DNA from: Clostridia bacterium
GTDB lineage: Bacteria > Bacillota > Clostridia > Oscillospirales > Acutalibacteraceae
Assembly (NCBI GenBank): GCA_017399175.1
Contig: JAFQEE010000053.1
Location: forward strand, 1-51,558
Length of the DNA: 51,558 nt
Direction: 5' to 3'
Shown here: one piece after another, positions 1 to 51,558 of the stretch
Layout: every line of letters begins with the position of its first letter
How positions within the stretch are numbered: the first letter of the stretch is position 1
The notes under the pieces: generated by a model
What the model saw: the letters and a program-made list of their open reading frames with translations, nothing else
Database searches by the model: none
Told to the model about the DNA's origin: nothing
Position numbers and translations under genes: made by a program

Positions 1-34
1 TTGTCCATATTCGTTTCTTTTGTCCTTTTTTCAT
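1..34 (-). CDS. Start of an unidentified gene running off the window
   Basis: On the minus strand an ATG follows an AGAGG ribosome site with good spacing, and a TATAAT-like box lies just upstream of that. The visible N-terminus is MKKGQKKRIWT, basic, which would fit a cytosolic start before a membrane segment. Only eleven codons are visible, so no function can be given. A terminator separates it from the heparinase-like gene upstream on the same strand. Confidence 0.4.
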   Translation of the reverse strand, partial: MKKGQKKRIWT

Positions 35-66
35 TTCCATACCTCTACATTATATTTTAGCATAAG

Positions 67-112
67 AAAAAGGTAGATACATGGTGGTTTTCCATGTGTC
101 TACCTTTATTTT
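67..112 (-). terminator. Intrinsic terminator of the sulfatase-xyl-lyase operon
   Basis: A 16-bp stem with a few G-U pairs (arms 69-84 and 92-107, loop 85-91) is followed on the minus strand by a run of five T. It begins about 16 bases past the stop of the heparinase-like gene, which is the last gene of the operon. Confidence 0.8.
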
Positions 113-122
113 ACTATTGCAT

Positions 123-2117
123 TCAACTGGTGGTTATGATTTCTGTTATAGGTTCAAGTGAAACAATAATCTTTGCACTTTTAACATCTTTTAAATGAAC
201 TGTCAGTTTGTTTATATCAGAATAATCTGCATCATATTCGTATTTGCCTTTCAGCGAAACAGCAGGCATAACAGAAAACTCACCATCTTGGTGCAGTGTG
301 GCTTTCATCTGCTTATCATTTATGGTAAGGATTGCAGATTTACCGTCTTCGCTGATTTTAATGTCAGCCTTTGTGTGCATAAACCAATAAATATCACTTT
401 TCACAAGACAATTTATGTGGTCTATAATTTGAAGTGAGTTGTTGTTATAAAACTCAAATTCTCTAATGACCTTTTTGGCACCGTTCATTCGGTAAGCGTC
501 TGTCATATCAAGAACAGCTTCACCGCCATTTTTTGTGGCTTCAAAAGAAGTAAAATCGCATTCTGCCAAAACATATTGGTCGTCAAGTGTGGAGTTAGGA
601 TTAATAACCAATGTGTTTTGTCCCTCTGCGCGTTTGCAATAATTTTTCCATCTGCCACCTGCAGGAAGATTCATAAAGTAATTCGGTGCATCATAACTGC
701 CCGGTCCTAATTCCTCGGCCCAGCGTTCACCCATTGAGTCAAACACGAAAGTACCAATGTCAAGGTCACCGTGATTTGTAAAATTGTAACCACCCTTAAT
801 ACCTGCAAAAGTGGCGTTATTATTAAGATAATCACTTCGCATAAGCACAAGTGACTGTCCAACATCAGAGTCCAGATAACGACTCAAGGGCTCGTTACTA
901 AAATCACTTTCACCATATTCTCTGTTATACCAAAGGCAGGAAAGAGCATCTTCTTTGCCACTACCGTTGCGTTCAGTATCTTCAGAAGTGTTTAGCACAA
1001 ATTCGCCAGGTGCATCACACATTTGATAAGCCGAAAGCAGGGGAGCGTTGTATTCTGTTGCATACCAATGAAGAACAGGAGTATAGCACATTTCAGCCTT
1101 GTTATCCCCGAAATTAAACATTCCCGTAGGGGTTGTTATGTAAACAGGGAAATAGCCTAATTGACGGAATCCATCAATTTCCGACATTCCAAAGTCTGTA
1201 CCGAAATAATTTCTTGAACTTGCGATAAAGAATACAATAGAATTCATACCTGACTGACAATATCCCGGACCTTCTGCATATACACCGTCAGGCGTAAAGT
1301 TTTCAAAGGCAATCGGCATATTTTTGTAGCACATAGCGAGAAATTCTGCCGATTTTTCTGTATCAACCTCTGTAAAGGTCATACAGGCAATACCGATTTC
1401 GCTGTAACAAATGCTGTTCCAATTATTCTTTGACCAAGTGAACCAATGGTTGTCATTAAGAGCAGGCAGGATAGCATATTCCCATGTTGTGTTTGCCAAA
1501 AGTTCTTTTTGTTCATCATTTAAATAATCATAAAACCAGTCATAACCAATTGATACTGCAAGTGCCATTTCTGCAGTTGCAAGAAAATGTCCTGTACACC
1601 AGTCATCGTAGCTGCATACATTCGCAAGCTCTTGCCAAGCCCTTTGTGCATACTTTTCTTCATCTGTAACCTGCCACGCATAACCTAAAATAATCATACG
1701 GTTAATAACTTCTCGTGAAATCGGCAAAATACTGTCTTCTTCGTCAAGTACATAGGGCATAACGGGATAAACTTCTGTGTTTAAAAGTCCATTTGCATTG
1801 TCAAGAACCGACTTGTTAAGAGATTCTGTGTATTCGGTAAAGTTTTCTGAATTGCATTCATTTTTTACCATATCAAAATCTTCTTTGTTGGCAAGGATAA
1901 ACGGATGTTGTATAGTTTCATGAACTTTTGAGATTTCCTTTATAAGTTCCTTTTCTTTGATGGCATCTTTGTACCTGTCAAGAGAAATATAGTCAATTCC
2001 AACCTTGACCATATCGGGAATTACAGCAAAATAAGGGACAATATTGGTAATTCCCAAAACGATAACAAGGAAAATTGAAACAATAATAGAAATTAATACT
2101 TTGTATTTCTTTTTCAT
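123..2117 (-). CDS. Membrane-anchored heparinase II/III-like lyase
   Basis: A 664-residue protein with one N-terminal hydrophobic helix (about residues 7-29) after a KKK start, so probably a signal anchor placing the enzyme outside the cytoplasm. Next comes an alpha/alpha-toroid-like region containing NNWNSICYSEIG near residue 235. The C-terminal half is beta-rich and typical of heparinase II/III proteins, with NHGDLDIGTFVFDSMGERW near residue 450. Members of this superfamily (PL12, PL15, PL21 and relatives) cleave uronic-acid glycans by beta-elimination; the exact substrate is not readable here. The ATG lies 2 bases past the xylB stop and its ribosome site (AAAGGA) is inside the end of xylB, so translation is probably coupled. 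Last gene of the operon. Confidence 0.8.
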   Translation of the reverse strand: MKKKYKVLISIIVSIFLVIVLGITNIVPYFAVIPDMVKVGIDYISLDRYKDAIKEKELIKEISKVHETIQHPFILANKEDFDMVKNECNSENFTEYTESLNKSVLDNANGLLNTEVYPVMPYVLDEEDSILPISREVINRMIILGYAWQVTDEEKYAQRAWQELANVCSYDDWCTGHFLATAEMALAVSIGYDWFYDYLNDEQKELLANTTWEYAILPALNDNHWFTWSKNNWNSICYSEIGIACMTFTEVDTEKSAEFLAMCYKNMPIAFENFTPDGVYAEGPGYCQSGMNSIVFFIASSRNYFGTDFGMSEIDGFRQLGYFPVYITTPTGMFNFGDNKAEMCYTPVLHWYATEYNAPLLSAYQMCDAPGEFVLNTSEDTERNGSGKEDALSCLWYNREYGESDFSNEPLSRYLDSDVGQSLVLMRSDYLNNNATFAGIKGGYNFTNHGDLDIGTFVFDSMGERWAEELGPGSYDAPNYFMNLPAGGRWKNYCKRAEGQNTLVINPNSTLDDQYVLAECDFTSFEATKNGGEAVLDMTDAYRMNGAKKVIREFEFYNNNSLQIIDHINCLVKSDIYWFMHTKADIKISEDGKSAILTINDKQMKATLHQDGEFSVMPAVSLKGKYEYDADYSDINKLTVHLKDVKSAKIIVSLEPITEIITTS

Positions 2118-2119
2118 AA

Positions 2120-3565
2120 TTAAATTCCTTTAATAGCAGGGTAAAGTTTTTTCCACTTTTTATATTTTGCTTCATACTTTTCTGCAAGTTTACTTTCGGG
2201 TTTTACGGTTTCAGTAATTTCATATACAGAATTTTCAAGAACTGTGTATTCATCTTTTGTCATTATGCCTTTTGCTGCAAGCATAGCAGCACCTAAAGCT
2301 GCACCGTCCTGATTTTTGGGAATATTCAGTTCAATGTTCAATACATTAGCGATAATTTTAAGCCAAAGCTTATTTTTAGTTCCGCCACCACAAACAGTTG
2401 AACAATTTATATCAACACCAAGACTTTTAATAATCTCAATGTTGTCTTTTAGTGCAAATGCCACACCCTCAAGGATTGCAAGGCTCATTTCGTCCTTTTC
2501 GGTTGCAAGACCGAGACCATAGAACATTCCACGAACTTCTGTGTCGTTAAGAGGTGAGCGTTCACCCATAAGATAAGGCAAGAATAAAATGTCGTTTTCA
2601 CCTAATTTGTCTTTTTGGGAAAGAACAGAGTCGTAATCGTCACCGAGAATTTTCTCAACCCACCAATTACAGCAAACTGCTGCCGAAAGCATACAAGCCA
2701 TATAGTGATAATTGCGACTTGCTGAGCAGAAAGAGTGAATTGCATTAACTCTGTCATAGTTATAGGTATCGCTGACGGTGAAAATTGTTCCGCTTGTGCC
2801 GAGAGAAATGTTACAACTGCCGTTTTTAACAGTACCCGTACCAATCGCCGCTGCCGCATTATCGCCGGCGCCAATAATTACTTTTACATCATTTGTGCTA
2901 AGTTCATTTTGCAGTTCTTCTTTTAAAATTCCTGCACATTCGTCACTTTCAAGAACCTTTGGAAACCAAGCTCCTTTTATTTTATATTTACCCAGAATGT
3001 CCTGCGACCAGTTGCGGTTATTCACATCAAAATAAAGAGTACCTGATGCATCCGAAACGTCTGTGGCAAAATTACCTGTAAGGCGGTATGCAAGATAGTC
3101 CTTTGGCAACATCACTTTACTAATTTTACTAAAGTTTTCAGGCTCATTTTCTTTAACCCAAAGAAGTTTTGGCAATGTAAAACCTGCAAAAGCAATATTT
3201 CCCGTATTGTCAAGAAGAAAATCTTTGTTTTCGTTGAGTTTGTCAGTCTGGCATTGGCTTCTTGAATCGTTCCAAAGGATAGCAGGACGAATAATGTTGT
3301 TGTCACCATCAAGCATTACCAGTCCGTGCATTTGTCCAGAGAATGAGAAAGAAGAAACTTTTTTTGCATCAACATTTGAAAGCAATTCCTTTAACGCTGA
3401 AACAGTCTGGTTGTACCAATCTTCAGGATTTTGTTCACTCCAACCGTCGTGAGGGAAGTATAACGGATATTCCTTTGTAACTGACGAAACAACTTCGCCG
3501 TTACTGTTTAATAGTAAGACTTTGACAGAAGAAGTGCCTAAATCAATACCTACAAAATATTTCAT
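2120..3565 (-). CDS. xylB: Xylulokinase (FGGY kinase)
   Basis: A 481-residue FGGY carbohydrate kinase. It opens with the phosphate-binding GIDLGTSSVK, carries the SGQMHGLVMLD segment characteristic of xylulokinases, NDSRSQCQTD, and in the C-terminal ATPase lobe GAGDNAAAAIGTG and VCGGGTKNKLW. It would phosphorylate D-xylulose made by the neighbouring xylose isomerase and feed the pentose phosphate pathway. It begins 10 bases after xylA ends. It is the only FGGY kinase in the window, which matters because the rhamnose genes lack their own kinase. Confidence 0.92.
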   Translation of the reverse strand: MKYFVGIDLGTSSVKVLLLNSNGEVVSSVTKEYPLYFPHDGWSEQNPEDWYNQTVSALKELLSNVDAKKVSSFSFSGQMHGLVMLDGDNNIIRPAILWNDSRSQCQTDKLNENKDFLLDNTGNIAFAGFTLPKLLWVKENEPENFSKISKVMLPKDYLAYRLTGNFATDVSDASGTLYFDVNNRNWSQDILGKYKIKGAWFPKVLESDECAGILKEELQNELSTNDVKVIIGAGDNAAAAIGTGTVKNGSCNISLGTSGTIFTVSDTYNYDRVNAIHSFCSASRNYHYMACMLSAAVCCNWWVEKILGDDYDSVLSQKDKLGENDILFLPYLMGERSPLNDTEVRGMFYGLGLATEKDEMSLAILEGVAFALKDNIEIIKSLGVDINCSTVCGGGTKNKLWLKIIANVLNIELNIPKNQDGAALGAAMLAAKGIMTKDEYTVLENSVYEITETVKPESKLAEKYEAKYKKWKKLYPAIKGI

Positions 3566-3575
3566 AAACTACCTC

Positions 3576-4886
3576 TTAAAACATAATCTGGTTGATAATA
3601 CTTTCAAGATATTCTTGTCTGCCGCTTTCTACATTTGTCACATTACCCATTTCTTCCGCATAGGCAGAAAGTTCTGTAAGAGTAGCAGTACCACTTGTGA
3701 TTTTCTTGCCGATTTCACTGTTATATGAAGCGTATTTGTTCTTTACAAATTCGTCAATTCTGCCGTCTTCAATAATAGCGACAGCTTTCATAAGACCAAG
3801 AGCAAATGTGTCCATACCGAGAATATATGCGTGGAACATATCTTCATAGGTGTTACTTGGTCGGCGGTTTTTAGCATCAAAGTTAAATCCGCCGGTAAGT
3901 CCGCCTGCTTTGATTACTTCATACATACACATTGTTGCTTCGTAAACGTCAAACGGGAATTCATCTGTGTCCCAACCTAAAAGATAGTCACCTTGGTTAG
4001 CGTCGATAGAACCCAACATACCGTTTATTGCAGAAACACGAAGTTCGTGCTGGAAAGTATGTCCTGCAAGGGTGGCGTGATTAGCCTCAATATTCATTTT
4101 GAAATCTTTGTCAAGACCATATTGACGTAAGAATCCGATTGCAGTTGCAGCATCGAAATCGTATTGGTGCTTCATTGGTTCCTTTGGCTTTGGCTCAATG
4201 TAAAAGTCACCAGTAAAGCCTATTGAACGACCGTATTCTACTGCCATTTTCATAAGTCTTGCAATGTTTTCCTGTTCAAACTTAACGTCTGTGTTAAGGA
4301 GAGTTTCATAACCCTCTCTGCCACCCCAGAAAACATAACCTTTACCGCCAAGCTTAACAGTAATGTCAAGAGCCTTTTTAATCTGTGCAGCCGCAAAGCA
4401 GTAAACGTCAGCAGAATTTGTACTGCCGGCACCATTCATAAAACGTGGGTTTGAGAACATATTTGCAGTACCCCAAAGGCACTTAATGTCAGTACCTTGC
4501 ATTTTTTCTAATATGTAGTCAGAAATCTCGTCAAGTCTGCGGTTAGTTTCTTTAATGTCGTCTGCTTCAGGCACAATATCAACGTCATGGAAACAGAAAT
4601 ACTTAACACCTAATTTTTCCATAAACTCAAAACCTGCGTCAACCTTTGCTTTTGCGTGTTCCATTGTGGCTTTTTCACTATCAAATGATTTGTCAGCAGT
4701 ATCTCTGCCGAACATGTCTGTTCCTGCAGCACAAAGATTATGCCACCAAGCCATTGCAAAGGGGAGATGCTCACTCATTTTCTTTCCTAAAATAACCTTG
4801 TCTGCATCATAAAACTTAAACGCAAATGGATTTTTACTGTCTTTTCCCTCGTATTTTACTTTGTCAATAAAATTAAAGTATGCCAT
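3576..4886 (-). CDS. xylA: Xylose isomerase
   Basis: A 436-residue cytosolic isomerase converting D-xylose to D-xylulose, full length for the longer (class II) type. Recognisable stretches are [28 protein letters not shown] (active-site His), [31 protein letters not shown] (metal ligands) and GWDTDEFP. I chose the ATG before AYFNF because AAAAGGAGA sits 9 bases upstream of it; a TTG nine bases earlier is almost inside that ribosome site. It follows the sulfatase by 33 bases and precedes xylB in one minus-strand operon. Confidence 0.95.
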
Positions 4887-4919
4887 AATTTCCAATCTCC
4901 TTTTAATTTGTTTTAATAT

Positions 4920-6515
4920 TTATATATTGAATTTCTTTTTAACCAAATCAATAAATTGTGAGGCAGTTTTGCCTGTGAGCGATATTGCACCTGTTGCAAT
5001 TTTTCCAAGGAATAATGGAACGCCTACGGATGCGATATTGTTCTGTAGTAATTTATCTGTAAATCGGTCATCATCTTTTGTGGGGACGCTGTCACAGGTT
5101 TTCATATACCACAAAAGCATTTCCTCTTTCATCTGTGCGATTATATCCTTGTACTGCTCATCATCAATGCGATTGATACTTTCACCTTCACTGAGCACAT
5201 AAAACTCGTCTTTTTCGTAAAGTCGCATTACATATTTGTACTCTTTTGAGCGAATCATAGCAGCCTTGGTATGAGTTCCGTCCTCTTTAGATTGCAAAAG
5301 AATACGGGGAGCATAGTGACCGTCTTCGTTTATGAAATGATCCATTTCTGTACATTGAGTTTCGCCTAAAAGTCGTCCACCCTCGCTGAAAACATATTCA
5401 CGGTGAGGAGTACTCCTATCTTTAAGAGATGGCACGACACTCTGTGAATAACTGAGTCTGTCACATTTTATTCCTGCCAATTCATAAACTGTTGCACAAA
5501 GGTCAGTAAGTTCCACAAGATTACTGTTTATACCTGTATCAGCTTTGATATTTTTAGGCGGTTTAATGATGAATGGTACATTGACAAGGCAATCGGGGAA
5601 ACAGTTTTGACACTTCTCAACAATACCGTAGTCAGTGGTGTAGTCACCGTGGTCGGAAATGACAATTATGGCAGTGTCATCATAAATTCCCTCATTTTTA
5701 AGAGTTTCAACAATTTTGCCCAATTGGTCATCAACTTTAGCGCACATTGCAAGATACACACGACGAATTTCATTAAATCGTTCTTCGCTGTAATTTGTTA
5801 TACCAAGAGTATCACGAAGGCCTGTTTCCATTAAAGGTTTACCGTCAGTATCCTTAATTGTGGGAATTCTTTGTTGCAAATTGCTTTCATTAATCAAGTC
5901 ATAATATTTCTGCTCAATTTGATACGGCGGATGTGGAAAATTAAGTCCCACGAACATAAAGAAAGGTTTACTGTCAGGACGTTTTTTGATAGCTCTGATT
6001 GCTGAATCAACCGTTAAATCGTCCTCATTTTTGATTTCTCTGCCGTTTTTGTTTTCTGGGATTATACCGTCCATAAAGGAATAATATGTATCGCTACCTT
6101 TTTCGCCACGCTGTCCTTTAACCAAAGTTATAGGTGTTTTAACACGGTCATACATAAGGTATTTATCAATGGTTTTCCTATGATGTTTTTTGTGCTGTCC
6201 TGCCATTAAGTCGCCACGAGTTGAAGAAATAGTATAATAACCTGCTTTTTTCATATCGGTAAACAGGTTTTCTTCGTCGGGATGCAAAAGATATGACATG
6301 GTTCTGTGACCGTTGGTATGCGGATAATTTCCGGTCATAAATGAACAACGGCTTGGTACACAAACAGGACTTTGAGCAAAGCAGTTTTCAAAAGAAACAC
6401 CCTCTTTACTCATAGTATCAAAGTTCGGAGTATATGATGCTGAATTGCCCAAATGATGAAGAGCATCAGCACGCATCTGGTCGGGGTTAAAAATGATAAT
6501 ATTAGGTTTATTCAT
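4920..6515 (-). CDS. Cysteine-type sulfatase
   Basis: A roughly 530-residue arylsulfatase-family protein without a signal peptide. The N-terminus has the metal-binding NIIIFNPDQMRAD and the sulfatase signature C-V-P-S-R-C-S-F-M-T-G near residue 52, where the first Cys must be converted to formylglycine by a maturase not seen in this window. IVISDHGDY near residue 290 supplies more metal ligands. First gene of the operon. ATG is preferred over a GTG nine bases upstream because GGTGA gives it a weak ribosome site; neither start is strong. Substrate unknown: a sulfated sugar or aromatic sulfate. Co-transcription with xylose genes and a uronate-type lyase hints at sulfated, xylose-containing oligosaccharides. 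Confidence 0.85.
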   Translation of the reverse strand: MNKPNIIIFNPDQMRADALHHLGNSASYTPNFDTMSKEGVSFENCFAQSPVCVPSRCSFMTGNYPHTNGHRTMSYLLHPDEENLFTDMKKAGYYTISSTRGDLMAGQHKKHHRKTIDKYLMYDRVKTPITLVKGQRGEKGSDTYYSFMDGIIPENKNGREIKNEDDLTVDSAIRAIKKRPDSKPFFMFVGLNFPHPPYQIEQKYYDLINESNLQQRIPTIKDTDGKPLMETGLRDTLGITNYSEERFNEIRRVYLAMCAKVDDQLGKIVETLKNEGIYDDTAIIVISDHGDYTTDYGIVEKCQNCFPDCLVNVPFIIKPPKNIKADTGINSNLVELTDLCATVYELAGIKCDRLSYSQSVVPSLKDRSTPHREYVFSEGGRLLGETQCTEMDHFINEDGHYAPRILLQSKEDGTHTKAAMIRSKEYKYVMRLYEKDEFYVLSEGESINRIDDEQYKDIIAQMKEEMLLWYMKTCDSVPTKDDDRFTDKLLQNNIASVGVPLFLGKIATGAISLTGKTASQFIDLVKKKFNI

Positions 6516-6567
6516 TGTTTTCACCGATTTCTTCAGGATTTATGTCTTTCATGAAGTGTTTAAATAA

Positions 6568-6596
6568 ATTATACCAATTACACAGAAAAAATGCAA
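6568..6596 (-). promoter_or_regulatory. Promoter of the sulfatase-xyl-lyase operon
   Basis: Minus-strand TTGCAT (6591-6596), 17-base spacer, TATAAT (6568-6573). Both boxes match the housekeeping consensus well and transcription would begin about 45 bases before the sulfatase start. Confidence 0.8.
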
Positions 6597-6612
6597 TTAT
6601 AATATGACAATA

Positions 6613-6732
6613 AAAAGCGTTGCATAAGGGAGTGGATATTTCCCCAATGCAACACTTAATTCTTTTAAATGGCTTGAATGATACGATTTTTACAGTAAAA
6701 CAACGATAGGCAGTGCATTTCGGTGTACTGTC
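6613..6732 (+). repeat. Dispersed intergenic repeat, copy 1 (divergent)
   Basis: Hairpin with GCGTTGCA and TGCAACAC arms (6617-6624, 6648-6655) enclosing GGGA...TCCC, then the tail TTTTAAATGGCTTGAATG and AAAACAACGATAGG. These match copies at 7.6, 33.3 and 50.9 kb. A further 9-bp hairpin (6709-6732, loop TTTCGG) ends just before the cassette promoter. It lies between the sulfatase operon and the hydrolase gene and could also act as a terminator. Confidence 0.75.
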
Positions 6733-6743
6733 TTATGTTTTTA

Positions 6744-6773
6744 TGTTGCTTTTTGTTGTGTGAGTGGTATAAT
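6744..6773 (+). promoter_or_regulatory. Cassette promoter, copy A
   Basis: TTGCTT (6746-6751), 16-base spacer, TATAAT (6768-6773). The 30 bases are identical to 28793-28822 behind the serine recombinase and differ by one base from 51219-51248. Here no recombinase sequence remains upstream. It drives the hydrolase gene. Confidence 0.8.
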
Positions 6774-6831
6774 TATCTTGATAAATAAGAATTTGCAGAA
6801 TTTCTTGAGTAAAAGGTGGTGCAGAAACATA

Positions 6832-7575
6832 ATGAAGGCAGTCGAGTACGGTAAAAACAATAAAGATGTTATCATTTTACTTCATGGTGGCGGTTTGTCT
6901 TGGTGGAATTATAAAGAAGTTGCAGAAATACTTGCAGACCGTTTTCATATAGTTATGCCCATATTAAACGGTCATTCAGGAAGCGGAGTTCCTTTTATTT
7001 CAATAGAGGACAATGCAAGAGAAATCATTTCATATATTGATGAAAATTTTGGAGGTCATGTTTTATTGGTTGGCGGTTTGTCGCTTGGAGGACAGGTGCT
7101 TGTGGAAATGCTTTCACAGAGAAAGAATGTTTGCGAGTTTGCAATTATTGAAAGTGCTTTGGTGTTGCCTATGAAGTTGACTGCAGCTATTATAAAACCG
7201 ACTTATGATATGTGCTATCCGCTTATAAAAAAGATGTGGTTTGCTAAGTTGCAATTCAAGGCATTGCACATAAAAGCAGAACTTTTTGAGAACTATTATT
7301 CGGATACAGTCAACATTACAAAGGAAGATATGATTGCATTTTTGATGGCAAATTCCAATTATAGCGTTAAAGATAGGCTTGCTGATTGTGAGGCTAAAGC
7401 ACTTGTCTTGGTCGGAAGCAAGGAACAGCCTATTATGAAGAATTCGGCTCAAAAGATTACCGATTGTTTACCGACGGCAAGGTTGGAAATTATGAAGAAT
7501 TACTATCACGGAGATGTCAGCATCAATCATTCCAAACAATATGTAGAAAAACTATTACAACTTATAAATACGTAA
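6832..7575 (+). CDS. Alpha/beta-hydrolase
   Basis: A 247-residue alpha/beta-hydrolase fold protein, cytosolic. It shows the oxyanion-hole LLHGGGLSWW near residue 16, the nucleophile elbow GLSLGG near residue 84, and a late His in NYYHGD near residue 228. The open frame extends 24 codons further upstream, but those codons run over the promoter -10 box, so the ATG behind AAAAGGTGGTG is the real start. It stands alone between two repeat copies and is not obviously part of either glycan operon. Substrate unknown (ester or lactone hydrolysis is typical of the fold). Confidence 0.8.
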   Translation: MKAVEYGKNNKDVIILLHGGGLSWWNYKEVAEILADRFHIVMPILNGHSGSGVPFISIEDNAREIISYIDENFGGHVLLVGGLSLGGQVLVEMLSQRKNVCEFAIIESALVLPMKLTAAIIKPTYDMCYPLIKKMWFAKLQFKALHIKAELFENYYSDTVNITKEDMIAFLMANSNYSVKDRLADCEAKALVLVGSKEQPIMKNSAQKITDCLPTARLEIMKNYYHGDVSINHSKQYVEKLLQLINT

Positions 7576-7600
7576 ATTCCAATTTGTCAATTTCAGTAAA

Positions 7601-7846
7601 ATAACGATTATCAGTAATTTAACGATAGGTTAGATAGATTTTCTATGTAATCAACTAAATAACACATAAAAAGCGTTGCAGAAGGGAGCAGTGATTTCTT
7701 CAATGCAACGCTTAATTTTTTTAAATGGCTTAAATGCTATATAAAACAACGATACCACTATCAACACAAATTGTATCAATAGTGGTATCTAATTTGGCAT
7801 TGACTACGCTATTTGATACAATTCGTCGTTTTTAGGATAGCGTTGC
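7601..7846 (+). repeat. Dispersed intergenic repeat, copy 2 (full length)
   Basis: Starts 25 bases past the hydrolase stop. In order: an AACGAT-rich left module (7601-7672), hairpin with AGCGTTGCA/TGCAACGCT arms (7671-7713), AAATGGCTTAAATG tail, a second hairpin with 11-bp GATACCACTAT arms (7751-7789), and a final AGCGTTGCA at 7838-7846 that repeats the first hairpin arm. The copy at 33253-33502 matches it along its whole length. Confidence 0.85.
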
Positions 7847-8088
7847 AGCTGACTGTAAATGTAAAATAATGGTGGATTATGTTCTACGGATTTTGAAATT
7901 TTGTTAACAGTAATCTTTGTACTTTTTTCAAATCCAGAACATGAACATTTTTTTAAAACGCCTTTAAAATAATGTCAAAATATGATATTATAATAATATA
8001 TAAAAATGATGACTATTACACTTTTGCAGAGATTATGCAAAAAACTACTCTTACCAATATAAAAAAATTTTGATGTAGAGAAGGCAGA
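7847..8088 (+). other. Leader region of the rhamnose operon
   Basis: AT-rich, no gene. A TATAAT box is present at 7989-7994 but no good -35 box lies 16-18 bases before it, which would suit an activator-dependent promoter. A possible AGAAGG ribosome site precedes rhaA. No riboswitch-like fold was recognised. Confidence 0.35.
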
Positions 8089-9333
8089 ATGATGAACAGA
8101 TATAACGAAGCTAAAGAAATATATGCACACTATGGCATTGATACTGAAAAAGCACTTGAAACACTTAAAAGTGTATGTGTTTCCGTTCATTGTTGGCAGG
8201 GTGACGATGTAACTGGTTTTGACAGTAAAGAGGCTCTTTCAGGTGGTATTCAGACAACAGGTAATTATCTCGGAAAGGCAAGAACTCCCGAGGAGCTTAT
8301 GGCAGACTATGATAAGGCTTTTTCACTTATGCCCGGCAAAAAGAAACTGAATCTTCACGCAAGTTACGCTATTTTTGACGGTGACGAAATTGTTGGTAGA
8401 GATAAACTCCTGCCAAAGCATTTCAAAAAATGGGTGGATTTTGCCAAAGAAAGAAATATGGGTATAGATTTTAACCCAACATTCTTTTCACATCCTATGG
8501 TAAAGGATAATCTTACTCTTTCATCACCTGACGAGAATATTCGTACATATTGGGTAAATCACGGTAAGGCTTGTCTTAAAATTGCTGAATATTTTGCAAA
8601 CGAAACAGGGATTCCTTGTGTTATGAACATCTGGATTCCTGACGGCTACAAGGATATTCCGGCTGACAGATTAACACCGAGAATGAGATTTAAAAAGAGT
8701 CTTGATGAAATTCTTGATACACCTTATGACAAAGAAAAGGTGTATGTAACTCTTGAATCAAAGGTTTTCGGTATAGGTCTTGAAAGTTATACAGTAGGCT
8801 CTGCAGAATTTTGCCTTTCATATTCAAGTTATAAGGGTATCACTCCCCTTATGGACAATGGGCACTATCATCCTACTGAAATGGTTAGTGATAAGATTTC
8901 GTCACTTCTCCTCTTTAATGAAAAGATTGCACTTCATGTAACAAGAGCAGTTCGTTGGGATTCAGACCATGTGGTTATCTTTGTCGACGAAACAAAAGAG
9001 ATTGCAAAAGAAATCGTAAGGAATAATGCTATTGACAAAGTATTTATAGCAACAGACTATTTTGACGCATCAATCAATCGTATTTCTGCATGGGTAACAG
9101 GTGTAAGAAGTGTGCAGAAGGCACTTCTTTTCGCCCTTTTACAGCCTGATGAAAAAATGAAAGAGTTGCAGAATGAAAGCAACTTTACAGAGATAATGTA
9201 TCTTCAAGAAGAAATGAAAACAGCACCATTTGGTGATGTGTGGAATGAATATCTTGCAAGAGAAAATGTGCCCACAGATTATCTTGCAGAAGTTAAAAAG
9301 TATGAGCAGAAAGTATTGGTGAAAAGAGCATGA
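8089..9333 (+). CDS. rhaA: L-rhamnose isomerase
   Basis: A 414-residue cytosolic isomerase converting L-rhamnose to L-rhamnulose, close to the usual family length (about 420). Diagnostic segments are SVHCWQGDDVTGFD near the N-terminus, KKLNLHASYAIFDG, FNPTFFSHPMVKDNLTLSSP, MNIWIPDGYKDIPADR and PLMDNGHYHPTE. The double ATG leaves the start uncertain by one codon. It is the first gene of the long plus-strand operon and overlaps rhaD by four bases (ATGA). Confidence 0.95.
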   Translation: MMNRYNEAKEIYAHYGIDTEKALETLKSVCVSVHCWQGDDVTGFDSKEALSGGIQTTGNYLGKARTPEELMADYDKAFSLMPGKKKLNLHASYAIFDGDEIVGRDKLLPKHFKKWVDFAKERNMGIDFNPTFFSHPMVKDNLTLSSPDENIRTYWVNHGKACLKIAEYFANETGIPCVMNIWIPDGYKDIPADRLTPRMRFKKSLDEILDTPYDKEKVYVTLESKVFGIGLESYTVGSAEFCLSYSSYKGITPLMDNGHYHPTEMVSDKISSLLLFNEKIALHVTRAVRWDSDHVVIFVDETKEIAKEIVRNNAIDKVFIATDYFDASINRISAWVTGVRSVQKALLFALLQPDEKMKELQNESNFTEIMYLQEEMKTAPFGDVWNEYLARENVPTDYLAEVKKYEQKVLVKRA

Positions 9334-10145
9334 AAGATATTTTAACTTCCCCTTTTGTGGAAGAGATGAAAAAGACTACTGCTAATATGTATCGTCTTGG
9401 TTGGGACGAAAGAAATGGTGGCAACATCAGTTATATGCTTGATGAAAATCAAGTTAAAGAATACCTTGACCTTGATAAGGTTATCCGTACAATCCCTACT
9501 GGCTTTGACGCAACTGACCTTATCGGTAAAATCTTTATCGTTACAGGTACAGGAAAATATTTTAAAAATGTTGAAAGTGACCCAGAAACAAACCTTGGCA
9601 TCATCCGTATTGCTAAAGACGGCACAACAGCAGAGCTTCTTTGGGGATATAAAGATAACAGTAAGTTTACAAGTGAGCTCCCGGCACATCTTATGAGCCA
9701 TATGGCAAGGCTTAAGGTTGACCCTGAAAACAGAGTTATAATGCACACTCATCCAACCCATACACTGGCTATGAACTATGTGCATGAGCTTGACGAAAAG
9801 AAATTGACTCATACTCTTTGGGAAATGTGTACCGAATGTATTGTTGTTTTCCCTGACGGTGTAGGTGTACTTCCCTGGATGCTTTGCGGTACAAACGAAA
9901 TCGGTGAGGCAACGGCAAAGAAAATGGAAGAATTCAGACTCGTTGTTTGGGGAATGCACGGAATTTACGGTGCAGGAAAAACAATGGACGAAACCTTCGG
10001 ACTCATAGAAACCATTGAAAAGGCTGCACAGATTTATATGCTGACAGCACATTTACCAAGAATAAACACTATCAAAGATGAAGAAATGGTGGAGCTTGCG
10101 GAGTTCTTCGGTGTCAATTACAGAAAGGATTTTCTGAATATATAA
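9330..10145 (+). CDS. rhaD: Rhamnulose-1-phosphate aldolase
   Basis: A 271-residue class II aldolase of the RhaD/AraD family. GNISY (residues 31-35), TSELPAHLM near 115-122 with the acid Glu, the zinc-binding HTHP at 139-142 and a third His in WGMHGIYGAG near 208 are visible. It splits L-rhamnulose-1-phosphate into dihydroxyacetone phosphate and lactaldehyde. Translation is coupled to rhaA by ATGA overlap. A rhamnulokinase gene, normally found with these two, is absent from the window, as is a lactaldehyde reductase. Confidence 0.94.
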   Translation: MKDILTSPFVEEMKKTTANMYRLGWDERNGGNISYMLDENQVKEYLDLDKVIRTIPTGFDATDLIGKIFIVTGTGKYFKNVESDPETNLGIIRIAKDGTTAELLWGYKDNSKFTSELPAHLMSHMARLKVDPENRVIMHTHPTHTLAMNYVHELDEKKLTHTLWEMCTECIVVFPDGVGVLPWMLCGTNEIGEATAKKMEEFRLVVWGMHGIYGAGKTMDETFGLIETIEKAAQIYMLTAHLPRINTIKDEEMVELAEFFGVNYRKDFLNI

Positions 10146-10182
10146 TCAACCCGACAAACAATTATTTGCGGAGGATGAATTT

Positions 10183-11397
10183 ATGAATGTAAAGGAATAT
10201 ATCGAGAATAATTGGGATAATACAACCCGTTTATTTACAGAGGATGATGATACATTAATAGGCTTGCCGCATCCCTATACTGTGCCCTGTATAGAAGGGA
10301 AATTTCAGGAAATGTATTATTGGGATGTTTATTTCACAAATGTTGGTCTGATTAAATCTGGACGCTTGGCACAGGCAAAAAACAATGTTGATAATATGTG
10401 CTATCTCATAAACAAATTCGGGTTTATGCCTAATGGTAACCGTACATATTATCTTTCTCGTTCACAACCACCTTTTCTTTCACAAATGGTTCGTTGCATT
10501 TATGAGCAGACAGGAGATACCGAGTGGCTTGATGAATGCTACAAGGCTCTTGAAAAAGAGTATGAATTTTGGGAAAATGAACGACAGACGCCCTGTGGTC
10601 TTAACCGATATTACGGTAAATTCTCCCACGATGAACTGATGAATTTTTGCAATGTTTTATGCAAACGATTCAATATGGAAAAGCCTGATGATAAGTGTGT
10701 TGCAGAAAAATACGGTCAGGCTATGTATTCCTTTGCCGAAAGTGGTTGGGATTGCAACAGCCGTATGGGACTTGACTGTTATAATTATGCTTGGGTGGAT
10801 TTAAATGCTTTGCTTTTCGGTGTGGAAATGGATATGGCGTTTTTTTCTGCCGAGCTTAAAAACGGACGCGAATCAATATGGACCGAAAGAGCAGAGAACA
10901 GACGAGGTCGTATGAAAAAGCTTTTATGGAATGATGCGGTGGGTGCTTTTTGTGACTATGATTTTATCGTCTGTAAGCAAGCTGATATTATATCGGCCGC
11001 ACAGTTTTATCCGATGTTTTCAGGTGTATGCACTAAAGAGCAGGCTGAACGCACAGTTGAATTGTTACCGAAAATAGAATTTGAATTTGGTGTGGCTTGT
11101 TGCGAAAAAAGAGACGATTTATACGATTTGCAGTGGGACTACCCCAACGGATGGGCTTGCCTGCAATATTTTGTAGTGCACGGGCTTTTGCGTTACGGCT
11201 ACCGCAAGGAAGCACTTCGCATCGCTGAAAAATATAAGCGTTTAGTGGAAAAAGTCTTTGAAGAAACCGGAAAATTATGGGAAAAATACGATGTTACAAC
11301 GGGCACTGTTTCACATAATAAAGAATATGAAACTCCTGCTATGATGGGGTGGACGGCCGGTGTTTATATTGATTTTTGTTCCTTGACGGGAGAATAA
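10183..11397 (+). CDS. Trehalase-like glycosidase (GH37-type)
   Basis: A 404-residue (alpha/alpha)6-barrel glycosidase with both trehalase-type signatures: GKFQEMYYWDVYF near residue 45 and LQWDYPNGWACLQY near residue 315. GWDCNSRMG near 190 corresponds to the catalytic-Asp region. No signal peptide, so it acts inside the cell. Good ribosome site (GGAGGA, 8 bases before ATG). Its place after rhaD suggests it trims imported oligosaccharides rather than free trehalose; GH37-like proteins in such loci can have other substrates, so the exact activity is open. Confidence 0.75.
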   Translation: MNVKEYIENNWDNTTRLFTEDDDTLIGLPHPYTVPCIEGKFQEMYYWDVYFTNVGLIKSGRLAQAKNNVDNMCYLINKFGFMPNGNRTYYLSRSQPPFLSQMVRCIYEQTGDTEWLDECYKALEKEYEFWENERQTPCGLNRYYGKFSHDELMNFCNVLCKRFNMEKPDDKCVAEKYGQAMYSFAESGWDCNSRMGLDCYNYAWVDLNALLFGVEMDMAFFSAELKNGRESIWTERAENRRGRMKKLLWNDAVGAFCDYDFIVCKQADIISAAQFYPMFSGVCTKEQAERTVELLPKIEFEFGVACCEKRDDLYDLQWDYPNGWACLQYFVVHGLLRYGYRKEALRIAEKYKRLVEKVFEETGKLWEKYDVTTGTVSHNKEYETPAMMGWTAGVYIDFCSLTGE

Positions 11398-11451
11398 ATT
11401 TAAGAAGAGATAACTGTAAACAAAGAAAACAATGATTTAAGGAGTATTAAT

Positions 11452-12780
11452 ATGAAGCCTGTAAGTTTTTATCTTGTTACCGATACACATTATTTGAACA
11501 ATGTATTAGAACCCGGTGGAGAAGCTTTTGAAAAAAATATGCTCACAGAACAGTTTTTTGTTAAGGAAAGTGGTGCAATTATAAGCTCAACTTTCGACAA
11601 AATTATTGAAGACAAAGAAACTGATATTGTTATTCTTCCTGGTGACCTTGTAAAAAATGGTGAAAAAGAAAGTCATAATGGGTTTCTGAAAGAGCTTTAT
11701 AGACTTAAATAAAATGGTAAAAAAGTTTATGTTATAACAGCCGGTCACGATTATAACGACTCTGCCTATGTCTTAAAAGGTGATGGTCGTGCGCCTGTTG
11801 AGGGTACAGACTATAACGATTTGTGTGAAATGTATGGCGATTTCGGTTATGGCAATGCAATTGCATTTGATGAGCCAACACATTCTTATATGGTAGAAAT
11901 CAGTGACGGTGTAAGAATGCTCGCAATTCATTGTGATAGTAAGGGCCAACCAAAAGGTACGATGGATGACAGACTTATGGCTTGGGCAAAAGAACAGCTT
12001 AATAAGGCAAGAAAAGACAACTGCTCTGTTTTTGCAATTTGTCACTATCCGATTATTCCACCTGTACCTGTTTTTGAGTTAGTTGGAGATGCAAAAATAA
12101 AGGATTGGAGAAAGATTGCTTCATTTCTTGCTGATAACGGAGTTGAACTTGTGCTCACAGGTCATATGCATATTCAAAGCATAAACGAGTTTTATTCAGA
12201 AAAAGACAACCGCCTCATTGATGTATGCACATCTGCTCTTGTGGGAAGTCCTGCAAAATACAGAAAAATCACCATAGATGAAAATTCTGTTCTTAAGGTT
12301 AAATCACTTGATGTGCCTGATTTTGGATGGGACTTAAACGGTCTTACACCGCAGGAATATTTTGATAATCATTTTTCAACTGCAATTATTGCAAGAGTGC
12401 GCGGCGCACTGGGCGGTGGAAAAGGAATCATAAAACACCTTAAGGCATTCGCAAGAAAGAAATTCGATAAAATCACTATAGTAACGGTTAAACGTCTTCT
12501 TTTTATAAAAAGAGACAAAGAATTTGATAAGAAAAGGTTTGCTGATTTTGTTGGTGAAGTCGGCTTAGGCATATTTACAGGTGATTCTCCTTATGTTGAA
12601 GGTACACCGGGATATAACTTCCTTGCAGGTATTCTTTCAAGAGCTTCTTTTGTGCTTAAAAAGATTGAACCAAAACTTTGCAAAAATGGCGAAAAAATTG
12701 ATTTGAGAGGTATGCTTCTTAATACCATCGGAAATAATAAAGGCTTTTCGGATAACAATGCCGAATTTACACTCAAATAA
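11452..12780 (+). pseudogene. Metallophosphoesterase interrupted by one in-frame TAA
   Basis: An otherwise intact 442-codon frame broken by TAA at 11710-11712. The reading frame is undisturbed before and after, and the protein resumes at once with NGKKVYVITAGHDYND. Conserved metal-site segments lie on both sides: LVTDTHY and LPGDLVKNG before, AGHDYND, ICHYPIIPP and LTGHMHIQ after. The usual GNH(D/E) motif reads A-G-H-D. No signal peptide. Strong ribosome site AAGGAG. A single base change (for example from GAA, AAA or CAA) explains the stop, and a sequencing or assembly error cannot be excluded. A restart at an internal TTG or ATG near 11821-11830 would lose half of the metal site. Confidence 0.8.
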
Positions 12781-12806
12781 ATTCACAATATCGCAAGGTG
12801 AAAAAT

Positions 12807-15800
12807 ATGTTATATAAAAAGAATGTTGAAAAATCGCTAAAAAAAGAACTTTTCAAAAATCCTACTTCTGAATTCCGTGGAACACCTTTCTGGGCACTTA
12901 ACTCATACCTTACAAAAGAAGAATTATGCCGTCAGATTGATGTGTTCAAGGAAATGGGACTTGGTGGATTTCATCTTCACGTAAGAACAGGTCTTGAAAA
13001 TGAGTACCTCAGTGAAGAATATATGGAGCTTGTCAAAGACACTGTGGTTAAAGCAAAAAATGAAGAAATGCTTGCATGGCTTTATGACGAAGACCGTTGG
13101 CCATCAGGAGCTGCAGGTGGACTTGTGACAAAGGACGAAAAATACAGAAGCAGATGTCTCTTTTTTACTCCTTTCAAAGAAGAAAAATACAGTGGTATCA
13201 ATGACTATTGGGTAACCAAAAAAGAAAATCCTATTGCTTGCTATGATGTAATTCTTGACAGTGACGGTTTTCTTTCTTCTTACAAAAAAATTGGTGAAAA
13301 TGATGAGGCTGAAGGCACAAAATGGTATGCCTTTATTGAATTGGCAAATCCTTCAAGCTGGTATAACGGACAAACATATCTTGATACATTGAGCAGCGAT
13401 GCAGTTAAAAAGTTCATTGATGTCACTCACGAAAAATATAAGGATAAAGTTGGTGACGAATTCGATAAGACCATTCCTGCTATTTTCACAGATGAGCCTC
13501 AATTTACAAGAAAGGCAGTTCTTAATAATTCATTTGATAAAATGAATATTACAATGCCTTGGACTGATAATGTGCCTGAGCTTTACAAAGAAATGTATGG
13601 TGAAGATATTTTTGACACCCTTCCTGAAATTTTCTGGGATAAGCCTGATTCTACACCGTCCGTTCATCGTTACAGATACCACGATTTTATTGCTGAATTA
13701 TTTGCAACATCCTTTGCCGATACCATCGGTGAATGGTGTAATGAAAATGGATTTGCCCTTACGGGACATATGATGGAAGAGCCTACACTTAATTCACAGA
13801 CTGCAGCACTTGGTGAGGCCATGCGTTCATACAGAAGCTTTAAGCTTCCCGGCATTGATATGCTTTGCAATCGGCATGAATTTACTACTGCAAAACAGAC
13901 ACAGTCTGCTGTTCATCAGTACGGTTATGAGGGTATGCTTTCAGAGCTTTACGGTGTAACAGGTTGGGACTGTGATTTCAGAACATATAAGCATCAGGGC
14001 GACTGGCAGGCTTGTCTTGGCGTTACAATCCGTGTCCCTCATCTTTCGTGGTATGCGATGAAGGGTGAAGCAAAACGAGATTATCCTGCTTCAATCCACT
14101 ATCAGTCACCATGGTACAAAAAATATAATCTTATTGAAGATCATTTCGCAAGAGTAAACACTGCACTTACACGAGGCAAGCCTGTTGTAAAAGTGGGTGT
14201 TATTCATCCCGTTGAAAGCTTCTGGCTTCATTGGGGACCTAATGATAAATCGGCAATATTCAGAGAAAGTCTTGATGAAAGGTTTTCCAACGTTACAAAG
14301 TGGCTTCTTGAGGGCAGTATTGATTTCAACTTTATTTCAGAGTCGCTTCTCCCATCTCTCTGCGAAAAAGGAAATGCGCCCTTAAAGGTCGGCGAAATGG
14401 AATACGATGCGATTGTCGTTCCCGGGTGCGAAACCTTGAGAAAAACAACGCTTGAAAGACTTGAGCAATTCCGTGAGAATGGCGGTAAACTCATTTTTAT
14501 GGGTGATGCGCCTTCGCTCGTTGACGCTGTACCTTCTGATTATGCAAAATCACTTTTTGAAGAGAGTGAAAAAATCGACTTTTCTCGTGCATCACTTCTC
14601 ACAGCACTTGAGGATGTAAGAACTCTCACAATAAGATATGCTAACGGAAAACTTACGGATAATTACATATATCAGCTCCGTGAAGACAATGACTGCAAAT
14701 GGCTTTTCATCTGCCCTTCAAAAGAACCTGATAACAAGCATATAGATAACGGTAAAGATATTCAAATTATTCTGAATGACACATTTTCACCTGAAATTTA
14801 CAACACAGAAAATGGTGAAATTAAACCGATTAAAGCAGAATACCGAGAAGGAAAGACCATTATTCGTTATCGTATTTTTGGTTATGACTCAATTCTTCTC
14901 AAACTCGTTGATGGTAAAACTGATTGTGAAAAAGCACAGCATATCCCTTCAACCTCAGGTGAAAAGCTTTGTGAAATGTGTGATTATGAGTTGTCTGAAG
15001 AAAATGTGCTTGTTCTTGATATGGCACAATGGAAAATTGACGATGATAAGGACTATTTTCCAAAAGAAGAAGTGCTTCGTCTTGATAACCTCATAAGAGA
15101 ACGTCTTGGCATAATAAAAAGAGGCGGACATGTTGTTCAGCCGTGGGTTTTAGGAAATCGTCCAAAGGACCACAAGGCAACGCTTAAATTTACGTTCAAG
15201 AGTGAAATAGATTATGATGGCGCAGTTCTTGCTCTTGAGGATGCTGATGTTGCAGATGTAATCTTTAATGGTGAAAAAGTTACTCAACGAGAGGAAGGCT
15301 TCTATGTCGATATTTCAATCGGCAAAATGAAGCTCGGCAATATCGTAAAGGGTGAGAATATACTTGAAATCACTCTTCCCTTCGGTGAAACTGCAGGTCT
15401 TGAAAATATGTTTGTTCTCGGCGATTTCGGTGTCAGGGTAATTGGTTCTAATGCTGTTATAACCGCACTTCCCGAAAAGCTCGCTTTCGGCTCGCTCTTA
15501 AATCAGGGACTTCCTTTCTACTCAGGAGCAGTTACGTATAAAATGAAGGCTGTAGCAGAAAACGGAAGTCTGACAGTAACCGCAAGTGACTATATGGGTG
15601 CACTTATTGAGGTAAATGTTGACGGTGAAATCAAGGGTAATATTATTTATCCTCCCTACACTCTTGAAATAAAGGATGTTCTCGGCGGTGAACATGAAGT
15701 CGGTCTTAAGCTTTATACTCACCGTTATAACTCATTCGGACCGCTTCATCTTGTAAATCTGAATGAAAAATGGCACGGTCCCGGTGCCTGGAGAACCGAG

Positions 15801-15869
15801 GGAATCAACTGGAGCTATGAATATGTTCTTCGTACCACAGGTATTCTTAAAACTCTAGGTATAAGTTAA
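12807..15869 (+). CDS. GH106-like glycosidase (putative alpha-L-rhamnosidase)
   Basis: A 1020-residue multidomain protein, no signal peptide. The N-terminal TIM-barrel region has PFWALNSYLTKEELCRQID, GGFHLHVRTGLENEYLSEE and LYDEDRWPSGAAGGLVT (about residues 92-108), a pattern typical of GH106 and related rhamnosidase-like proteins. Acidic candidates are IFTDEPQFT near 228 and GHMMEEPTLN near 325. The C-terminal third is beta-sandwich, with a carbohydrate-binding-like end. Start: ATG nine bases after a GTG, because AAGG spaces better with the ATG. Position behind rhaA-rhaD supports release of L-rhamnose inside the cell. Family assignment is from motif recall, so the exact substrate is inferred. 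Confidence 0.72.
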   Translation: MLYKKNVEKSLKKELFKNPTSEFRGTPFWALNSYLTKEELCRQIDVFKEMGLGGFHLHVRTGLENEYLSEEYMELVKDTVVKAKNEEMLAWLYDEDRWPSGAAGGLVTKDEKYRSRCLFFTPFKEEKYSGINDYWVTKKENPIACYDVILDSDGFLSSYKKIGENDEAEGTKWYAFIELANPSSWYNGQTYLDTLSSDAVKKFIDVTHEKYKDKVGDEFDKTIPAIFTDEPQFTRKAVLNNSFDKMNITMPWTDNVPELYKEMYGEDIFDTLPEIFWDKPDSTPSVHRYRYHDFIAELFATSFADTIGEWCNENGFALTGHMMEEPTLNSQTAALGEAMRSYRSFKLPGIDMLCNRHEFTTAKQTQSAVHQYGYEGMLSELYGVTGWDCDFRTYKHQGDWQACLGVTIRVPHLSWYAMKGEAKRDYPASIHYQSPWYKKYNLIEDHFARVNTALTRGKPVVKVGVIHPVESFWLHWGPNDKSAIFRESLDERFSNVTKWLLEGSIDFNFISESLLPSLCEKGNAPLKVGEMEYDAIVVPGCETLRKTTLERLEQFRENGGKLIFMGDAPSLVDAVPSDYAKSLFEESEKIDFSRASLLTALEDVRTLTIRYANGKLTDNYIYQLREDNDCKWLFICPSKEPDNKHIDNGKDIQIILNDTFSPEIYNTENGEIKPIKAEYREGKTIIRYRIFGYDSILLKLVDGKTDCEKAQHIPSTSGEKLCEMCDYELSEENVLVLDMAQWKIDDDKDYFPKEEVLRLDNLIRERLGIIKRGGHVVQPWVLGNRPKDHKATLKFTFKSEIDYDGAVLALEDADVADVIFNGEKVTQREEGFYVDISIGKMKLGNIVKGENILEITLPFGETAGLENMFVLGDFGVRVIGSNAVITALPEKLAFGSLLNQGLPFYSGAVTYKMKAVAENGSLTVTASDYMGALIEVNVDGEIKGNIIYPPYTLEIKDVLGGEHEVGLKLYTHRYNSFGPLHLVNLNEKWHGPGAWRTEGINWSYEYVLRTTGILKTLGIS

Positions 15870-15897
15870 TTTGTTTCAGTATTAAAAGGAGCTTTTT

Positions 15898-16722
15898 ATG
15901 ATAAAAGATATTGATTTTGGTGAGATTATAATCGATGGTATTCCCCAAAAAACAAATGATGCCACAAGAGTTATGTCATTTAATCTTAGATATTGTGATG
16001 ACGAAGAAGGAAGTGTGAAAAATCGTTCTGTTATATCAAAAGCTATTATTGAACAGTATTCCCCTGATTCTGTTGGTGTTCAAGAGGCAACAGGTGAATG
16101 GATGGATATTCTCACTTCAGGACTTGAAAATTATGCATATGTTGGTGAGCACAGAGATAAAGATGTAAACAGTGAATACAGTGCAGTCTTCTATCTTAAA
16201 AGCAAGTTTAAACTTCTCGATAGTGGTACAATATGGCTTAGTGATACACCTGAAGAAAAATACACCAAGTATGAGGAATCGGTTTGCACAAGAATTGCAA
16301 CATGGGCAGTTCTTGAAAACAAAGAAACAGGCGTTAAATATGCCCACATAAACACACATCTTGACCATGTTAGTGATGCTTCAAGAGCTTTACAGGCAGA
16401 TGTCCTTAATAGTAAAATTGACGAACTTGAAAAAAGTGGTTTTTCTGTTGTTTGTACAGGTGATTTTAATGCTGAACCAATAGGCGAAGCTTATGGTAAA
16501 ATGCTTATGAAAACAAATGATTCAAAGTTTGTTGCCGATAACAGTGATGATGGTATAACATTTCACGGATATGGCAAAGTCAAAGAGAGTGCAAATGGTC
16601 CTATTGACTATGCATTCGTTTCAAAAAATGTCAAAGTTTATAGATACAAAATTGTTCGCAATACTGTAATGGATATGTATCCTTCAGACCATTATCCTAT
16701 TATTGTAGATGTTATGTTTTAA
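15898..16722 (+). CDS. Endonuclease/exonuclease/phosphatase (EEP) family hydrolase
   Basis: A 274-residue EEP-fold enzyme without signal peptide. The canonical order of motifs is present: VMSFNLRY, VGVQEA (metal Glu), AHINTHLDH, VVCTGDFNAEP and MYPSDHYPI (terminal SDH). In this fold, family members without DNA-binding extensions often dephosphorylate small molecules, phosphoinositides or phospholipid head groups; the sequence does not decide. Ribosome site AAAAGGAG. Its place between a rhamnosidase-like enzyme and a sugar transporter suggests a role in processing a phosphorylated glycan or its lipid-like head group. Confidence 0.8.
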   Translation: MIKDIDFGEIIIDGIPQKTNDATRVMSFNLRYCDDEEGSVKNRSVISKAIIEQYSPDSVGVQEATGEWMDILTSGLENYAYVGEHRDKDVNSEYSAVFYLKSKFKLLDSGTIWLSDTPEEKYTKYEESVCTRIATWAVLENKETGVKYAHINTHLDHVSDASRALQADVLNSKIDELEKSGFSVVCTGDFNAEPIGEAYGKMLMKTNDSKFVADNSDDGITFHGYGKVKESANGPIDYAFVSKNVKVYRYKIVRNTVMDMYPSDHYPIIVDVMF

Positions 16723-16825
16723 AAATAGTAAAAAATATAGACACTACGTTTAATAAAATTAAAAAAATATGGCTTTTATTTTTTAAATGTGATAGAATTA
16801 ATTAAAATTAGCTTCAGGAGATGAT

Positions 16826-18310
16826 ATGATGTTAAAAACTCAAGACAATACTCTTTTGACTACAGAGGGAAAGTACATATCAAAATTCGAGTATTTTTGC
16901 GTATTGCTTTCTCGTGCAGGTGGTATGTTCGGTACAACTCTTACCGGTTCACTTGCAGCAGCATTCTTGCATGAGCTTTATTATGGCCCAGCAGGTGTGG
17001 ATGCTGACGGTATTGCAAATATTCTTGCCGTTCAGACCACTCTTACTACAATTTGTGGTATTCTTTTTGGTATTATAGGTGGCTTTATAGTACAGAATTG
17101 GAAAACAAGTCTTGGTAGATATCGTCATTGGTATTTTATCTGTCTTGTTCCTACATTCTTGCTTACAGTTCTCTATTTCTATGTTCCACAGGGTTGGTCA
17201 ATTCAGCAGATGAATCTTCTTCGTTATGGTATAGCTTGTTTTCAATCTGCATTCAATGTATTTAATGTGCATAGCCAGAATCTTGTTCAGGTTATTTCAC
17301 CTAACCATAAAGAAAAGAAAACTGTTGCTACAATCTGGCAGTTATCATACTATATCGGATATGGCGGAGCATATCTTGGAACATTTATTTATGGACTTTT
17401 CAGCGACGACAAAAATGCAATGTATATGACTCTTGCAATTGTTGCAGCTTCTGTTACTGCTTTTGGTAACCTTATGTGCGGTATTTTCTGTAAAGAAAGA
17501 ATTGAACTTCCAAAGAAGCCAAAGGTAAAAGTATCAAAGGCAATGTTTACTCTTTTCAAGTACAAAAACTACCGTGCTTTCCACGCAATGCAGTGGGTTA
17601 ATGCATTTGCAATGCTTGGAAAGATGTCTACATATCTTGCAGCAATTACAGTTGGTTCATCAAAGAATCTTCTTCTTACACTTCCTACAGCTATCGGTAC
17701 TGTAGTTGGTAATCTTATCACTACTAAACTTTCAAAAAAATATGAACCAACAAAACTTCTTAAATTCTGTGGTATCTATTCCCCTGTTGCTTCTTTTGTG
17801 CTCTTTGGCATCTGCTTTGTAGAAGCAAAAATGGGTATCAGATTCTTTGAAGGCTGGAATAGCATATTCTTCTACGTATTCTATTTCATTTTCGGTGTCG
17901 GCATCGGTATTCAGGAGCTTTCAAAGTCTCACTTTGACGTTGAGTTCTATGATTATCTCGAATGGCAGACAGGCGAAAGAATCGAAGCAATCCAGGGTAT
18001 TGTTCCCGGTTGGGTCAACTCTGCATGCATTTATTTAAGAGACCTTGCAGTTCCCTATATGATTGCCTGGGCAGGCTACCTTTCATCTGCCGAAGGTGAC
18101 CTTGTCAAAACAATGCAGGCTCAGCCTACATACCTTGACACCTGTCTTAAAATCCTCGCATTCCTTCTCTTCGGTTATACTCTTGCAAATGTTCTTAAAG
18201 CAATTATCCTTAAAACATCTTATGATATTGAGGGTGAAAAGAAAGAACAGATGTATCGTGAACTTGCAGAAATGCGTGAAAAACGACACGAGGAAAACGA
18301 AACTGCATAA
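16826..18310 (+). CDS. GPH-family sugar:cation symporter (MFS)
   Basis: A 494-residue integral membrane protein with about twelve hydrophobic segments, and the general look of GPH (glycoside-pentoside-hexuronide) symporters. GMFGTTLTGSLAAAFL lies near the start, there is a central cytosolic loop, and the C-terminal tail (ELAEMREKRHEE) is charged. It probably imports the oligosaccharide handled by the surrounding cytosolic glycosidases. AGGAG ribosome site; a 103-base AT-rich gap in front may hold a weak secondary promoter (TAGAAT near 16792) but no clear -35 box. A relative is at 46624. Confidence 0.85.
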   Translation: MMLKTQDNTLLTTEGKYISKFEYFCVLLSRAGGMFGTTLTGSLAAAFLHELYYGPAGVDADGIANILAVQTTLTTICGILFGIIGGFIVQNWKTSLGRYRHWYFICLVPTFLLTVLYFYVPQGWSIQQMNLLRYGIACFQSAFNVFNVHSQNLVQVISPNHKEKKTVATIWQLSYYIGYGGAYLGTFIYGLFSDDKNAMYMTLAIVAASVTAFGNLMCGIFCKERIELPKKPKVKVSKAMFTLFKYKNYRAFHAMQWVNAFAMLGKMSTYLAAITVGSSKNLLLTLPTAIGTVVGNLITTKLSKKYEPTKLLKFCGIYSPVASFVLFGICFVEAKMGIRFFEGWNSIFFYVFYFIFGVGIGIQELSKSHFDVEFYDYLEWQTGERIEAIQGIVPGWVNSACIYLRDLAVPYMIAWAGYLSSAEGDLVKTMQAQPTYLDTCLKILAFLLFGYTLANVLKAIILKTSYDIEGEKKEQMYRELAEMREKRHEENETA

Positions 18311-18337
18311 TAATTATTTAAAAAGAGGAAATGTGTT

Positions 18338-19264
18338 GTGGAATTTATAAATGTTACTGACAATGATAAGGTTTTTGCTGATGGTGTTCACGATGATACC
18401 AAAGCATTGCAGGAATGTATTGATAAGGTGAAAGATGGAGGTACAATATACTTTCCTGATGGCACTTATCTTGTTTCTTCAACACTTATTTTCTATTCAA
18501 ATCAGATTTTTAAGTTATCTGACAATGCTGTGATTTTACGCAGCAAGGAAAGCAATCCTATAACAAGATATCTCCTTGCATCTTATTCAGAGTCACAATG
18601 GAGTGGCTACGAAGGTACGCACGATGTTGTTATTTCAGGTGGTATCTTTGACGGTAATGCTGATTTGATAGAAAAATCAACTCTCGTTAATACAGTACAT
18701 TGTCGTAATATACGAATTGTCGGTTGTCATTTTCGCAATTGCTCAATGTGGCATATGATTGAGATTAATTCAACCGAGAACGCTGTTATAGACAGTTGTG
18801 TGTTTGATGGACCTTCATACACCTTAATTCCCGAAAATCTTCTTAACGAGCAAATTCAGCTCGACCTTGCTCATGAAGGTAGTTACGGCCCTGTTTATAA
18901 CTGTAATGGTGATTTAATTGACTTTTGCAAAGATGATACAGTGTGCCACAATATCACAATATCAAATAACATTTTCAAATGTGCAGGTTTTCCTGCCATA
19001 GGTCATCATGGAGATTGTGGGCATCATAACATTTTGATTGAAAATAATATTTTTGATGGCAAGTCAGGGTTATATGATAAAAGTAGAGGTTACATAATTT
19101 TCAGGCCTATGGTTTATGATGTGAAAATAAAGAAAAACGTCTTTATTTCACCTGAAAACACCAATTCACCGAATTATGGAATTGTATTTGAAAATCAAAA
19201 ATCTGATGAGTTGTTAACAGAGTCAAATGTTTTTATTGGTAAAACAACAAGCTTAGACGATTAA
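18338..19264 (+). CDS. Right-handed beta-helix protein, pectate-lyase/GH28-like
   Basis: A 308-residue protein opening with DGVHDDTKALQECIDKVKDG and GTIYFPDGTYLVSSTL, the N-terminal signature of the pectate-lyase-3/GH28-like fold. Repeating short strand units with Asn/Asp turns follow (ISGGIFDGNAD, IRIVGCHFRNCSMWHM, ISNNIFKCAGFPAIGHH). Candidate acids cluster in the middle. No signal peptide, so an intracellular glycosidase or lyase acting on short oligosaccharides is more likely than polymer attack. GTG start supported by AGAGGAA eight bases upstream. Ends shortly before an intrinsic terminator. Possible galacturonide substrate is inference from the fold and the neighbouring rhamnose genes. 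Confidence 0.7.
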   Translation: MEFINVTDNDKVFADGVHDDTKALQECIDKVKDGGTIYFPDGTYLVSSTLIFYSNQIFKLSDNAVILRSKESNPITRYLLASYSESQWSGYEGTHDVVISGGIFDGNADLIEKSTLVNTVHCRNIRIVGCHFRNCSMWHMIEINSTENAVIDSCVFDGPSYTLIPENLLNEQIQLDLAHEGSYGPVYNCNGDLIDFCKDDTVCHNITISNNIFKCAGFPAIGHHGDCGHHNILIENNIFDGKSGLYDKSRGYIIFRPMVYDVKIKKNVFISPENTNSPNYGIVFENQKSDELLTESNVFIGKTTSLDD

Positions 19265-19293
19265 TTTGCATTTTCGTTTTATTAAAATTTAGC

Positions 19294-19325
19294 AAAAGCC
19301 TTGTGTATACTACAAGGCTTTTTTG
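19294..19325 (+). terminator. Intrinsic terminator after the beta-helix gene
   Basis: An 11-bp stem (AAAAGCCTTGT with ACAAGGCTTTT) closed by a short GTATACT loop and followed by T. It lies between the beta-helix and GH13 genes, whose start is only about 16 bases further on, so partial read-through or a processing site is possible. Confidence 0.75.
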
Positions 19326-19340
19326 AAAAAGGAAAATTTT

Positions 19341-21221
19341 ATGAAAATTACTTCTTTGAGCACCTTGGATGATATACTTAACAACCCTGTAGGTTATGAT
19401 GTTGCGCAAATGGTGGTTTATCGTAATAATCTTTCAAATGATATATTGGAAAACCAAATATACAGAGAAAAAACTATTGCTGAACTCTTGGGTGATAAGC
19501 TTTCTATTTCCGAAATGGAACAAATTGTTAGCCTTATGAATTTAACAACTGAAAAAGTTATTACTAAAAAAGAGGATGACCCTAAATGGTGGAAAGAGTC
19601 TGTTATCTATCAGATTTATCCTCGTTCATTTATGGACTCAAATGGTGATGGTATCGGTGATTTACAGGGTATTATCTCAAAACTTGATTATCTTAAAAAT
19701 TTAGGTGTTGACGTGCTTTGGTTAAGTCCGATTTATGATTCACCTAATGACGATATGGGTTATGATATCCGTGATTATCGTAAAATTATGACCGAATTCG
19801 GCACTATGGCAGACTTTGATTTGATGCTCGAAGAAATTCACAAGCGTGGAATGAAGCTTGTTATGGATTTGGTTGTAAATCATACATCTGACGAACATGA
19901 ATGGTTCCAGAAAGCATTGACAGGCGACAAAAAATACAAAGATTATTACATATTCCGCAAGAGCGAGGGTGACGGTTCTCCACCGAATAATTGGACATCG
20001 TTTTTCTCGGGTTCTGCGTGGAATTATTATCCTGAATTGGATGAATGGGCTTTACACCTTTTCTCATCAAAACAAATGGATTTGAACTGGGAAAATCCTG
20101 AACTCAGAAAAGAAATCTATGATATGGTTTCTTGGTGGCTCGAAAAAGGTGTTGATGGATTCAGAATGGATGTTATCACCCTTATTTCAAAGGTCCCAAG
20201 TCTTCTTGACGGCAATCCACACATTGGCAAACTATTCGGTTGCGGTGCTGAACACTATTCGTGGGGTCCAAGACTTCATGAATATCTTAAAGAACTTAAT
20301 GAAAGGACTTTCAAGAAATTTCCTGAAAGTTTTTGTGTGGCAGAGCCTTGCAGTACAGGTATTGAAATGGTTAAACTTATTTCAGATGATTCACGACAAG
20401 AAGTTCGTCAGGCGTTCCTTTTTGACCATATTGAGAATCCGGGTAAACAAAAGTATCAGGATTATAAATATGACCTTAAATACTTGAAAGAGGCTTTTAT
20501 AAAATATCAGCTTTCACTTTGTGGCTCATCATGGCCGTCATTCGTTATTGAAAACCACGATAATCCACGAATGGTTTCAAAGGTTAATCCTGATACTAAG
20601 TTCAGAAAAACACTTTCAAAACTTCTCGGTGCAATGGTGCTGACAACTCGTGGTACGCCATATATTTACCAAGGTCAAGAATTGGGTATGATTAACTGTA
20701 ATTTCAATAATATGAGTGAAATTCGTGATGTTGAGGCAATCAACAGATATAGTGAAAATATTGAAATGGGCAGAAGCTCTCAAGAAGTTTTTGCAGAAAT
20801 TCTGGCGGGTGGAAGAGATAATGCGAGAACTCCTATCTGTTGGGATGATAGCGAAAATGCAGGGTTTACAACAGGTGTGCCTTGGATTAGAGTCAATGGC
20901 GACTATAAAGAGTGTAATGCGAAGATGCAGTTTGAAGATTCAACAAGTACTTTTAATTACTATAAATCCCTTATGGCACTTCGTAAAACAAACAAGTCAA
21001 CCCTTGTTTATGGTGATTTCAAACCAATTGAAACAAATGATGAAACATTCTGCTTTTACAGAGAAAGTGCTGAAAGCAATTTCTACATTGAGATAAACCT
21101 CACGGAAAATATTATTGAAAGACCTGTTTCTATAGAAGGTGAATGTTTACTTTCAAATTATTTTGTATCTGCAGATAAGCTTCGTGCGTATGAAGTGAAT
21201 ATCTATAGAGTAAAAAAATGA
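19341..21221 (+). CDS. GH13 alpha-glucosidase with an extra N-terminal helical domain
   Basis: A 626-residue enzyme. Residues from about 83 on form a GH13 oligo-1,6-glucosidase-type barrel: WWKESVIYQIYPRSFMDSNG, GYDIRDYRKI, DLVVNHTSDEHEWF, with catalytic Asp277 (GFRMDV), Glu335 (CVAEP) and Asp407 (ENHDNPRM). The first 75 residues (LDDILNNPVGYDVAQMVVY onward) are a separate, probably helical domain not part of GH13. The longer frame begins inside the terminator, so the ATG after AAAAAGGAAAA is used. Cytosolic. Substrate probably an alpha-glucoside or isomaltose-type end of an imported glycan. Confidence 0.88.
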   Translation: MKITSLSTLDDILNNPVGYDVAQMVVYRNNLSNDILENQIYREKTIAELLGDKLSISEMEQIVSLMNLTTEKVITKKEDDPKWWKESVIYQIYPRSFMDSNGDGIGDLQGIISKLDYLKNLGVDVLWLSPIYDSPNDDMGYDIRDYRKIMTEFGTMADFDLMLEEIHKRGMKLVMDLVVNHTSDEHEWFQKALTGDKKYKDYYIFRKSEGDGSPPNNWTSFFSGSAWNYYPELDEWALHLFSSKQMDLNWENPELRKEIYDMVSWWLEKGVDGFRMDVITLISKVPSLLDGNPHIGKLFGCGAEHYSWGPRLHEYLKELNERTFKKFPESFCVAEPCSTGIEMVKLISDDSRQEVRQAFLFDHIENPGKQKYQDYKYDLKYLKEAFIKYQLSLCGSSWPSFVIENHDNPRMVSKVNPDTKFRKTLSKLLGAMVLTTRGTPYIYQGQELGMINCNFNNMSEIRDVEAINRYSENIEMGRSSQEVFAEILAGGRDNARTPICWDDSENAGFTTGVPWIRVNGDYKECNAKMQFEDSTSTFNYYKSLMALRKTNKSTLVYGDFKPIETNDETFCFYRESAESNFYIEINLTENIIERPVSIEGECLLSNYFVSADKLRAYEVNIYRVKK

Positions 21222-21237
21222 GTCGGGAGATGTTAAA

Positions 21238-22503
21238 ATGTTGAAAAAAATAATTTTAATTGTGTTAGTAGTATGTATTGTTAATCTTGTGGCAGGAATA
21301 ATTTATTTTGAAGTTGAACCTGAAAACACAAATATCGACTACTCCTCTGCTGATTCACAGAAAACAACAGACACAACAATAAGATTCAATTCTAATGGTA
21401 AGCTCAAAATATTACATATTGCCGACACCCATCTTGATAATGATAAGCATTTTGATTCATCAATATGGGTTATTGCTAATGCTTGTGATATTGAAAAGCC
21501 TGACCTTGTTGTACTTACAGGTGATAATACACATCCTAACGAAGACCCTGAAGAAACAAAAAAGCTTATAAATGCACTTATGAATATCTTTGAATCAAGA
21601 AACATTCCTGTTGCTGTAACCTTTGGTAATCACGATTCAGAAGAAGGACCAATGTCAAGAAAAGATATTATGGAATATTACAAGACATTCTCTTGTGTAA
21701 TATCTGCAGGTGATGAAACAAATTTCAAAAACTGCGCAACATTCAATATTCCTGTTTTGGCTTCTGATAGTGACAAGGTAAATTTCAATCTTTGGGTATT
21801 TGACTCAGGTGATTATGACGAAGATGAGCCAAGACATTATGACAGAGTAAGAACTGAACAAATTGAGTGGTATAAAGAAACTTCTGCAAAGCTTAAAGAA
21901 GAAAATGGTGGCGAAACTGTCAACTCAGTTGTTTTCCAGCATATTATTGTTCCTGAAATTTATGATGTTCTTAAAAAGGTTGATTCAAAGAAGCTATTTT
22001 CAGAAAAACATCTTTATAATGAAGATGAATATTATATGTTCGACCCAGAAAATACAAACTATGGTACGCTCAATGAATATCCATGTCCGGGTTATTACAA
22101 CGATGGTCAGTTTGATGCTTTGGTTGAAACAGGCGATGTGCTTGCAATGTTCACAGGCCACGACCATACAAACGCATTTGGTGTAAGAAACCAGAATATT
22201 GATATTTTCACCTCTCCAATGACACGCTATAAGGGATTAGCTTATACAACTCAATATGGTTATCGTGTGGTTGAAATTGACGAAAACGACACTTCAACAT
22301 ATACAACAAGAGTTGAACGTCTTTATGATGTGTTTGACCACGACTATGCAAAGGAACAAAAGGAAAGTGGCGATAAGTATTCAAAGAAAATCTCTTACGA
22401 GCTTGCAGTCAAGGGGAGAACACAAAAATTATTCACTGAAATTTATCAGTCAGTAGTTGAGTTTTTTACAGGTAGAACAGTAACATATCCAGATTATAAA
22501 TAA
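21238..22503 (+). CDS. Membrane-anchored metallophosphoesterase
   Basis: A 421-residue calcineurin-like phosphoesterase with an N-terminal transmembrane anchor (about residues 4-24 after MLKK), so the catalytic domain is probably extracytoplasmic. Metal-site motifs are complete: HIADTHLD, VVLTGDNTHP, VTFGNHDSEEG, VFQHIIVPE and FTGHDHTNAFG. Last gene of the operon, 16 bases after the GH13 gene, with GGGAG as ribosome site. It resembles the anchored enzyme at 40909 in the second glycan locus. Likely removes phosphate or cleaves a phosphodiester from a glycan before uptake; substrate not determined. Confidence 0.85.
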   Translation: MLKKIILIVLVVCIVNLVAGIIYFEVEPENTNIDYSSADSQKTTDTTIRFNSNGKLKILHIADTHLDNDKHFDSSIWVIANACDIEKPDLVVLTGDNTHPNEDPEETKKLINALMNIFESRNIPVAVTFGNHDSEEGPMSRKDIMEYYKTFSCVISAGDETNFKNCATFNIPVLASDSDKVNFNLWVFDSGDYDEDEPRHYDRVRTEQIEWYKETSAKLKEENGGETVNSVVFQHIIVPEIYDVLKKVDSKKLFSEKHLYNEDEYYMFDPENTNYGTLNEYPCPGYYNDGQFDALVETGDVLAMFTGHDHTNAFGVRNQNIDIFTSPMTRYKGLAYTTQYGYRVVEIDENDTSTYTTRVERLYDVFDHDYAKEQKESGDKYSKKISYELAVKGRTQKLFTEIYQSVVEFFTGRTVTYPDYK

Positions 22504-22507
22504 AAAA

Positions 22508-22553
22508 TTAAGCGTTGCACAAGGGACAACATAATCCCAAATGCAACGCTTAT
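22508..22553 (+). repeat. Dispersed repeat hairpin, copy 4, serving as operon terminator
   Basis: Arms AGCGTTGCA (22511-22519) and TGCAACGCT (22542-22550) around GGGA...TCCC, the same hairpin as at 7.7, 33.3 and 51.0 kb. It begins right after the anchored metallophosphoesterase stop and lies between that gene and the convergent phosphatase gene, so it can stop transcription from both sides. The left module and tail are missing. Confidence 0.8.
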
Positions 22554-22582
22554 TTATACACTTTGTTTACTTAAAAGAATTT

Positions 22583-23341
22583 TTAAAGTAAGGTTATAAA
22601 CTCTTTGTATGCTTTAGGGTTAGCAAAAACAACATCATTCGGTGCTGAAAAACTAATTTCTCTTCCTTGATAATTCAATGCAACACCACCAGCTTCTTTT
22701 AAGATTAAAGTTCCTGCTGCAATATCCCAAGGCTGCAAACCTTTCTCAAAGAACACCTCACATCTGCCACAAGCAACTGTGCAGATATCGTAAGCAGCTG
22801 AGCCACTTCTACGAATATCACGAGAAAAATCAAAAACCTTTCTCAAAAGTGCAAAAGTTTCATCTGTATTTTCAGGATGATATGGAGATGTTCCAAAAAG
22901 AGCAAGTCCGTCTGAAAGTGGGCGTTCACTCACCTTTATCCTGTTTCCATTAAGGTTCGCTCCCTTGCCTTTTTCAGCACTAAAGAGCTCGTCAGTATAA
23001 GGGTTATATACAACGCCTGCAATAACATCATTATTATTGCAAAGTGCAACAGAAATGCAACTACAACGATAGTCCTGCATAAAGTTTGTGGTTCCGTCAA
23101 TTGGGTCAATTATAAAACGCAAACCATCAGTTGAAAAGTCATTCTCGCCTTCTTCACCGATAAACTGGGCATCAGGGAAAGCTTTGCCAAGCTCTTTAAA
23201 TAAGAATTCCTGTACAGCAACATCGTATTTTGTTACAAAATTTTTCTTACCTTCTTTGGCTGTTACAGTATTCTCCTGATTGTGTGCAGAAAGAATTATC
23301 TTTCCTGCCTCTTTTACTATTTCAGTAATTTTGTTAAGCAT
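22583..23341 (-). CDS. suhB: Inositol-monophosphatase family protein
   Basis: A 252-residue enzyme with the complete family motifs: FIGEEGE (metal Glu), IDPIDGTTNFMQDY, and WDIAAGTLILKEAGG near the C-terminus. It hydrolyses inositol monophosphates or related sugar phosphates (fructose-1,6-bisphosphate or 3'-phosphoadenosine phosphates in some relatives). Cytosolic. AAAGGATG ribosome site. It stands alone and converges with the rhamnose operon. Its presence beside several other phosphoesterases may be chance, or part of the handling of phosphorylated glycan pieces. Confidence 0.9.
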   Translation of the reverse strand: MLNKITEIVKEAGKIILSAHNQENTVTAKEGKKNFVTKYDVAVQEFLFKELGKAFPDAQFIGEEGENDFSTDGLRFIIDPIDGTTNFMQDYRCSCISVALCNNNDVIAGVVYNPYTDELFSAEKGKGANLNGNRIKVSERPLSDGLALFGTSPYHPENTDETFALLRKVFDFSRDIRRSGSAAYDICTVACGRCEVFFEKGLQPWDIAAGTLILKEAGGVALNYQGREISFSAPNDVVFANPKAYKEFITLL

Positions 23342-23418
23342 TATTTATCATCCTTTTAAGTATTTGTCTACATAAATTTTATTGTTAAATCATAACATAC
23401 TGCACCTTAAAAATCAAT

Positions 23419-23450
23419 AAAAACAACCTACTACATAATAGGTTGTTTTT
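23419..23450. terminator. Bidirectional intrinsic terminator
   Basis: A perfect 12-bp stem (AAAAACAACCTA / TAGGTTGTTTTT, loop CTACATAA) with A-rich and T-rich flanks in both directions. On the minus strand it would stop transcription leaving the cyclotransferase gene before the phosphatase gene. Confidence 0.8.
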
Positions 23451-23458
23451 CCATGTAC

Positions 23459-23500
23459 GACGCTCGATTTTTTTAATGGCTTAAGCGATGCATAATTCTC
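23459..23500 (+). repeat. Degenerate fragment of the dispersed repeat
   Basis: ACGCTCGATTTTTTTAATGG then CTTAAGCGATGCATAA resembles the end of the hairpin plus the AAATGGCTTAAATGCTATA tail of the full copies, with several changes. It sits exactly between the phosphatase gene and the cyclotransferase/amidoligase pair. Confidence 0.5.
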
Positions 23501-23526
23501 TATGAAATCCTTAGTAATATGTACCG

Positions 23527-23964
23527 TTATTTTACCACAGACCTTACAACACCATCTTTTAGGTATGTTGGGTCAAATTTGGCAGTACGGTAGCCTTGTA
23601 GGATGGTAGAGTAATAATAAGCACTCGGCTTTCCAAGTGGTCTGCCTAGATTCATTACATACATCATAACCTGTGTTTTCCTGTTGTTGATTTTAACTGT
23701 TACATACTCTTTTCTGTAAAGTCGTGGGTAGCCTTCGTAGATATCAAGGCTCTGTTCATCTTTGTCGAAGATTTCCCAAATCATAACTGGTACTCGGTCG
23801 TTTTCTGATGGTTCAACTGTTGCAACTGCATTTCCGTTGTAACCTCGGAATGTGAGTTTGTAGTGTTCTAGATAAGTTTTTGTTACAACTCTCGCTGTAG
23901 GGCATCTGTAAGCCATTTGTTGCAGGTTCAGGTTTGAACCATAAGCTAAATAAAGTTTTGACAT
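23527..23964 (-). CDS. Gamma-glutamylcyclotransferase-like protein
   Basis: A 145-residue GGCT/AIG2-fold protein. The substrate-binding loop YGSNLN is at residues 8-13 and the catalytic Glu lies in DIYEGYP near residue 77. Enzymes of this fold remove gamma-glutamyl or similar amide-linked groups as a cyclic 5-oxoproline. It lies 45 bases downstream of an amidoligase gene; this pairing recurs in phage and mobile DNA, where the ligase makes and the cyclotransferase removes an amide-linked modification. AAAGGAAC ribosome site. Substrate unknown. Confidence 0.8.
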   Translation of the reverse strand: MSKLYLAYGSNLNLQQMAYRCPTARVVTKTYLEHYKLTFRGYNGNAVATVEPSENDRVPVMIWEIFDKDEQSLDIYEGYPRLYRKEYVTVKINNRKTQVMMYVMNLGRPLGKPSAYYYSTILQGYRTAKFDPTYLKDGVVRSVVK

Positions 23965-24009
23965 AAAAAAGTTCCTTTCTTAATGAGTATTTATTAAGGC
24001 AGGTGGTTT

Positions 24010-24915
24010 TTAAGCCACCGTACCATTTCTCCAAGCTGCTGAACCGTTAAGGTGTTTACACAAGTGTTCTCTGCAGTTTTTGAATTCATCACCAACCAAG
24101 CCGATTCTGTTAAGGTATGTTCTCATTGCAAACTTTTCATTTTCGGTTTGGTTTTTCTTTGTACTTGCTTTCTGTTGTGTTAATGCTTGATGGTTAAGTG
24201 CTAATGCTAAAACTATGTAACTTCTTATCTTGCCTGCGTGAAGTGTACTGTCAAATCCTCTTAACTCTACTGTGTGGTTACCGTGGAAGAAACTGTGTAA
24301 GTTTAAAAAATGATATCTGCTTTTATGATAGTGAGTGTTTCTGGATTCACAAAAGCCTGCATACCAAATGTTCTCGATTTGAGAAAAGGTTGCAGGCTTT
24401 TTTCTGTTTATTGTTTCAACTAATTGTTTATCCATCTTCTTACACCATTTTGTTCTTGCCTCATCAATTTGAAGGCTTTTGTAAAGCAAGTCATTCTTTG
24501 ATGCAATGATGTTTATGAAATTTCTTATTGACCTTGGTGTATGGTCTGCTCCATTAAGGTGGATGTGAATTCCACAAGAACCCTCATCAACAGATGCTCC
24601 ACCTTTACGGAGTTTTCTGATGAGTTCTTGTAAAGTTTCAATGTCTTCTCTGTAGGTTAAAACTGGTGTAACCAATTCACATTTATAAAGGTCAGATGCG
24701 TGAACCTTGCATCCATCAACTTTCTTCAAAGGGTTAATGCTACCATCATACATTACTGTCCATTTTCTGCCGGTGTTATCAACTACTGTTTTCTTGTCAT
24801 AAAAACCACCGTCACTTGTAAATGAACTTTCAAAGTGGTTTGCCATAATCTCGGCTGCTTTTGTTCTTGTAATGCCTGTGAACTCAATCTCAATACCAAA
24901 CTTTGCTTTTAACAT
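24010..24915 (-). CDS. Amidoligase-family protein
   Basis: A 301-residue COOH-amine ligase-like protein. It starts MLKAKFGIEIEFTG, the typical first strand of the amidoligase (glutamine-synthetase-like) fold, followed by GSCGIHIHLNGADH near residue 113 and HTVELRGFDSTLHAGKI near 225 with the conserved Arg. ATP-dependent amide-bond formation is expected; the modified target is unknown. The open frame continues 58 codons upstream, but that part is low-complexity leader with repeats and a terminator. The ATG behind AAAGAGG is therefore used. It precedes the cyclotransferase gene on the same strand. Confidence 0.78.
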   Translation of the reverse strand: MLKAKFGIEIEFTGITRTKAAEIMANHFESSFTSDGGFYDKKTVVDNTGRKWTVMYDGSINPLKKVDGCKVHASDLYKCELVTPVLTYREDIETLQELIRKLRKGGASVDEGSCGIHIHLNGADHTPRSIRNFINIIASKNDLLYKSLQIDEARTKWCKKMDKQLVETINRKKPATFSQIENIWYAGFCESRNTHYHKSRYHFLNLHSFFHGNHTVELRGFDSTLHAGKIRSYIVLALALNHQALTQQKASTKKNQTENEKFAMRTYLNRIGLVGDEFKNCREHLCKHLNGSAAWRNGTVA

Positions 24916-24960
24916 TTCTGTGTACCTCTTTCTTGTCTTTTGGTAGTCACATATTACCTC

Positions 24961-25004
24961 TAAAGTACACATATATCCAGACAAATTTAAGGCGTAAAGT
25001 ACAC
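24961..25004 (-). promoter_or_regulatory. Direct repeats upstream of the amidoligase gene
   Basis: The ten bases TAAAGTACAC occur at 24961-24970 and again at 24995-25004, 34 bases apart (about three helical turns). They lie 46-90 bases upstream of the amidoligase start, where a repressor or activator could bind. No matching promoter boxes are clear. Confidence 0.4.
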
Positions 25005-25051
25005 AATCTTTATTGATACAATTTGTGTATTTTTGTGGGTTGTTATATAAC

Positions 25052-25088
25052 AAAAAAAGACTACACAAGAACGAATCCTGTGTAGTCA
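25052..25088 (-). terminator. Intrinsic terminator in the amidoligase upstream region
   Basis: A 9-bp stem of GACTACACA and TGTGTAGTC, followed on the minus strand by seven T. It would stop minus-strand transcripts arriving from the unknown operon at 25.5-27.1 kb, or act as an attenuator if the amidoligase transcript starts further upstream. Confidence 0.7.
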
Positions 25089-25149
25089 AATATGAATATT
25101 TAATTTTATGTTTTTACTAGTTCATCATACGTATGTTTCATGGATACCA

Positions 25150-25178
25150 TTGATTTTTTAAAATCTTTGTGGTATACT
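25150..25178 (+). promoter_or_regulatory. Promoter of the candidate ncRNA
   Basis: TTGATT (25150-25155), 17-base spacer, TATACT (25173-25178). Start of transcription is expected near 25185, just before the large palindrome. No credible protein begins downstream. Confidence 0.65.
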
Positions 25179-25203
25179 ACAGACGGAGTAGAGTGGAATT
25201 TTA

Positions 25204-25253
25204 AAATCCGTCTGCTCTCAGACCGTTATAACGGTCTGAGAGCAGACGGATTT
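25204..25253. repeat. Perfect 50-bp palindrome
   Basis: Inverted repeat centred at 25228/25229 (GTTA|TAAC) with 25-base arms and no mismatch. The GC-rich core (for example CTGCTCTCAGACC) stands out from the surrounding AT-rich DNA. The inner eight-base sequence TCCGTCTG also has an inverted copy at 25180-25187. It could form an RNA hairpin or be a DNA-level site such as an origin or resolution site. Confidence 0.85.
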
Positions 25254-25288
25254 GTTGTTTGTTGTGTTGTTTGTACGGGTTTCCTTTC

Positions 25289-25321
25289 GGGCGGCTCGTT
25301 TCTCGACGGGTCGTCTTTTTT
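25289..25321 (+). terminator. Intrinsic terminator of the candidate ncRNA
   Basis: GGCGGCUCGUU pairs with GACGGGUCGUC-type bases through 11 pairs, several of them G-U, around a UCUC loop, followed by six T. Orientation is plus only because the G-U pairs do not form on the other strand. Confidence 0.65.
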
Positions 25322-25459
25322 ATTTGTAGTAATATACTATAAACTCGTTATTTCAAAGTACTAATATTACCATTTAATCTAATGAAAAACCTATTAATAT
25401 TCGATGTTATGAAAAGTGTTGTTATTTAATAAAATTAACCTTTCGGAATATATTTTAAT

Positions 25460-26116
25460 TTAATAATGTTTATTATTTTGTAAAAACGTAGGAATTAGAC
25501 TTTCCCATTTAAATGTACCCATGTATGTTGGATATTTTGATGCTAAATAATAATGGGTGCTTTGCTCAATAAAGATTTTATCTTTTATGTCAGCCTTCTT
25601 GGTGAGCCATAAAATAAAATTCACCTCATCCGTGCACTTTTGACGAGCTATAGCAGATGGATATAAAAGTTCATTATGCCGAGATATTCCGTAACATGCA
25701 TCAGAATACAGTAGTTTTCCGCGTTTAGCCATTAAGATACGCAATACATCTTCTCGTTCATATTTAGCCATAATGTCTCGCACCTTTTTAGAATATACTC
25801 CTTTGCCATAAAAATATTCTACCTGTTCTGGGGTTAAACAAATAAACTTTTTATCTCGTTGCCAATGCATTTCCTTATATGCCTCGAATACCTCGTCACA
25901 AATTGCATCATAGTTTGATAAGTCATACACCAATAATTCAACTTCTTCTTCAAGTTTTTTATCTGTTACCTTATTTAACCAAATTTGTTTACGTTGGGCA
26001 TCCGACATAGCGTTTTGTTCATATGTTGTTCTCGCTTTTTTAGTTTCAATCTTTTCATTGGCAATCTTGCTACCCCAAAACAAACCGCCAAATAAGGCTA
26101 TAAATATTTCAAACAT
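25460..26116 (-). CDS. Unknown protein with N-terminal hydrophobic segment
   Basis: A 218-residue protein I do not recognise. Residues 2-17 (FEIFIALFGGLFWGSK) are hydrophobic and could be a short membrane anchor, followed by a charged helical stretch (NEKIETKKARTTYEQNAMSD) and an alpha-helical domain of mixed composition ending in KWESLIPTFLQNN. Start lies one base after the preceding gene's stop, so it is translationally coupled. Last of four unknown minus-strand genes. No catalytic motif visible. Confidence 0.7.
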   Translation of the reverse strand: MFEIFIALFGGLFWGSKIANEKIETKKARTTYEQNAMSDAQRKQIWLNKVTDKKLEEEVELLVYDLSNYDAICDEVFEAYKEMHWQRDKKFICLTPEQVEYFYGKGVYSKKVRDIMAKYEREDVLRILMAKRGKLLYSDACYGISRHNELLYPSAIARQKCTDEVNFILWLTKKADIKDKIFIEQSTHYYLASKYPTYMGTFKWESLIPTFLQNNKHY

Positions 26117-26117
26117 T

Positions 26118-26348
26118 TTATTCCGCAGCGTCAGCGATATAATTTTCAGCAGATTCTATACTATTTAATCCATCTTCTAAATTACTAATCGCTGCTTCCA
26201 TCCTTTCATATCTATCACTATATTGCAAATTTTCTGGCATATTATCAAGACAGTCTTGTTCATCATCTAATACTTCTGATACAATATTTGATGCCTGATT
26301 TAATAAATTACGCACTGTTTTAAGTTTATCTCGTTTAGTTTTATTCAT
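26118..26348 (-). CDS. Small coiled-coil protein of phage type
   Basis: A 76-residue, strongly acidic, helical protein: MNKTKRDKLKTVRNLL, then DDEQDCLDNMPENLQYSDR and a final run of Glu/Asp-rich heptads. Proteins of this layout (basic helix, DEQ...DNMPENLQ, acidic helix) are common among small phage and mobile-element genes of clostridia; their role is unknown. Ribosome site AAAGGAG fixes this ATG rather than one ten codons upstream. Confidence 0.75.
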   Translation of the reverse strand: MNKTKRDKLKTVRNLLNQASNIVSEVLDDEQDCLDNMPENLQYSDRYERMEAAISNLEDGLNSIESAENYIADAAE

Positions 26349-26362
26349 TACGGAACGCTCCT

Positions 26363-26707
26363 TTATACGCGCTCCCAAATACTTGGGAACACAAATGATA
26401 TATTTAAATTCCCATCCTCTGATACTGAAAAACCAAATTTATTTGTACGTTTTGCTAATTCATAAAAATAATGTGTGGGTTGTTCAATAATTATATCTGT
26501 ACATTCTAACACAATTTTGATAGTCATTTGAATTTCATCAATTTCTACATCAAATGACATACCATTAAAATCCGTAGATAATTTATCCATATATTCACAA
26601 TACTGTTTTAAAATATCATGTTTTTCATTATCTACTTTCCATAACGGAGTAAATCGGTTATTAGCATCTTCTATAACCATTGATACAACGTCAAAACAAT
26701 TTATCAT
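26363..26707 (-). CDS. Unknown small protein
   Basis: A 114-residue protein starting MINCFDVVSMVIEDANNRF, predicted mixed alpha/beta with alternating strands near the middle (SFDVEIDEIQMTIKIVLE). No family recognised. The excellent ribosome site AAGGAGG five bases before this ATG excludes the seven-codon longer frame. It begins 10 bases after the previous gene and resembles that gene in size and strand pattern, which may mean the two proteins work together. Confidence 0.75.
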   Translation of the reverse strand: MINCFDVVSMVIEDANNRFTPLWKVDNEKHDILKQYCEYMDKLSTDFNGMSFDVEIDEIQMTIKIVLECTDIIIEQPTHYFYELAKRTNKFGFSVSEDGNLNISFVFPSIWERV

Positions 26708-26717
26708 GTTTGCCTCC

Positions 26718-27116
26718 TTATTCAACATGTTTGGTTAATCCATGAAACGTAAAATTCATCTCCACTGTGCCATCGAGTTTTGGATATGCTTCAAAGTTAG
26801 ACGCAAACTCAACTGCTTTTATAAACCAATTATGTTGTTTAAAAACGATGTTTTTACCAACTACAGTCACACTACCCATGCTTTTTAACGGACTATATAA
26901 TTCATATGTTACTTTTGCGTTAGTACCTTGTGTGATGTATTTGAGGAGTTTATATGTGTACAATACCTGCTGAACCCTTATTGGATTAACAACAGCAGTT
27001 TTATTATCTTCTTCGATGATTTTTTTACCTAATGCACACATAATGTCATCAAGCATAGCGTCAACATCATCATCGGTAGTAAAATCCACATTAGCATTCA
27101 TATTATCCACTTTCAT
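26718..27116 (-). CDS. Unknown small protein, first gene of the operon
   Basis: A 132-residue protein with an acidic N-terminus (NVDFTTDDDVDAMLDDIMCA) and a beta-rich C-terminal half (AKVTYELYSPLKSMGSVTVV). No motif or family recognised. Its ribosome site AAAGGGTGG and the promoter directly upstream make it the lead gene of four. The set lies between the candidate ncRNA and the serine recombinase, in a region with phage-like features. Confidence 0.7.
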   Translation of the reverse strand: MKVDNMNANVDFTTDDDVDAMLDDIMCALGKKIIEEDNKTAVVNPIRVQQVLYTYKLLKYITQGTNAKVTYELYSPLKSMGSVTVVGKNIVFKQHNWFIKAVEFASNFEAYPKLDGTVEMNFTFHGLTKHVE

Positions 27117-27142
27117 GTTCGCACCACCCTTTCATTATTTTG

Positions 27143-27171
27143 ATTATATCATAAAAGCCACTCTGATTCAA
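27143..27171 (-). promoter_or_regulatory. Promoter of the four-gene unknown operon
   Basis: Minus-strand TTGAAT (27166-27171), 17-base spacer, TATAAT (27143-27148). The -35 box lies in the loop of a hairpin (27154-27182), so the hairpin and the promoter share bases. Confidence 0.75.
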
Positions 27172-27187
27172 GCAGTGGCTTTATTTT
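27154..27187 (+). terminator. Terminator-like hairpin between operon and recombinase
   Basis: Stem AAAGCCACT / AGTGGCTTT (9 bp) followed on the plus strand by ATTTTTG. It would shield the recombinase gene from transcription arriving from the left. Confidence 0.6.
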
Positions 27188-27251
27188 TGTAGTCGTGCAA
27201 TAACATTAAACTTTTTTAGTTTTACCTAAAGCATCAAACAAGAAAAGAAGA

Positions 27252-28754
27252 GTGGCAGGTTATGCTCGTGTATCTACTGATAGTGATGAACAGTTCACAA
27301 GTTATGAGGCACAGGTGGATTATTACACCAACTACATACAAAGCCGACCTGAATGGGAGTTTGTTGGGGTATATACTGATGAAGGTATTTCAGCACTTAA
27401 CACCAAGAGAAGAGAAGGCTTTAAAAGAATGATAGCAGATGCCTTAAATGGAAAAATAGACCTCATTGTAACCAAGTCTGTCAGTCGTTTTGCAAGAAAC
27501 ACAGTAGATAGCCTTACAACTGTTCGTAACCTGAAAGACAAAGGTGTTGAGGTCTATTTTGAAAAAGAGAATATATGGACAATGGACTCAAAGGGAGAAT
27601 TCTTAATAACCATAATGTCATCTATTGCTCAAGAAGAAAGTCGTTCCATTTCTGAAAATGTTACCTGGGGACAGAGAAAACGATTTGCAGATGGTAAAGT
27701 GAGTATTCCATACAAGCATTTCCTTGGTTACAAGAAAGGAACGGATGGTTTGCCTGAAATTGTACCGGAAGAAGCAAAGATAGTCCGTGATATTTACAGA
27801 ATGTTTATGGAAGGTATGACAACTTGTGCAATTGCAAATCACTTGACGAAAAACGAAATACCAACACCTTCAGGTAAACAAAAATGGCAACGACAGACGG
27901 TGGAGAGTATTTTGCGAAATGAAAAGTACAAAGGTTCTGCACTATTACAGAAGAAATATACCGTGGACTTTCTGCAGAAAAAGATGAAAGTGAATGAAGG
28001 TGAAGTTCCACAATATTATGTAGAACACAGCCACCCAGCTATCATAGTCCCTGAAGAATGGGGACGTGTGCAGTTAGAACTGAATAGAAGAAAGGATGAT
28101 AACAGACGAACGTTGTGTAACAGTCCATTTGCAGGAAAACTTATTTGTGGTGATTGTGGTGAAATCCTTGGTTCAAAGGTATGGCACAGTAATAGTAAAT
28201 ATCGCAGAACAATATGGCAATGTAATGCCAAATTCAAAGGTGAAAAGAAATGCACCACACCTCATTTGTATGAAGATGACATCAAGAAATGTTTTGTAAC
28301 AGCATTGAGTCAGTTAATCACGGACCGTGAAGCATTGTTGGATGATGGCAGAATGATAATGCGTCAACTTGAAGACACAACTGCCATTGATACTGAATGT
28401 GAAGAACTTATTCAAGAGATGGATGTATTGATAGAACTCATCAAAAAATGTGTGAATGAAAATACTACACAGACTATCGACCAGGAAGAATATATCAGCA
28501 AGTACAACTCACTTGTAGAACGACACGAAAAGTTGCAGAGTCGTTATGATTACCTGAAGAAAAAGAAAGAACGACGATTACAGCAATTCGATAAAATGAG
28601 TTATTTCGTATTCGCTGTCATAGAACTTGATGAGCTTGAATTACAGTTCAATCCGGCACTATGGCACACCACCATTGACCATGTAACTGTGTATGCAGAT
28701 GAACGATTGGTGTTTCATTTTAAGAATGGTAGTGAGGTTGAGGTGAGGATGTAA
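27252..28754 (+). CDS. Large serine recombinase
   Basis: A 500-residue site-specific recombinase. The resolvase-type catalytic domain begins at once with AGYARVSTDSDEQFTSYEAQ (nucleophile Ser8), then the recombinase domain (GYKKGTDGLPEIVPEEAKIV), a zinc-ribbon (CGDCGEILGSKVWHS...WQCNAK...C) and a coiled-coil-rich C-terminus. It cuts and joins att sites of an integrative element. Odd: relatives usually carry 15-40 residues before this motif. Here the in-frame residues upstream (VLPKASNKKRR) look coding but reach a stop at 27207 with no ATG, GTG or TTG, and the GTG has no good ribosome site. The 5' end may therefore be damaged. Confidence 0.85.
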   Translation: MAGYARVSTDSDEQFTSYEAQVDYYTNYIQSRPEWEFVGVYTDEGISALNTKRREGFKRMIADALNGKIDLIVTKSVSRFARNTVDSLTTVRNLKDKGVEVYFEKENIWTMDSKGEFLITIMSSIAQEESRSISENVTWGQRKRFADGKVSIPYKHFLGYKKGTDGLPEIVPEEAKIVRDIYRMFMEGMTTCAIANHLTKNEIPTPSGKQKWQRQTVESILRNEKYKGSALLQKKYTVDFLQKKMKVNEGEVPQYYVEHSHPAIIVPEEWGRVQLELNRRKDDNRRTLCNSPFAGKLICGDCGEILGSKVWHSNSKYRRTIWQCNAKFKGEKKCTTPHLYEDDIKKCFVTALSQLITDREALLDDGRMIMRQLEDTTAIDTECEELIQEMDVLIELIKKCVNENTTQTIDQEEYISKYNSLVERHEKLQSRYDYLKKKKERRLQQFDKMSYFVFAVIELDELELQFNPALWHTTIDHVTVYADERLVFHFKNGSEVEVRM

Positions 28755-28772
28755 AAATGTATATTTTATACG

Positions 28773-28803
28773 AAAGGCAGCAGTGTGAAAACTGTTGCTT
28801 TTT
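28773..28803 (+). terminator. Terminator of the recombinase gene
   Basis: Stem GCAGCAGT / ACTGTTGC with flanking A-T pairs (about 12 pairs) and loop GTGAAA, followed by T. Its right arm contains the -35 box of the promoter that drives the next gene. Confidence 0.75.
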
Positions 28804-28822
28804 GTTGTGTGAGTGGTATAAT
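28795..28822 (+). promoter_or_regulatory. Cassette promoter, copy B
   Basis: TTGCTT (28795-28800), 16-base spacer, TATAAT (28817-28822). Drives the HNH/DUF2971 genes. Confidence 0.8.
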
Positions 28823-28856
28823 ATTTATGATAAAACATAAAGGAAAGGGGCGTTTT

Positions 28857-29675
28857 ATGAGAGCCGTAAAACATCCTGGGAAATGTAGACTATGTGGTGA
28901 ATTGAAAGAATTAACACCAGAACATATACCACCGAAAAGTGCCTTTAATATTAACAATATAACAGTTTTACCATTCGAGGAAGTTTGCAAAACTCTAACA
29001 GGAGCCGATGGAAGAATGCCTTGGGATATAAACGGTTTGAAAGGAAAGGTGCAACAAGGCGGGCATAAAAAATATTGTCTTTGTAAGGAGTGTAACAACA
29101 ACACTGGGAATTGGTATATGAGAGCATATACCGATTTTGCAAAAACTGTAAATGCAATAATACAAATTGAACATTTGTTACCAGGAAATACATATTCATT
29201 TACCATAAAAGATTTATATCCATTAAGAGTTTTTAAGGCAATGATGACAATGATATGTGATTTGAACAATGATTGCCTTGGCGATTCTAACCTTCGTGAT
29301 TTCCTAATGACTAAAGAAAGTAATATAATAGACACATCAAAATACTCTCTATATATGTATTTAGTTTCTCCACAAGCGGTTAGAATGAGTGGTATTTCTG
29401 CCCAAGTGCACATTGATGACCCTAAAAACCCTGTTTTAGTTTCAGAAATGTCAGCATATCCTATTGGATTTGCTATGTATTTAGATAAGCCAAAAGACTA
29501 TACACCTTTTGGACTCAATGTTGATTGCTTTGCAGACGCAGATTACAATACAAAGTGTAATGTGCAATTTAGTGGGATTCCTTACTTGGATATAAACAGC
29601 CAATTTCCAATTGATTTTCGCTCAAAGGATGACATTATCAACTGCATTGTGGCAAACGAAGAATCTATGGAATAA
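28857..29675 (+). CDS. HNH-like zinc-binding protein
   Basis: A 272-residue cytosolic protein. C10-x2-C13 (CRLC), then LTPEHIPPKSAFN with H23, and C76-x2-C79-N (CKECNNNTGNW) form an HNH/treble-clef pattern like that of HNH endonucleases. The remaining 180 residues are not recognised. The frame runs 24 codons further upstream into the promoter, so the ATG after AGGAAAGGGG is chosen. First gene of a two-gene cassette with a DUF2971 gene 22 bases downstream. DNA cleavage is the expected activity of the motif, but only the metal-binding residues are visible. A role in defence or in element maintenance is inference. Confidence 0.65.
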   Translation: MRAVKHPGKCRLCGELKELTPEHIPPKSAFNINNITVLPFEEVCKTLTGADGRMPWDINGLKGKVQQGGHKKYCLCKECNNNTGNWYMRAYTDFAKTVNAIIQIEHLLPGNTYSFTIKDLYPLRVFKAMMTMICDLNNDCLGDSNLRDFLMTKESNIIDTSKYSLYMYLVSPQAVRMSGISAQVHIDDPKNPVLVSEMSAYPIGFAMYLDKPKDYTPFGLNVDCFADADYNTKCNVQFSGIPYLDINSQFPIDFRSKDDIINCIVANEESME

Positions 29676-29697
29676 TACATTACAGATGAGGTTTTAT

Positions 29698-30642
29698 ATG
29701 AATAATTTGAGTAAGTTAGATGAATTTCAAATTCTAATGAAAATGGATGCAAAATATTTACCAGATGAATATGTAAATGATATTTTTCATTATACATCTC
29801 CTCAGGGTTTTCAATCAATTTTATTCAAAAATGATGATTGCTTGACATTATGGGCAAGTCGTTTTGATTGCTTAAATGATGTTTCCGAAGGAACGATAGC
29901 AGAAGAAATTTTGAAGGAAGTTTGTGATGATTTATTGAGAGATAACAAAATTGATGAGTATCTCTATGAACTTTTTTCAAATGTGAAACCTCCACGAACA
30001 GCTCTGTTGCATTATACCGAAGGAGAATCGTTTAAAATCACTCGTCCAGAATACGATAGATATGTATGCTCTTTTTCTAAAAACAAGGACTCCTTATCCA
30101 TGTGGAATTATTATTCAAAAGGAAATCGGTATGAAGGATTTAATATAGGATTATATGCTCCAATTTTAAAAATATCACTTGAATCTCTTTTTAAGAATAT
30201 AGAAGCCGTTCCATATATTTTCCCAGTAATATATAATAAACAAGAACAAAAAAGTCTAATTGAAAAAATGTTACTGAAGCTTAAAGATTTATATCAAAAA
30301 GAAAGGGAGTCACAAATAAGATACATAGTATCCAATCGCTTGTTAGATTGGAGTCTTATTTTTAAAAAGGAATGCTTTCAGCACGAGGAAGAGGTACGAA
30401 TAATAATTTATATTGCTAAACGAGAACAAAAGATACCAGTAAAGTATCGGATGAATGCTGGTTATCTCGTTCCATATATTGAATTATGCTTTGATAAAGA
30501 ATGTGTGTCTGAAGTTGTTTTTGGTCCTTTGCAAATCGATGAAAAACAAAAAATGCACCAGGTTAAAGTGATGGAAGAACTACTACAGTCAAAAGAGTAT
30601 TCTGCTATTGTTGATTATTCAAAAATTCCTGTGCGATTTTAA
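29698..30642 (+). CDS. DUF2971-family protein
   Basis: A 314-residue cytosolic protein with the three recurring pieces of DUF2971: FHYTSPQGFQSILF...LWASRFDCLNDVSEG near residue 27, YVCSFSKNKDSLSMWNYYS near 120, and CFQHEEEVRIIIYIA near 230. Biochemical activity of this family is not established. ATG chosen because GATGAGG precedes it; the frame extends 29 codons further into the HNH gene, which would overlap it. Likely co-transcribed with the HNH-like gene from the cassette promoter. DUF2971 genes are frequent in bacterial accessory islands. Confidence 0.75.
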   Translation: MNNLSKLDEFQILMKMDAKYLPDEYVNDIFHYTSPQGFQSILFKNDDCLTLWASRFDCLNDVSEGTIAEEILKEVCDDLLRDNKIDEYLYELFSNVKPPRTALLHYTEGESFKITRPEYDRYVCSFSKNKDSLSMWNYYSKGNRYEGFNIGLYAPILKISLESLFKNIEAVPYIFPVIYNKQEQKSLIEKMLLKLKDLYQKERESQIRYIVSNRLLDWSLIFKKECFQHEEEVRIIIYIAKREQKIPVKYRMNAGYLVPYIELCFDKECVSEVVFGPLQIDEKQKMHQVKVMEELLQSKEYSAIVDYSKIPVRF

Positions 30643-30666
30643 TATTGTGCAATACATTTTCAGCCA

Positions 30667-30738
30667 TTTAACGATTTGCGGTAATTTAACGATAGGTTAG
30701 ATAGATTTTCTTAGTTATCAACTTAATAACCCATAAAA
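30667..30738 (+). repeat. Dispersed repeat, left module only (copy 5)
   Basis: AACGAT-rich left module as at 7601 and 33253, starting 25 bases after the DUF2971 stop. The following AGCGTTGCA hairpin is absent and replaced by an unrelated terminator hairpin. Confidence 0.75.
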
Positions 30739-30769
30739 ATCTCCTCACATTTTATGCTAGTGAGGAGAT
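30739..30769. terminator. Intrinsic terminator between convergent genes
   Basis: Perfect 10-bp stem ATCTCCTCAC / GTGAGGAGAT with a 4-base A run on the left for minus-strand transcripts. It overlaps the last codons and stop of the DUF4238 gene. Confidence 0.7.
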
Positions 30770-31557
30770 GGTTCATTATTATGCTCTTGCCATAGGCGTT
30801 CTAACTCTCCTTTTTCTGGACATATAACACAACCCCATTTGTGTTTGACCTGAGTAGAAAAAGCACAGCTATTCATTTTCATGATTATATTTGGTTCACT
30901 AATGACGAACATTGATACAGAAGCGTCTTCATTTAAAATTTTAGATGCATAACTTTTGTTTATGAGAGTTATAGCAACTTGTGGTGATATTGGTAAGTTG
31001 ATTATACCATGCCCATTTAGAACATAACTGTATAAACCATTAACGGATAAGACATAAGGTACATTGGTATTGTTAATCAAAAAAGTAACTATATAATCTG
31101 AAAATATTTTATTTTGTTTGGCAATCTGAATTCCTGTTCTTGTTATATAATCGTGACAATTCTGTGTAGGTAAAAGTTGAAATAAAGAATCGTCTGAAGT
31201 CATTTGTTTCATAAAAGAAGGACTGCGTGCTATTAGGGCATATAAGAAATCTTTTATAACTGGGACTATATGTGCACTTACTGTTAAACTTTCTTTCGTG
31301 AAATCAATTTTATCAACATACGAAAGAATATCGCCAAAAGGTGTTTCAATTTTATCTCGAAAATAGTTTTCAGTTGTTGTGGAATAGTATCCTAATTCTG
31401 TATTTGTTGACTTTGCAGTACCGTTGTTTCCTATAAACTGATTTACAACATCATAATAAAAAAATTTATTGTTCTGATTATGAAAACGTTTTAGCATTAG
31501 TTTCGGCATTTGAATATGCGATTTTATTTCATTTGGCGTATCAGTTTTATTAGTCAT
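30757..31557 (-). CDS. DUF4238-family protein
   Basis: A 266-residue cytosolic protein. The N-terminus SHIQMPKLMLKRFHNQNNKFFYYDV is typical of DUF4238 (a conserved short N-terminal motif), followed by STNTELGYYSTTTENYFRDKIE. Function of the family is not known. Start ATG follows AGAGAGG. It lies 74 bases downstream of the kinase gene on the same strand and probably shares its promoter. Both converge on the HNH/DUF2971 cassette, with a terminator in between. Confidence 0.75.
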   Translation of the reverse strand: MTNKTDTPNEIKSHIQMPKLMLKRFHNQNNKFFYYDVVNQFIGNNGTAKSTNTELGYYSTTTENYFRDKIETPFGDILSYVDKIDFTKESLTVSAHIVPVIKDFLYALIARSPSFMKQMTSDDSLFQLLPTQNCHDYITRTGIQIAKQNKIFSDYIVTFLINNTNVPYVLSVNGLYSYVLNGHGIINLPISPQVAITLINKSYASKILNEDASVSMFVISEPNIIMKMNSCAFSTQVKHKWGCVICPEKGELERLWQEHNNEPSPH

Positions 31558-31631
31558 GAATTTACCTCTCTACGAAATCAATAAAATGAATTGTTTTTTG
31601 CAAATTTGTGGTAGTTATAAATTTTAAAACG

Positions 31632-33140
31632 TTATGAATTTAATATGTCTTCTAACAGCGGTTCAATACCTTTATTCATAAGTTCATCAACTAATCGCAT
31701 AGCTGAATATCTATGTACATCTGTAGCCACAAAGCGAAGTATTGTAGCTGCAGTTTCTTTTACAACAAAAGTGAAGTTGCCGTTTAACACCTGAAATGCA
31801 AAGCTAGCAAAAGGGTCATATGCCACAAATGACCGACCACAGACACTTTTATAATTACTATCTATGCTTTGGATAATATGTTGTGCGTGTAAATCGTCAC
31901 ATTCCATAAAACGCAAAAGTGAGTCCAAAAAACCTTTTTTTCCTTCCATGAGGAGTTCAGCTAATTTTTCTCCTGACAATTCATAAATATATGATTCAAC
32001 ACTATCGTCAAATGTTCTTTTTTGTATTTTATCAAAAACATTTTCTTCGTTCTTTGCATCCTGATGAAATTTTACACTCTTTTCAAAATAACTTGAGAGC
32101 TGTGATGCATCAGCATAACGATAGGCGGCATCACTGTTTGTTGCTTTTTCCGCAACATTTCGAAAGATGTGATGCGAATCCATAGGATTGCCTGTCATTA
32201 TAAAATTTATTATTCGGCCCAGTGAATAAACGTCACTGCGCTTATCACCATCACGTAATAACATAAATTGTTCGGGTGCACAATATGAATACTGTCCGAC
32301 AGCGTTCGTATGTAGTGTTTGGTGTGAAGTGAACACATTAAGGTCCTTTCCCAAACCAAAATCTGCAATTTTTAGCATACCCATAATTATAAAAACGTTA
32401 TTTGGGCTTAAGTCTCTGTGGATAATATCACGCTCATGGACTACTGTCATAATGTAAAGGATTTGCCGAATGCAGTTGATGCATATATCTTCGGTTAGAG
32501 TGTTGTTAAGAACATATTTCTCTAAGGTTTGCTCTGCAAGCTCCATAGTATATGAACAAGATGACTCATCAAAAGTATAAATGGTTATGATTCCGTGTGT
32601 ATCTTGAAGTGACTTTGTTATTTGATATTCTCTTTTAAATCTGCTACGAATACCACGGTCAGTAAGAAAGTCGTCTTTTAATTTTTTCAGGACATTTCCC
32701 GTTGACTTTTGGAGATAAACATTGGCAAAGCCACCGCTACCAATCAAAACTAAATCTTGATTCTCCGCACATAAGTGATATTTTCCATTTGTTTGAGTAA
32801 TCAGGTACCTATCTTTTTGGACAATTTTGTTGAATTCTTCAAATGTATTATAGGACTGTTCAGCAGCTTCCACTTGTGAAAAACCACGGTCTTGCATAAT
32901 GTATTCTTTGCTTAAAATAATATTCAAAAAATTGTCAAATCTATTGCTATTAATAAGACTTACCAATTTATCATAGGTATAAGCCCATCTAGAAGGAAAA
33001 CCTTGTCGATAGACATCGTTAAACCCAAATTGATTATTAAAGAAACTTACTAGTTTGGGTCCAGATTTATAAGAATAATATCCATCAATGTCTCCACAAA
33101 AGATTTTAGAGATTGTTTGTAATGAATTATCTGAAATCAT
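31632..33140 (-). CDS. Hanks-type serine/threonine kinase
   Basis: A 502-residue soluble protein with a central eukaryotic-like kinase domain: glycine loop GSGGFANVY (134-142), ATP-binding Lys near 152, catalytic HRDLSPNN (241-248), DFGLGKD (260-266), APEQ (288-291) and SDVYSLG (302-308). All catalytic residues are present. About 125 residues precede the domain and 180 follow; neither is recognised. No transmembrane segment, unlike housekeeping PASTA kinases. Directly upstream of the DUF4238 gene. Substrate unknown; neighbouring context (recombinase, HNH, DUF genes) suits an accessory or defence role, which is inference. Confidence 0.88.
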   Translation of the reverse strand: MISDNSLQTISKIFCGDIDGYYSYKSGPKLVSFFNNQFGFNDVYRQGFPSRWAYTYDKLVSLINSNRFDNFLNIILSKEYIMQDRGFSQVEAAEQSYNTFEEFNKIVQKDRYLITQTNGKYHLCAENQDLVLIGSGGFANVYLQKSTGNVLKKLKDDFLTDRGIRSRFKREYQITKSLQDTHGIITIYTFDESSCSYTMELAEQTLEKYVLNNTLTEDICINCIRQILYIMTVVHERDIIHRDLSPNNVFIIMGMLKIADFGLGKDLNVFTSHQTLHTNAVGQYSYCAPEQFMLLRDGDKRSDVYSLGRIINFIMTGNPMDSHHIFRNVAEKATNSDAAYRYADASQLSSYFEKSVKFHQDAKNEENVFDKIQKRTFDDSVESYIYELSGEKLAELLMEGKKGFLDSLLRFMECDDLHAQHIIQSIDSNYKSVCGRSFVAYDPFASFAFQVLNGNFTFVVKETAATILRFVATDVHRYSAMRLVDELMNKGIEPLLEDILNS

Positions 33141-33201
33141 ATAGAATTACCTGCTTTTATTTTTTGCTATCAATATTGATTTTGCCTTGCATAACATCCT
33201 A

Positions 33202-33235
33202 ATTATATTATATATCAAGTTTTTATACAATTCAA
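33202..33235 (-). promoter_or_regulatory. Tandem promoters of the kinase operon
   Basis: Two overlapping minus-strand promoters: TTGTAT (33225-33230)/TATAAT (33202-33207) and TTGAAT (33230-33235)/TATAAT (33207-33212), both with 17-base spacers. Confidence 0.7.
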
Positions 33236-33252
33236 TTGACTATTTTTCAGCT

Positions 33253-33502
33253 GTTTAACGATTATCAGTAATTTAACGATAGGTTAGATAGATTCTCTTA
33301 CTAATCAACTTAATAAGCAATAAAAAGCGTTGCAAAAGGGAGTGGAGATACCCCAAATGCAACGCTTAATTCTTTTAAATGGCTTAAATGCTATATAAAA
33401 CAACGATACCACTATCAACACAAATTGTATCAATAGTGGTATCTGATTTGACATTAACTATGCTATTTGATAAAATTCATTGGTTTTACAGGTAGCGTTG
33501 CA
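33253..33502 (+). repeat. Dispersed intergenic repeat, copy 6 (full length)
   Basis: Same order of modules as copy 2: left module, AGCGTTGCA hairpin (33324-33368), AAATGGCTTAAATG tail, second hairpin with GATACCACTAT arms (33405-33443) and the closing AGCGTTGCA (33494-33502). It separates the accessory island from the second glycan locus, just past the end of the GH130 gene. Confidence 0.85.
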
Positions 33503-33522
33503 TGCTTTTATATGTTGATTCT

Positions 33523-34539
33523 CTATCTGCGACTTTCCGTGCAAAGCGCAATTAGGTCTTCAAGTCTTGCAGTAGCAAGACATTCTACTGTGTCTGATGC
33601 ACCGTAGTAGATTTTTACTTCTCCGTTATCTTCTAAAATCATACCTCCGGGGAAAATTACGTGCTTACGGAAGCCTGTCTGCGTTTCATAATAGGTTTCG
33701 GGAGCAATAAGGGGAAGTTTGCTCATACCGACGATTTTTGTCGGGTCATTAAGGTCAAGAAGCATAATTCCCGCACAGTATCTTTTCTTCCATGCTCTTT
33801 CCCAACCATTCTTTCTTCTTTTATTATTTTTGTCTACTGCGTGAAAAATTGTAAGCCAACCCTTGTCGGTTTTAATCGGCGGTGCCGCGGGTCCGATTTT
33901 ATCATTGGCATAAGGAACATCCTCGACAGCAAGAACAAGCTCGGTTTCACCCCAGAAAATGAGGTCAGGCGATGTTGAAAGCCAAAGGTCAAATCTGTCA
34001 TTGCCGCCTCTTGAATAAACGGGGAACGGTCTTTCAAGACGAACATACTTACTGTTTATTTTTTCGGGGAAGAGCACCATGTTGCGATTATCGGGAGCAG
34101 AAGCGCTGATAATATTTATTTTTTCAAAGCTATCATCGATTTCAGCGATGCAGCCTCGCACACCGTGACGTGTATCCATAGCCATACAGAGGTAAGGCTT
34201 ACCGTCTATAACCGTAATTCTCGGGTCATAAAGTCTTTTTATTTCGTCTTCAAGCAAAAGATTTTTATTATCAAAAATAGTCTTTTCGCTTGCCTTCCAG
34301 TTTATACCGTCGTCACTTGTGGCAAAACCGAGAGAGGTTTTAAATTTCACCTTCGGATAAGTTTTTTCCGTAGGACCGTAATCGTTACGAAAGACCATAA
34401 CATACTTGCCTTTGTATTTAGCAACACCTGCATTAAAAATCAGAGACGCTTCATAGGGTATATCGTCCTTAGTAAGAACAGGCTTTTCAATTTTTCTTAT
34501 ACACTCCGCACTGTAAAGCTTCGGTTTTAAGATTTTCAT
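33523..34539 (-). CDS. GH130 beta-mannoside phosphorylase-type enzyme
   Basis: A 338-residue five-bladed propeller phosphorylase. ASLIFNAGVAKYKGKYVMVFR, RLYDPRIT (acid Asp), NRNMVLFPEKI, DKIGPAAPPIKTDKGWLTIFH and VKIYYGASDT are the expected blades. GH130 enzymes phosphorolyse beta-mannosides (mannosyl-glucose, mannobiose, mannosyl-GlcNAc) and release mannose-1-phosphate; which one cannot be read. Cytosolic. Last gene of the minus-strand AraC-led operon, nine bases after the Gfo/Idh gene. Confidence 0.88.
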   Translation of the reverse strand: MKILKPKLYSAECIRKIEKPVLTKDDIPYEASLIFNAGVAKYKGKYVMVFRNDYGPTEKTYPKVKFKTSLGFATSDDGINWKASEKTIFDNKNLLLEDEIKRLYDPRITVIDGKPYLCMAMDTRHGVRGCIAEIDDSFEKINIISASAPDNRNMVLFPEKINSKYVRLERPFPVYSRGGNDRFDLWLSTSPDLIFWGETELVLAVEDVPYANDKIGPAAPPIKTDKGWLTIFHAVDKNNKRRKNGWERAWKKRYCAGIMLLDLNDPTKIVGMSKLPLIAPETYYETQTGFRKHVIFPGGMILEDNGEVKIYYGASDTVECLATARLEDLIALCTESRR

Positions 34540-34548
34540 TGTTCCATC

Positions 34549-35556
34549 TCATTTCAAAAATATTTTTTCGCCTGACTCTGACGATTTGTAAATTGCTAAA
34601 AATTCCTCTACTGCCTTTCCCCCTTCAAAGGCATCTATGGGGAAAGGATGTTTCTTTTCTATACAGTCGTAAAAATCCTTTATAAGAGGGGAATGACCGC
34701 CACCCCAATAGCTTTTTCCTATGATATTCAAGGCATTTTTCAATCGGAGTTGTTTTGTTTTTCCCACACCTATAATATAAGCTTTGTTGCCTTCAATTCG
34801 TAAGGTCGCTCTTTTGCAGATTATATCAATCATAAAATCGCGGTTATCAGAAAAAGCGGTTGTGGCATTAAAAAGTGCAATAACTCCGTTTTCATATTCG
34901 AAAAGTGCGTGTACCGTGTCTTCAACCTCAATAACACCTTTAAGATGGTCATTGAAGGTATGAGCTGTTACTGAAACAGTATCACTGCCTATAAGATATC
35001 TCATTAAATCCTGAGTGTGTACAGCTTGGTTAACCGTAACACCTCCGCCTTCCTTTTCGAATGTACCATGCCAGTCATCACTGTAATAATCTTTGCCCCG
35101 ATTCCAATGCACAAAGGCTCTTGCTGATATAACCTTTCCGAAAAGCCTTTTATCAATAATATCCTTTACGGCACATACCGATTCAATATATCTGTTCTGA
35201 AAGCATACACCGAAATTTGCACTGTTGTTTTTCTGAGCCTTGCGAAGCTCTGCAAGACCTTCTTTTGATATTGCACAGGGCTTTTCGCACAGAACGTGAA
35301 TACCTTTTTCAAGAGCTGCAACAGCCATAGGCACATGAAGATAGTGAGGTGTGCAGATATGAATACAGTCTGGCTTATCCTCTTTCAGCATAGTTTCAAA
35401 ATCATAATAAGCCTTGCAACCATATTTTTTTGCCGCAACATCTGCACGGTCTTTTTTTATATCCACAACTGATGAAATTTCGATATTACGCAGGCTTTTA
35501 AGAACTCTGAGATGATTGCGTGAAATAGCACCGCAGCCAACTACTGAAACCCTCAT
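34549..35556 (-). CDS. Gfo/Idh/MocA-family oxidoreductase
   Basis: A 335-residue NAD(P)-dependent sugar or inositol dehydrogenase. Rossmann loop VVGCGAISRNHLRVL at the N-terminus, ICTPHYLHVPMAVAALEKG and the catalytic-site CEKPCAISKEG near residue 94, then the beta-sheet substrate domain (GGGVTVNQAVHTQDLMRYLIG near 165). Likely substrates are keto or amino sugars, inositols or their derivatives. Twelve bases after the fused isomerase-dehydrogenase, so the operon carries two distinct Gfo/Idh domains. Confidence 0.88.
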   Translation of the reverse strand: MRVSVVGCGAISRNHLRVLKSLRNIEISSVVDIKKDRADVAAKKYGCKAYYDFETMLKEDKPDCIHICTPHYLHVPMAVAALEKGIHVLCEKPCAISKEGLAELRKAQKNNSANFGVCFQNRYIESVCAVKDIIDKRLFGKVISARAFVHWNRGKDYYSDDWHGTFEKEGGGVTVNQAVHTQDLMRYLIGSDTVSVTAHTFNDHLKGVIEVEDTVHALFEYENGVIALFNATTAFSDNRDFMIDIICKRATLRIEGNKAYIIGVGKTKQLRLKNALNIIGKSYWGGGHSPLIKDFYDCIEKKHPFPIDAFEGGKAVEEFLAIYKSSESGEKIFLK

Positions 35557-35568
35557 ATGTTCACTTCC

Positions 35569-37590
35569 TTAAAATGTGCTGCTCATATCCTCGGTTACTT
35601 TTGAAACAACATTTTTCTTGACCTTTGATGAGGCTGCTTTTTCAGTAAGAAGGTAATAGAACTTATCTTCGTCTATGGGCAGAGTAACAGTTTCGTTTGT
35701 CCACGATGAAAGATGGGCAGCATTTGAAATCATAAGGCCGTTTATGCCTTCTGCGCCTTCGGCAACAAGGGGAGTACCATAAAGAATGTGATCAGAGAAG
35801 GCATTGAGCACACCTGCGTGCTGGTCATTGATACCGTCGGTTTCAACTTCTATTTCTTTGCAAGGAATACTAGCAAAACCATTTTCGCAGTTTGCGATAT
35901 TTTCAGCAAGAGACTCGCTGAGCTCAAACAGAGTGATTTTGTCGCCTTTTTCACAAACAAGCTTTGCTTTATCCATTGTGATTTCAAGTCTGTTTGAACC
36001 GGGGAAATCACCTGTTGATGTCACAAAGACACCTGTTGCACCATTCAAATATTCAGCATAAATTGTAACATCGTCTTCAATTTCAACATCGTGCCATTTG
36101 CCCTCGTGACAGAATGCACGAACCTTCTCCGGCATACCACATATCCATTGCCATAAGTCAAGCTGATGAGGAGACTGATTGAGAAGGACGCCTCCGCCTT
36201 CACCTATCCAGGTTGCTCTCCAACCGCCTGAATTATAATAAGCTTGAGTGCGGTACCAATCGGTGATAATCCAGTTTACACGGCGGATTTCACCGTACTT
36301 TTTGCTATCAACAATTTCTTTGATTTTTCTGTAAACGCAGTTAGTTCTCTGATTGAACATCATCGCAAAGGTTTTGTCCTGCTTTTCGGCAAACTCATTC
36401 ATTTCACGAACCTGCTTTGTGTAAACACCTGCAGGCTTTTCCGAAACTACGTGAAGTCCGTTTTCCAGTGCCTTCATCACAAGCTCGGGGTGAGAATAAT
36501 GGGGAGTGCAGATAATAACTGCATCAACCTCGCCACTTTCGATAAGTTCTGTTGCAGAATTATATCTTTTTGCCCAAGGGAGATTTTCTTTTGACCAGAG
36601 GAGTTTTTCCTCGCAAGTGTCGGCAACAGCAGTTATGCGCATACCCCTGATTTTGCCTGCGAGAAAACTTTTGGCGTGAGAGGTCCCCATATTACCCATA
36701 CCTATAATGCCGAAGCGGATGGGGTGAATTTTGTTTACAATATCATACATCGCATCAGCGGCAGCCTTGAAAGATTCTGCGTGACTCGGGTAAGCATTGA
36801 CTTTTATTTTTCTTACACTGTTAACCACTGCTTCAAGTTTTCCCAGTCCTTCAAAGACCTTGAGGTGAGGCTCAAGAGAAAGAATAACAGCTTTCTTATG
36901 CTTGTCGAATCTTTTCAAGATTTCTTCAACATTGCCGTCACCCTCACCTGCAGGTACTACATCGGAGTTCTCAAAAAGAGCATCCTTGATATGGAAATAT
37001 TCTATGTAATCTTCAAGCAGGTCATAAGCCTTGAGAGTATCAACACCGCACTGTACGAAGTTTGCAGGGTCGAAAACTGCTTTGAGCTTTCCTTCGCAGG
37101 CTTTGAGGATGTCAAGGCATCGTTCTGCGTTATCGCCGTATATGCCTTTTTCGTTTTCATGACAGCAGATAAGTCCCTCTGAAACAGCATAATCGGTCAT
37201 AGCCTTTACTCTGCGGATAACCTCATCTCTGTACTCTTCGTAGGAATCGCCTTCGCTGAAATAGAAACTGAAAATTCTGATATATTTCGCTTCAAGAGTT
37301 TTTGCAACTGCAACGGTATTCTTGAATGCTTCAAAATGAGGCGCAAAATCCTCTTTGATGTTGATTTTACCGTAGCCCGAACCGATAGAAGCAACCTTCA
37401 TTCCCTCGCGGTCAATCTCTTCTTTCATCTCTTTTGCTTGTTCCACTGAGAGATTGTTTATATTAAGAGACTTACCGAAGCCGCGAAGCTCCATATGTGT
37501 AATTCCGTTTTTCTTGCAGGCAGCCATCTGTCCGCCGATAGTTGCTTCTCCTGATTCATCGCAGAATGCTGAATAAATAAAATATGCCAT
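35569..37590 (-). CDS. Sugar-phosphate isomerase/epimerase fused to a Gfo/Idh oxidoreductase
   Basis: A 673-residue fusion. Residues about 1-265 are an AP-endonuclease-2-like TIM barrel (IolE/xylose-isomerase type): GITHMELRGFG, KYIRIFSFYFSEG, CCHENEKGIYGD, VFDPANFVQ and IEYFHIKDA carry its metal-binding His, Glu and Asp. From about 290 a full Gfo/Idh/MocA enzyme follows (GIIGMGNMGTSHAKSF, VVSEKPAGVYTKQ, GGGVLLNQSPHQLDLWQW). In most genomes these are separate, adjacent genes. Fusion suggests consecutive steps on one keto-sugar or inosose intermediate. AAAGGAG ribosome site. Preceded by the putative AraC operator. Confidence 0.85.
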   Translation of the reverse strand: MAYFIYSAFCDESGEATIGGQMAACKKNGITHMELRGFGKSLNINNLSVEQAKEMKEEIDREGMKVASIGSGYGKINIKEDFAPHFEAFKNTVAVAKTLEAKYIRIFSFYFSEGDSYEEYRDEVIRRVKAMTDYAVSEGLICCHENEKGIYGDNAERCLDILKACEGKLKAVFDPANFVQCGVDTLKAYDLLEDYIEYFHIKDALFENSDVVPAGEGDGNVEEILKRFDKHKKAVILSLEPHLKVFEGLGKLEAVVNSVRKIKVNAYPSHAESFKAAADAMYDIVNKIHPIRFGIIGMGNMGTSHAKSFLAGKIRGMRITAVADTCEEKLLWSKENLPWAKRYNSATELIESGEVDAVIICTPHYSHPELVMKALENGLHVVSEKPAGVYTKQVREMNEFAEKQDKTFAMMFNQRTNCVYRKIKEIVDSKKYGEIRRVNWIITDWYRTQAYYNSGGWRATWIGEGGGVLLNQSPHQLDLWQWICGMPEKVRAFCHEGKWHDVEIEDDVTIYAEYLNGATGVFVTSTGDFPGSNRLEITMDKAKLVCEKGDKITLFELSESLAENIANCENGFASIPCKEIEVETDGINDQHAGVLNAFSDHILYGTPLVAEGAEGINGLMISNAAHLSSWTNETVTLPIDEDKFYYLLTEKAASSKVKKNVVSKVTEDMSSTF

Positions 37591-37627
37591 TATTACAGCT
37601 CCTTTACCTTAATAGCTATATTGTTTC

Positions 37628-37669
37628 TATTATACATCTATTTTGTTGTATTTTCCTTAAATATTTTGA
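37628..37669 (-). promoter_or_regulatory. Shared promoter/operator element, copy 1
   Basis: Forty-two bases on the minus strand match 40836-40877 on the plus strand at 38 positions. The element starts TCAAAATATTTAAGGAAAA and ends in a -10-like TGTATAAT. There is no consensus -35 box, which suits activation by the nearby AraC-type protein. It lies 37 bases before the fusion gene start. Confidence 0.7.
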
Positions 37670-37702
37670 TGAATGGAAGGCTTTTTCTTTACTTTTTTGA
37701 TA

Positions 37703-39946
37703 TCATCTGATTTCATAAATCTCAACAGGGCCTGAAAGCCCACTTAAAAGAAGATTCTTTTCAAACTCCAATGCTCTTGCGTGGTAAGGCCCTATGTGCT
37801 TCCGCTCCCACTCCTCGGGTAAATCGAAATAAACAAAGGTATTTGAGGCAGTGTTTGATACAGTTATAATCAACTCGTTTTCCTTTTTCAACAGTGCTTT
37901 ATCAATAACTGCTTCATAAGGCGGCATAAAAAGCTCTGCTATCTTTGTGCCGTTTAAAATCACCTCACAGCTATAATGTATATCACCAAGTGATATTATC
38001 AAATCCTTTGATTTACTGTCATAGGTAAAACTTGTCCTGTACTGACATTTACCTGAAAAATCCTCACCGAATAATGCTGACCAATCGCCGTACATGGTAG
38101 CTGTTTCCTCATCATTGACATCGGTGTAATTCATACCGCTTTTGCTGAGAGTGAATTTTTTAAGTCTCTTTACTTTAAAATCTGTAATGGTACATATTTT
38201 TTTGCTTTTTTTCGGTGCTTTTTTTTCAGTTGTCTTATCGCTCCCCGTTATGAAAACTTTTATTTCACCGCTTTCGAAGCAATAGTTGTCACTTGTTAAA
38301 TATAGTTTTTTGTTAAGTGCATTAAGTTCTCTTGTACCGTCGGGAAGTTGTATTTCAGCATTTACTTTTTCAGCACTCTCATTGAAAACAAGACATATTT
38401 CACAATTACTGTATTTTCTTTTATGTACTCTTAACTGTCCGTTATCGCCCAAAATGTCAAGTTTCGGGAAATATTCAGCATTATCCTTATGGTAAATCTT
38501 ACCTCCACCGCTTTTGAAAATTTCAAGGCGGTGTTTTATTTCATCGGGCATATATTTATCCGCAGGGATATAAACTGTGGTATATTCGGCTCTGCCTGTT
38601 GAAATTATGCCTTTTTTAAGCTTTTCATCATCGCAGTTATGTATAAAATCATCGTCAATGATATCAAACTGTCCGTGATGTCTTTCGATTTCTCTGCCCA
38701 TTTTTTTGTAAGATTTAAGAGCAGTTTCTGTATCATCATCGTTTGCCCACAGTGAACGCATAGGCAGATACAGAGCACATTCCGTGTCGGGTTTACCGCC
38801 CCGCATAAGATATTGTAGGGATGCCATATATCGATTAAACTCAGGAAGATATTCTGCACCGGGAAGCATATTTGAAAAAACCGGACGCTGTCTTACAGCA
38901 TAATAACCCTTATCATCATACATAAGAAGCATAAAGTTGAGAACATTGATGCCCCTTACAAGCTGATAGCCGAGTATATATCGCATTTGTTCATAGGTCA
39001 TTGTTCCGTAAACGGAAAGGGATTCCGTAAGGGAAAGCCCAGAGCCTGACTGCTCTGCCGCTGAAGAAGCAAGACGGGGGAAAAATCCGCAGTCCTTGCC
39101 GGGCATAATCTGTCCCCATATAACATCTACACCGGGTACATCTAAAAGTCGAAGCTGTCTTAAGGGGTGATGAAAGCTTTTTTGGAAGCCGTAAGGCTCG
39201 TTATCTTTATCAAGATGACCGGCAGAAAGCAAACCGTTTTTATTGCACCATTTTTTGATGGGAGTAAAATAGTTTTTAGCAAGAAGATCGGCGCATATAT
39301 CGTGATATATGATATTGAATTCGTGGTCATTATGTTTTTTCATCTTTCTGAGAGAAAGTCTTTTACCTGTACGCTTCTTATATTCTTCTTTTATGCTTTT
39401 TGTAAAAGGCAAAGCACCTATATTAGGCTCGTCGGTGAAGACAAGAGGACTGAATGATTTGAAGCTGTCACCCATTTTTTCTTTATGCTTTTCGTGGGTG
39501 AGAGCAATGAATTTTTCAGTTGCTTTTATGTTTGTAAGGTCAGCCTTTGAATTTGTTTTTACCCGTCCTTTTTCAATATGTGTCAGCCGTAAATCTTTGC
39601 TATCCTTTGTTACAAGACCGTTGGCGTTACCTGAAGGCCAGCCACCCTCATCGTAAAGCCAAAAAAACATCTCTTTTGATGAGGCATAATCTGCCGCAAA
39701 AGAAAGCATTTCAAAATACTCGTCAGAAAGATAAGGTGGCTGAAGATTTGTTATCATCGTTTTCGGTCTGAACTCTTTAGGCAGAGGGATTACATAAACT
39801 CCCCGGATGTTTCTTTCAAACATTTCATCGAGATGTCTTTTTATTACTTCTTTGTTTAATACTTCATTCCACATCCAGGAATAGACGGGATAGTATATGT
39901 TATCGGGAGTGAAAAACTTTTCTGTGTCAAAACTGAAGCTGCTCAT
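37703..39946 (-). CDS. GH106-like glycosidase
   Basis: A 747-residue relative of the enzyme at 12807, though shorter: YYPVYSWMWNEVLNKEVIKRH, FFWLYDEGGWPSGNANGLVT near residue 95, VFTDEPNIGALP near 170 and GLSLTESLSVYG near 305 are the matching stations, and a beta-sandwich C-terminus follows. No signal peptide, so cytosolic. Its ATG overlaps the AraC stop (ATGA), so the regulator and enzyme are translated together. Rhamnosidase-type activity is likely but substrate is not proven; Gln/Glu changes relative to the other copy suggest different specificity. Confidence 0.7.
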   Translation of the reverse strand: MSSFSFDTEKFFTPDNIYYPVYSWMWNEVLNKEVIKRHLDEMFERNIRGVYVIPLPKEFRPKTMITNLQPPYLSDEYFEMLSFAADYASSKEMFFWLYDEGGWPSGNANGLVTKDSKDLRLTHIEKGRVKTNSKADLTNIKATEKFIALTHEKHKEKMGDSFKSFSPLVFTDEPNIGALPFTKSIKEEYKKRTGKRLSLRKMKKHNDHEFNIIYHDICADLLAKNYFTPIKKWCNKNGLLSAGHLDKDNEPYGFQKSFHHPLRQLRLLDVPGVDVIWGQIMPGKDCGFFPRLASSAAEQSGSGLSLTESLSVYGTMTYEQMRYILGYQLVRGINVLNFMLLMYDDKGYYAVRQRPVFSNMLPGAEYLPEFNRYMASLQYLMRGGKPDTECALYLPMRSLWANDDDTETALKSYKKMGREIERHHGQFDIIDDDFIHNCDDEKLKKGIISTGRAEYTTVYIPADKYMPDEIKHRLEIFKSGGGKIYHKDNAEYFPKLDILGDNGQLRVHKRKYSNCEICLVFNESAEKVNAEIQLPDGTRELNALNKKLYLTSDNYCFESGEIKVFITGSDKTTEKKAPKKSKKICTITDFKVKRLKKFTLSKSGMNYTDVNDEETATMYGDWSALFGEDFSGKCQYRTSFTYDSKSKDLIISLGDIHYSCEVILNGTKIAELFMPPYEAVIDKALLKKENELIITVSNTASNTFVYFDLPEEWERKHIGPYHARALEFEKNLLLSGLSGPVEIYEIR

Positions 39947-40761
39947 TTTTCATCCCCCTTACTTTTTTTCTGAACCTTTTTCGGTGAGATGCCGTAAACT
40001 TCCTTGAACTTTTTAGAAAAATAATTGCTGTCCTCAAAGCCGCAGATTTCTGCAACCTTGGTTATATTCTGACCCTCCGCATTTTTGAGAAGCTGTTCAG
40101 CATACTGCAATCTTAAAGAGTTTAGATATTTTGAAAAGCCTAAGCCTGTTTCTTTTTTGAATAGCCTCGAAAAATGCTCAGGACTTACGGAAAACATTTT
40201 TGCCAAAGAAGAAAGTGTTATGTCCGAAGCAAAATTCTCCTTTATATATGCTACTGCCTGCTCAATCACCCTGTTACCGTCGTCAATGTCAATGCAAGAT
40301 TCGGTGTTTCGCATAAGTAGATAAAGCAGTGAATGAGTGTGACAGGAGATTATTTCATCAGAAAAGGAGTCTTTGAGATTATATTCAGCCTCTATTTTTT
40401 CGAGAATTTTTCTTGTTTCATCGGTTACAAAAGGGTTTCTGTAAAGGTAGTTGCCCGTATAAATACTTGACTGTAAAGAATCAGGTATGTACTTACAGGT
40501 GCAGTTGATAAGTATTCTTGAGTGTTCTATGTTATCGTATTTTGTGTGATGAATTATACCGTCGGGGATTATTACAATATCTCCAGACTGAACATTGTAA
40601 ACTTTGTTGTCTATAATATAGGTGCAGTTGCCATCTTCGAGAAAATATATCTCATAAAGGGAATGGTAATGAGGCCAGGAAGTACCCGTTTCGGCAACTC
40701 TTTTACTCATACCATGATGAAAATAAAAATCTTTAGCAGGGTCAAATTTGATATGACTCAT
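39943..40761 (-). CDS. AraC-family regulator with cupin sensor domain
   Basis: A 272-residue transcription factor. The N-terminal cupin (HHGMSKRVAETGTSWPHYHSLYEIYFLEDG) binds a ligand, probably a sugar, and the C-terminal pair of helix-turn-helix motifs (LSSLAKMFSVSPEHFSRLFKKETG and KVAEICGFEDSNYFSKKFKEVYG) binds DNA. First gene of the minus-strand operon and divergent from the anchored phosphoesterase gene. The two shared 42-base elements are its most likely targets. AGGAGG ribosome site. Confidence 0.9.
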   Translation of the reverse strand: MSHIKFDPAKDFYFHHGMSKRVAETGTSWPHYHSLYEIYFLEDGNCTYIIDNKVYNVQSGDIVIIPDGIIHHTKYDNIEHSRILINCTCKYIPDSLQSSIYTGNYLYRNPFVTDETRKILEKIEAEYNLKDSFSDEIISCHTHSLLYLLMRNTESCIDIDDGNRVIEQAVAYIKENFASDITLSSLAKMFSVSPEHFSRLFKKETGLGFSKYLNSLRLQYAEQLLKNAEGQNITKVAEICGFEDSNYFSKKFKEVYGISPKKVQKKSKGDEK

Positions 40762-40788
40762 AATGTACCTCCTTATATTCTTGAGGTG

Positions 40789-40817
40789 ATAATATCATTC
40801 TGTATCAAAAAAGTCAA
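40789..40817 (-). promoter_or_regulatory. Promoter of the AraC operon
   Basis: Minus-strand TTGACT (40812-40817), 17-base spacer, TATTAT (40789-40794). The -35 box lies 18 bases from the divergent operator copy, so binding there could affect both directions. Confidence 0.8.
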
Positions 40818-40835
40818 GAAATGGGTTTAAATCAG

Positions 40836-40877
40836 TCAAAATATTTAAGGAAAACATAACAAATTAGATGTATTATA
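40836..40877 (+). promoter_or_regulatory. Shared promoter/operator element, copy 2
   Basis: Plus-strand partner of the element at 37628-37669. It ends in TATTATATAAT, the likely -10 region of the long plus-strand operon, and again has no consensus -35 box. Confidence 0.7.
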
Positions 40878-40908
40878 TAATTAAAATAATTATAAGGGAA
40901 TGGTATGC

Positions 40909-41997
40909 GTGAAAAAAGGTATTAAAGTTATTATTATGATTTTGCTTGTTGCGATAATCGGCGCGGGAGGTTTTGTGATTTATAAAAGTTCACAGGGCAT
41001 TTCCTATGATATTTCATCGGTTGAAAAGATTAAAAGCGATGTTGAAATTGTTTCAGAGGATATCGATAGTGTTACTATAAAGAAGAACAGTGACAGTAAA
41101 TTCAAGGTGCTGATGTTCACCGATACACACCTTAAAGGTGACAAGGAACTTGATAATATTACGGTTTCATATATGATAAAAAACATTAAGGAGCAGAATC
41201 CCGACCTTGTAATTTTAGGTGGAGATAACGTTACATATGGTTTTAATAAAAAGAGAAATGTTGAGCTTGCAGAACTTTTTGAAAAGCTTGGTGTTTACTG
41301 GGCTACTGTCCTAGGCAATCATGAGGGCGACGGCTTCCTTTCTTATGCAAGAGAAGATGTTATCAAACTGTTTTCTTCTTACGAGCACTGTCTCGTGAAA
41401 GCGGGTAAAGAGGATATTGACGGTAACGGAAACTGCACAATAAACATCCTTAATTCCGACGGTACTCTCAAAGAAGTTTTCTTCCTTATGGATACGGGTG
41501 ATTATATGACCGAGGAAAGTAAGGCTGAATACGGCGTTACCGAAGAAGGAGATGTTTATGACGGTGTAAAGACCTCACAGGTTAATTGGTATAAAGAAAA
41601 GCACGATGCACTTGAAGCTGAATACGGCAAGTTCAAATCCGTAACTGTTGTACATATTCCCCTTTACCAGACCGAAAAGGAATATGCCGAGGGTGATTTC
41701 CTTTACGGCGAAAAGAGAGAGGGCGTCTGCGAGTCGGGCTTTGATGCAGGACTTTTTGATGCTATGAAGGAAAAAGGCAGCGCACAGGCAGTTTACTTCG
41801 GACACGACCACGTAAACAATTTCGGCGTAATGTGTGAGGGAATCCTCCTTTCATATATACAGCCCTCGGGCTATGCCGCATATAATATGCAGACTAAATT
41901 CGATGCACCTGAAAACGAGTGGCTTCAAGGGTGTACAGTTCTTAACATTAAAAATGACGGCACTTATACTGCCGAAAGAATATTTAACCATCAATAA
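40909..41997 (+). CDS. Membrane-anchored metallophosphoesterase
   Basis: A roughly 362-residue calcineurin-like enzyme with an N-terminal anchor (VIIMILLVAIIGAGGFVIY), probably facing outward. Motifs LMFTDTHLKGD, LVILGGDNVTYG, TVLGNHEGDG, VVHIPLYQ and YFGHDHVNNFG are complete. First gene of the plus-strand operon under the second operator. GTG is preferred to an ATG nine bases earlier because AAGGGA is too close to the ATG. Similar to the enzyme at 21238. Role: probably removes phosphate or a phospho-substituent from the glycan before import. Confidence 0.8.
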   Translation: MKKGIKVIIMILLVAIIGAGGFVIYKSSQGISYDISSVEKIKSDVEIVSEDIDSVTIKKNSDSKFKVLMFTDTHLKGDKELDNITVSYMIKNIKEQNPDLVILGGDNVTYGFNKKRNVELAELFEKLGVYWATVLGNHEGDGFLSYAREDVIKLFSSYEHCLVKAGKEDIDGNGNCTINILNSDGTLKEVFFLMDTGDYMTEESKAEYGVTEEGDVYDGVKTSQVNWYKEKHDALEAEYGKFKSVTVVHIPLYQTEKEYAEGDFLYGEKREGVCESGFDAGLFDAMKEKGSAQAVYFGHDHVNNFGVMCEGILLSYIQPSGYAAYNMQTKFDAPENEWLQGCTVLNIKNDGTYTAERIFNHQ

Positions 41998-42012
41998 AAG
42001 GAGTATTATTTT

Positions 42013-43401
42013 ATGAGATACATTGATAACAAAGCTGAAGATGTAAAAATTGCTTACATAGGCGGCGGCTCAAGAGGTTGGGCGTGGGGTCTTATGAGTG
42101 ACCTTGCCACGGCCGGTGATATGAGTGGTGAGGTTTATCTTTATGATATTGACCTTGAAGCCGCAAAGGCAAACGAAACTATAGGCAATATATATAACAA
42201 GCTTCCCGAAACCCTTTCAAAGTGGAGTTACAAAGCTTGTGAAACCATCGGCGAAGCCCTTACGGGTGCAGATTTTGTTATTATCTCCATTCTTCCCGGC
42301 ACGTTTGATGAGATGGAAAGCGATGTTCACGCTCCCGAAGAATACGGCATTTATCAGTCTGTCGGCGACACAACCGGTCCCGGTGGTATTGTCCGTGCTA
42401 TGCGTACTTTGCCGATGTTTGAAGAAATCGCAGAAAATATCAAGAAATATTCACCTGATGCATGGGTTATCAACTACACTAATCCTATGACATTATGTGT
42501 CAAAACTCTTTACAGAGTATTTCCCGAAATTAAGGCTTTCGGTTGCTGTCACGAGGTTTTCGGCACACAGGATATTCTTGCCAAGATGGCAAGTGTGCTT
42601 TTCGGTGACGATGTAAAAAGAAAAGATGTCAAGGTTAATCCCATAGGTGTCAATCACTTTACATGGCTGACAAAAGCAACCTACAGAAATATTGACCTTT
42701 TCCCTTATTACAGACAGTTCTGTGAAAAATATATGGACGGATGCACTGAGTATGTTGACCCCGAGTGGCTTAAAGGCTTTCACGGTAATGCTCACAAGGT
42801 TAAAATTGACCTTTTCCGTCGTTTCGGCTATATTGCCGCCGCAGGTGACAGACATCTTGCAGAATTCTGCGAGGGCAAGTGGTATCTTGAATCTCCCGAA
42901 AGAGTTGAGGATATGCTTTTCCACCTTACTCCTGTCTGGTCAAGAAAGGACGAGCTTAAGGAGCGACTTGAAAAGAGTAAACGCCTTTTAAACGAAGAAG
43001 AGCAAATCAAACTTAAAATAACAGGCGAAGAAGGCGTTAAGCAGATGCGGGCAATTCTCGGTTTGGGTGATTTCGTTACCAATGTTAACCTTCCCAACCG
43101 CGGACAGATTCCAAATCTTCCCCTCGGTGCAGTTGTTGAAACAAATGCTTCCTTTACATCGGGTACTGTAACACCTGTTGTGGCAGGTGAAATACCCAAG
43201 GAGATTTATCCGCTCATTTCCCGTATCTGCACACAGCAGGAAGTACTTTCTGATGCTATTGCAGAAAGAAATATCGATAAGATTTTTGAGGTTTTTGCAA
43301 ACGACCCCCTTGTTACCTGTTCACTCTACGAAGCAAGAGAGCTTTTTGCAAAAATGGTAAACAACACGAAGGCTTATCTTACCGATTATAACTTTGGCTA
43401 A
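42013..43401 (+). CDS. GH4 glycosidase, probable alpha-galacturonidase
   Basis: A 462-residue NAD- and metal-dependent GH4 enzyme. N-terminal AYIGGGSRGWAWGLM is the NAD-binding loop, GDTTGPGGI at 118-126 and NYTNPMT at 154-160 are family motifs, and the metal-binding motif reads C179-H180-E181-V182. CHEV is the active-site motif reported for LplD-type alpha-galacturonidases, unlike CHSV of alpha-glucosidases or alpha-galactosidases. GH4 enzymes work by oxidation, elimination and reduction with a bound NAD. Cytosolic. It would release galacturonate from imported short oligosaccharides; AAAAGGAG ribosome site, 15 bases after the phosphoesterase gene. Confidence 0.85.
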   Translation: MRYIDNKAEDVKIAYIGGGSRGWAWGLMSDLATAGDMSGEVYLYDIDLEAAKANETIGNIYNKLPETLSKWSYKACETIGEALTGADFVIISILPGTFDEMESDVHAPEEYGIYQSVGDTTGPGGIVRAMRTLPMFEEIAENIKKYSPDAWVINYTNPMTLCVKTLYRVFPEIKAFGCCHEVFGTQDILAKMASVLFGDDVKRKDVKVNPIGVNHFTWLTKATYRNIDLFPYYRQFCEKYMDGCTEYVDPEWLKGFHGNAHKVKIDLFRRFGYIAAAGDRHLAEFCEGKWYLESPERVEDMLFHLTPVWSRKDELKERLEKSKRLLNEEEQIKLKITGEEGVKQMRAILGLGDFVTNVNLPNRGQIPNLPLGAVVETNASFTSGTVTPVVAGEIPKEIYPLISRICTQQEVLSDAIAERNIDKIFEVFANDPLVTCSLYEARELFAKMVNNTKAYLTDYNFG

Positions 43402-43416
43402 GAGGTCGGAGAAAAT

Positions 43417-44097
43417 ATGAAAACATTACCTTTAATTTTTGCCGTAATTTCAGCCCTGATGCCTGTTATAACACAAAAAACAGGACTTTCAGAAAAATAC
43501 GGTTTTAAAATGAAAATGCTTTGTGTATTTATGTATCTTATCACAGGTGTTGTTTCGGCAGTTCCCGTTTGCAGAGTAACAGCTTATTCACTCCTTATAC
43601 TTGGTGCTCTTGTTTTCGGTATGCTTGGTGATTTCTTTTTAGAATATAAGGCTAAAAAGCTCTTTCCTTTGGGCACAGCATTTTTCGCCCTTGGGCATAT
43701 TGTTTACAGTTACACATTCCTTTGCATAGGTGATTATAAGGCTTTGTCGCATATAAAAGCTGTTATCGTCATTACAGTTGCTGTTACAGTTATAATTCTG
43801 ATTTTTGCAAAAACAAAGCTTAAATTGCAAGGCAAAAAGAATATGCTTTTAGTTTATGCTCCAGTTCTTGTTTTTGCTTTTGCATGCGCTCTTGTCAAAG
43901 GTATCATTGCTGTTAATGAAAGTAACCTTTCTCTTGGTATGTGTATGATATTCGGCGGTACACTTTTCTTCGTTTCGGATATTATGATAGGTATCGGCAA
44001 GGGCGGTATTAAAAGACCTAAAATTCTCAACAATGCAGTTTCATACACATATTTCCCTGCACAGACACTTTTTGCCCTAAGTATATTTTTTCAATAA
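43417..44097 (+). CDS. YhhN/TMEM86-family membrane protein
   Basis: A 226-residue protein with about seven hydrophobic helices. Conserved family spots are LGDFFLEYKAK near residue 70, SDIMIGIGKG near 185 and NAVSYTYFPAQTLFALS at the end. Characterised eukaryotic relatives are lysoplasmalogenases that cut the vinyl-ether bond of lysoplasmalogens. Bacterial members are often only predicted to do so. It lies inside a glycan operon, 15 bases after GH4, in company with a GDPD gene, which suggests lipid-linked substrates or lipid remodelling. Confidence 0.78.
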   Translation: MKTLPLIFAVISALMPVITQKTGLSEKYGFKMKMLCVFMYLITGVVSAVPVCRVTAYSLLILGALVFGMLGDFFLEYKAKKLFPLGTAFFALGHIVYSYTFLCIGDYKALSHIKAVIVITVAVTVIILIFAKTKLKLQGKKNMLLVYAPVLVFAFACALVKGIIAVNESNLSLGMCMIFGGTLFFVSDIMIGIGKGGIKRPKILNNAVSYTYFPAQTLFALSIFFQ

Positions 44098-44111
44098 CAG
44101 AGGTGTTCAAT

Positions 44112-45326
44112 ATGAAAAATGAATTTTTACCCGTATTTCGTTTTGTAATCTGCAGTGATGCACACATTGAGGGAATTGGTACGCCTGGCTATTACAGACT
44201 TAAAAAAGTAATAGATTATGCTCTTAATTTTGCAATTAAGGATAAAAACTATAATAAGATTGATACCTTCCTTATTGCAGGTGACATTACAAACAAGGGA
44301 AGTAAAGAAGAATTCGATGCATTCAAGGAAATTTATGACTACGGTGCTGAAAAGGGTGCAAAATTCTTGTGTACCGTTGCAAAGGGTCATGACTCAATAA
44401 CAATGGGAAAAAAATCTCTTGAATATTACAAAACTCTTACAAATCAGGAAACGGACTTTCACAGAGTAATCGGCGGGTATCACTTTATCGGTGTTTCAAC
44501 CAGCAGATTAAAAAAGCACTTCAACTCACCATTTCAGAAATTGTGGCTGAAAAAAGAACTTGACAAAGCAGTTGCAGACACACCTAATAAGCCTGTTTTC
44601 CTTATGCACCACGAGCATGTGAAATATACCGTTTACGGCAGTTTCGATGAGGACGGTTGGGGAAAGATTATATTTGCAGATCTGCTGAAAAAATATCCTA
44701 ATGTGGTGGATTTCTCGGGGCATTCCCATTACCCCGTAAATGACCCACGTTCTTTGTGGCAGAAGGAGTACACGGCAATTGGTACAGGCTCACTTAAATA
44801 TGTTGAGCTTACCGTTGACGGCGTACAGAAGGTACATCCTGACTTCTATGATGACTGTGCTAATTTCCTGATAGTTGAAGCCGACAAGGATAACAATATC
44901 CGCATTATTGGTATTGACTGCCTTGCGGAAGAAATTCTTTGCGAATATTATCTCAAAAACCCTGCCAACAAAAGCAACAGAGAATATACTGAGGAAAAAC
45001 AGCGTTCACGCTCACTACCTCCCGTATTTCCTGAAAATGCAGAAGTTACTCTTACAGAACAGGATGGTTTTTATTCGGCAGAGTACCCGAAGGCAAAAAA
45101 CGCTGGAGGGGAACCTATATTTATTTATAGAATTTATGCAGAAAACGAAGAAGGTAAAATTGTTAAAGAAAGAAAAAAAATCCCTACTTACTATCTTTAC
45201 AAGGTAGCTGATAAGTTGACCACAGACATTGGAAGACTTCCGAAGGGAAAATATAAGATAAAAGTTATAGCTGAAACTCCTTACGGTGTACGGTCAGAAT
45301 GTATAGAAAAAACATTAGAAGTATAA
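44112..45326 (+). CDS. Cytosolic metallophosphoesterase with C-terminal extension
   Basis: A 404-residue calcineurin-like enzyme without signal peptide: FVICSDAHIEGI, FLIAGDITNKGS, CTVAKGHDSITMG, VFLMHHEHVKYTV and VDFSGHSHYPVNDP. The expected GNH(D/E) motif reads K-G-H-D, so the metal- or phosphate-contacting Asn is replaced by Gly. Roughly 130 residues after the catalytic core (from about 275) form a beta-rich tail not recognised. ATG chosen because AGAGG lies nine bases before it. In the operon between YhhN and GH125. Substrate unknown. Confidence 0.78.
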   Translation: MKNEFLPVFRFVICSDAHIEGIGTPGYYRLKKVIDYALNFAIKDKNYNKIDTFLIAGDITNKGSKEEFDAFKEIYDYGAEKGAKFLCTVAKGHDSITMGKKSLEYYKTLTNQETDFHRVIGGYHFIGVSTSRLKKHFNSPFQKLWLKKELDKAVADTPNKPVFLMHHEHVKYTVYGSFDEDGWGKIIFADLLKKYPNVVDFSGHSHYPVNDPRSLWQKEYTAIGTGSLKYVELTVDGVQKVHPDFYDDCANFLIVEADKDNNIRIIGIDCLAEEILCEYYLKNPANKSNREYTEEKQRSRSLPPVFPENAEVTLTEQDGFYSAEYPKAKNAGGEPIFIYRIYAENEEGKIVKERKKIPTYYLYKVADKLTTDIGRLPKGKYKIKVIAETPYGVRSECIEKTLEV

Positions 45327-45339
45327 AAGGTGGGAATTT

Positions 45340-46602
45340 ATGAAGCTTTCAGATATTGCTGTTTCTTATGCGGGAAAAATCAGTGATGAAAAAATAAGTA
45401 AGATGTTTGTTCAGTGCTTTATGAGTACCTTTGAAACGACAGTTCAGCTTGAGGATGACGGAAGCTGTTTTGTAATTACGGGCGATATACCCGCTATGTG
45501 GCTTCGTGATTCATCGGCTCAGGTCAATCACTATGTTCCTTTTGCCAAAGACTGTGAAGAAGCATATAAGGTTATAAGAGGTCTTATTCAACGTCAGATG
45601 AACTGCATCCTCAATGATGCTTATGCCAATGCTTTTAACCGTGAAGCAAACGGCCTCGGCCATCAGAAGGATAAAACCGATATGTCACCCTATGTGTGGG
45701 AAAGGAAGTACGAAATCGACTCACTTTGCTATCCTGTTAAGCTCGCTTACCGTTTTTGGAAAGAGGCAAAAACAACCTCACATTTTACCGACGAAACAAG
45801 GAGGGCTTTTTACAGAATAGTTGAGCTCTGGACTCTTGAACAGAACCACCAAAATTCATCATATTATTTCAGTCGCCCTCGTCGACGCAAATCAGATACT
45901 CTTTCTCATAAGGGCAAGGGCGCACCCGTGAAATATACGGGTATGACCTGGTCGGGCTTTAGACCGAGTGATGACAGCTGCATTTACGGCTATCTTGTTC
46001 CTGCTAACATGTTTGCTTATGTAGTGCTTGGCTATATAAGTGAAATTGCCGAAGAGATATATAAGGATGATGAACTTAAGAGCAAGGCTGAAAAGCTTCG
46101 CAGTGAGATACAAGACGGTATTGAAAAATTTGCCATTTTAAAAGATAAAGATGGTAAGAGCTTTTATGCATACGAAACTGACGGCAAAGGTAATTATAAT
46201 CTGATGGATGATGCCAATGTCCCAAGCCTTCTCTCGCTTCCTTATCTTGGCTACTGCTCATCTGACGACGAGCTTTATAAAAATACACGAAGCTTTATTC
46301 TCGGCAAAAGCAACCCGTATTACTATGAGGGTGAAAAAGCAAAAGGGATAGGAAGTCCCCACACACCCAAGGACCACATCTGGCCCATTGCACTTTCTAT
46401 GCAGGGCCTTACAAGCGATGATAAAGATGAAATACTTTCTCTTATCCGCACTCTTGCCGATACCGATGCAGATACAGGTTTTATGCATGAAAGCTTTCAT
46501 AAAAATAATCCGCAAAAATTCACACGTGAGTGGTTTTCCTGGGCGAATACCCTTTTTGCGGAGCTTATAATAAAATACCTTTCCGTGGACGGAAAACTTT
46601 AA
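45340..46602 (+). CDS. GH125 exo-alpha-1,6-mannosidase
   Basis: A 420-residue (alpha/alpha)6 enzyme, close to full GH125 length. Diagnostic: FVITGDIPAMWLRDSSAQ near residue 50 (catalytic acid Asp), GMTWSGFRPSDD near 208, LMDDANVPSLLSLPYLGYC near 290 and REWFSWANTLFAELI near the end. GH125 enzymes remove alpha-1,6-linked mannose by inversion. Cytosolic, so it acts on imported oligomannosides. With GH130 (mannoside phosphorolysis) in the divergent operon, mannose is a clear product of the locus. Confidence 0.92.
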   Translation: MKLSDIAVSYAGKISDEKISKMFVQCFMSTFETTVQLEDDGSCFVITGDIPAMWLRDSSAQVNHYVPFAKDCEEAYKVIRGLIQRQMNCILNDAYANAFNREANGLGHQKDKTDMSPYVWERKYEIDSLCYPVKLAYRFWKEAKTTSHFTDETRRAFYRIVELWTLEQNHQNSSYYFSRPRRRKSDTLSHKGKGAPVKYTGMTWSGFRPSDDSCIYGYLVPANMFAYVVLGYISEIAEEIYKDDELKSKAEKLRSEIQDGIEKFAILKDKDGKSFYAYETDGKGNYNLMDDANVPSLLSLPYLGYCSSDDELYKNTRSFILGKSNPYYYEGEKAKGIGSPHTPKDHIWPIALSMQGLTSDDKDEILSLIRTLADTDADTGFMHESFHKNNPQKFTREWFSWANTLFAELIIKYLSVDGKL

Positions 46603-46623
46603 TAAAAGAATGGAGAAAATCAA

Positions 46624-48084
46624 ATGGGAAAGTTTAAAGACAAACTTCAAAAATTTATGGATAATCCGGATGTAGCCTTTAAAGAGCAGGTCGGATATGT
46701 TTCGGGTGTGTTCGGTAACTGTATGGGTCAGGATTCCGTAAGTACATATACTGACCAGTTTATGTATGACTATATGGGTCTTAAATCGAGCCATATGGTA
46801 GCTATGAAATCAACCACTACAGCTGCAAACATTCTCATTGCACCCATTGTTGGTGCAATGCTTGATAATAACCACTCGGGCAAGGGTAATGCGAAACGCT
46901 TTATGATGGCATCCGCCATTCCTTTTACTCTCGCTTCGGTTCTTCTTTTCGTGGTGCCTTCGGGTTCGCTTATGTTCAATGTAATATGGAGCTTTGTGCT
47001 TTATCTTACCTTTAATATTGCAGATACCTTTTATGATGTAGCGCTATCAACCCTTTCAGTACGAATGACACCCAACGCTAAGTCAAGAAAGAACTTTTAC
47101 ACAGTAGCCCAGGTTGCTTCAACTCTGGGCTCAATGTTCCCGGGTTGGCTCGTACCTATTATTATCGAAGCCCGCGACGGCGATTATAATTCAGAAAAAT
47201 GGGCGTTTTTCTCTGTCGCACTTCTTTTTGGTTTTCTGGGCCTTTTTTCAATGCTTGTGCCTTGTATGACACTTAAGGAACGAAATATCGTTCTTCCTCC
47301 TAGGGAAGATAAAAAGATAAAAATCGATTATAAGCTCATTCTTCTTAACAGACCTCTTCTGCTGCTGTGTTTAGCTAACTGCATTGAATCTATAAGAAGG
47401 GTATGCTATAACTCACTTCCATTCTTCTATAAGCAGACACTTAATAAATACGGTATGAAGACTTATGTGGAAATGGGCAGTACAGCTCTTTCCTATACAG
47501 GCCTTTTCTCCGTGCCTTTCATCGGCAAGAAGCTTTCTTCAAGAGATATCGTCGTAGCAGGCTATATGCATACTGCTATTTGTTACATACTTCTTGCCAT
47601 TTTGGGCTATAAAAATCTCTGGATAGTAGGTATACTTATCGCTCTTGGCGGTCTTCCTAATGCAGGTATGAGTGCCGCAAAAAGAGTTTTACTTGCCGAC
47701 TCCACAGACTACATGGAATGGAAAAGCTATCAGAAATACGGTGTGGCACAGCGTAATGAGGGTATGGTTTTCGCCTTCAGTACTATGATGTCAAGAATTG
47801 CTGACCTCTGGAAGGAACTTCTTGTAAACGGTGGTCTTGCCCTTATCGGCTATCAGAGTGCACAGATGATTGACGGACAGATGGTTGAAGCTGTACAGAC
47901 ACCCGAAACCCTCCACGGCATTTTCCTTCTTGTTGCAATACCCGGTATTATAGGCAATCTTATTCCAGGTATCATTATGATGTTTGATAACTTTACAGGT
48001 AAACGTAAGGAAAAAATTATGGCAGAGCTTGAGGTTATCAGAGCCGAAGCAAAGGCAAAACTTGAAACAGCAGAGGAAATCTAA
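46624..48084 (+). CDS. GPH-family sugar:cation symporter (MFS)
   Basis: A 486-residue protein with about twelve hydrophobic segments and a highly charged C-terminal tail (KRKEKIMAELEVIRAEAKAK). It is a paralogue of the transporter at 16826, with the same cytoplasmic N-terminus style. Likely brings the glycan of this operon into the cell. Its stop TAA overlaps the next gene's ATG by one base (TAATG). GGAG ribosome site after GH125. Confidence 0.85.
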   Translation: MGKFKDKLQKFMDNPDVAFKEQVGYVSGVFGNCMGQDSVSTYTDQFMYDYMGLKSSHMVAMKSTTTAANILIAPIVGAMLDNNHSGKGNAKRFMMASAIPFTLASVLLFVVPSGSLMFNVIWSFVLYLTFNIADTFYDVALSTLSVRMTPNAKSRKNFYTVAQVASTLGSMFPGWLVPIIIEARDGDYNSEKWAFFSVALLFGFLGLFSMLVPCMTLKERNIVLPPREDKKIKIDYKLILLNRPLLLLCLANCIESIRRVCYNSLPFFYKQTLNKYGMKTYVEMGSTALSYTGLFSVPFIGKKLSSRDIVVAGYMHTAICYILLAILGYKNLWIVGILIALGGLPNAGMSAAKRVLLADSTDYMEWKSYQKYGVAQRNEGMVFAFSTMMSRIADLWKELLVNGGLALIGYQSAQMIDGQMVEAVQTPETLHGIFLLVAIPGIIGNLIPGIIMMFDNFTGKRKEKIMAELEVIRAEAKAKLETAEEI

Positions 48085-49115
48085 TGAAAGCAACAAAAGA
48101 AAGCAAAAACAAAAAGGTTTCTCTAATTTTAAAAATTGTCAAAGTTGTATCAATATGTTTATTGATAACATGCGTGCTTGTTCTGGGACTATACAAGCTT
48201 GTGACTTATCAGTGGCAGGATGAGCCCAAGGAATACCCTGCAGCAAACCAGTACATCACAAAGCTCAGTGACACTATGGTTTCAGCCCACCGCGCAGGCA
48301 AAAGCCTTTTCCCTCAGGGAACAATGATGGCTTTTGAGGGGTGCGTAAATTCCAAGGAGTTTGAAACTGATATTTTTGAATTCGATGTGCACATAACTGC
48401 TGACGAAAAGTTAATAATTCTTCACGACGATACACTTGACGAAGTAAGCAATGCTATAGAGCATTTCGGTAAAACCGAAAATTATGCAGAAAATTATACT
48501 TATGAAGAAATTCGTGAACTTAACCTCGGGGAATATTTTAAAAATAAAGATGGTGAAACTCCCTACAAGGGACTGCGAGGCGAAAATATACCGGATAATT
48601 TGAGAGTATTAACTGTAACGGATGCTTTAACATATCTTGAAAAAAGTGGCGGATATTATTACAGTATAGAAATCAAAAACAGCGGTGAGCTTGGGTTAAA
48701 GGCAGCAGATATTCTCTATGATACTTTAACTGATATGAAGCTGCTTGACAGAGTGATTATTGCCTCCTTTGACAAGGAAATTCTTTTATATCTTGATGAG
48801 AACTATCCCGACTTAACCCGTATTGCCTATAATGTGGAAGCTGCAGGGCTGTTCTTTGATGCTCTTCTTGACATTGACAGACCTGACGGCTATTATAAAT
48901 TTGATGTTTTGCAGGTGCCGCCCGACAGATATATTGTAAATATGGGCACATCAAAGCTTGTAAATTATGCTCACAAAAATAATATCGCAATTCAGTATTG
49001 GACAATCAACGACCCTGAGAAAATGATATTTTTACAAAGCATAGGTGCCGACGGTATTATTACTGATAATCCTGATGTTGCCTACGAAGTGCTCAATTCT
49101 CAAAATAAGGAATAA
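48084..49115 (+). CDS. Membrane-anchored glycerophosphodiester phosphodiesterase family protein
   Basis: A 343-residue GDPD-fold protein with a basic N-terminus and one membrane anchor (about residues 16-35), so the enzyme is probably outside. SAHRAGKSLFPQGTMMAF near residue 66 and FDVHITADEKLIILHDDTLD near 105 carry the first-His and Asp-His parts of the active site. Odd: the usual P-E-N-T turn is P-Q-G-T, so the metal-binding Glu is Gln. It may bind a different metal set, have altered activity, or be inactive. Family members hydrolyse glycerophosphodiesters or lipoteichoic-type polymers. Confidence 0.8.
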   Translation: MKATKESKNKKVSLILKIVKVVSICLLITCVLVLGLYKLVTYQWQDEPKEYPAANQYITKLSDTMVSAHRAGKSLFPQGTMMAFEGCVNSKEFETDIFEFDVHITADEKLIILHDDTLDEVSNAIEHFGKTENYAENYTYEEIRELNLGEYFKNKDGETPYKGLRGENIPDNLRVLTVTDALTYLEKSGGYYYSIEIKNSGELGLKAADILYDTLTDMKLLDRVIIASFDKEILLYLDENYPDLTRIAYNVEAAGLFFDALLDIDRPDGYYKFDVLQVPPDRYIVNMGTSKLVNYAHKNNIAIQYWTINDPEKMIFLQSIGADGIITDNPDVAYEVLNSQNKE

Positions 49116-49197
49116 AAAGTGTGTGGCATAAAATTAAGGTAAACGTCAAAGCTCAGCTTGAAGAAACAATATAAATATAAAGGAGAACTATACAGAT

Positions 49198-50880
49198 ATG
49201 ATTCCTTGCAAATGGGGTCAAGGACAGTTATTTGCTTTTTCTGCCCTTGACGGAGACTCTTATTTTACCGATGATTTTACAGGCTATCTTTCAGGTGATA
49301 AAATCGGTGTTATATTTCAGACTCAATGTCGCAGAACTCTTTTCTTCGGCAATATGAACAAATATATTTTACCTGAGATTAAATGTGTTTCTTCGGATAT
49401 GATTATATTGAAAACTCTTTTAGGCAATCTCAGTATAGCGTTTGCCGAAAGACATCTTGTTGTAGGAGAATATGCAGATAGGCTCGGTGTATTTGTAAGC
49501 ACTGATGGTGAATGTGAAATTACCAAAAACGGCGATATAGAAATACATAATACCAAAGATGGTGAGTATACGGCTTTATTCAGACAAAAGAGTAAGTTTG
49601 CTTTTGCTTACGGAAAGAGTTTTGATGAAGTGATTGCTCTTTGTGAAAAAGGAATCACTATAGATGTTGAAAAAATTAAAGCGGAGAAGAAAAAGACCTT
49701 TGATAATGAACTTCCAAAAGATAACAAATACGCATCTTTATATGCCAAGTGCATAAGTGTAATGAAAAGTCAGCTTTATTCTCCTGAGGGCATTATTAAA
49801 AGAATATGGTCAACACCCGACCGTCTGCCTCACAGAAATATGTGGTTGTGGGATTCAGTGTTCCATGCTATCGGTCACAGACACCTTGATGTGGAAATTG
49901 CACAGAATCTAATTCTTGCACTTTTTGATGTTCAGCGGGAAGACGGGTTCATACCTCATATGGCAAGACCTGACTATATTTCTGATATAACTCAGCCTCC
50001 TGTTATCGGTTGGGGTGCATGGCTTGTCTATGAAAAAAACAACGATAAAGAGTTTCTTAAAACGGTGCTGAAAAAGAATAAAGCCTTTCTTCTCTGGTGT
50101 CAAAGTAACAGAAGAAAAAGTGAAAATGAACTTTATTCTTGGCATACAAACCCTGAACTGAATAATCGTTGTGACGAATCAGGTATGGATAATTCACCAA
50201 GGTTTGATACAAAAAGTGACCTTTATGCCATTGATTTTTCTTGCTATTTAGCAAATGAAACACGCTGTATGAAAAAGATTGCCGATGAACTCGGTGACAA
50301 AGAAAATGCTGACTTTTTCGATAAGTGGTACAAAAAAATAAAAGACGACATAAATAAAACACTTTGGTGCGAAGAAGATGGCTTTTATTACGATTATGAT
50401 ATACCTAATAATTGCTTTAATAAGATACAGTCCGTTGCATCATTTTTGCCTATTTTTGCAGGCGTGTGTGATGATGGCCGATGCAGTAAACTTATTTCAC
50501 ACCTTGAAAATCCCAATGAATTCGGTACAGAAATTCCCATACCAACTATATCGAAAAAAGACAATACATTCGGCTCAGATATGTGGAGAGGTCCCGTTTG
50601 GATTAACTATAACTATATGATTTCAAAGGGGCTTTCCGAATACGGATACGATGATATGGCAACAAAAATCAAAGAAAAAACTCTTGATATTATTAACGAG
50701 TGGTATAACCGTACAGGTACGGTTTATGAGTTTTATGACAGTGAAAACCAAACACCTCCTTTCTGCTTTAACAGAAAAGGCACAGTAGTTGAGCCATATG
50801 ATTTCAGGGTGAAATACCAGACAATTCGAGATTACGGATGGAGTATTACACTTGCATTTGATATGCTGAATAAAGAATAA
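49198..50880 (+). CDS. GH63-like glycosidase
   Basis: A 560-residue cytosolic protein. The N-terminal 180 residues are beta-rich; the rest is an (alpha/alpha)6 barrel with PHRNMWLWDSVFHAIGHRHL near residue 215, DGFIPHMARPDYISDIT near 245, SGMDNSPRFDTKSDLYAID near 330 and a late DMWRGPVWINYNYM near 460. These match MGH1/GH63-type glycosidases that hydrolyse alpha-glucosides, mannosylglycerate or related linkages. Last gene of the operon. AAAGGAG ribosome site. The substrate cannot be fixed; alpha-linked glucose or mannose capping is likely. Confidence 0.75.
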   Translation: MIPCKWGQGQLFAFSALDGDSYFTDDFTGYLSGDKIGVIFQTQCRRTLFFGNMNKYILPEIKCVSSDMIILKTLLGNLSIAFAERHLVVGEYADRLGVFVSTDGECEITKNGDIEIHNTKDGEYTALFRQKSKFAFAYGKSFDEVIALCEKGITIDVEKIKAEKKKTFDNELPKDNKYASLYAKCISVMKSQLYSPEGIIKRIWSTPDRLPHRNMWLWDSVFHAIGHRHLDVEIAQNLILALFDVQREDGFIPHMARPDYISDITQPPVIGWGAWLVYEKNNDKEFLKTVLKKNKAFLLWCQSNRRKSENELYSWHTNPELNNRCDESGMDNSPRFDTKSDLYAIDFSCYLANETRCMKKIADELGDKENADFFDKWYKKIKDDINKTLWCEEDGFYYDYDIPNNCFNKIQSVASFLPIFAGVCDDGRCSKLISHLENPNEFGTEIPIPTISKKDNTFGSDMWRGPVWINYNYMISKGLSEYGYDDMATKIKEKTLDIINEWYNRTGTVYEFYDSENQTPPFCFNRKGTVVEPYDFRVKYQTIRDYGWSITLAFDMLNKE

Positions 50881-50891
50881 TTCCTTATACT

Positions 50892-51040
50892 GCATATCAG
50901 TAATTTAACTATAGGTGAGATAGAATTCTAACTAATCAACTTAATAACATATAAAAAGCGTTGCAAAAGGGGAGTAACATTTCCAAATGCAACGCTTGTG
51001 CTTTCTAAATGGCTTAAATGCTATATAAAACAACGATACC
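50892..51040 (+). repeat. Dispersed intergenic repeat, copy 7
   Basis: Left module (50892-50956, shorter by several bases), AGCGTTGCA hairpin (50954-50998) and AAATGGCTTAAATGCTATA tail ending at ACGATACCA. It begins 12 bases after the GH63-like stop and runs directly into the recombinase remnant, so the second hairpin of the full copies has been lost at the join. Confidence 0.85.
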
Positions 51041-51049
51041 ATTTCATGT

Positions 51050-51180
51050 AACTTGATAAGCTTGAATTACAGTTCAATCCGGCACTATGGCACACCACCG
51101 TTGACCACGTAACCGTGTATGCAGATGAACGGTTACTTTTTCATTTCAAGAATGGTAGTGAGGTTGAGGTGAGACTTTAA
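51050..51180 (+). pseudogene. C-terminal remnant of a serine recombinase
   Basis: The last 43 codons of a large serine recombinase (LDKLELQFNPALWHTTVDH, ending SEVEVRL and TAA), 93% identical in DNA over the block to the intact gene's end at 28624-28830. Most changes are silent, so it descends from a related recombinase under selection rather than from recent duplication. Everything before LDKLELQ is missing and replaced by a repeat copy. Confidence 0.85.
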
Positions 51181-51220
51181 AAATGTATATTTTATATGAA
51201 AGGCAGCAGTGTGAAAACTG

Positions 51221-51248
51221 TTGCTTTTTGTTGTGTGGGTGGTATAAT
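51221..51248 (+). promoter_or_regulatory. Cassette promoter, copy C
   Basis: TTGCTT (51221-51226), 16-base spacer, TATAAT (51243-51248). Overlaps a terminator hairpin (51199-51229) as in the intact copy and drives the zinc-ribbon gene. Confidence 0.8.
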
Positions 51249-51272
51249 ATTTATAGGAAGTTGGTGAGCGTT

Positions 51273-51558
51273 ATGGCTGAAAAGAAAGAAAAAAGATATG
51301 TGAGCGATAATGCTCAACTTATGGCTGAATGGAATTGGGAAAAGAATAACGAATTAGGGATTGACCCTAAAACATTAACTCTTGGTAGCGATAAAAAAGC
51401 ATGGTGGGTTTGTAACGAAGGACACGAATGGCAAGCATCGATAGGGCATAGAAGTCGTGGCCGTGGATGTCCTTATTGTGCAGGTCAAAAAGTTTTAAAA
51501 GGCAAAAATGATTTGCAAACGGTTAATCCAACTTTAGCTAAAGAATGGAATTATGAAA
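51273..51558 (+). CDS. DUF4379-type zinc-ribbon repeat protein (incomplete)
   Basis: Ninety-five codons to the window end. The repeat pattern LMAEWNWEKN, then DKKAWWVCNEGHEWQASIGH and RGRGCPYCAGQK, with the next repeat beginning at LAKEWNYEK, is typical of DUF4379 treble-clef zinc repeats. Cys/His pairs (C..GHEW...CPYC) are in place. Some relatives carry a nuclease-like C-terminal domain; whether this one does is outside the window. It starts with ATG behind TTGGTGAG and lies directly after the cassette promoter. Confidence 0.8.
   Translation, partial: MAEKKEKRYVSDNAQLMAEWNWEKNNELGIDPKTLTLGSDKKAWWVCNEGHEWQASIGHRSRGRGCPYCAGQKVLKGKNDLQTVNPTLAKEWNYE

Follow-up and report, generated by a model that had tools for sequence, protein, structure and literature searches.

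A short promoter-like block, often fused to a terminator-like hairpin, is repeated before unrelated genes in one lineage of a clostridial genus, and we consider it somewhat likelier than even (a probability of about 0.55) that this block is a reused, or 'mobile', promoter standing at joints where transcription units are exchanged, with both its activity and the mechanism of exchange being putative. This reading draws on observed repeat families, folds and a pattern of breakpoints in gene order. The block and a repeat that lies downstream of some of its copies do not form one fixed mobile cassette, as the first-pass annotation of this DNA had proposed.

The block and its reuse before unrelated genes

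The block, TGTTGCTTTTTGTTGTGTGAGTGGTATAAT, is identical at 6744-6773 and 28793-28822 of the window (the whole stretch of 51,558 nucleotides that was analysed) and recurs with one mismatch at 51219-51248; these previously reported positions were verified, and the three matches compare with none expected from 100 shuffles of the window. When up to three mismatches are allowed, these remain the only copies in the window's own genome (2.11 Mb, 72 contigs). The copies and the genes that follow them are:

6738..6790, + strand: block copy 1 (R1 model, E=6.3e-13)
6832..7575, + strand: alpha/beta hydrolase, the first cargo gene (Hydrolase_4, 3e-9; start picked by eye)
28786..28837, + strand: block copy 2 (R1 model, E=7.6e-14)
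28857..29675, + strand: cargo ORF, earlier called 'HNH-like'; no family match in Pfam or NCBIfam
29698..30642, + strand: DUF2971 protein, PDC-S31-like (Pfam 4.9e-8; PADLOC 1.5e-8)
51212..51264, + strand: block copy 3 (R1 model, E=6.8e-13)
51273..51558, + strand: DUF4379 gene, truncated by the contig end (Pfam 1e-19)

The first-pass annotation had described three cassettes with a shared promoter and different accessory genes. The hydrolase, DUF2971 and DUF4379 identities are borne out, whereas 'HNH-like' finds no support in Pfam or NCBIfam. The third case is sound as far as a block before a DUF4379 gene is concerned, but is cut by the contig end. The three copies are also not fully separate cases: their positions hold, but those at 28793 and 51219 share one 211-nt repeat (described below) and therefore do not count as two independent promoter copies. 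The promoter itself had been read as TTGCTT-N16-TATAAT. Its extended -10 element, TGgTATAAT, stands, but the proposed '-35' agrees with TTGACA at only three of six positions and the block is absent from the listing of the promoter-consensus scans at 6744 and 28793, so the promoter call rests on TGgTATAAT. We thus describe the constant part of the block as an extended -10 promoter-like stretch, TTGCTTTTTGTTGTGTGAGTGGTATAAT, whose activity is predicted.

A sequence-only model of the block (R1), built from nine copies, was searched against 39 genomes of the genus, with at most 145 first-look candidates scored per genome, so that misses are possible, and it returned at least 15 copies at E<=1e-6 in at least five of the 39 genomes (at least six in the own genome, G000, and at least three in G302, three in G314, two in G336 and one in G310). 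Six of the 15 lie outside the model-building set. A search of nine genomes with the model gave strong matches in G000, G302, G310 and G314 and none below E 0.01 in G327, G200, G098, G307 and G306, where the best match had E=0.0101; across 273,596 bases the match scores leave a gap between 21/30 and 26/30. This gap, together with the five of nine genomes without a match below E 0.01, indicates that the block forms a repeat family rather than reflecting a general consensus. The own genome was the only one to match in a draw of 300 family genomes (1/300), and one more exact match was found in the species collection, in a sheep-colon Clostridia MAG (JAFVTQ010000004.1).

Behind the 15 copies at E<=1e-6 stand 11 different first genes, which supports the proposal that one promoter-like block precedes various unrelated genes. 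Genes for the hydrolase, the HNH-like protein, an unknown protein of 300 aa, a GH2, a GH32, a rhodanese and a sulfatase each occur once; DUF4379, alpha-rhamnosidase and phytoene-desaturase-like oxidoreductase genes are seen twice, and an AAA protein gene is found once whole and once as a remnant (G314 C7). The oxidoreductase, GH32, rhodanese and sulfatase identities were assigned by eye. A sixteenth copy (G302 C1:110205, E 1.5e-6) stands before a Melibiase gene. A short promoter-like repeat that recurs before non-homologous genes in this way (15 copies, 11 genes) behaves like a mobile promoter.

A regulon could also leave a shared upstream sequence, in which case the operator for one regulator, present in these genomes only, would be made up of the conserved spacer together with a downstream dyad resembling TTATCTTGATAA. 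Conservation of the spacer and of the +1 region agrees with this, as does a family present in at least five of 39 genomes, but copies 2 and 3 and the copy at own C20:6841 have lost the dyad, there is no evident common pathway among the cargo genes, and conservation reaches into the ACTGTTGC arm of the hairpin described next, all of which leaves a regulon as an unlikely explanation.

A terminator-like hairpin fused to the block

In nine of the 16 copies that were folded, a terminator-like hairpin of the GCAACAGT/ACTGTTGC type with a T-run abuts the promoter-like stretch, and seven of these nine hairpins have a fold z below -3. The conserved stretch of the block begins with ACTGTTGC; the partner arm precedes it in the nine hairpin copies, and several other copies have the ACTGTTGC arm without the partner. 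A clear abutting hairpin is absent in seven of the 16, among them the copies at the G302 DUF4379 gene, own C20:6841, own C29, G302 C1:109605 and G336 C5, where folding gave none, and the G314 C13 copy, which has a weak hairpin (z -1.3). The seventh is the copy at 6744, with a different hairpin a few bases farther upstream. The promoter-like part is therefore constant and the terminator-like part frequent. The hairpins at block copies 1 and 2 of the window are:

6708..6733, + strand: terminator-like hairpin with T-rich tail, a few bases 5' of block copy 1 (11-pair stem; folded)
28770..28804, + strand: hairpin with its 3' arm formed by the beginning of block copy 2 (-20.1 kcal/mol, z -6.0)

The scan lists no terminator at 28793. 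G336 and G314 C6 share an identical 29-base hairpin, AAGCAACAGCCTAAAAACTGTTGCTTTTT, of which near-identical versions occur at own C20:173-205 and G302 C1:110193. A limited literature search found no paper on a repeated terminator fused to a repeated promoter in Clostridia, which is weak evidence of absence.

The AACGAT module and the cassette model

The first-pass annotation had the cargo of the two complete cases end shortly before the same AACGAT-rich module. The spacing is as described, with the hydrolase stop at 7575 followed by the module at 7601 and the DUF2971 stop at 30642 followed by it at 30667. That the module is the same at both places is true of the AACGAT part, but the copy at 30667 comprises only the first ~84 nt of a full module of ~245 nt. 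Its copies in the window, apart from one considered with the recombinase, are:

6607..6708, + strand: partial module (hairpin-1 segment), 5' of block copy 1 (module HMM, E=9.2e-19)
7590..7833, + strand: full module, consisting of the AACGAT segment, the GCGTTGCA hairpin, a second hairpin and TTGGCA-N17-TACAAT (HMM E=3.3e-72)
22468..22555, + strand: partial module (hairpin 1; E=1.6e-9; exact hairpin pattern)
30658..30741, + strand: partial module (AACGAT segment alone; HMM E=5.9e-16)
33244..33487, + strand: full module with no block-headed gene before it (87% to the copy at 7591-7834)

Between module copies the window also holds a small defence-like island, in which a kinase gene at 31632-33140 matching the anti-phage kinase Stk2 (PADLOC E=5.9e-220) adjoins DUF4238 and the PDC-S31-like DUF2971 gene.

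With a profile made from 12 copies and a cut-off of E<=1e-6, the module has 31 matches on ten contigs, and one more in G312. Its copies tend to end at segment borders and the GCGTTGCA hairpin stands alone at several places: the module is a composite, hairpin-bearing intergenic repeat, separate from the block. The exact hairpin pattern occurs on four of the 72 contigs of the own genome, and six of 30 relatives (the own genome included) have module matches, four of them strong. Hairpin-only pieces are also found between core genes, and one lies 3' of a gene that by eye resembles a pyrimidine biosynthesis gene, with no block there.

The module at 7590..7833 folds strongly as a single sequence (z -5.2) and carries a promoter-like site at 7794-7822. 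RNAalifold returned hairpin 1 only, with no pair changed on both sides, so the fold is not backed by covariation, and a conserved RNA structure was rejected; Rfam at gathering scores found no known RNA in the window. Module copies all point the same way within each of the seven contigs that have at least two matches (28 of the 31 matches at E<=1e-6), regardless of gene direction (own C25, C38 and C51 and related contigs). Reverse matches of the palindromic hairpins, present from E 8.4e-7 up in a first profile search, are gone at the final cut-off. In nine of 12 stretches the module orientation matches the GC-skew sign; a replication-strand bias is possible, with gene direction as a confounder.

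The model first put forward was that block, variable cargo and module are moved together as a single mobile cassette. Five units do have the block and a whole or partial module at their ends (own 6744; own 28793, partial; the G302 DUF4379 unit; G310 C12, partial and at a contig edge; G314 C13), and the four of 19 genus genomes that have strong modules are also those that have blocks (P 2.6e-4). The kinship of these four genomes can, however, explain the co-occurrence, and the module search in G336 covered two short loci. Of 16 block copies considered (the 15 and G302 C1:110205), with own 51219 and G336 C5 not judgeable where the sequence ends, only five of the 14 assessable ones have a module at the 3' end of the unit. 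The nine without are two on own C20, own C29, G302 C5, two on G302 C1, G314 C6, G314 C7 and G336 C38, although four of these (G314 C6, G314 C7, G336 C38 and own C29) sit on short contigs or stretches. On the ten module contigs 31 modules stand against eight blocks, the unit at 28793 carries a third of the module only, and the clearest candidate for a moved unit, that of the rhamnosidase (see below), has no module. With a module at only five of 14 blocks, a single unit bounded at its two ends by block and module is not borne out, and modules do occur at intergenic sites without the promoter, an outcome that the first-pass annotation had itself named as refuting its cassette; the module as the constant right end is not supported. 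Of the idea of a modular cassette with constant ends there remain a reused block and one block-plus-gene tract that has seemingly moved, but not the module end; movement as a single unit is improbable. No evidence of site-specific recombination at the block was obtained.

Breaks in gene order and putatively moved units

Contigs of G302, G312 and G314 were compared with six contigs of the own genome using HSPs of at least 500 bp and 80% identity; one of 18 homology ends was dropped as an edge of available sequence, leaving 17. For nine of the 17, a block or module is no more than 60 bp away in one or other of the two genomes, compared with 31 of 438 gene ends on these contigs when one genome is considered, an excess with a binomial P of 1.4e-4 (at 0.137 for two genomes) that has to be read with the facts that the contigs were chosen for carrying block or module and that the 17 ends are not independent. 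Between own C38 and G314 C13, for example, 9.8 kb are alike at 92% from a module hairpin to the hairpin segment of the next module, and the outer neighbours differ. G312 and the window are 90% alike in DNA from just 5' of the rhamnose isomerase (RhaA) gene, with different genes upstream; in G312 this homology sets in just past a hairpin, and in the window 91 bases beyond the module. At 10145-11437 the window has one gene more than G312, and this joint carries neither block nor module.

The clearest unit is that of the rhamnosidase on own C20 and G302 C5, which is 94% alike overall and whose homology starts no more than four bases from the upstream edge of the block. Identity is 0.91-1.00 over columns 400-2400 compared with 0.60 at both outer ends, and the 3' edge, near the gene end, is graded (0.82, 0.72 and 0.60 over the last columns). 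Other matches between the own genome and G302, outside DUF4379 repeats and modules, are at 67-82%, with the exception of 150 bp at 89% at a tRNA gene. Judged by these identities, this block-plus-gene tract may have moved between lineages. The oxidoreductase unit (92%) is no more alike than other DNA shared by the own genome and G314 (77-92%) and so may be vertical. More generally, the DUF4379, rhamnosidase, oxidoreductase and AAA genes each stand behind the block in two genomes, and the pairing of same block and same gene also fits plain inheritance. Among sulfatase orthologues (81-85%), the gene is preceded by the block in G336, by different sequence in own C25 and by a gene directly upstream in G302. 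On G336 C38, rhodanese, a small regulator-like gene and rhamnosidase are consecutive genes preceded by three block matches, one strong and two weak; the order in G302 is rhamnosidase then rhodanese.

Beside the oxidoreductase unit, a tRNA-Pro gene lies just 5' on own C20 (6981-7056), and a CCTGTCACGACCACC-like stretch precedes the unit in own C20 and follows it in G314 C6 (L034, about 4046-6960); this stretch is perhaps tRNA-end debris.

A possible mechanism

If the preferred reading of a reused boundary promoter is right, the block would be a dispersed boundary element between transcription units, which one lineage of the genus redeploys before unrelated genes, and in the hairpin-fused copies one sequence would end the upstream transcript and start the next. 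Block and module, where they stand at joints of gene order, would most likely offer short homology for swaps of transcription units. Through homologous recombination at these repeats a gene could travel with its boundary promoter, and units bringing their own start signal may be those that are retained after exchange. From the repeats, folds and breakpoints we infer terminator and promoter activity, and that exchange proceeds by homologous recombination. If the boundaries are joints, acquired genes would come already insulated and promoted, which, if true, would help to explain how single catabolic and defence genes are reshuffled in such Clostridia without disturbing their neighbours. The block is a concrete, testable case of promoter re-use inside one genus.

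A stronger version would be a lineage-specific and integrase-free exchange of cassettes, in which the fused boundaries would combine two roles, insulated stop/start signal and recombination joint. Single genes would then be plugged in between two boundaries, be expressed at once and come to form rows such as that on G336 C38. We offer this as a speculation with perhaps a modest chance of being right.

A serine recombinase beside the block

One gene of the window has the resolvase, recombinase and zinc-ribbon domains of a large serine recombinase, and its 3' end is repeated together with the block:

27252..28754, + strand: large serine recombinase (Resolvase 5.9e-36, Recombinase 3.9e-23, Zn_ribbon_recom 4.5e-11)
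28618..28828, + strand: 211-nt repeat copy A, recombinase 3' end and block (92% to 51044-51254)
50887..51045, + strand: module fused directly to the recombinase remnant (HMM E=6.1e-42; same junction in G314)
51043..51177, + strand: recombinase remnant, residues 456-500 (84% amino acid identity)
51044..51254, + strand: 211-nt repeat copy B, recombinase 3' end and block (92% to copy A)

The junction of module and remnant recurs in G314 C13, without a block; downstream of it lie an unnamed ORF and a gene called DUF4379-like for its similarity to the window gene. It is conceivable that the block or the sequence just 5' of it is an attachment site of the 27252 recombinase or its relatives, beside which cargo is delivered. 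Between the end of the recombinase gene and the block at 28793 there are 38 bases, and the 3' remnant precedes copy 3. Pieces of recombinase also occur on G314 C13 (77762) and own C25 (23152-23244), and on own C41 another recombinase reads in frame into DUF4379; such pieces recur at three joints and beside DUF4379, which makes a recombinase mechanism possible. A tblastn search with two recombinases of up to 600 bases 5' of the 16 copies, however, found significant pieces at only two, both belonging to one repeat. Relatives at 53-61% identity in G327 and G323 had no block in the following 400 bases (by eye), and recombinase relatives as carriers of the block were rejected accordingly. In the block copies, moreover, the sequences flanking any presumed core are shared on both sides, which is not the pattern of attL and attR. 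We regard an attachment site as having little chance of being the explanation, and prefer the reused boundary promoter.

The fused ORF on own C41 (L032, 5855-8851) reads from the serine recombinase in frame into four DUF4379 matches over 998 aa with no stop, and also has a weak, below cut-off match to the MTES_1575 nuclease. In the window, the recombinase is preceded on the opposite strand (24010-27116) by an amidoligase gene and by four small ORFs that match no Pfam family, with a GGACT gene farther out.

Comparison with known systems

The block fits the mobile promoters, or promoter propagation, of Matus-Garcia (2012) and van Passel (2014), as set out in a section of PMC8049555. Like them it is a short repeated promoter-like sequence before non-homologous genes, with spread by copying or transfer inferred; it differs in the repeated terminator-like hairpin to which this predicted promoter is often joined, and in the homology breaks that lie at it. 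The module, being short, intergenic, present in many copies (31 matches) and structured (z -5.2, no covariation), resembles the BOX and SPRITE kinds of repeat, of which the pneumococcal BOX is composite and SPRITE terminator-like in the part of PMC3049150 that treats them. By that description, and not by sequence, the hairpin of the block can be likened to SPRITE, as a dispersed intergenic hairpin followed by a T-rich tract, although its stems are shorter and a promoter-like stretch follows directly. The module likewise shares with BOX, as described there, separable segments, an intergenic position and a predicted fold, whereas no tandem middle unit was seen in it and some copies end in a promoter-like site. 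Transfer of intergenic regions independently of genes is among the topics discussed in PMC9944727. No exact match of the block pattern, the terminator piece or the module piece was found in viral contigs, and a viral origin of block and module was rejected.

Integron gene cassettes are single genes with a recurrent end sequence. Here the promoter is at the 5' end, and no tyrosine integrase stands beside an array in the own genome: PF00589 is found on C11, C16 and C39 only, and not on the module contigs C25, C38, C41 and C51. An integron reading was rejected, since none of these integrase genes shares a contig with the modules. GTTRRRY-like motifs were seen by eye. In G302 a tyrosine integrase gene (C1:108090-108704) lies ~0.9 kb from the block at C1:109605, and the row there (L108, about 4055-6254) runs from this gene through the block, the AAA gene and a weaker block to the Melibiase gene.
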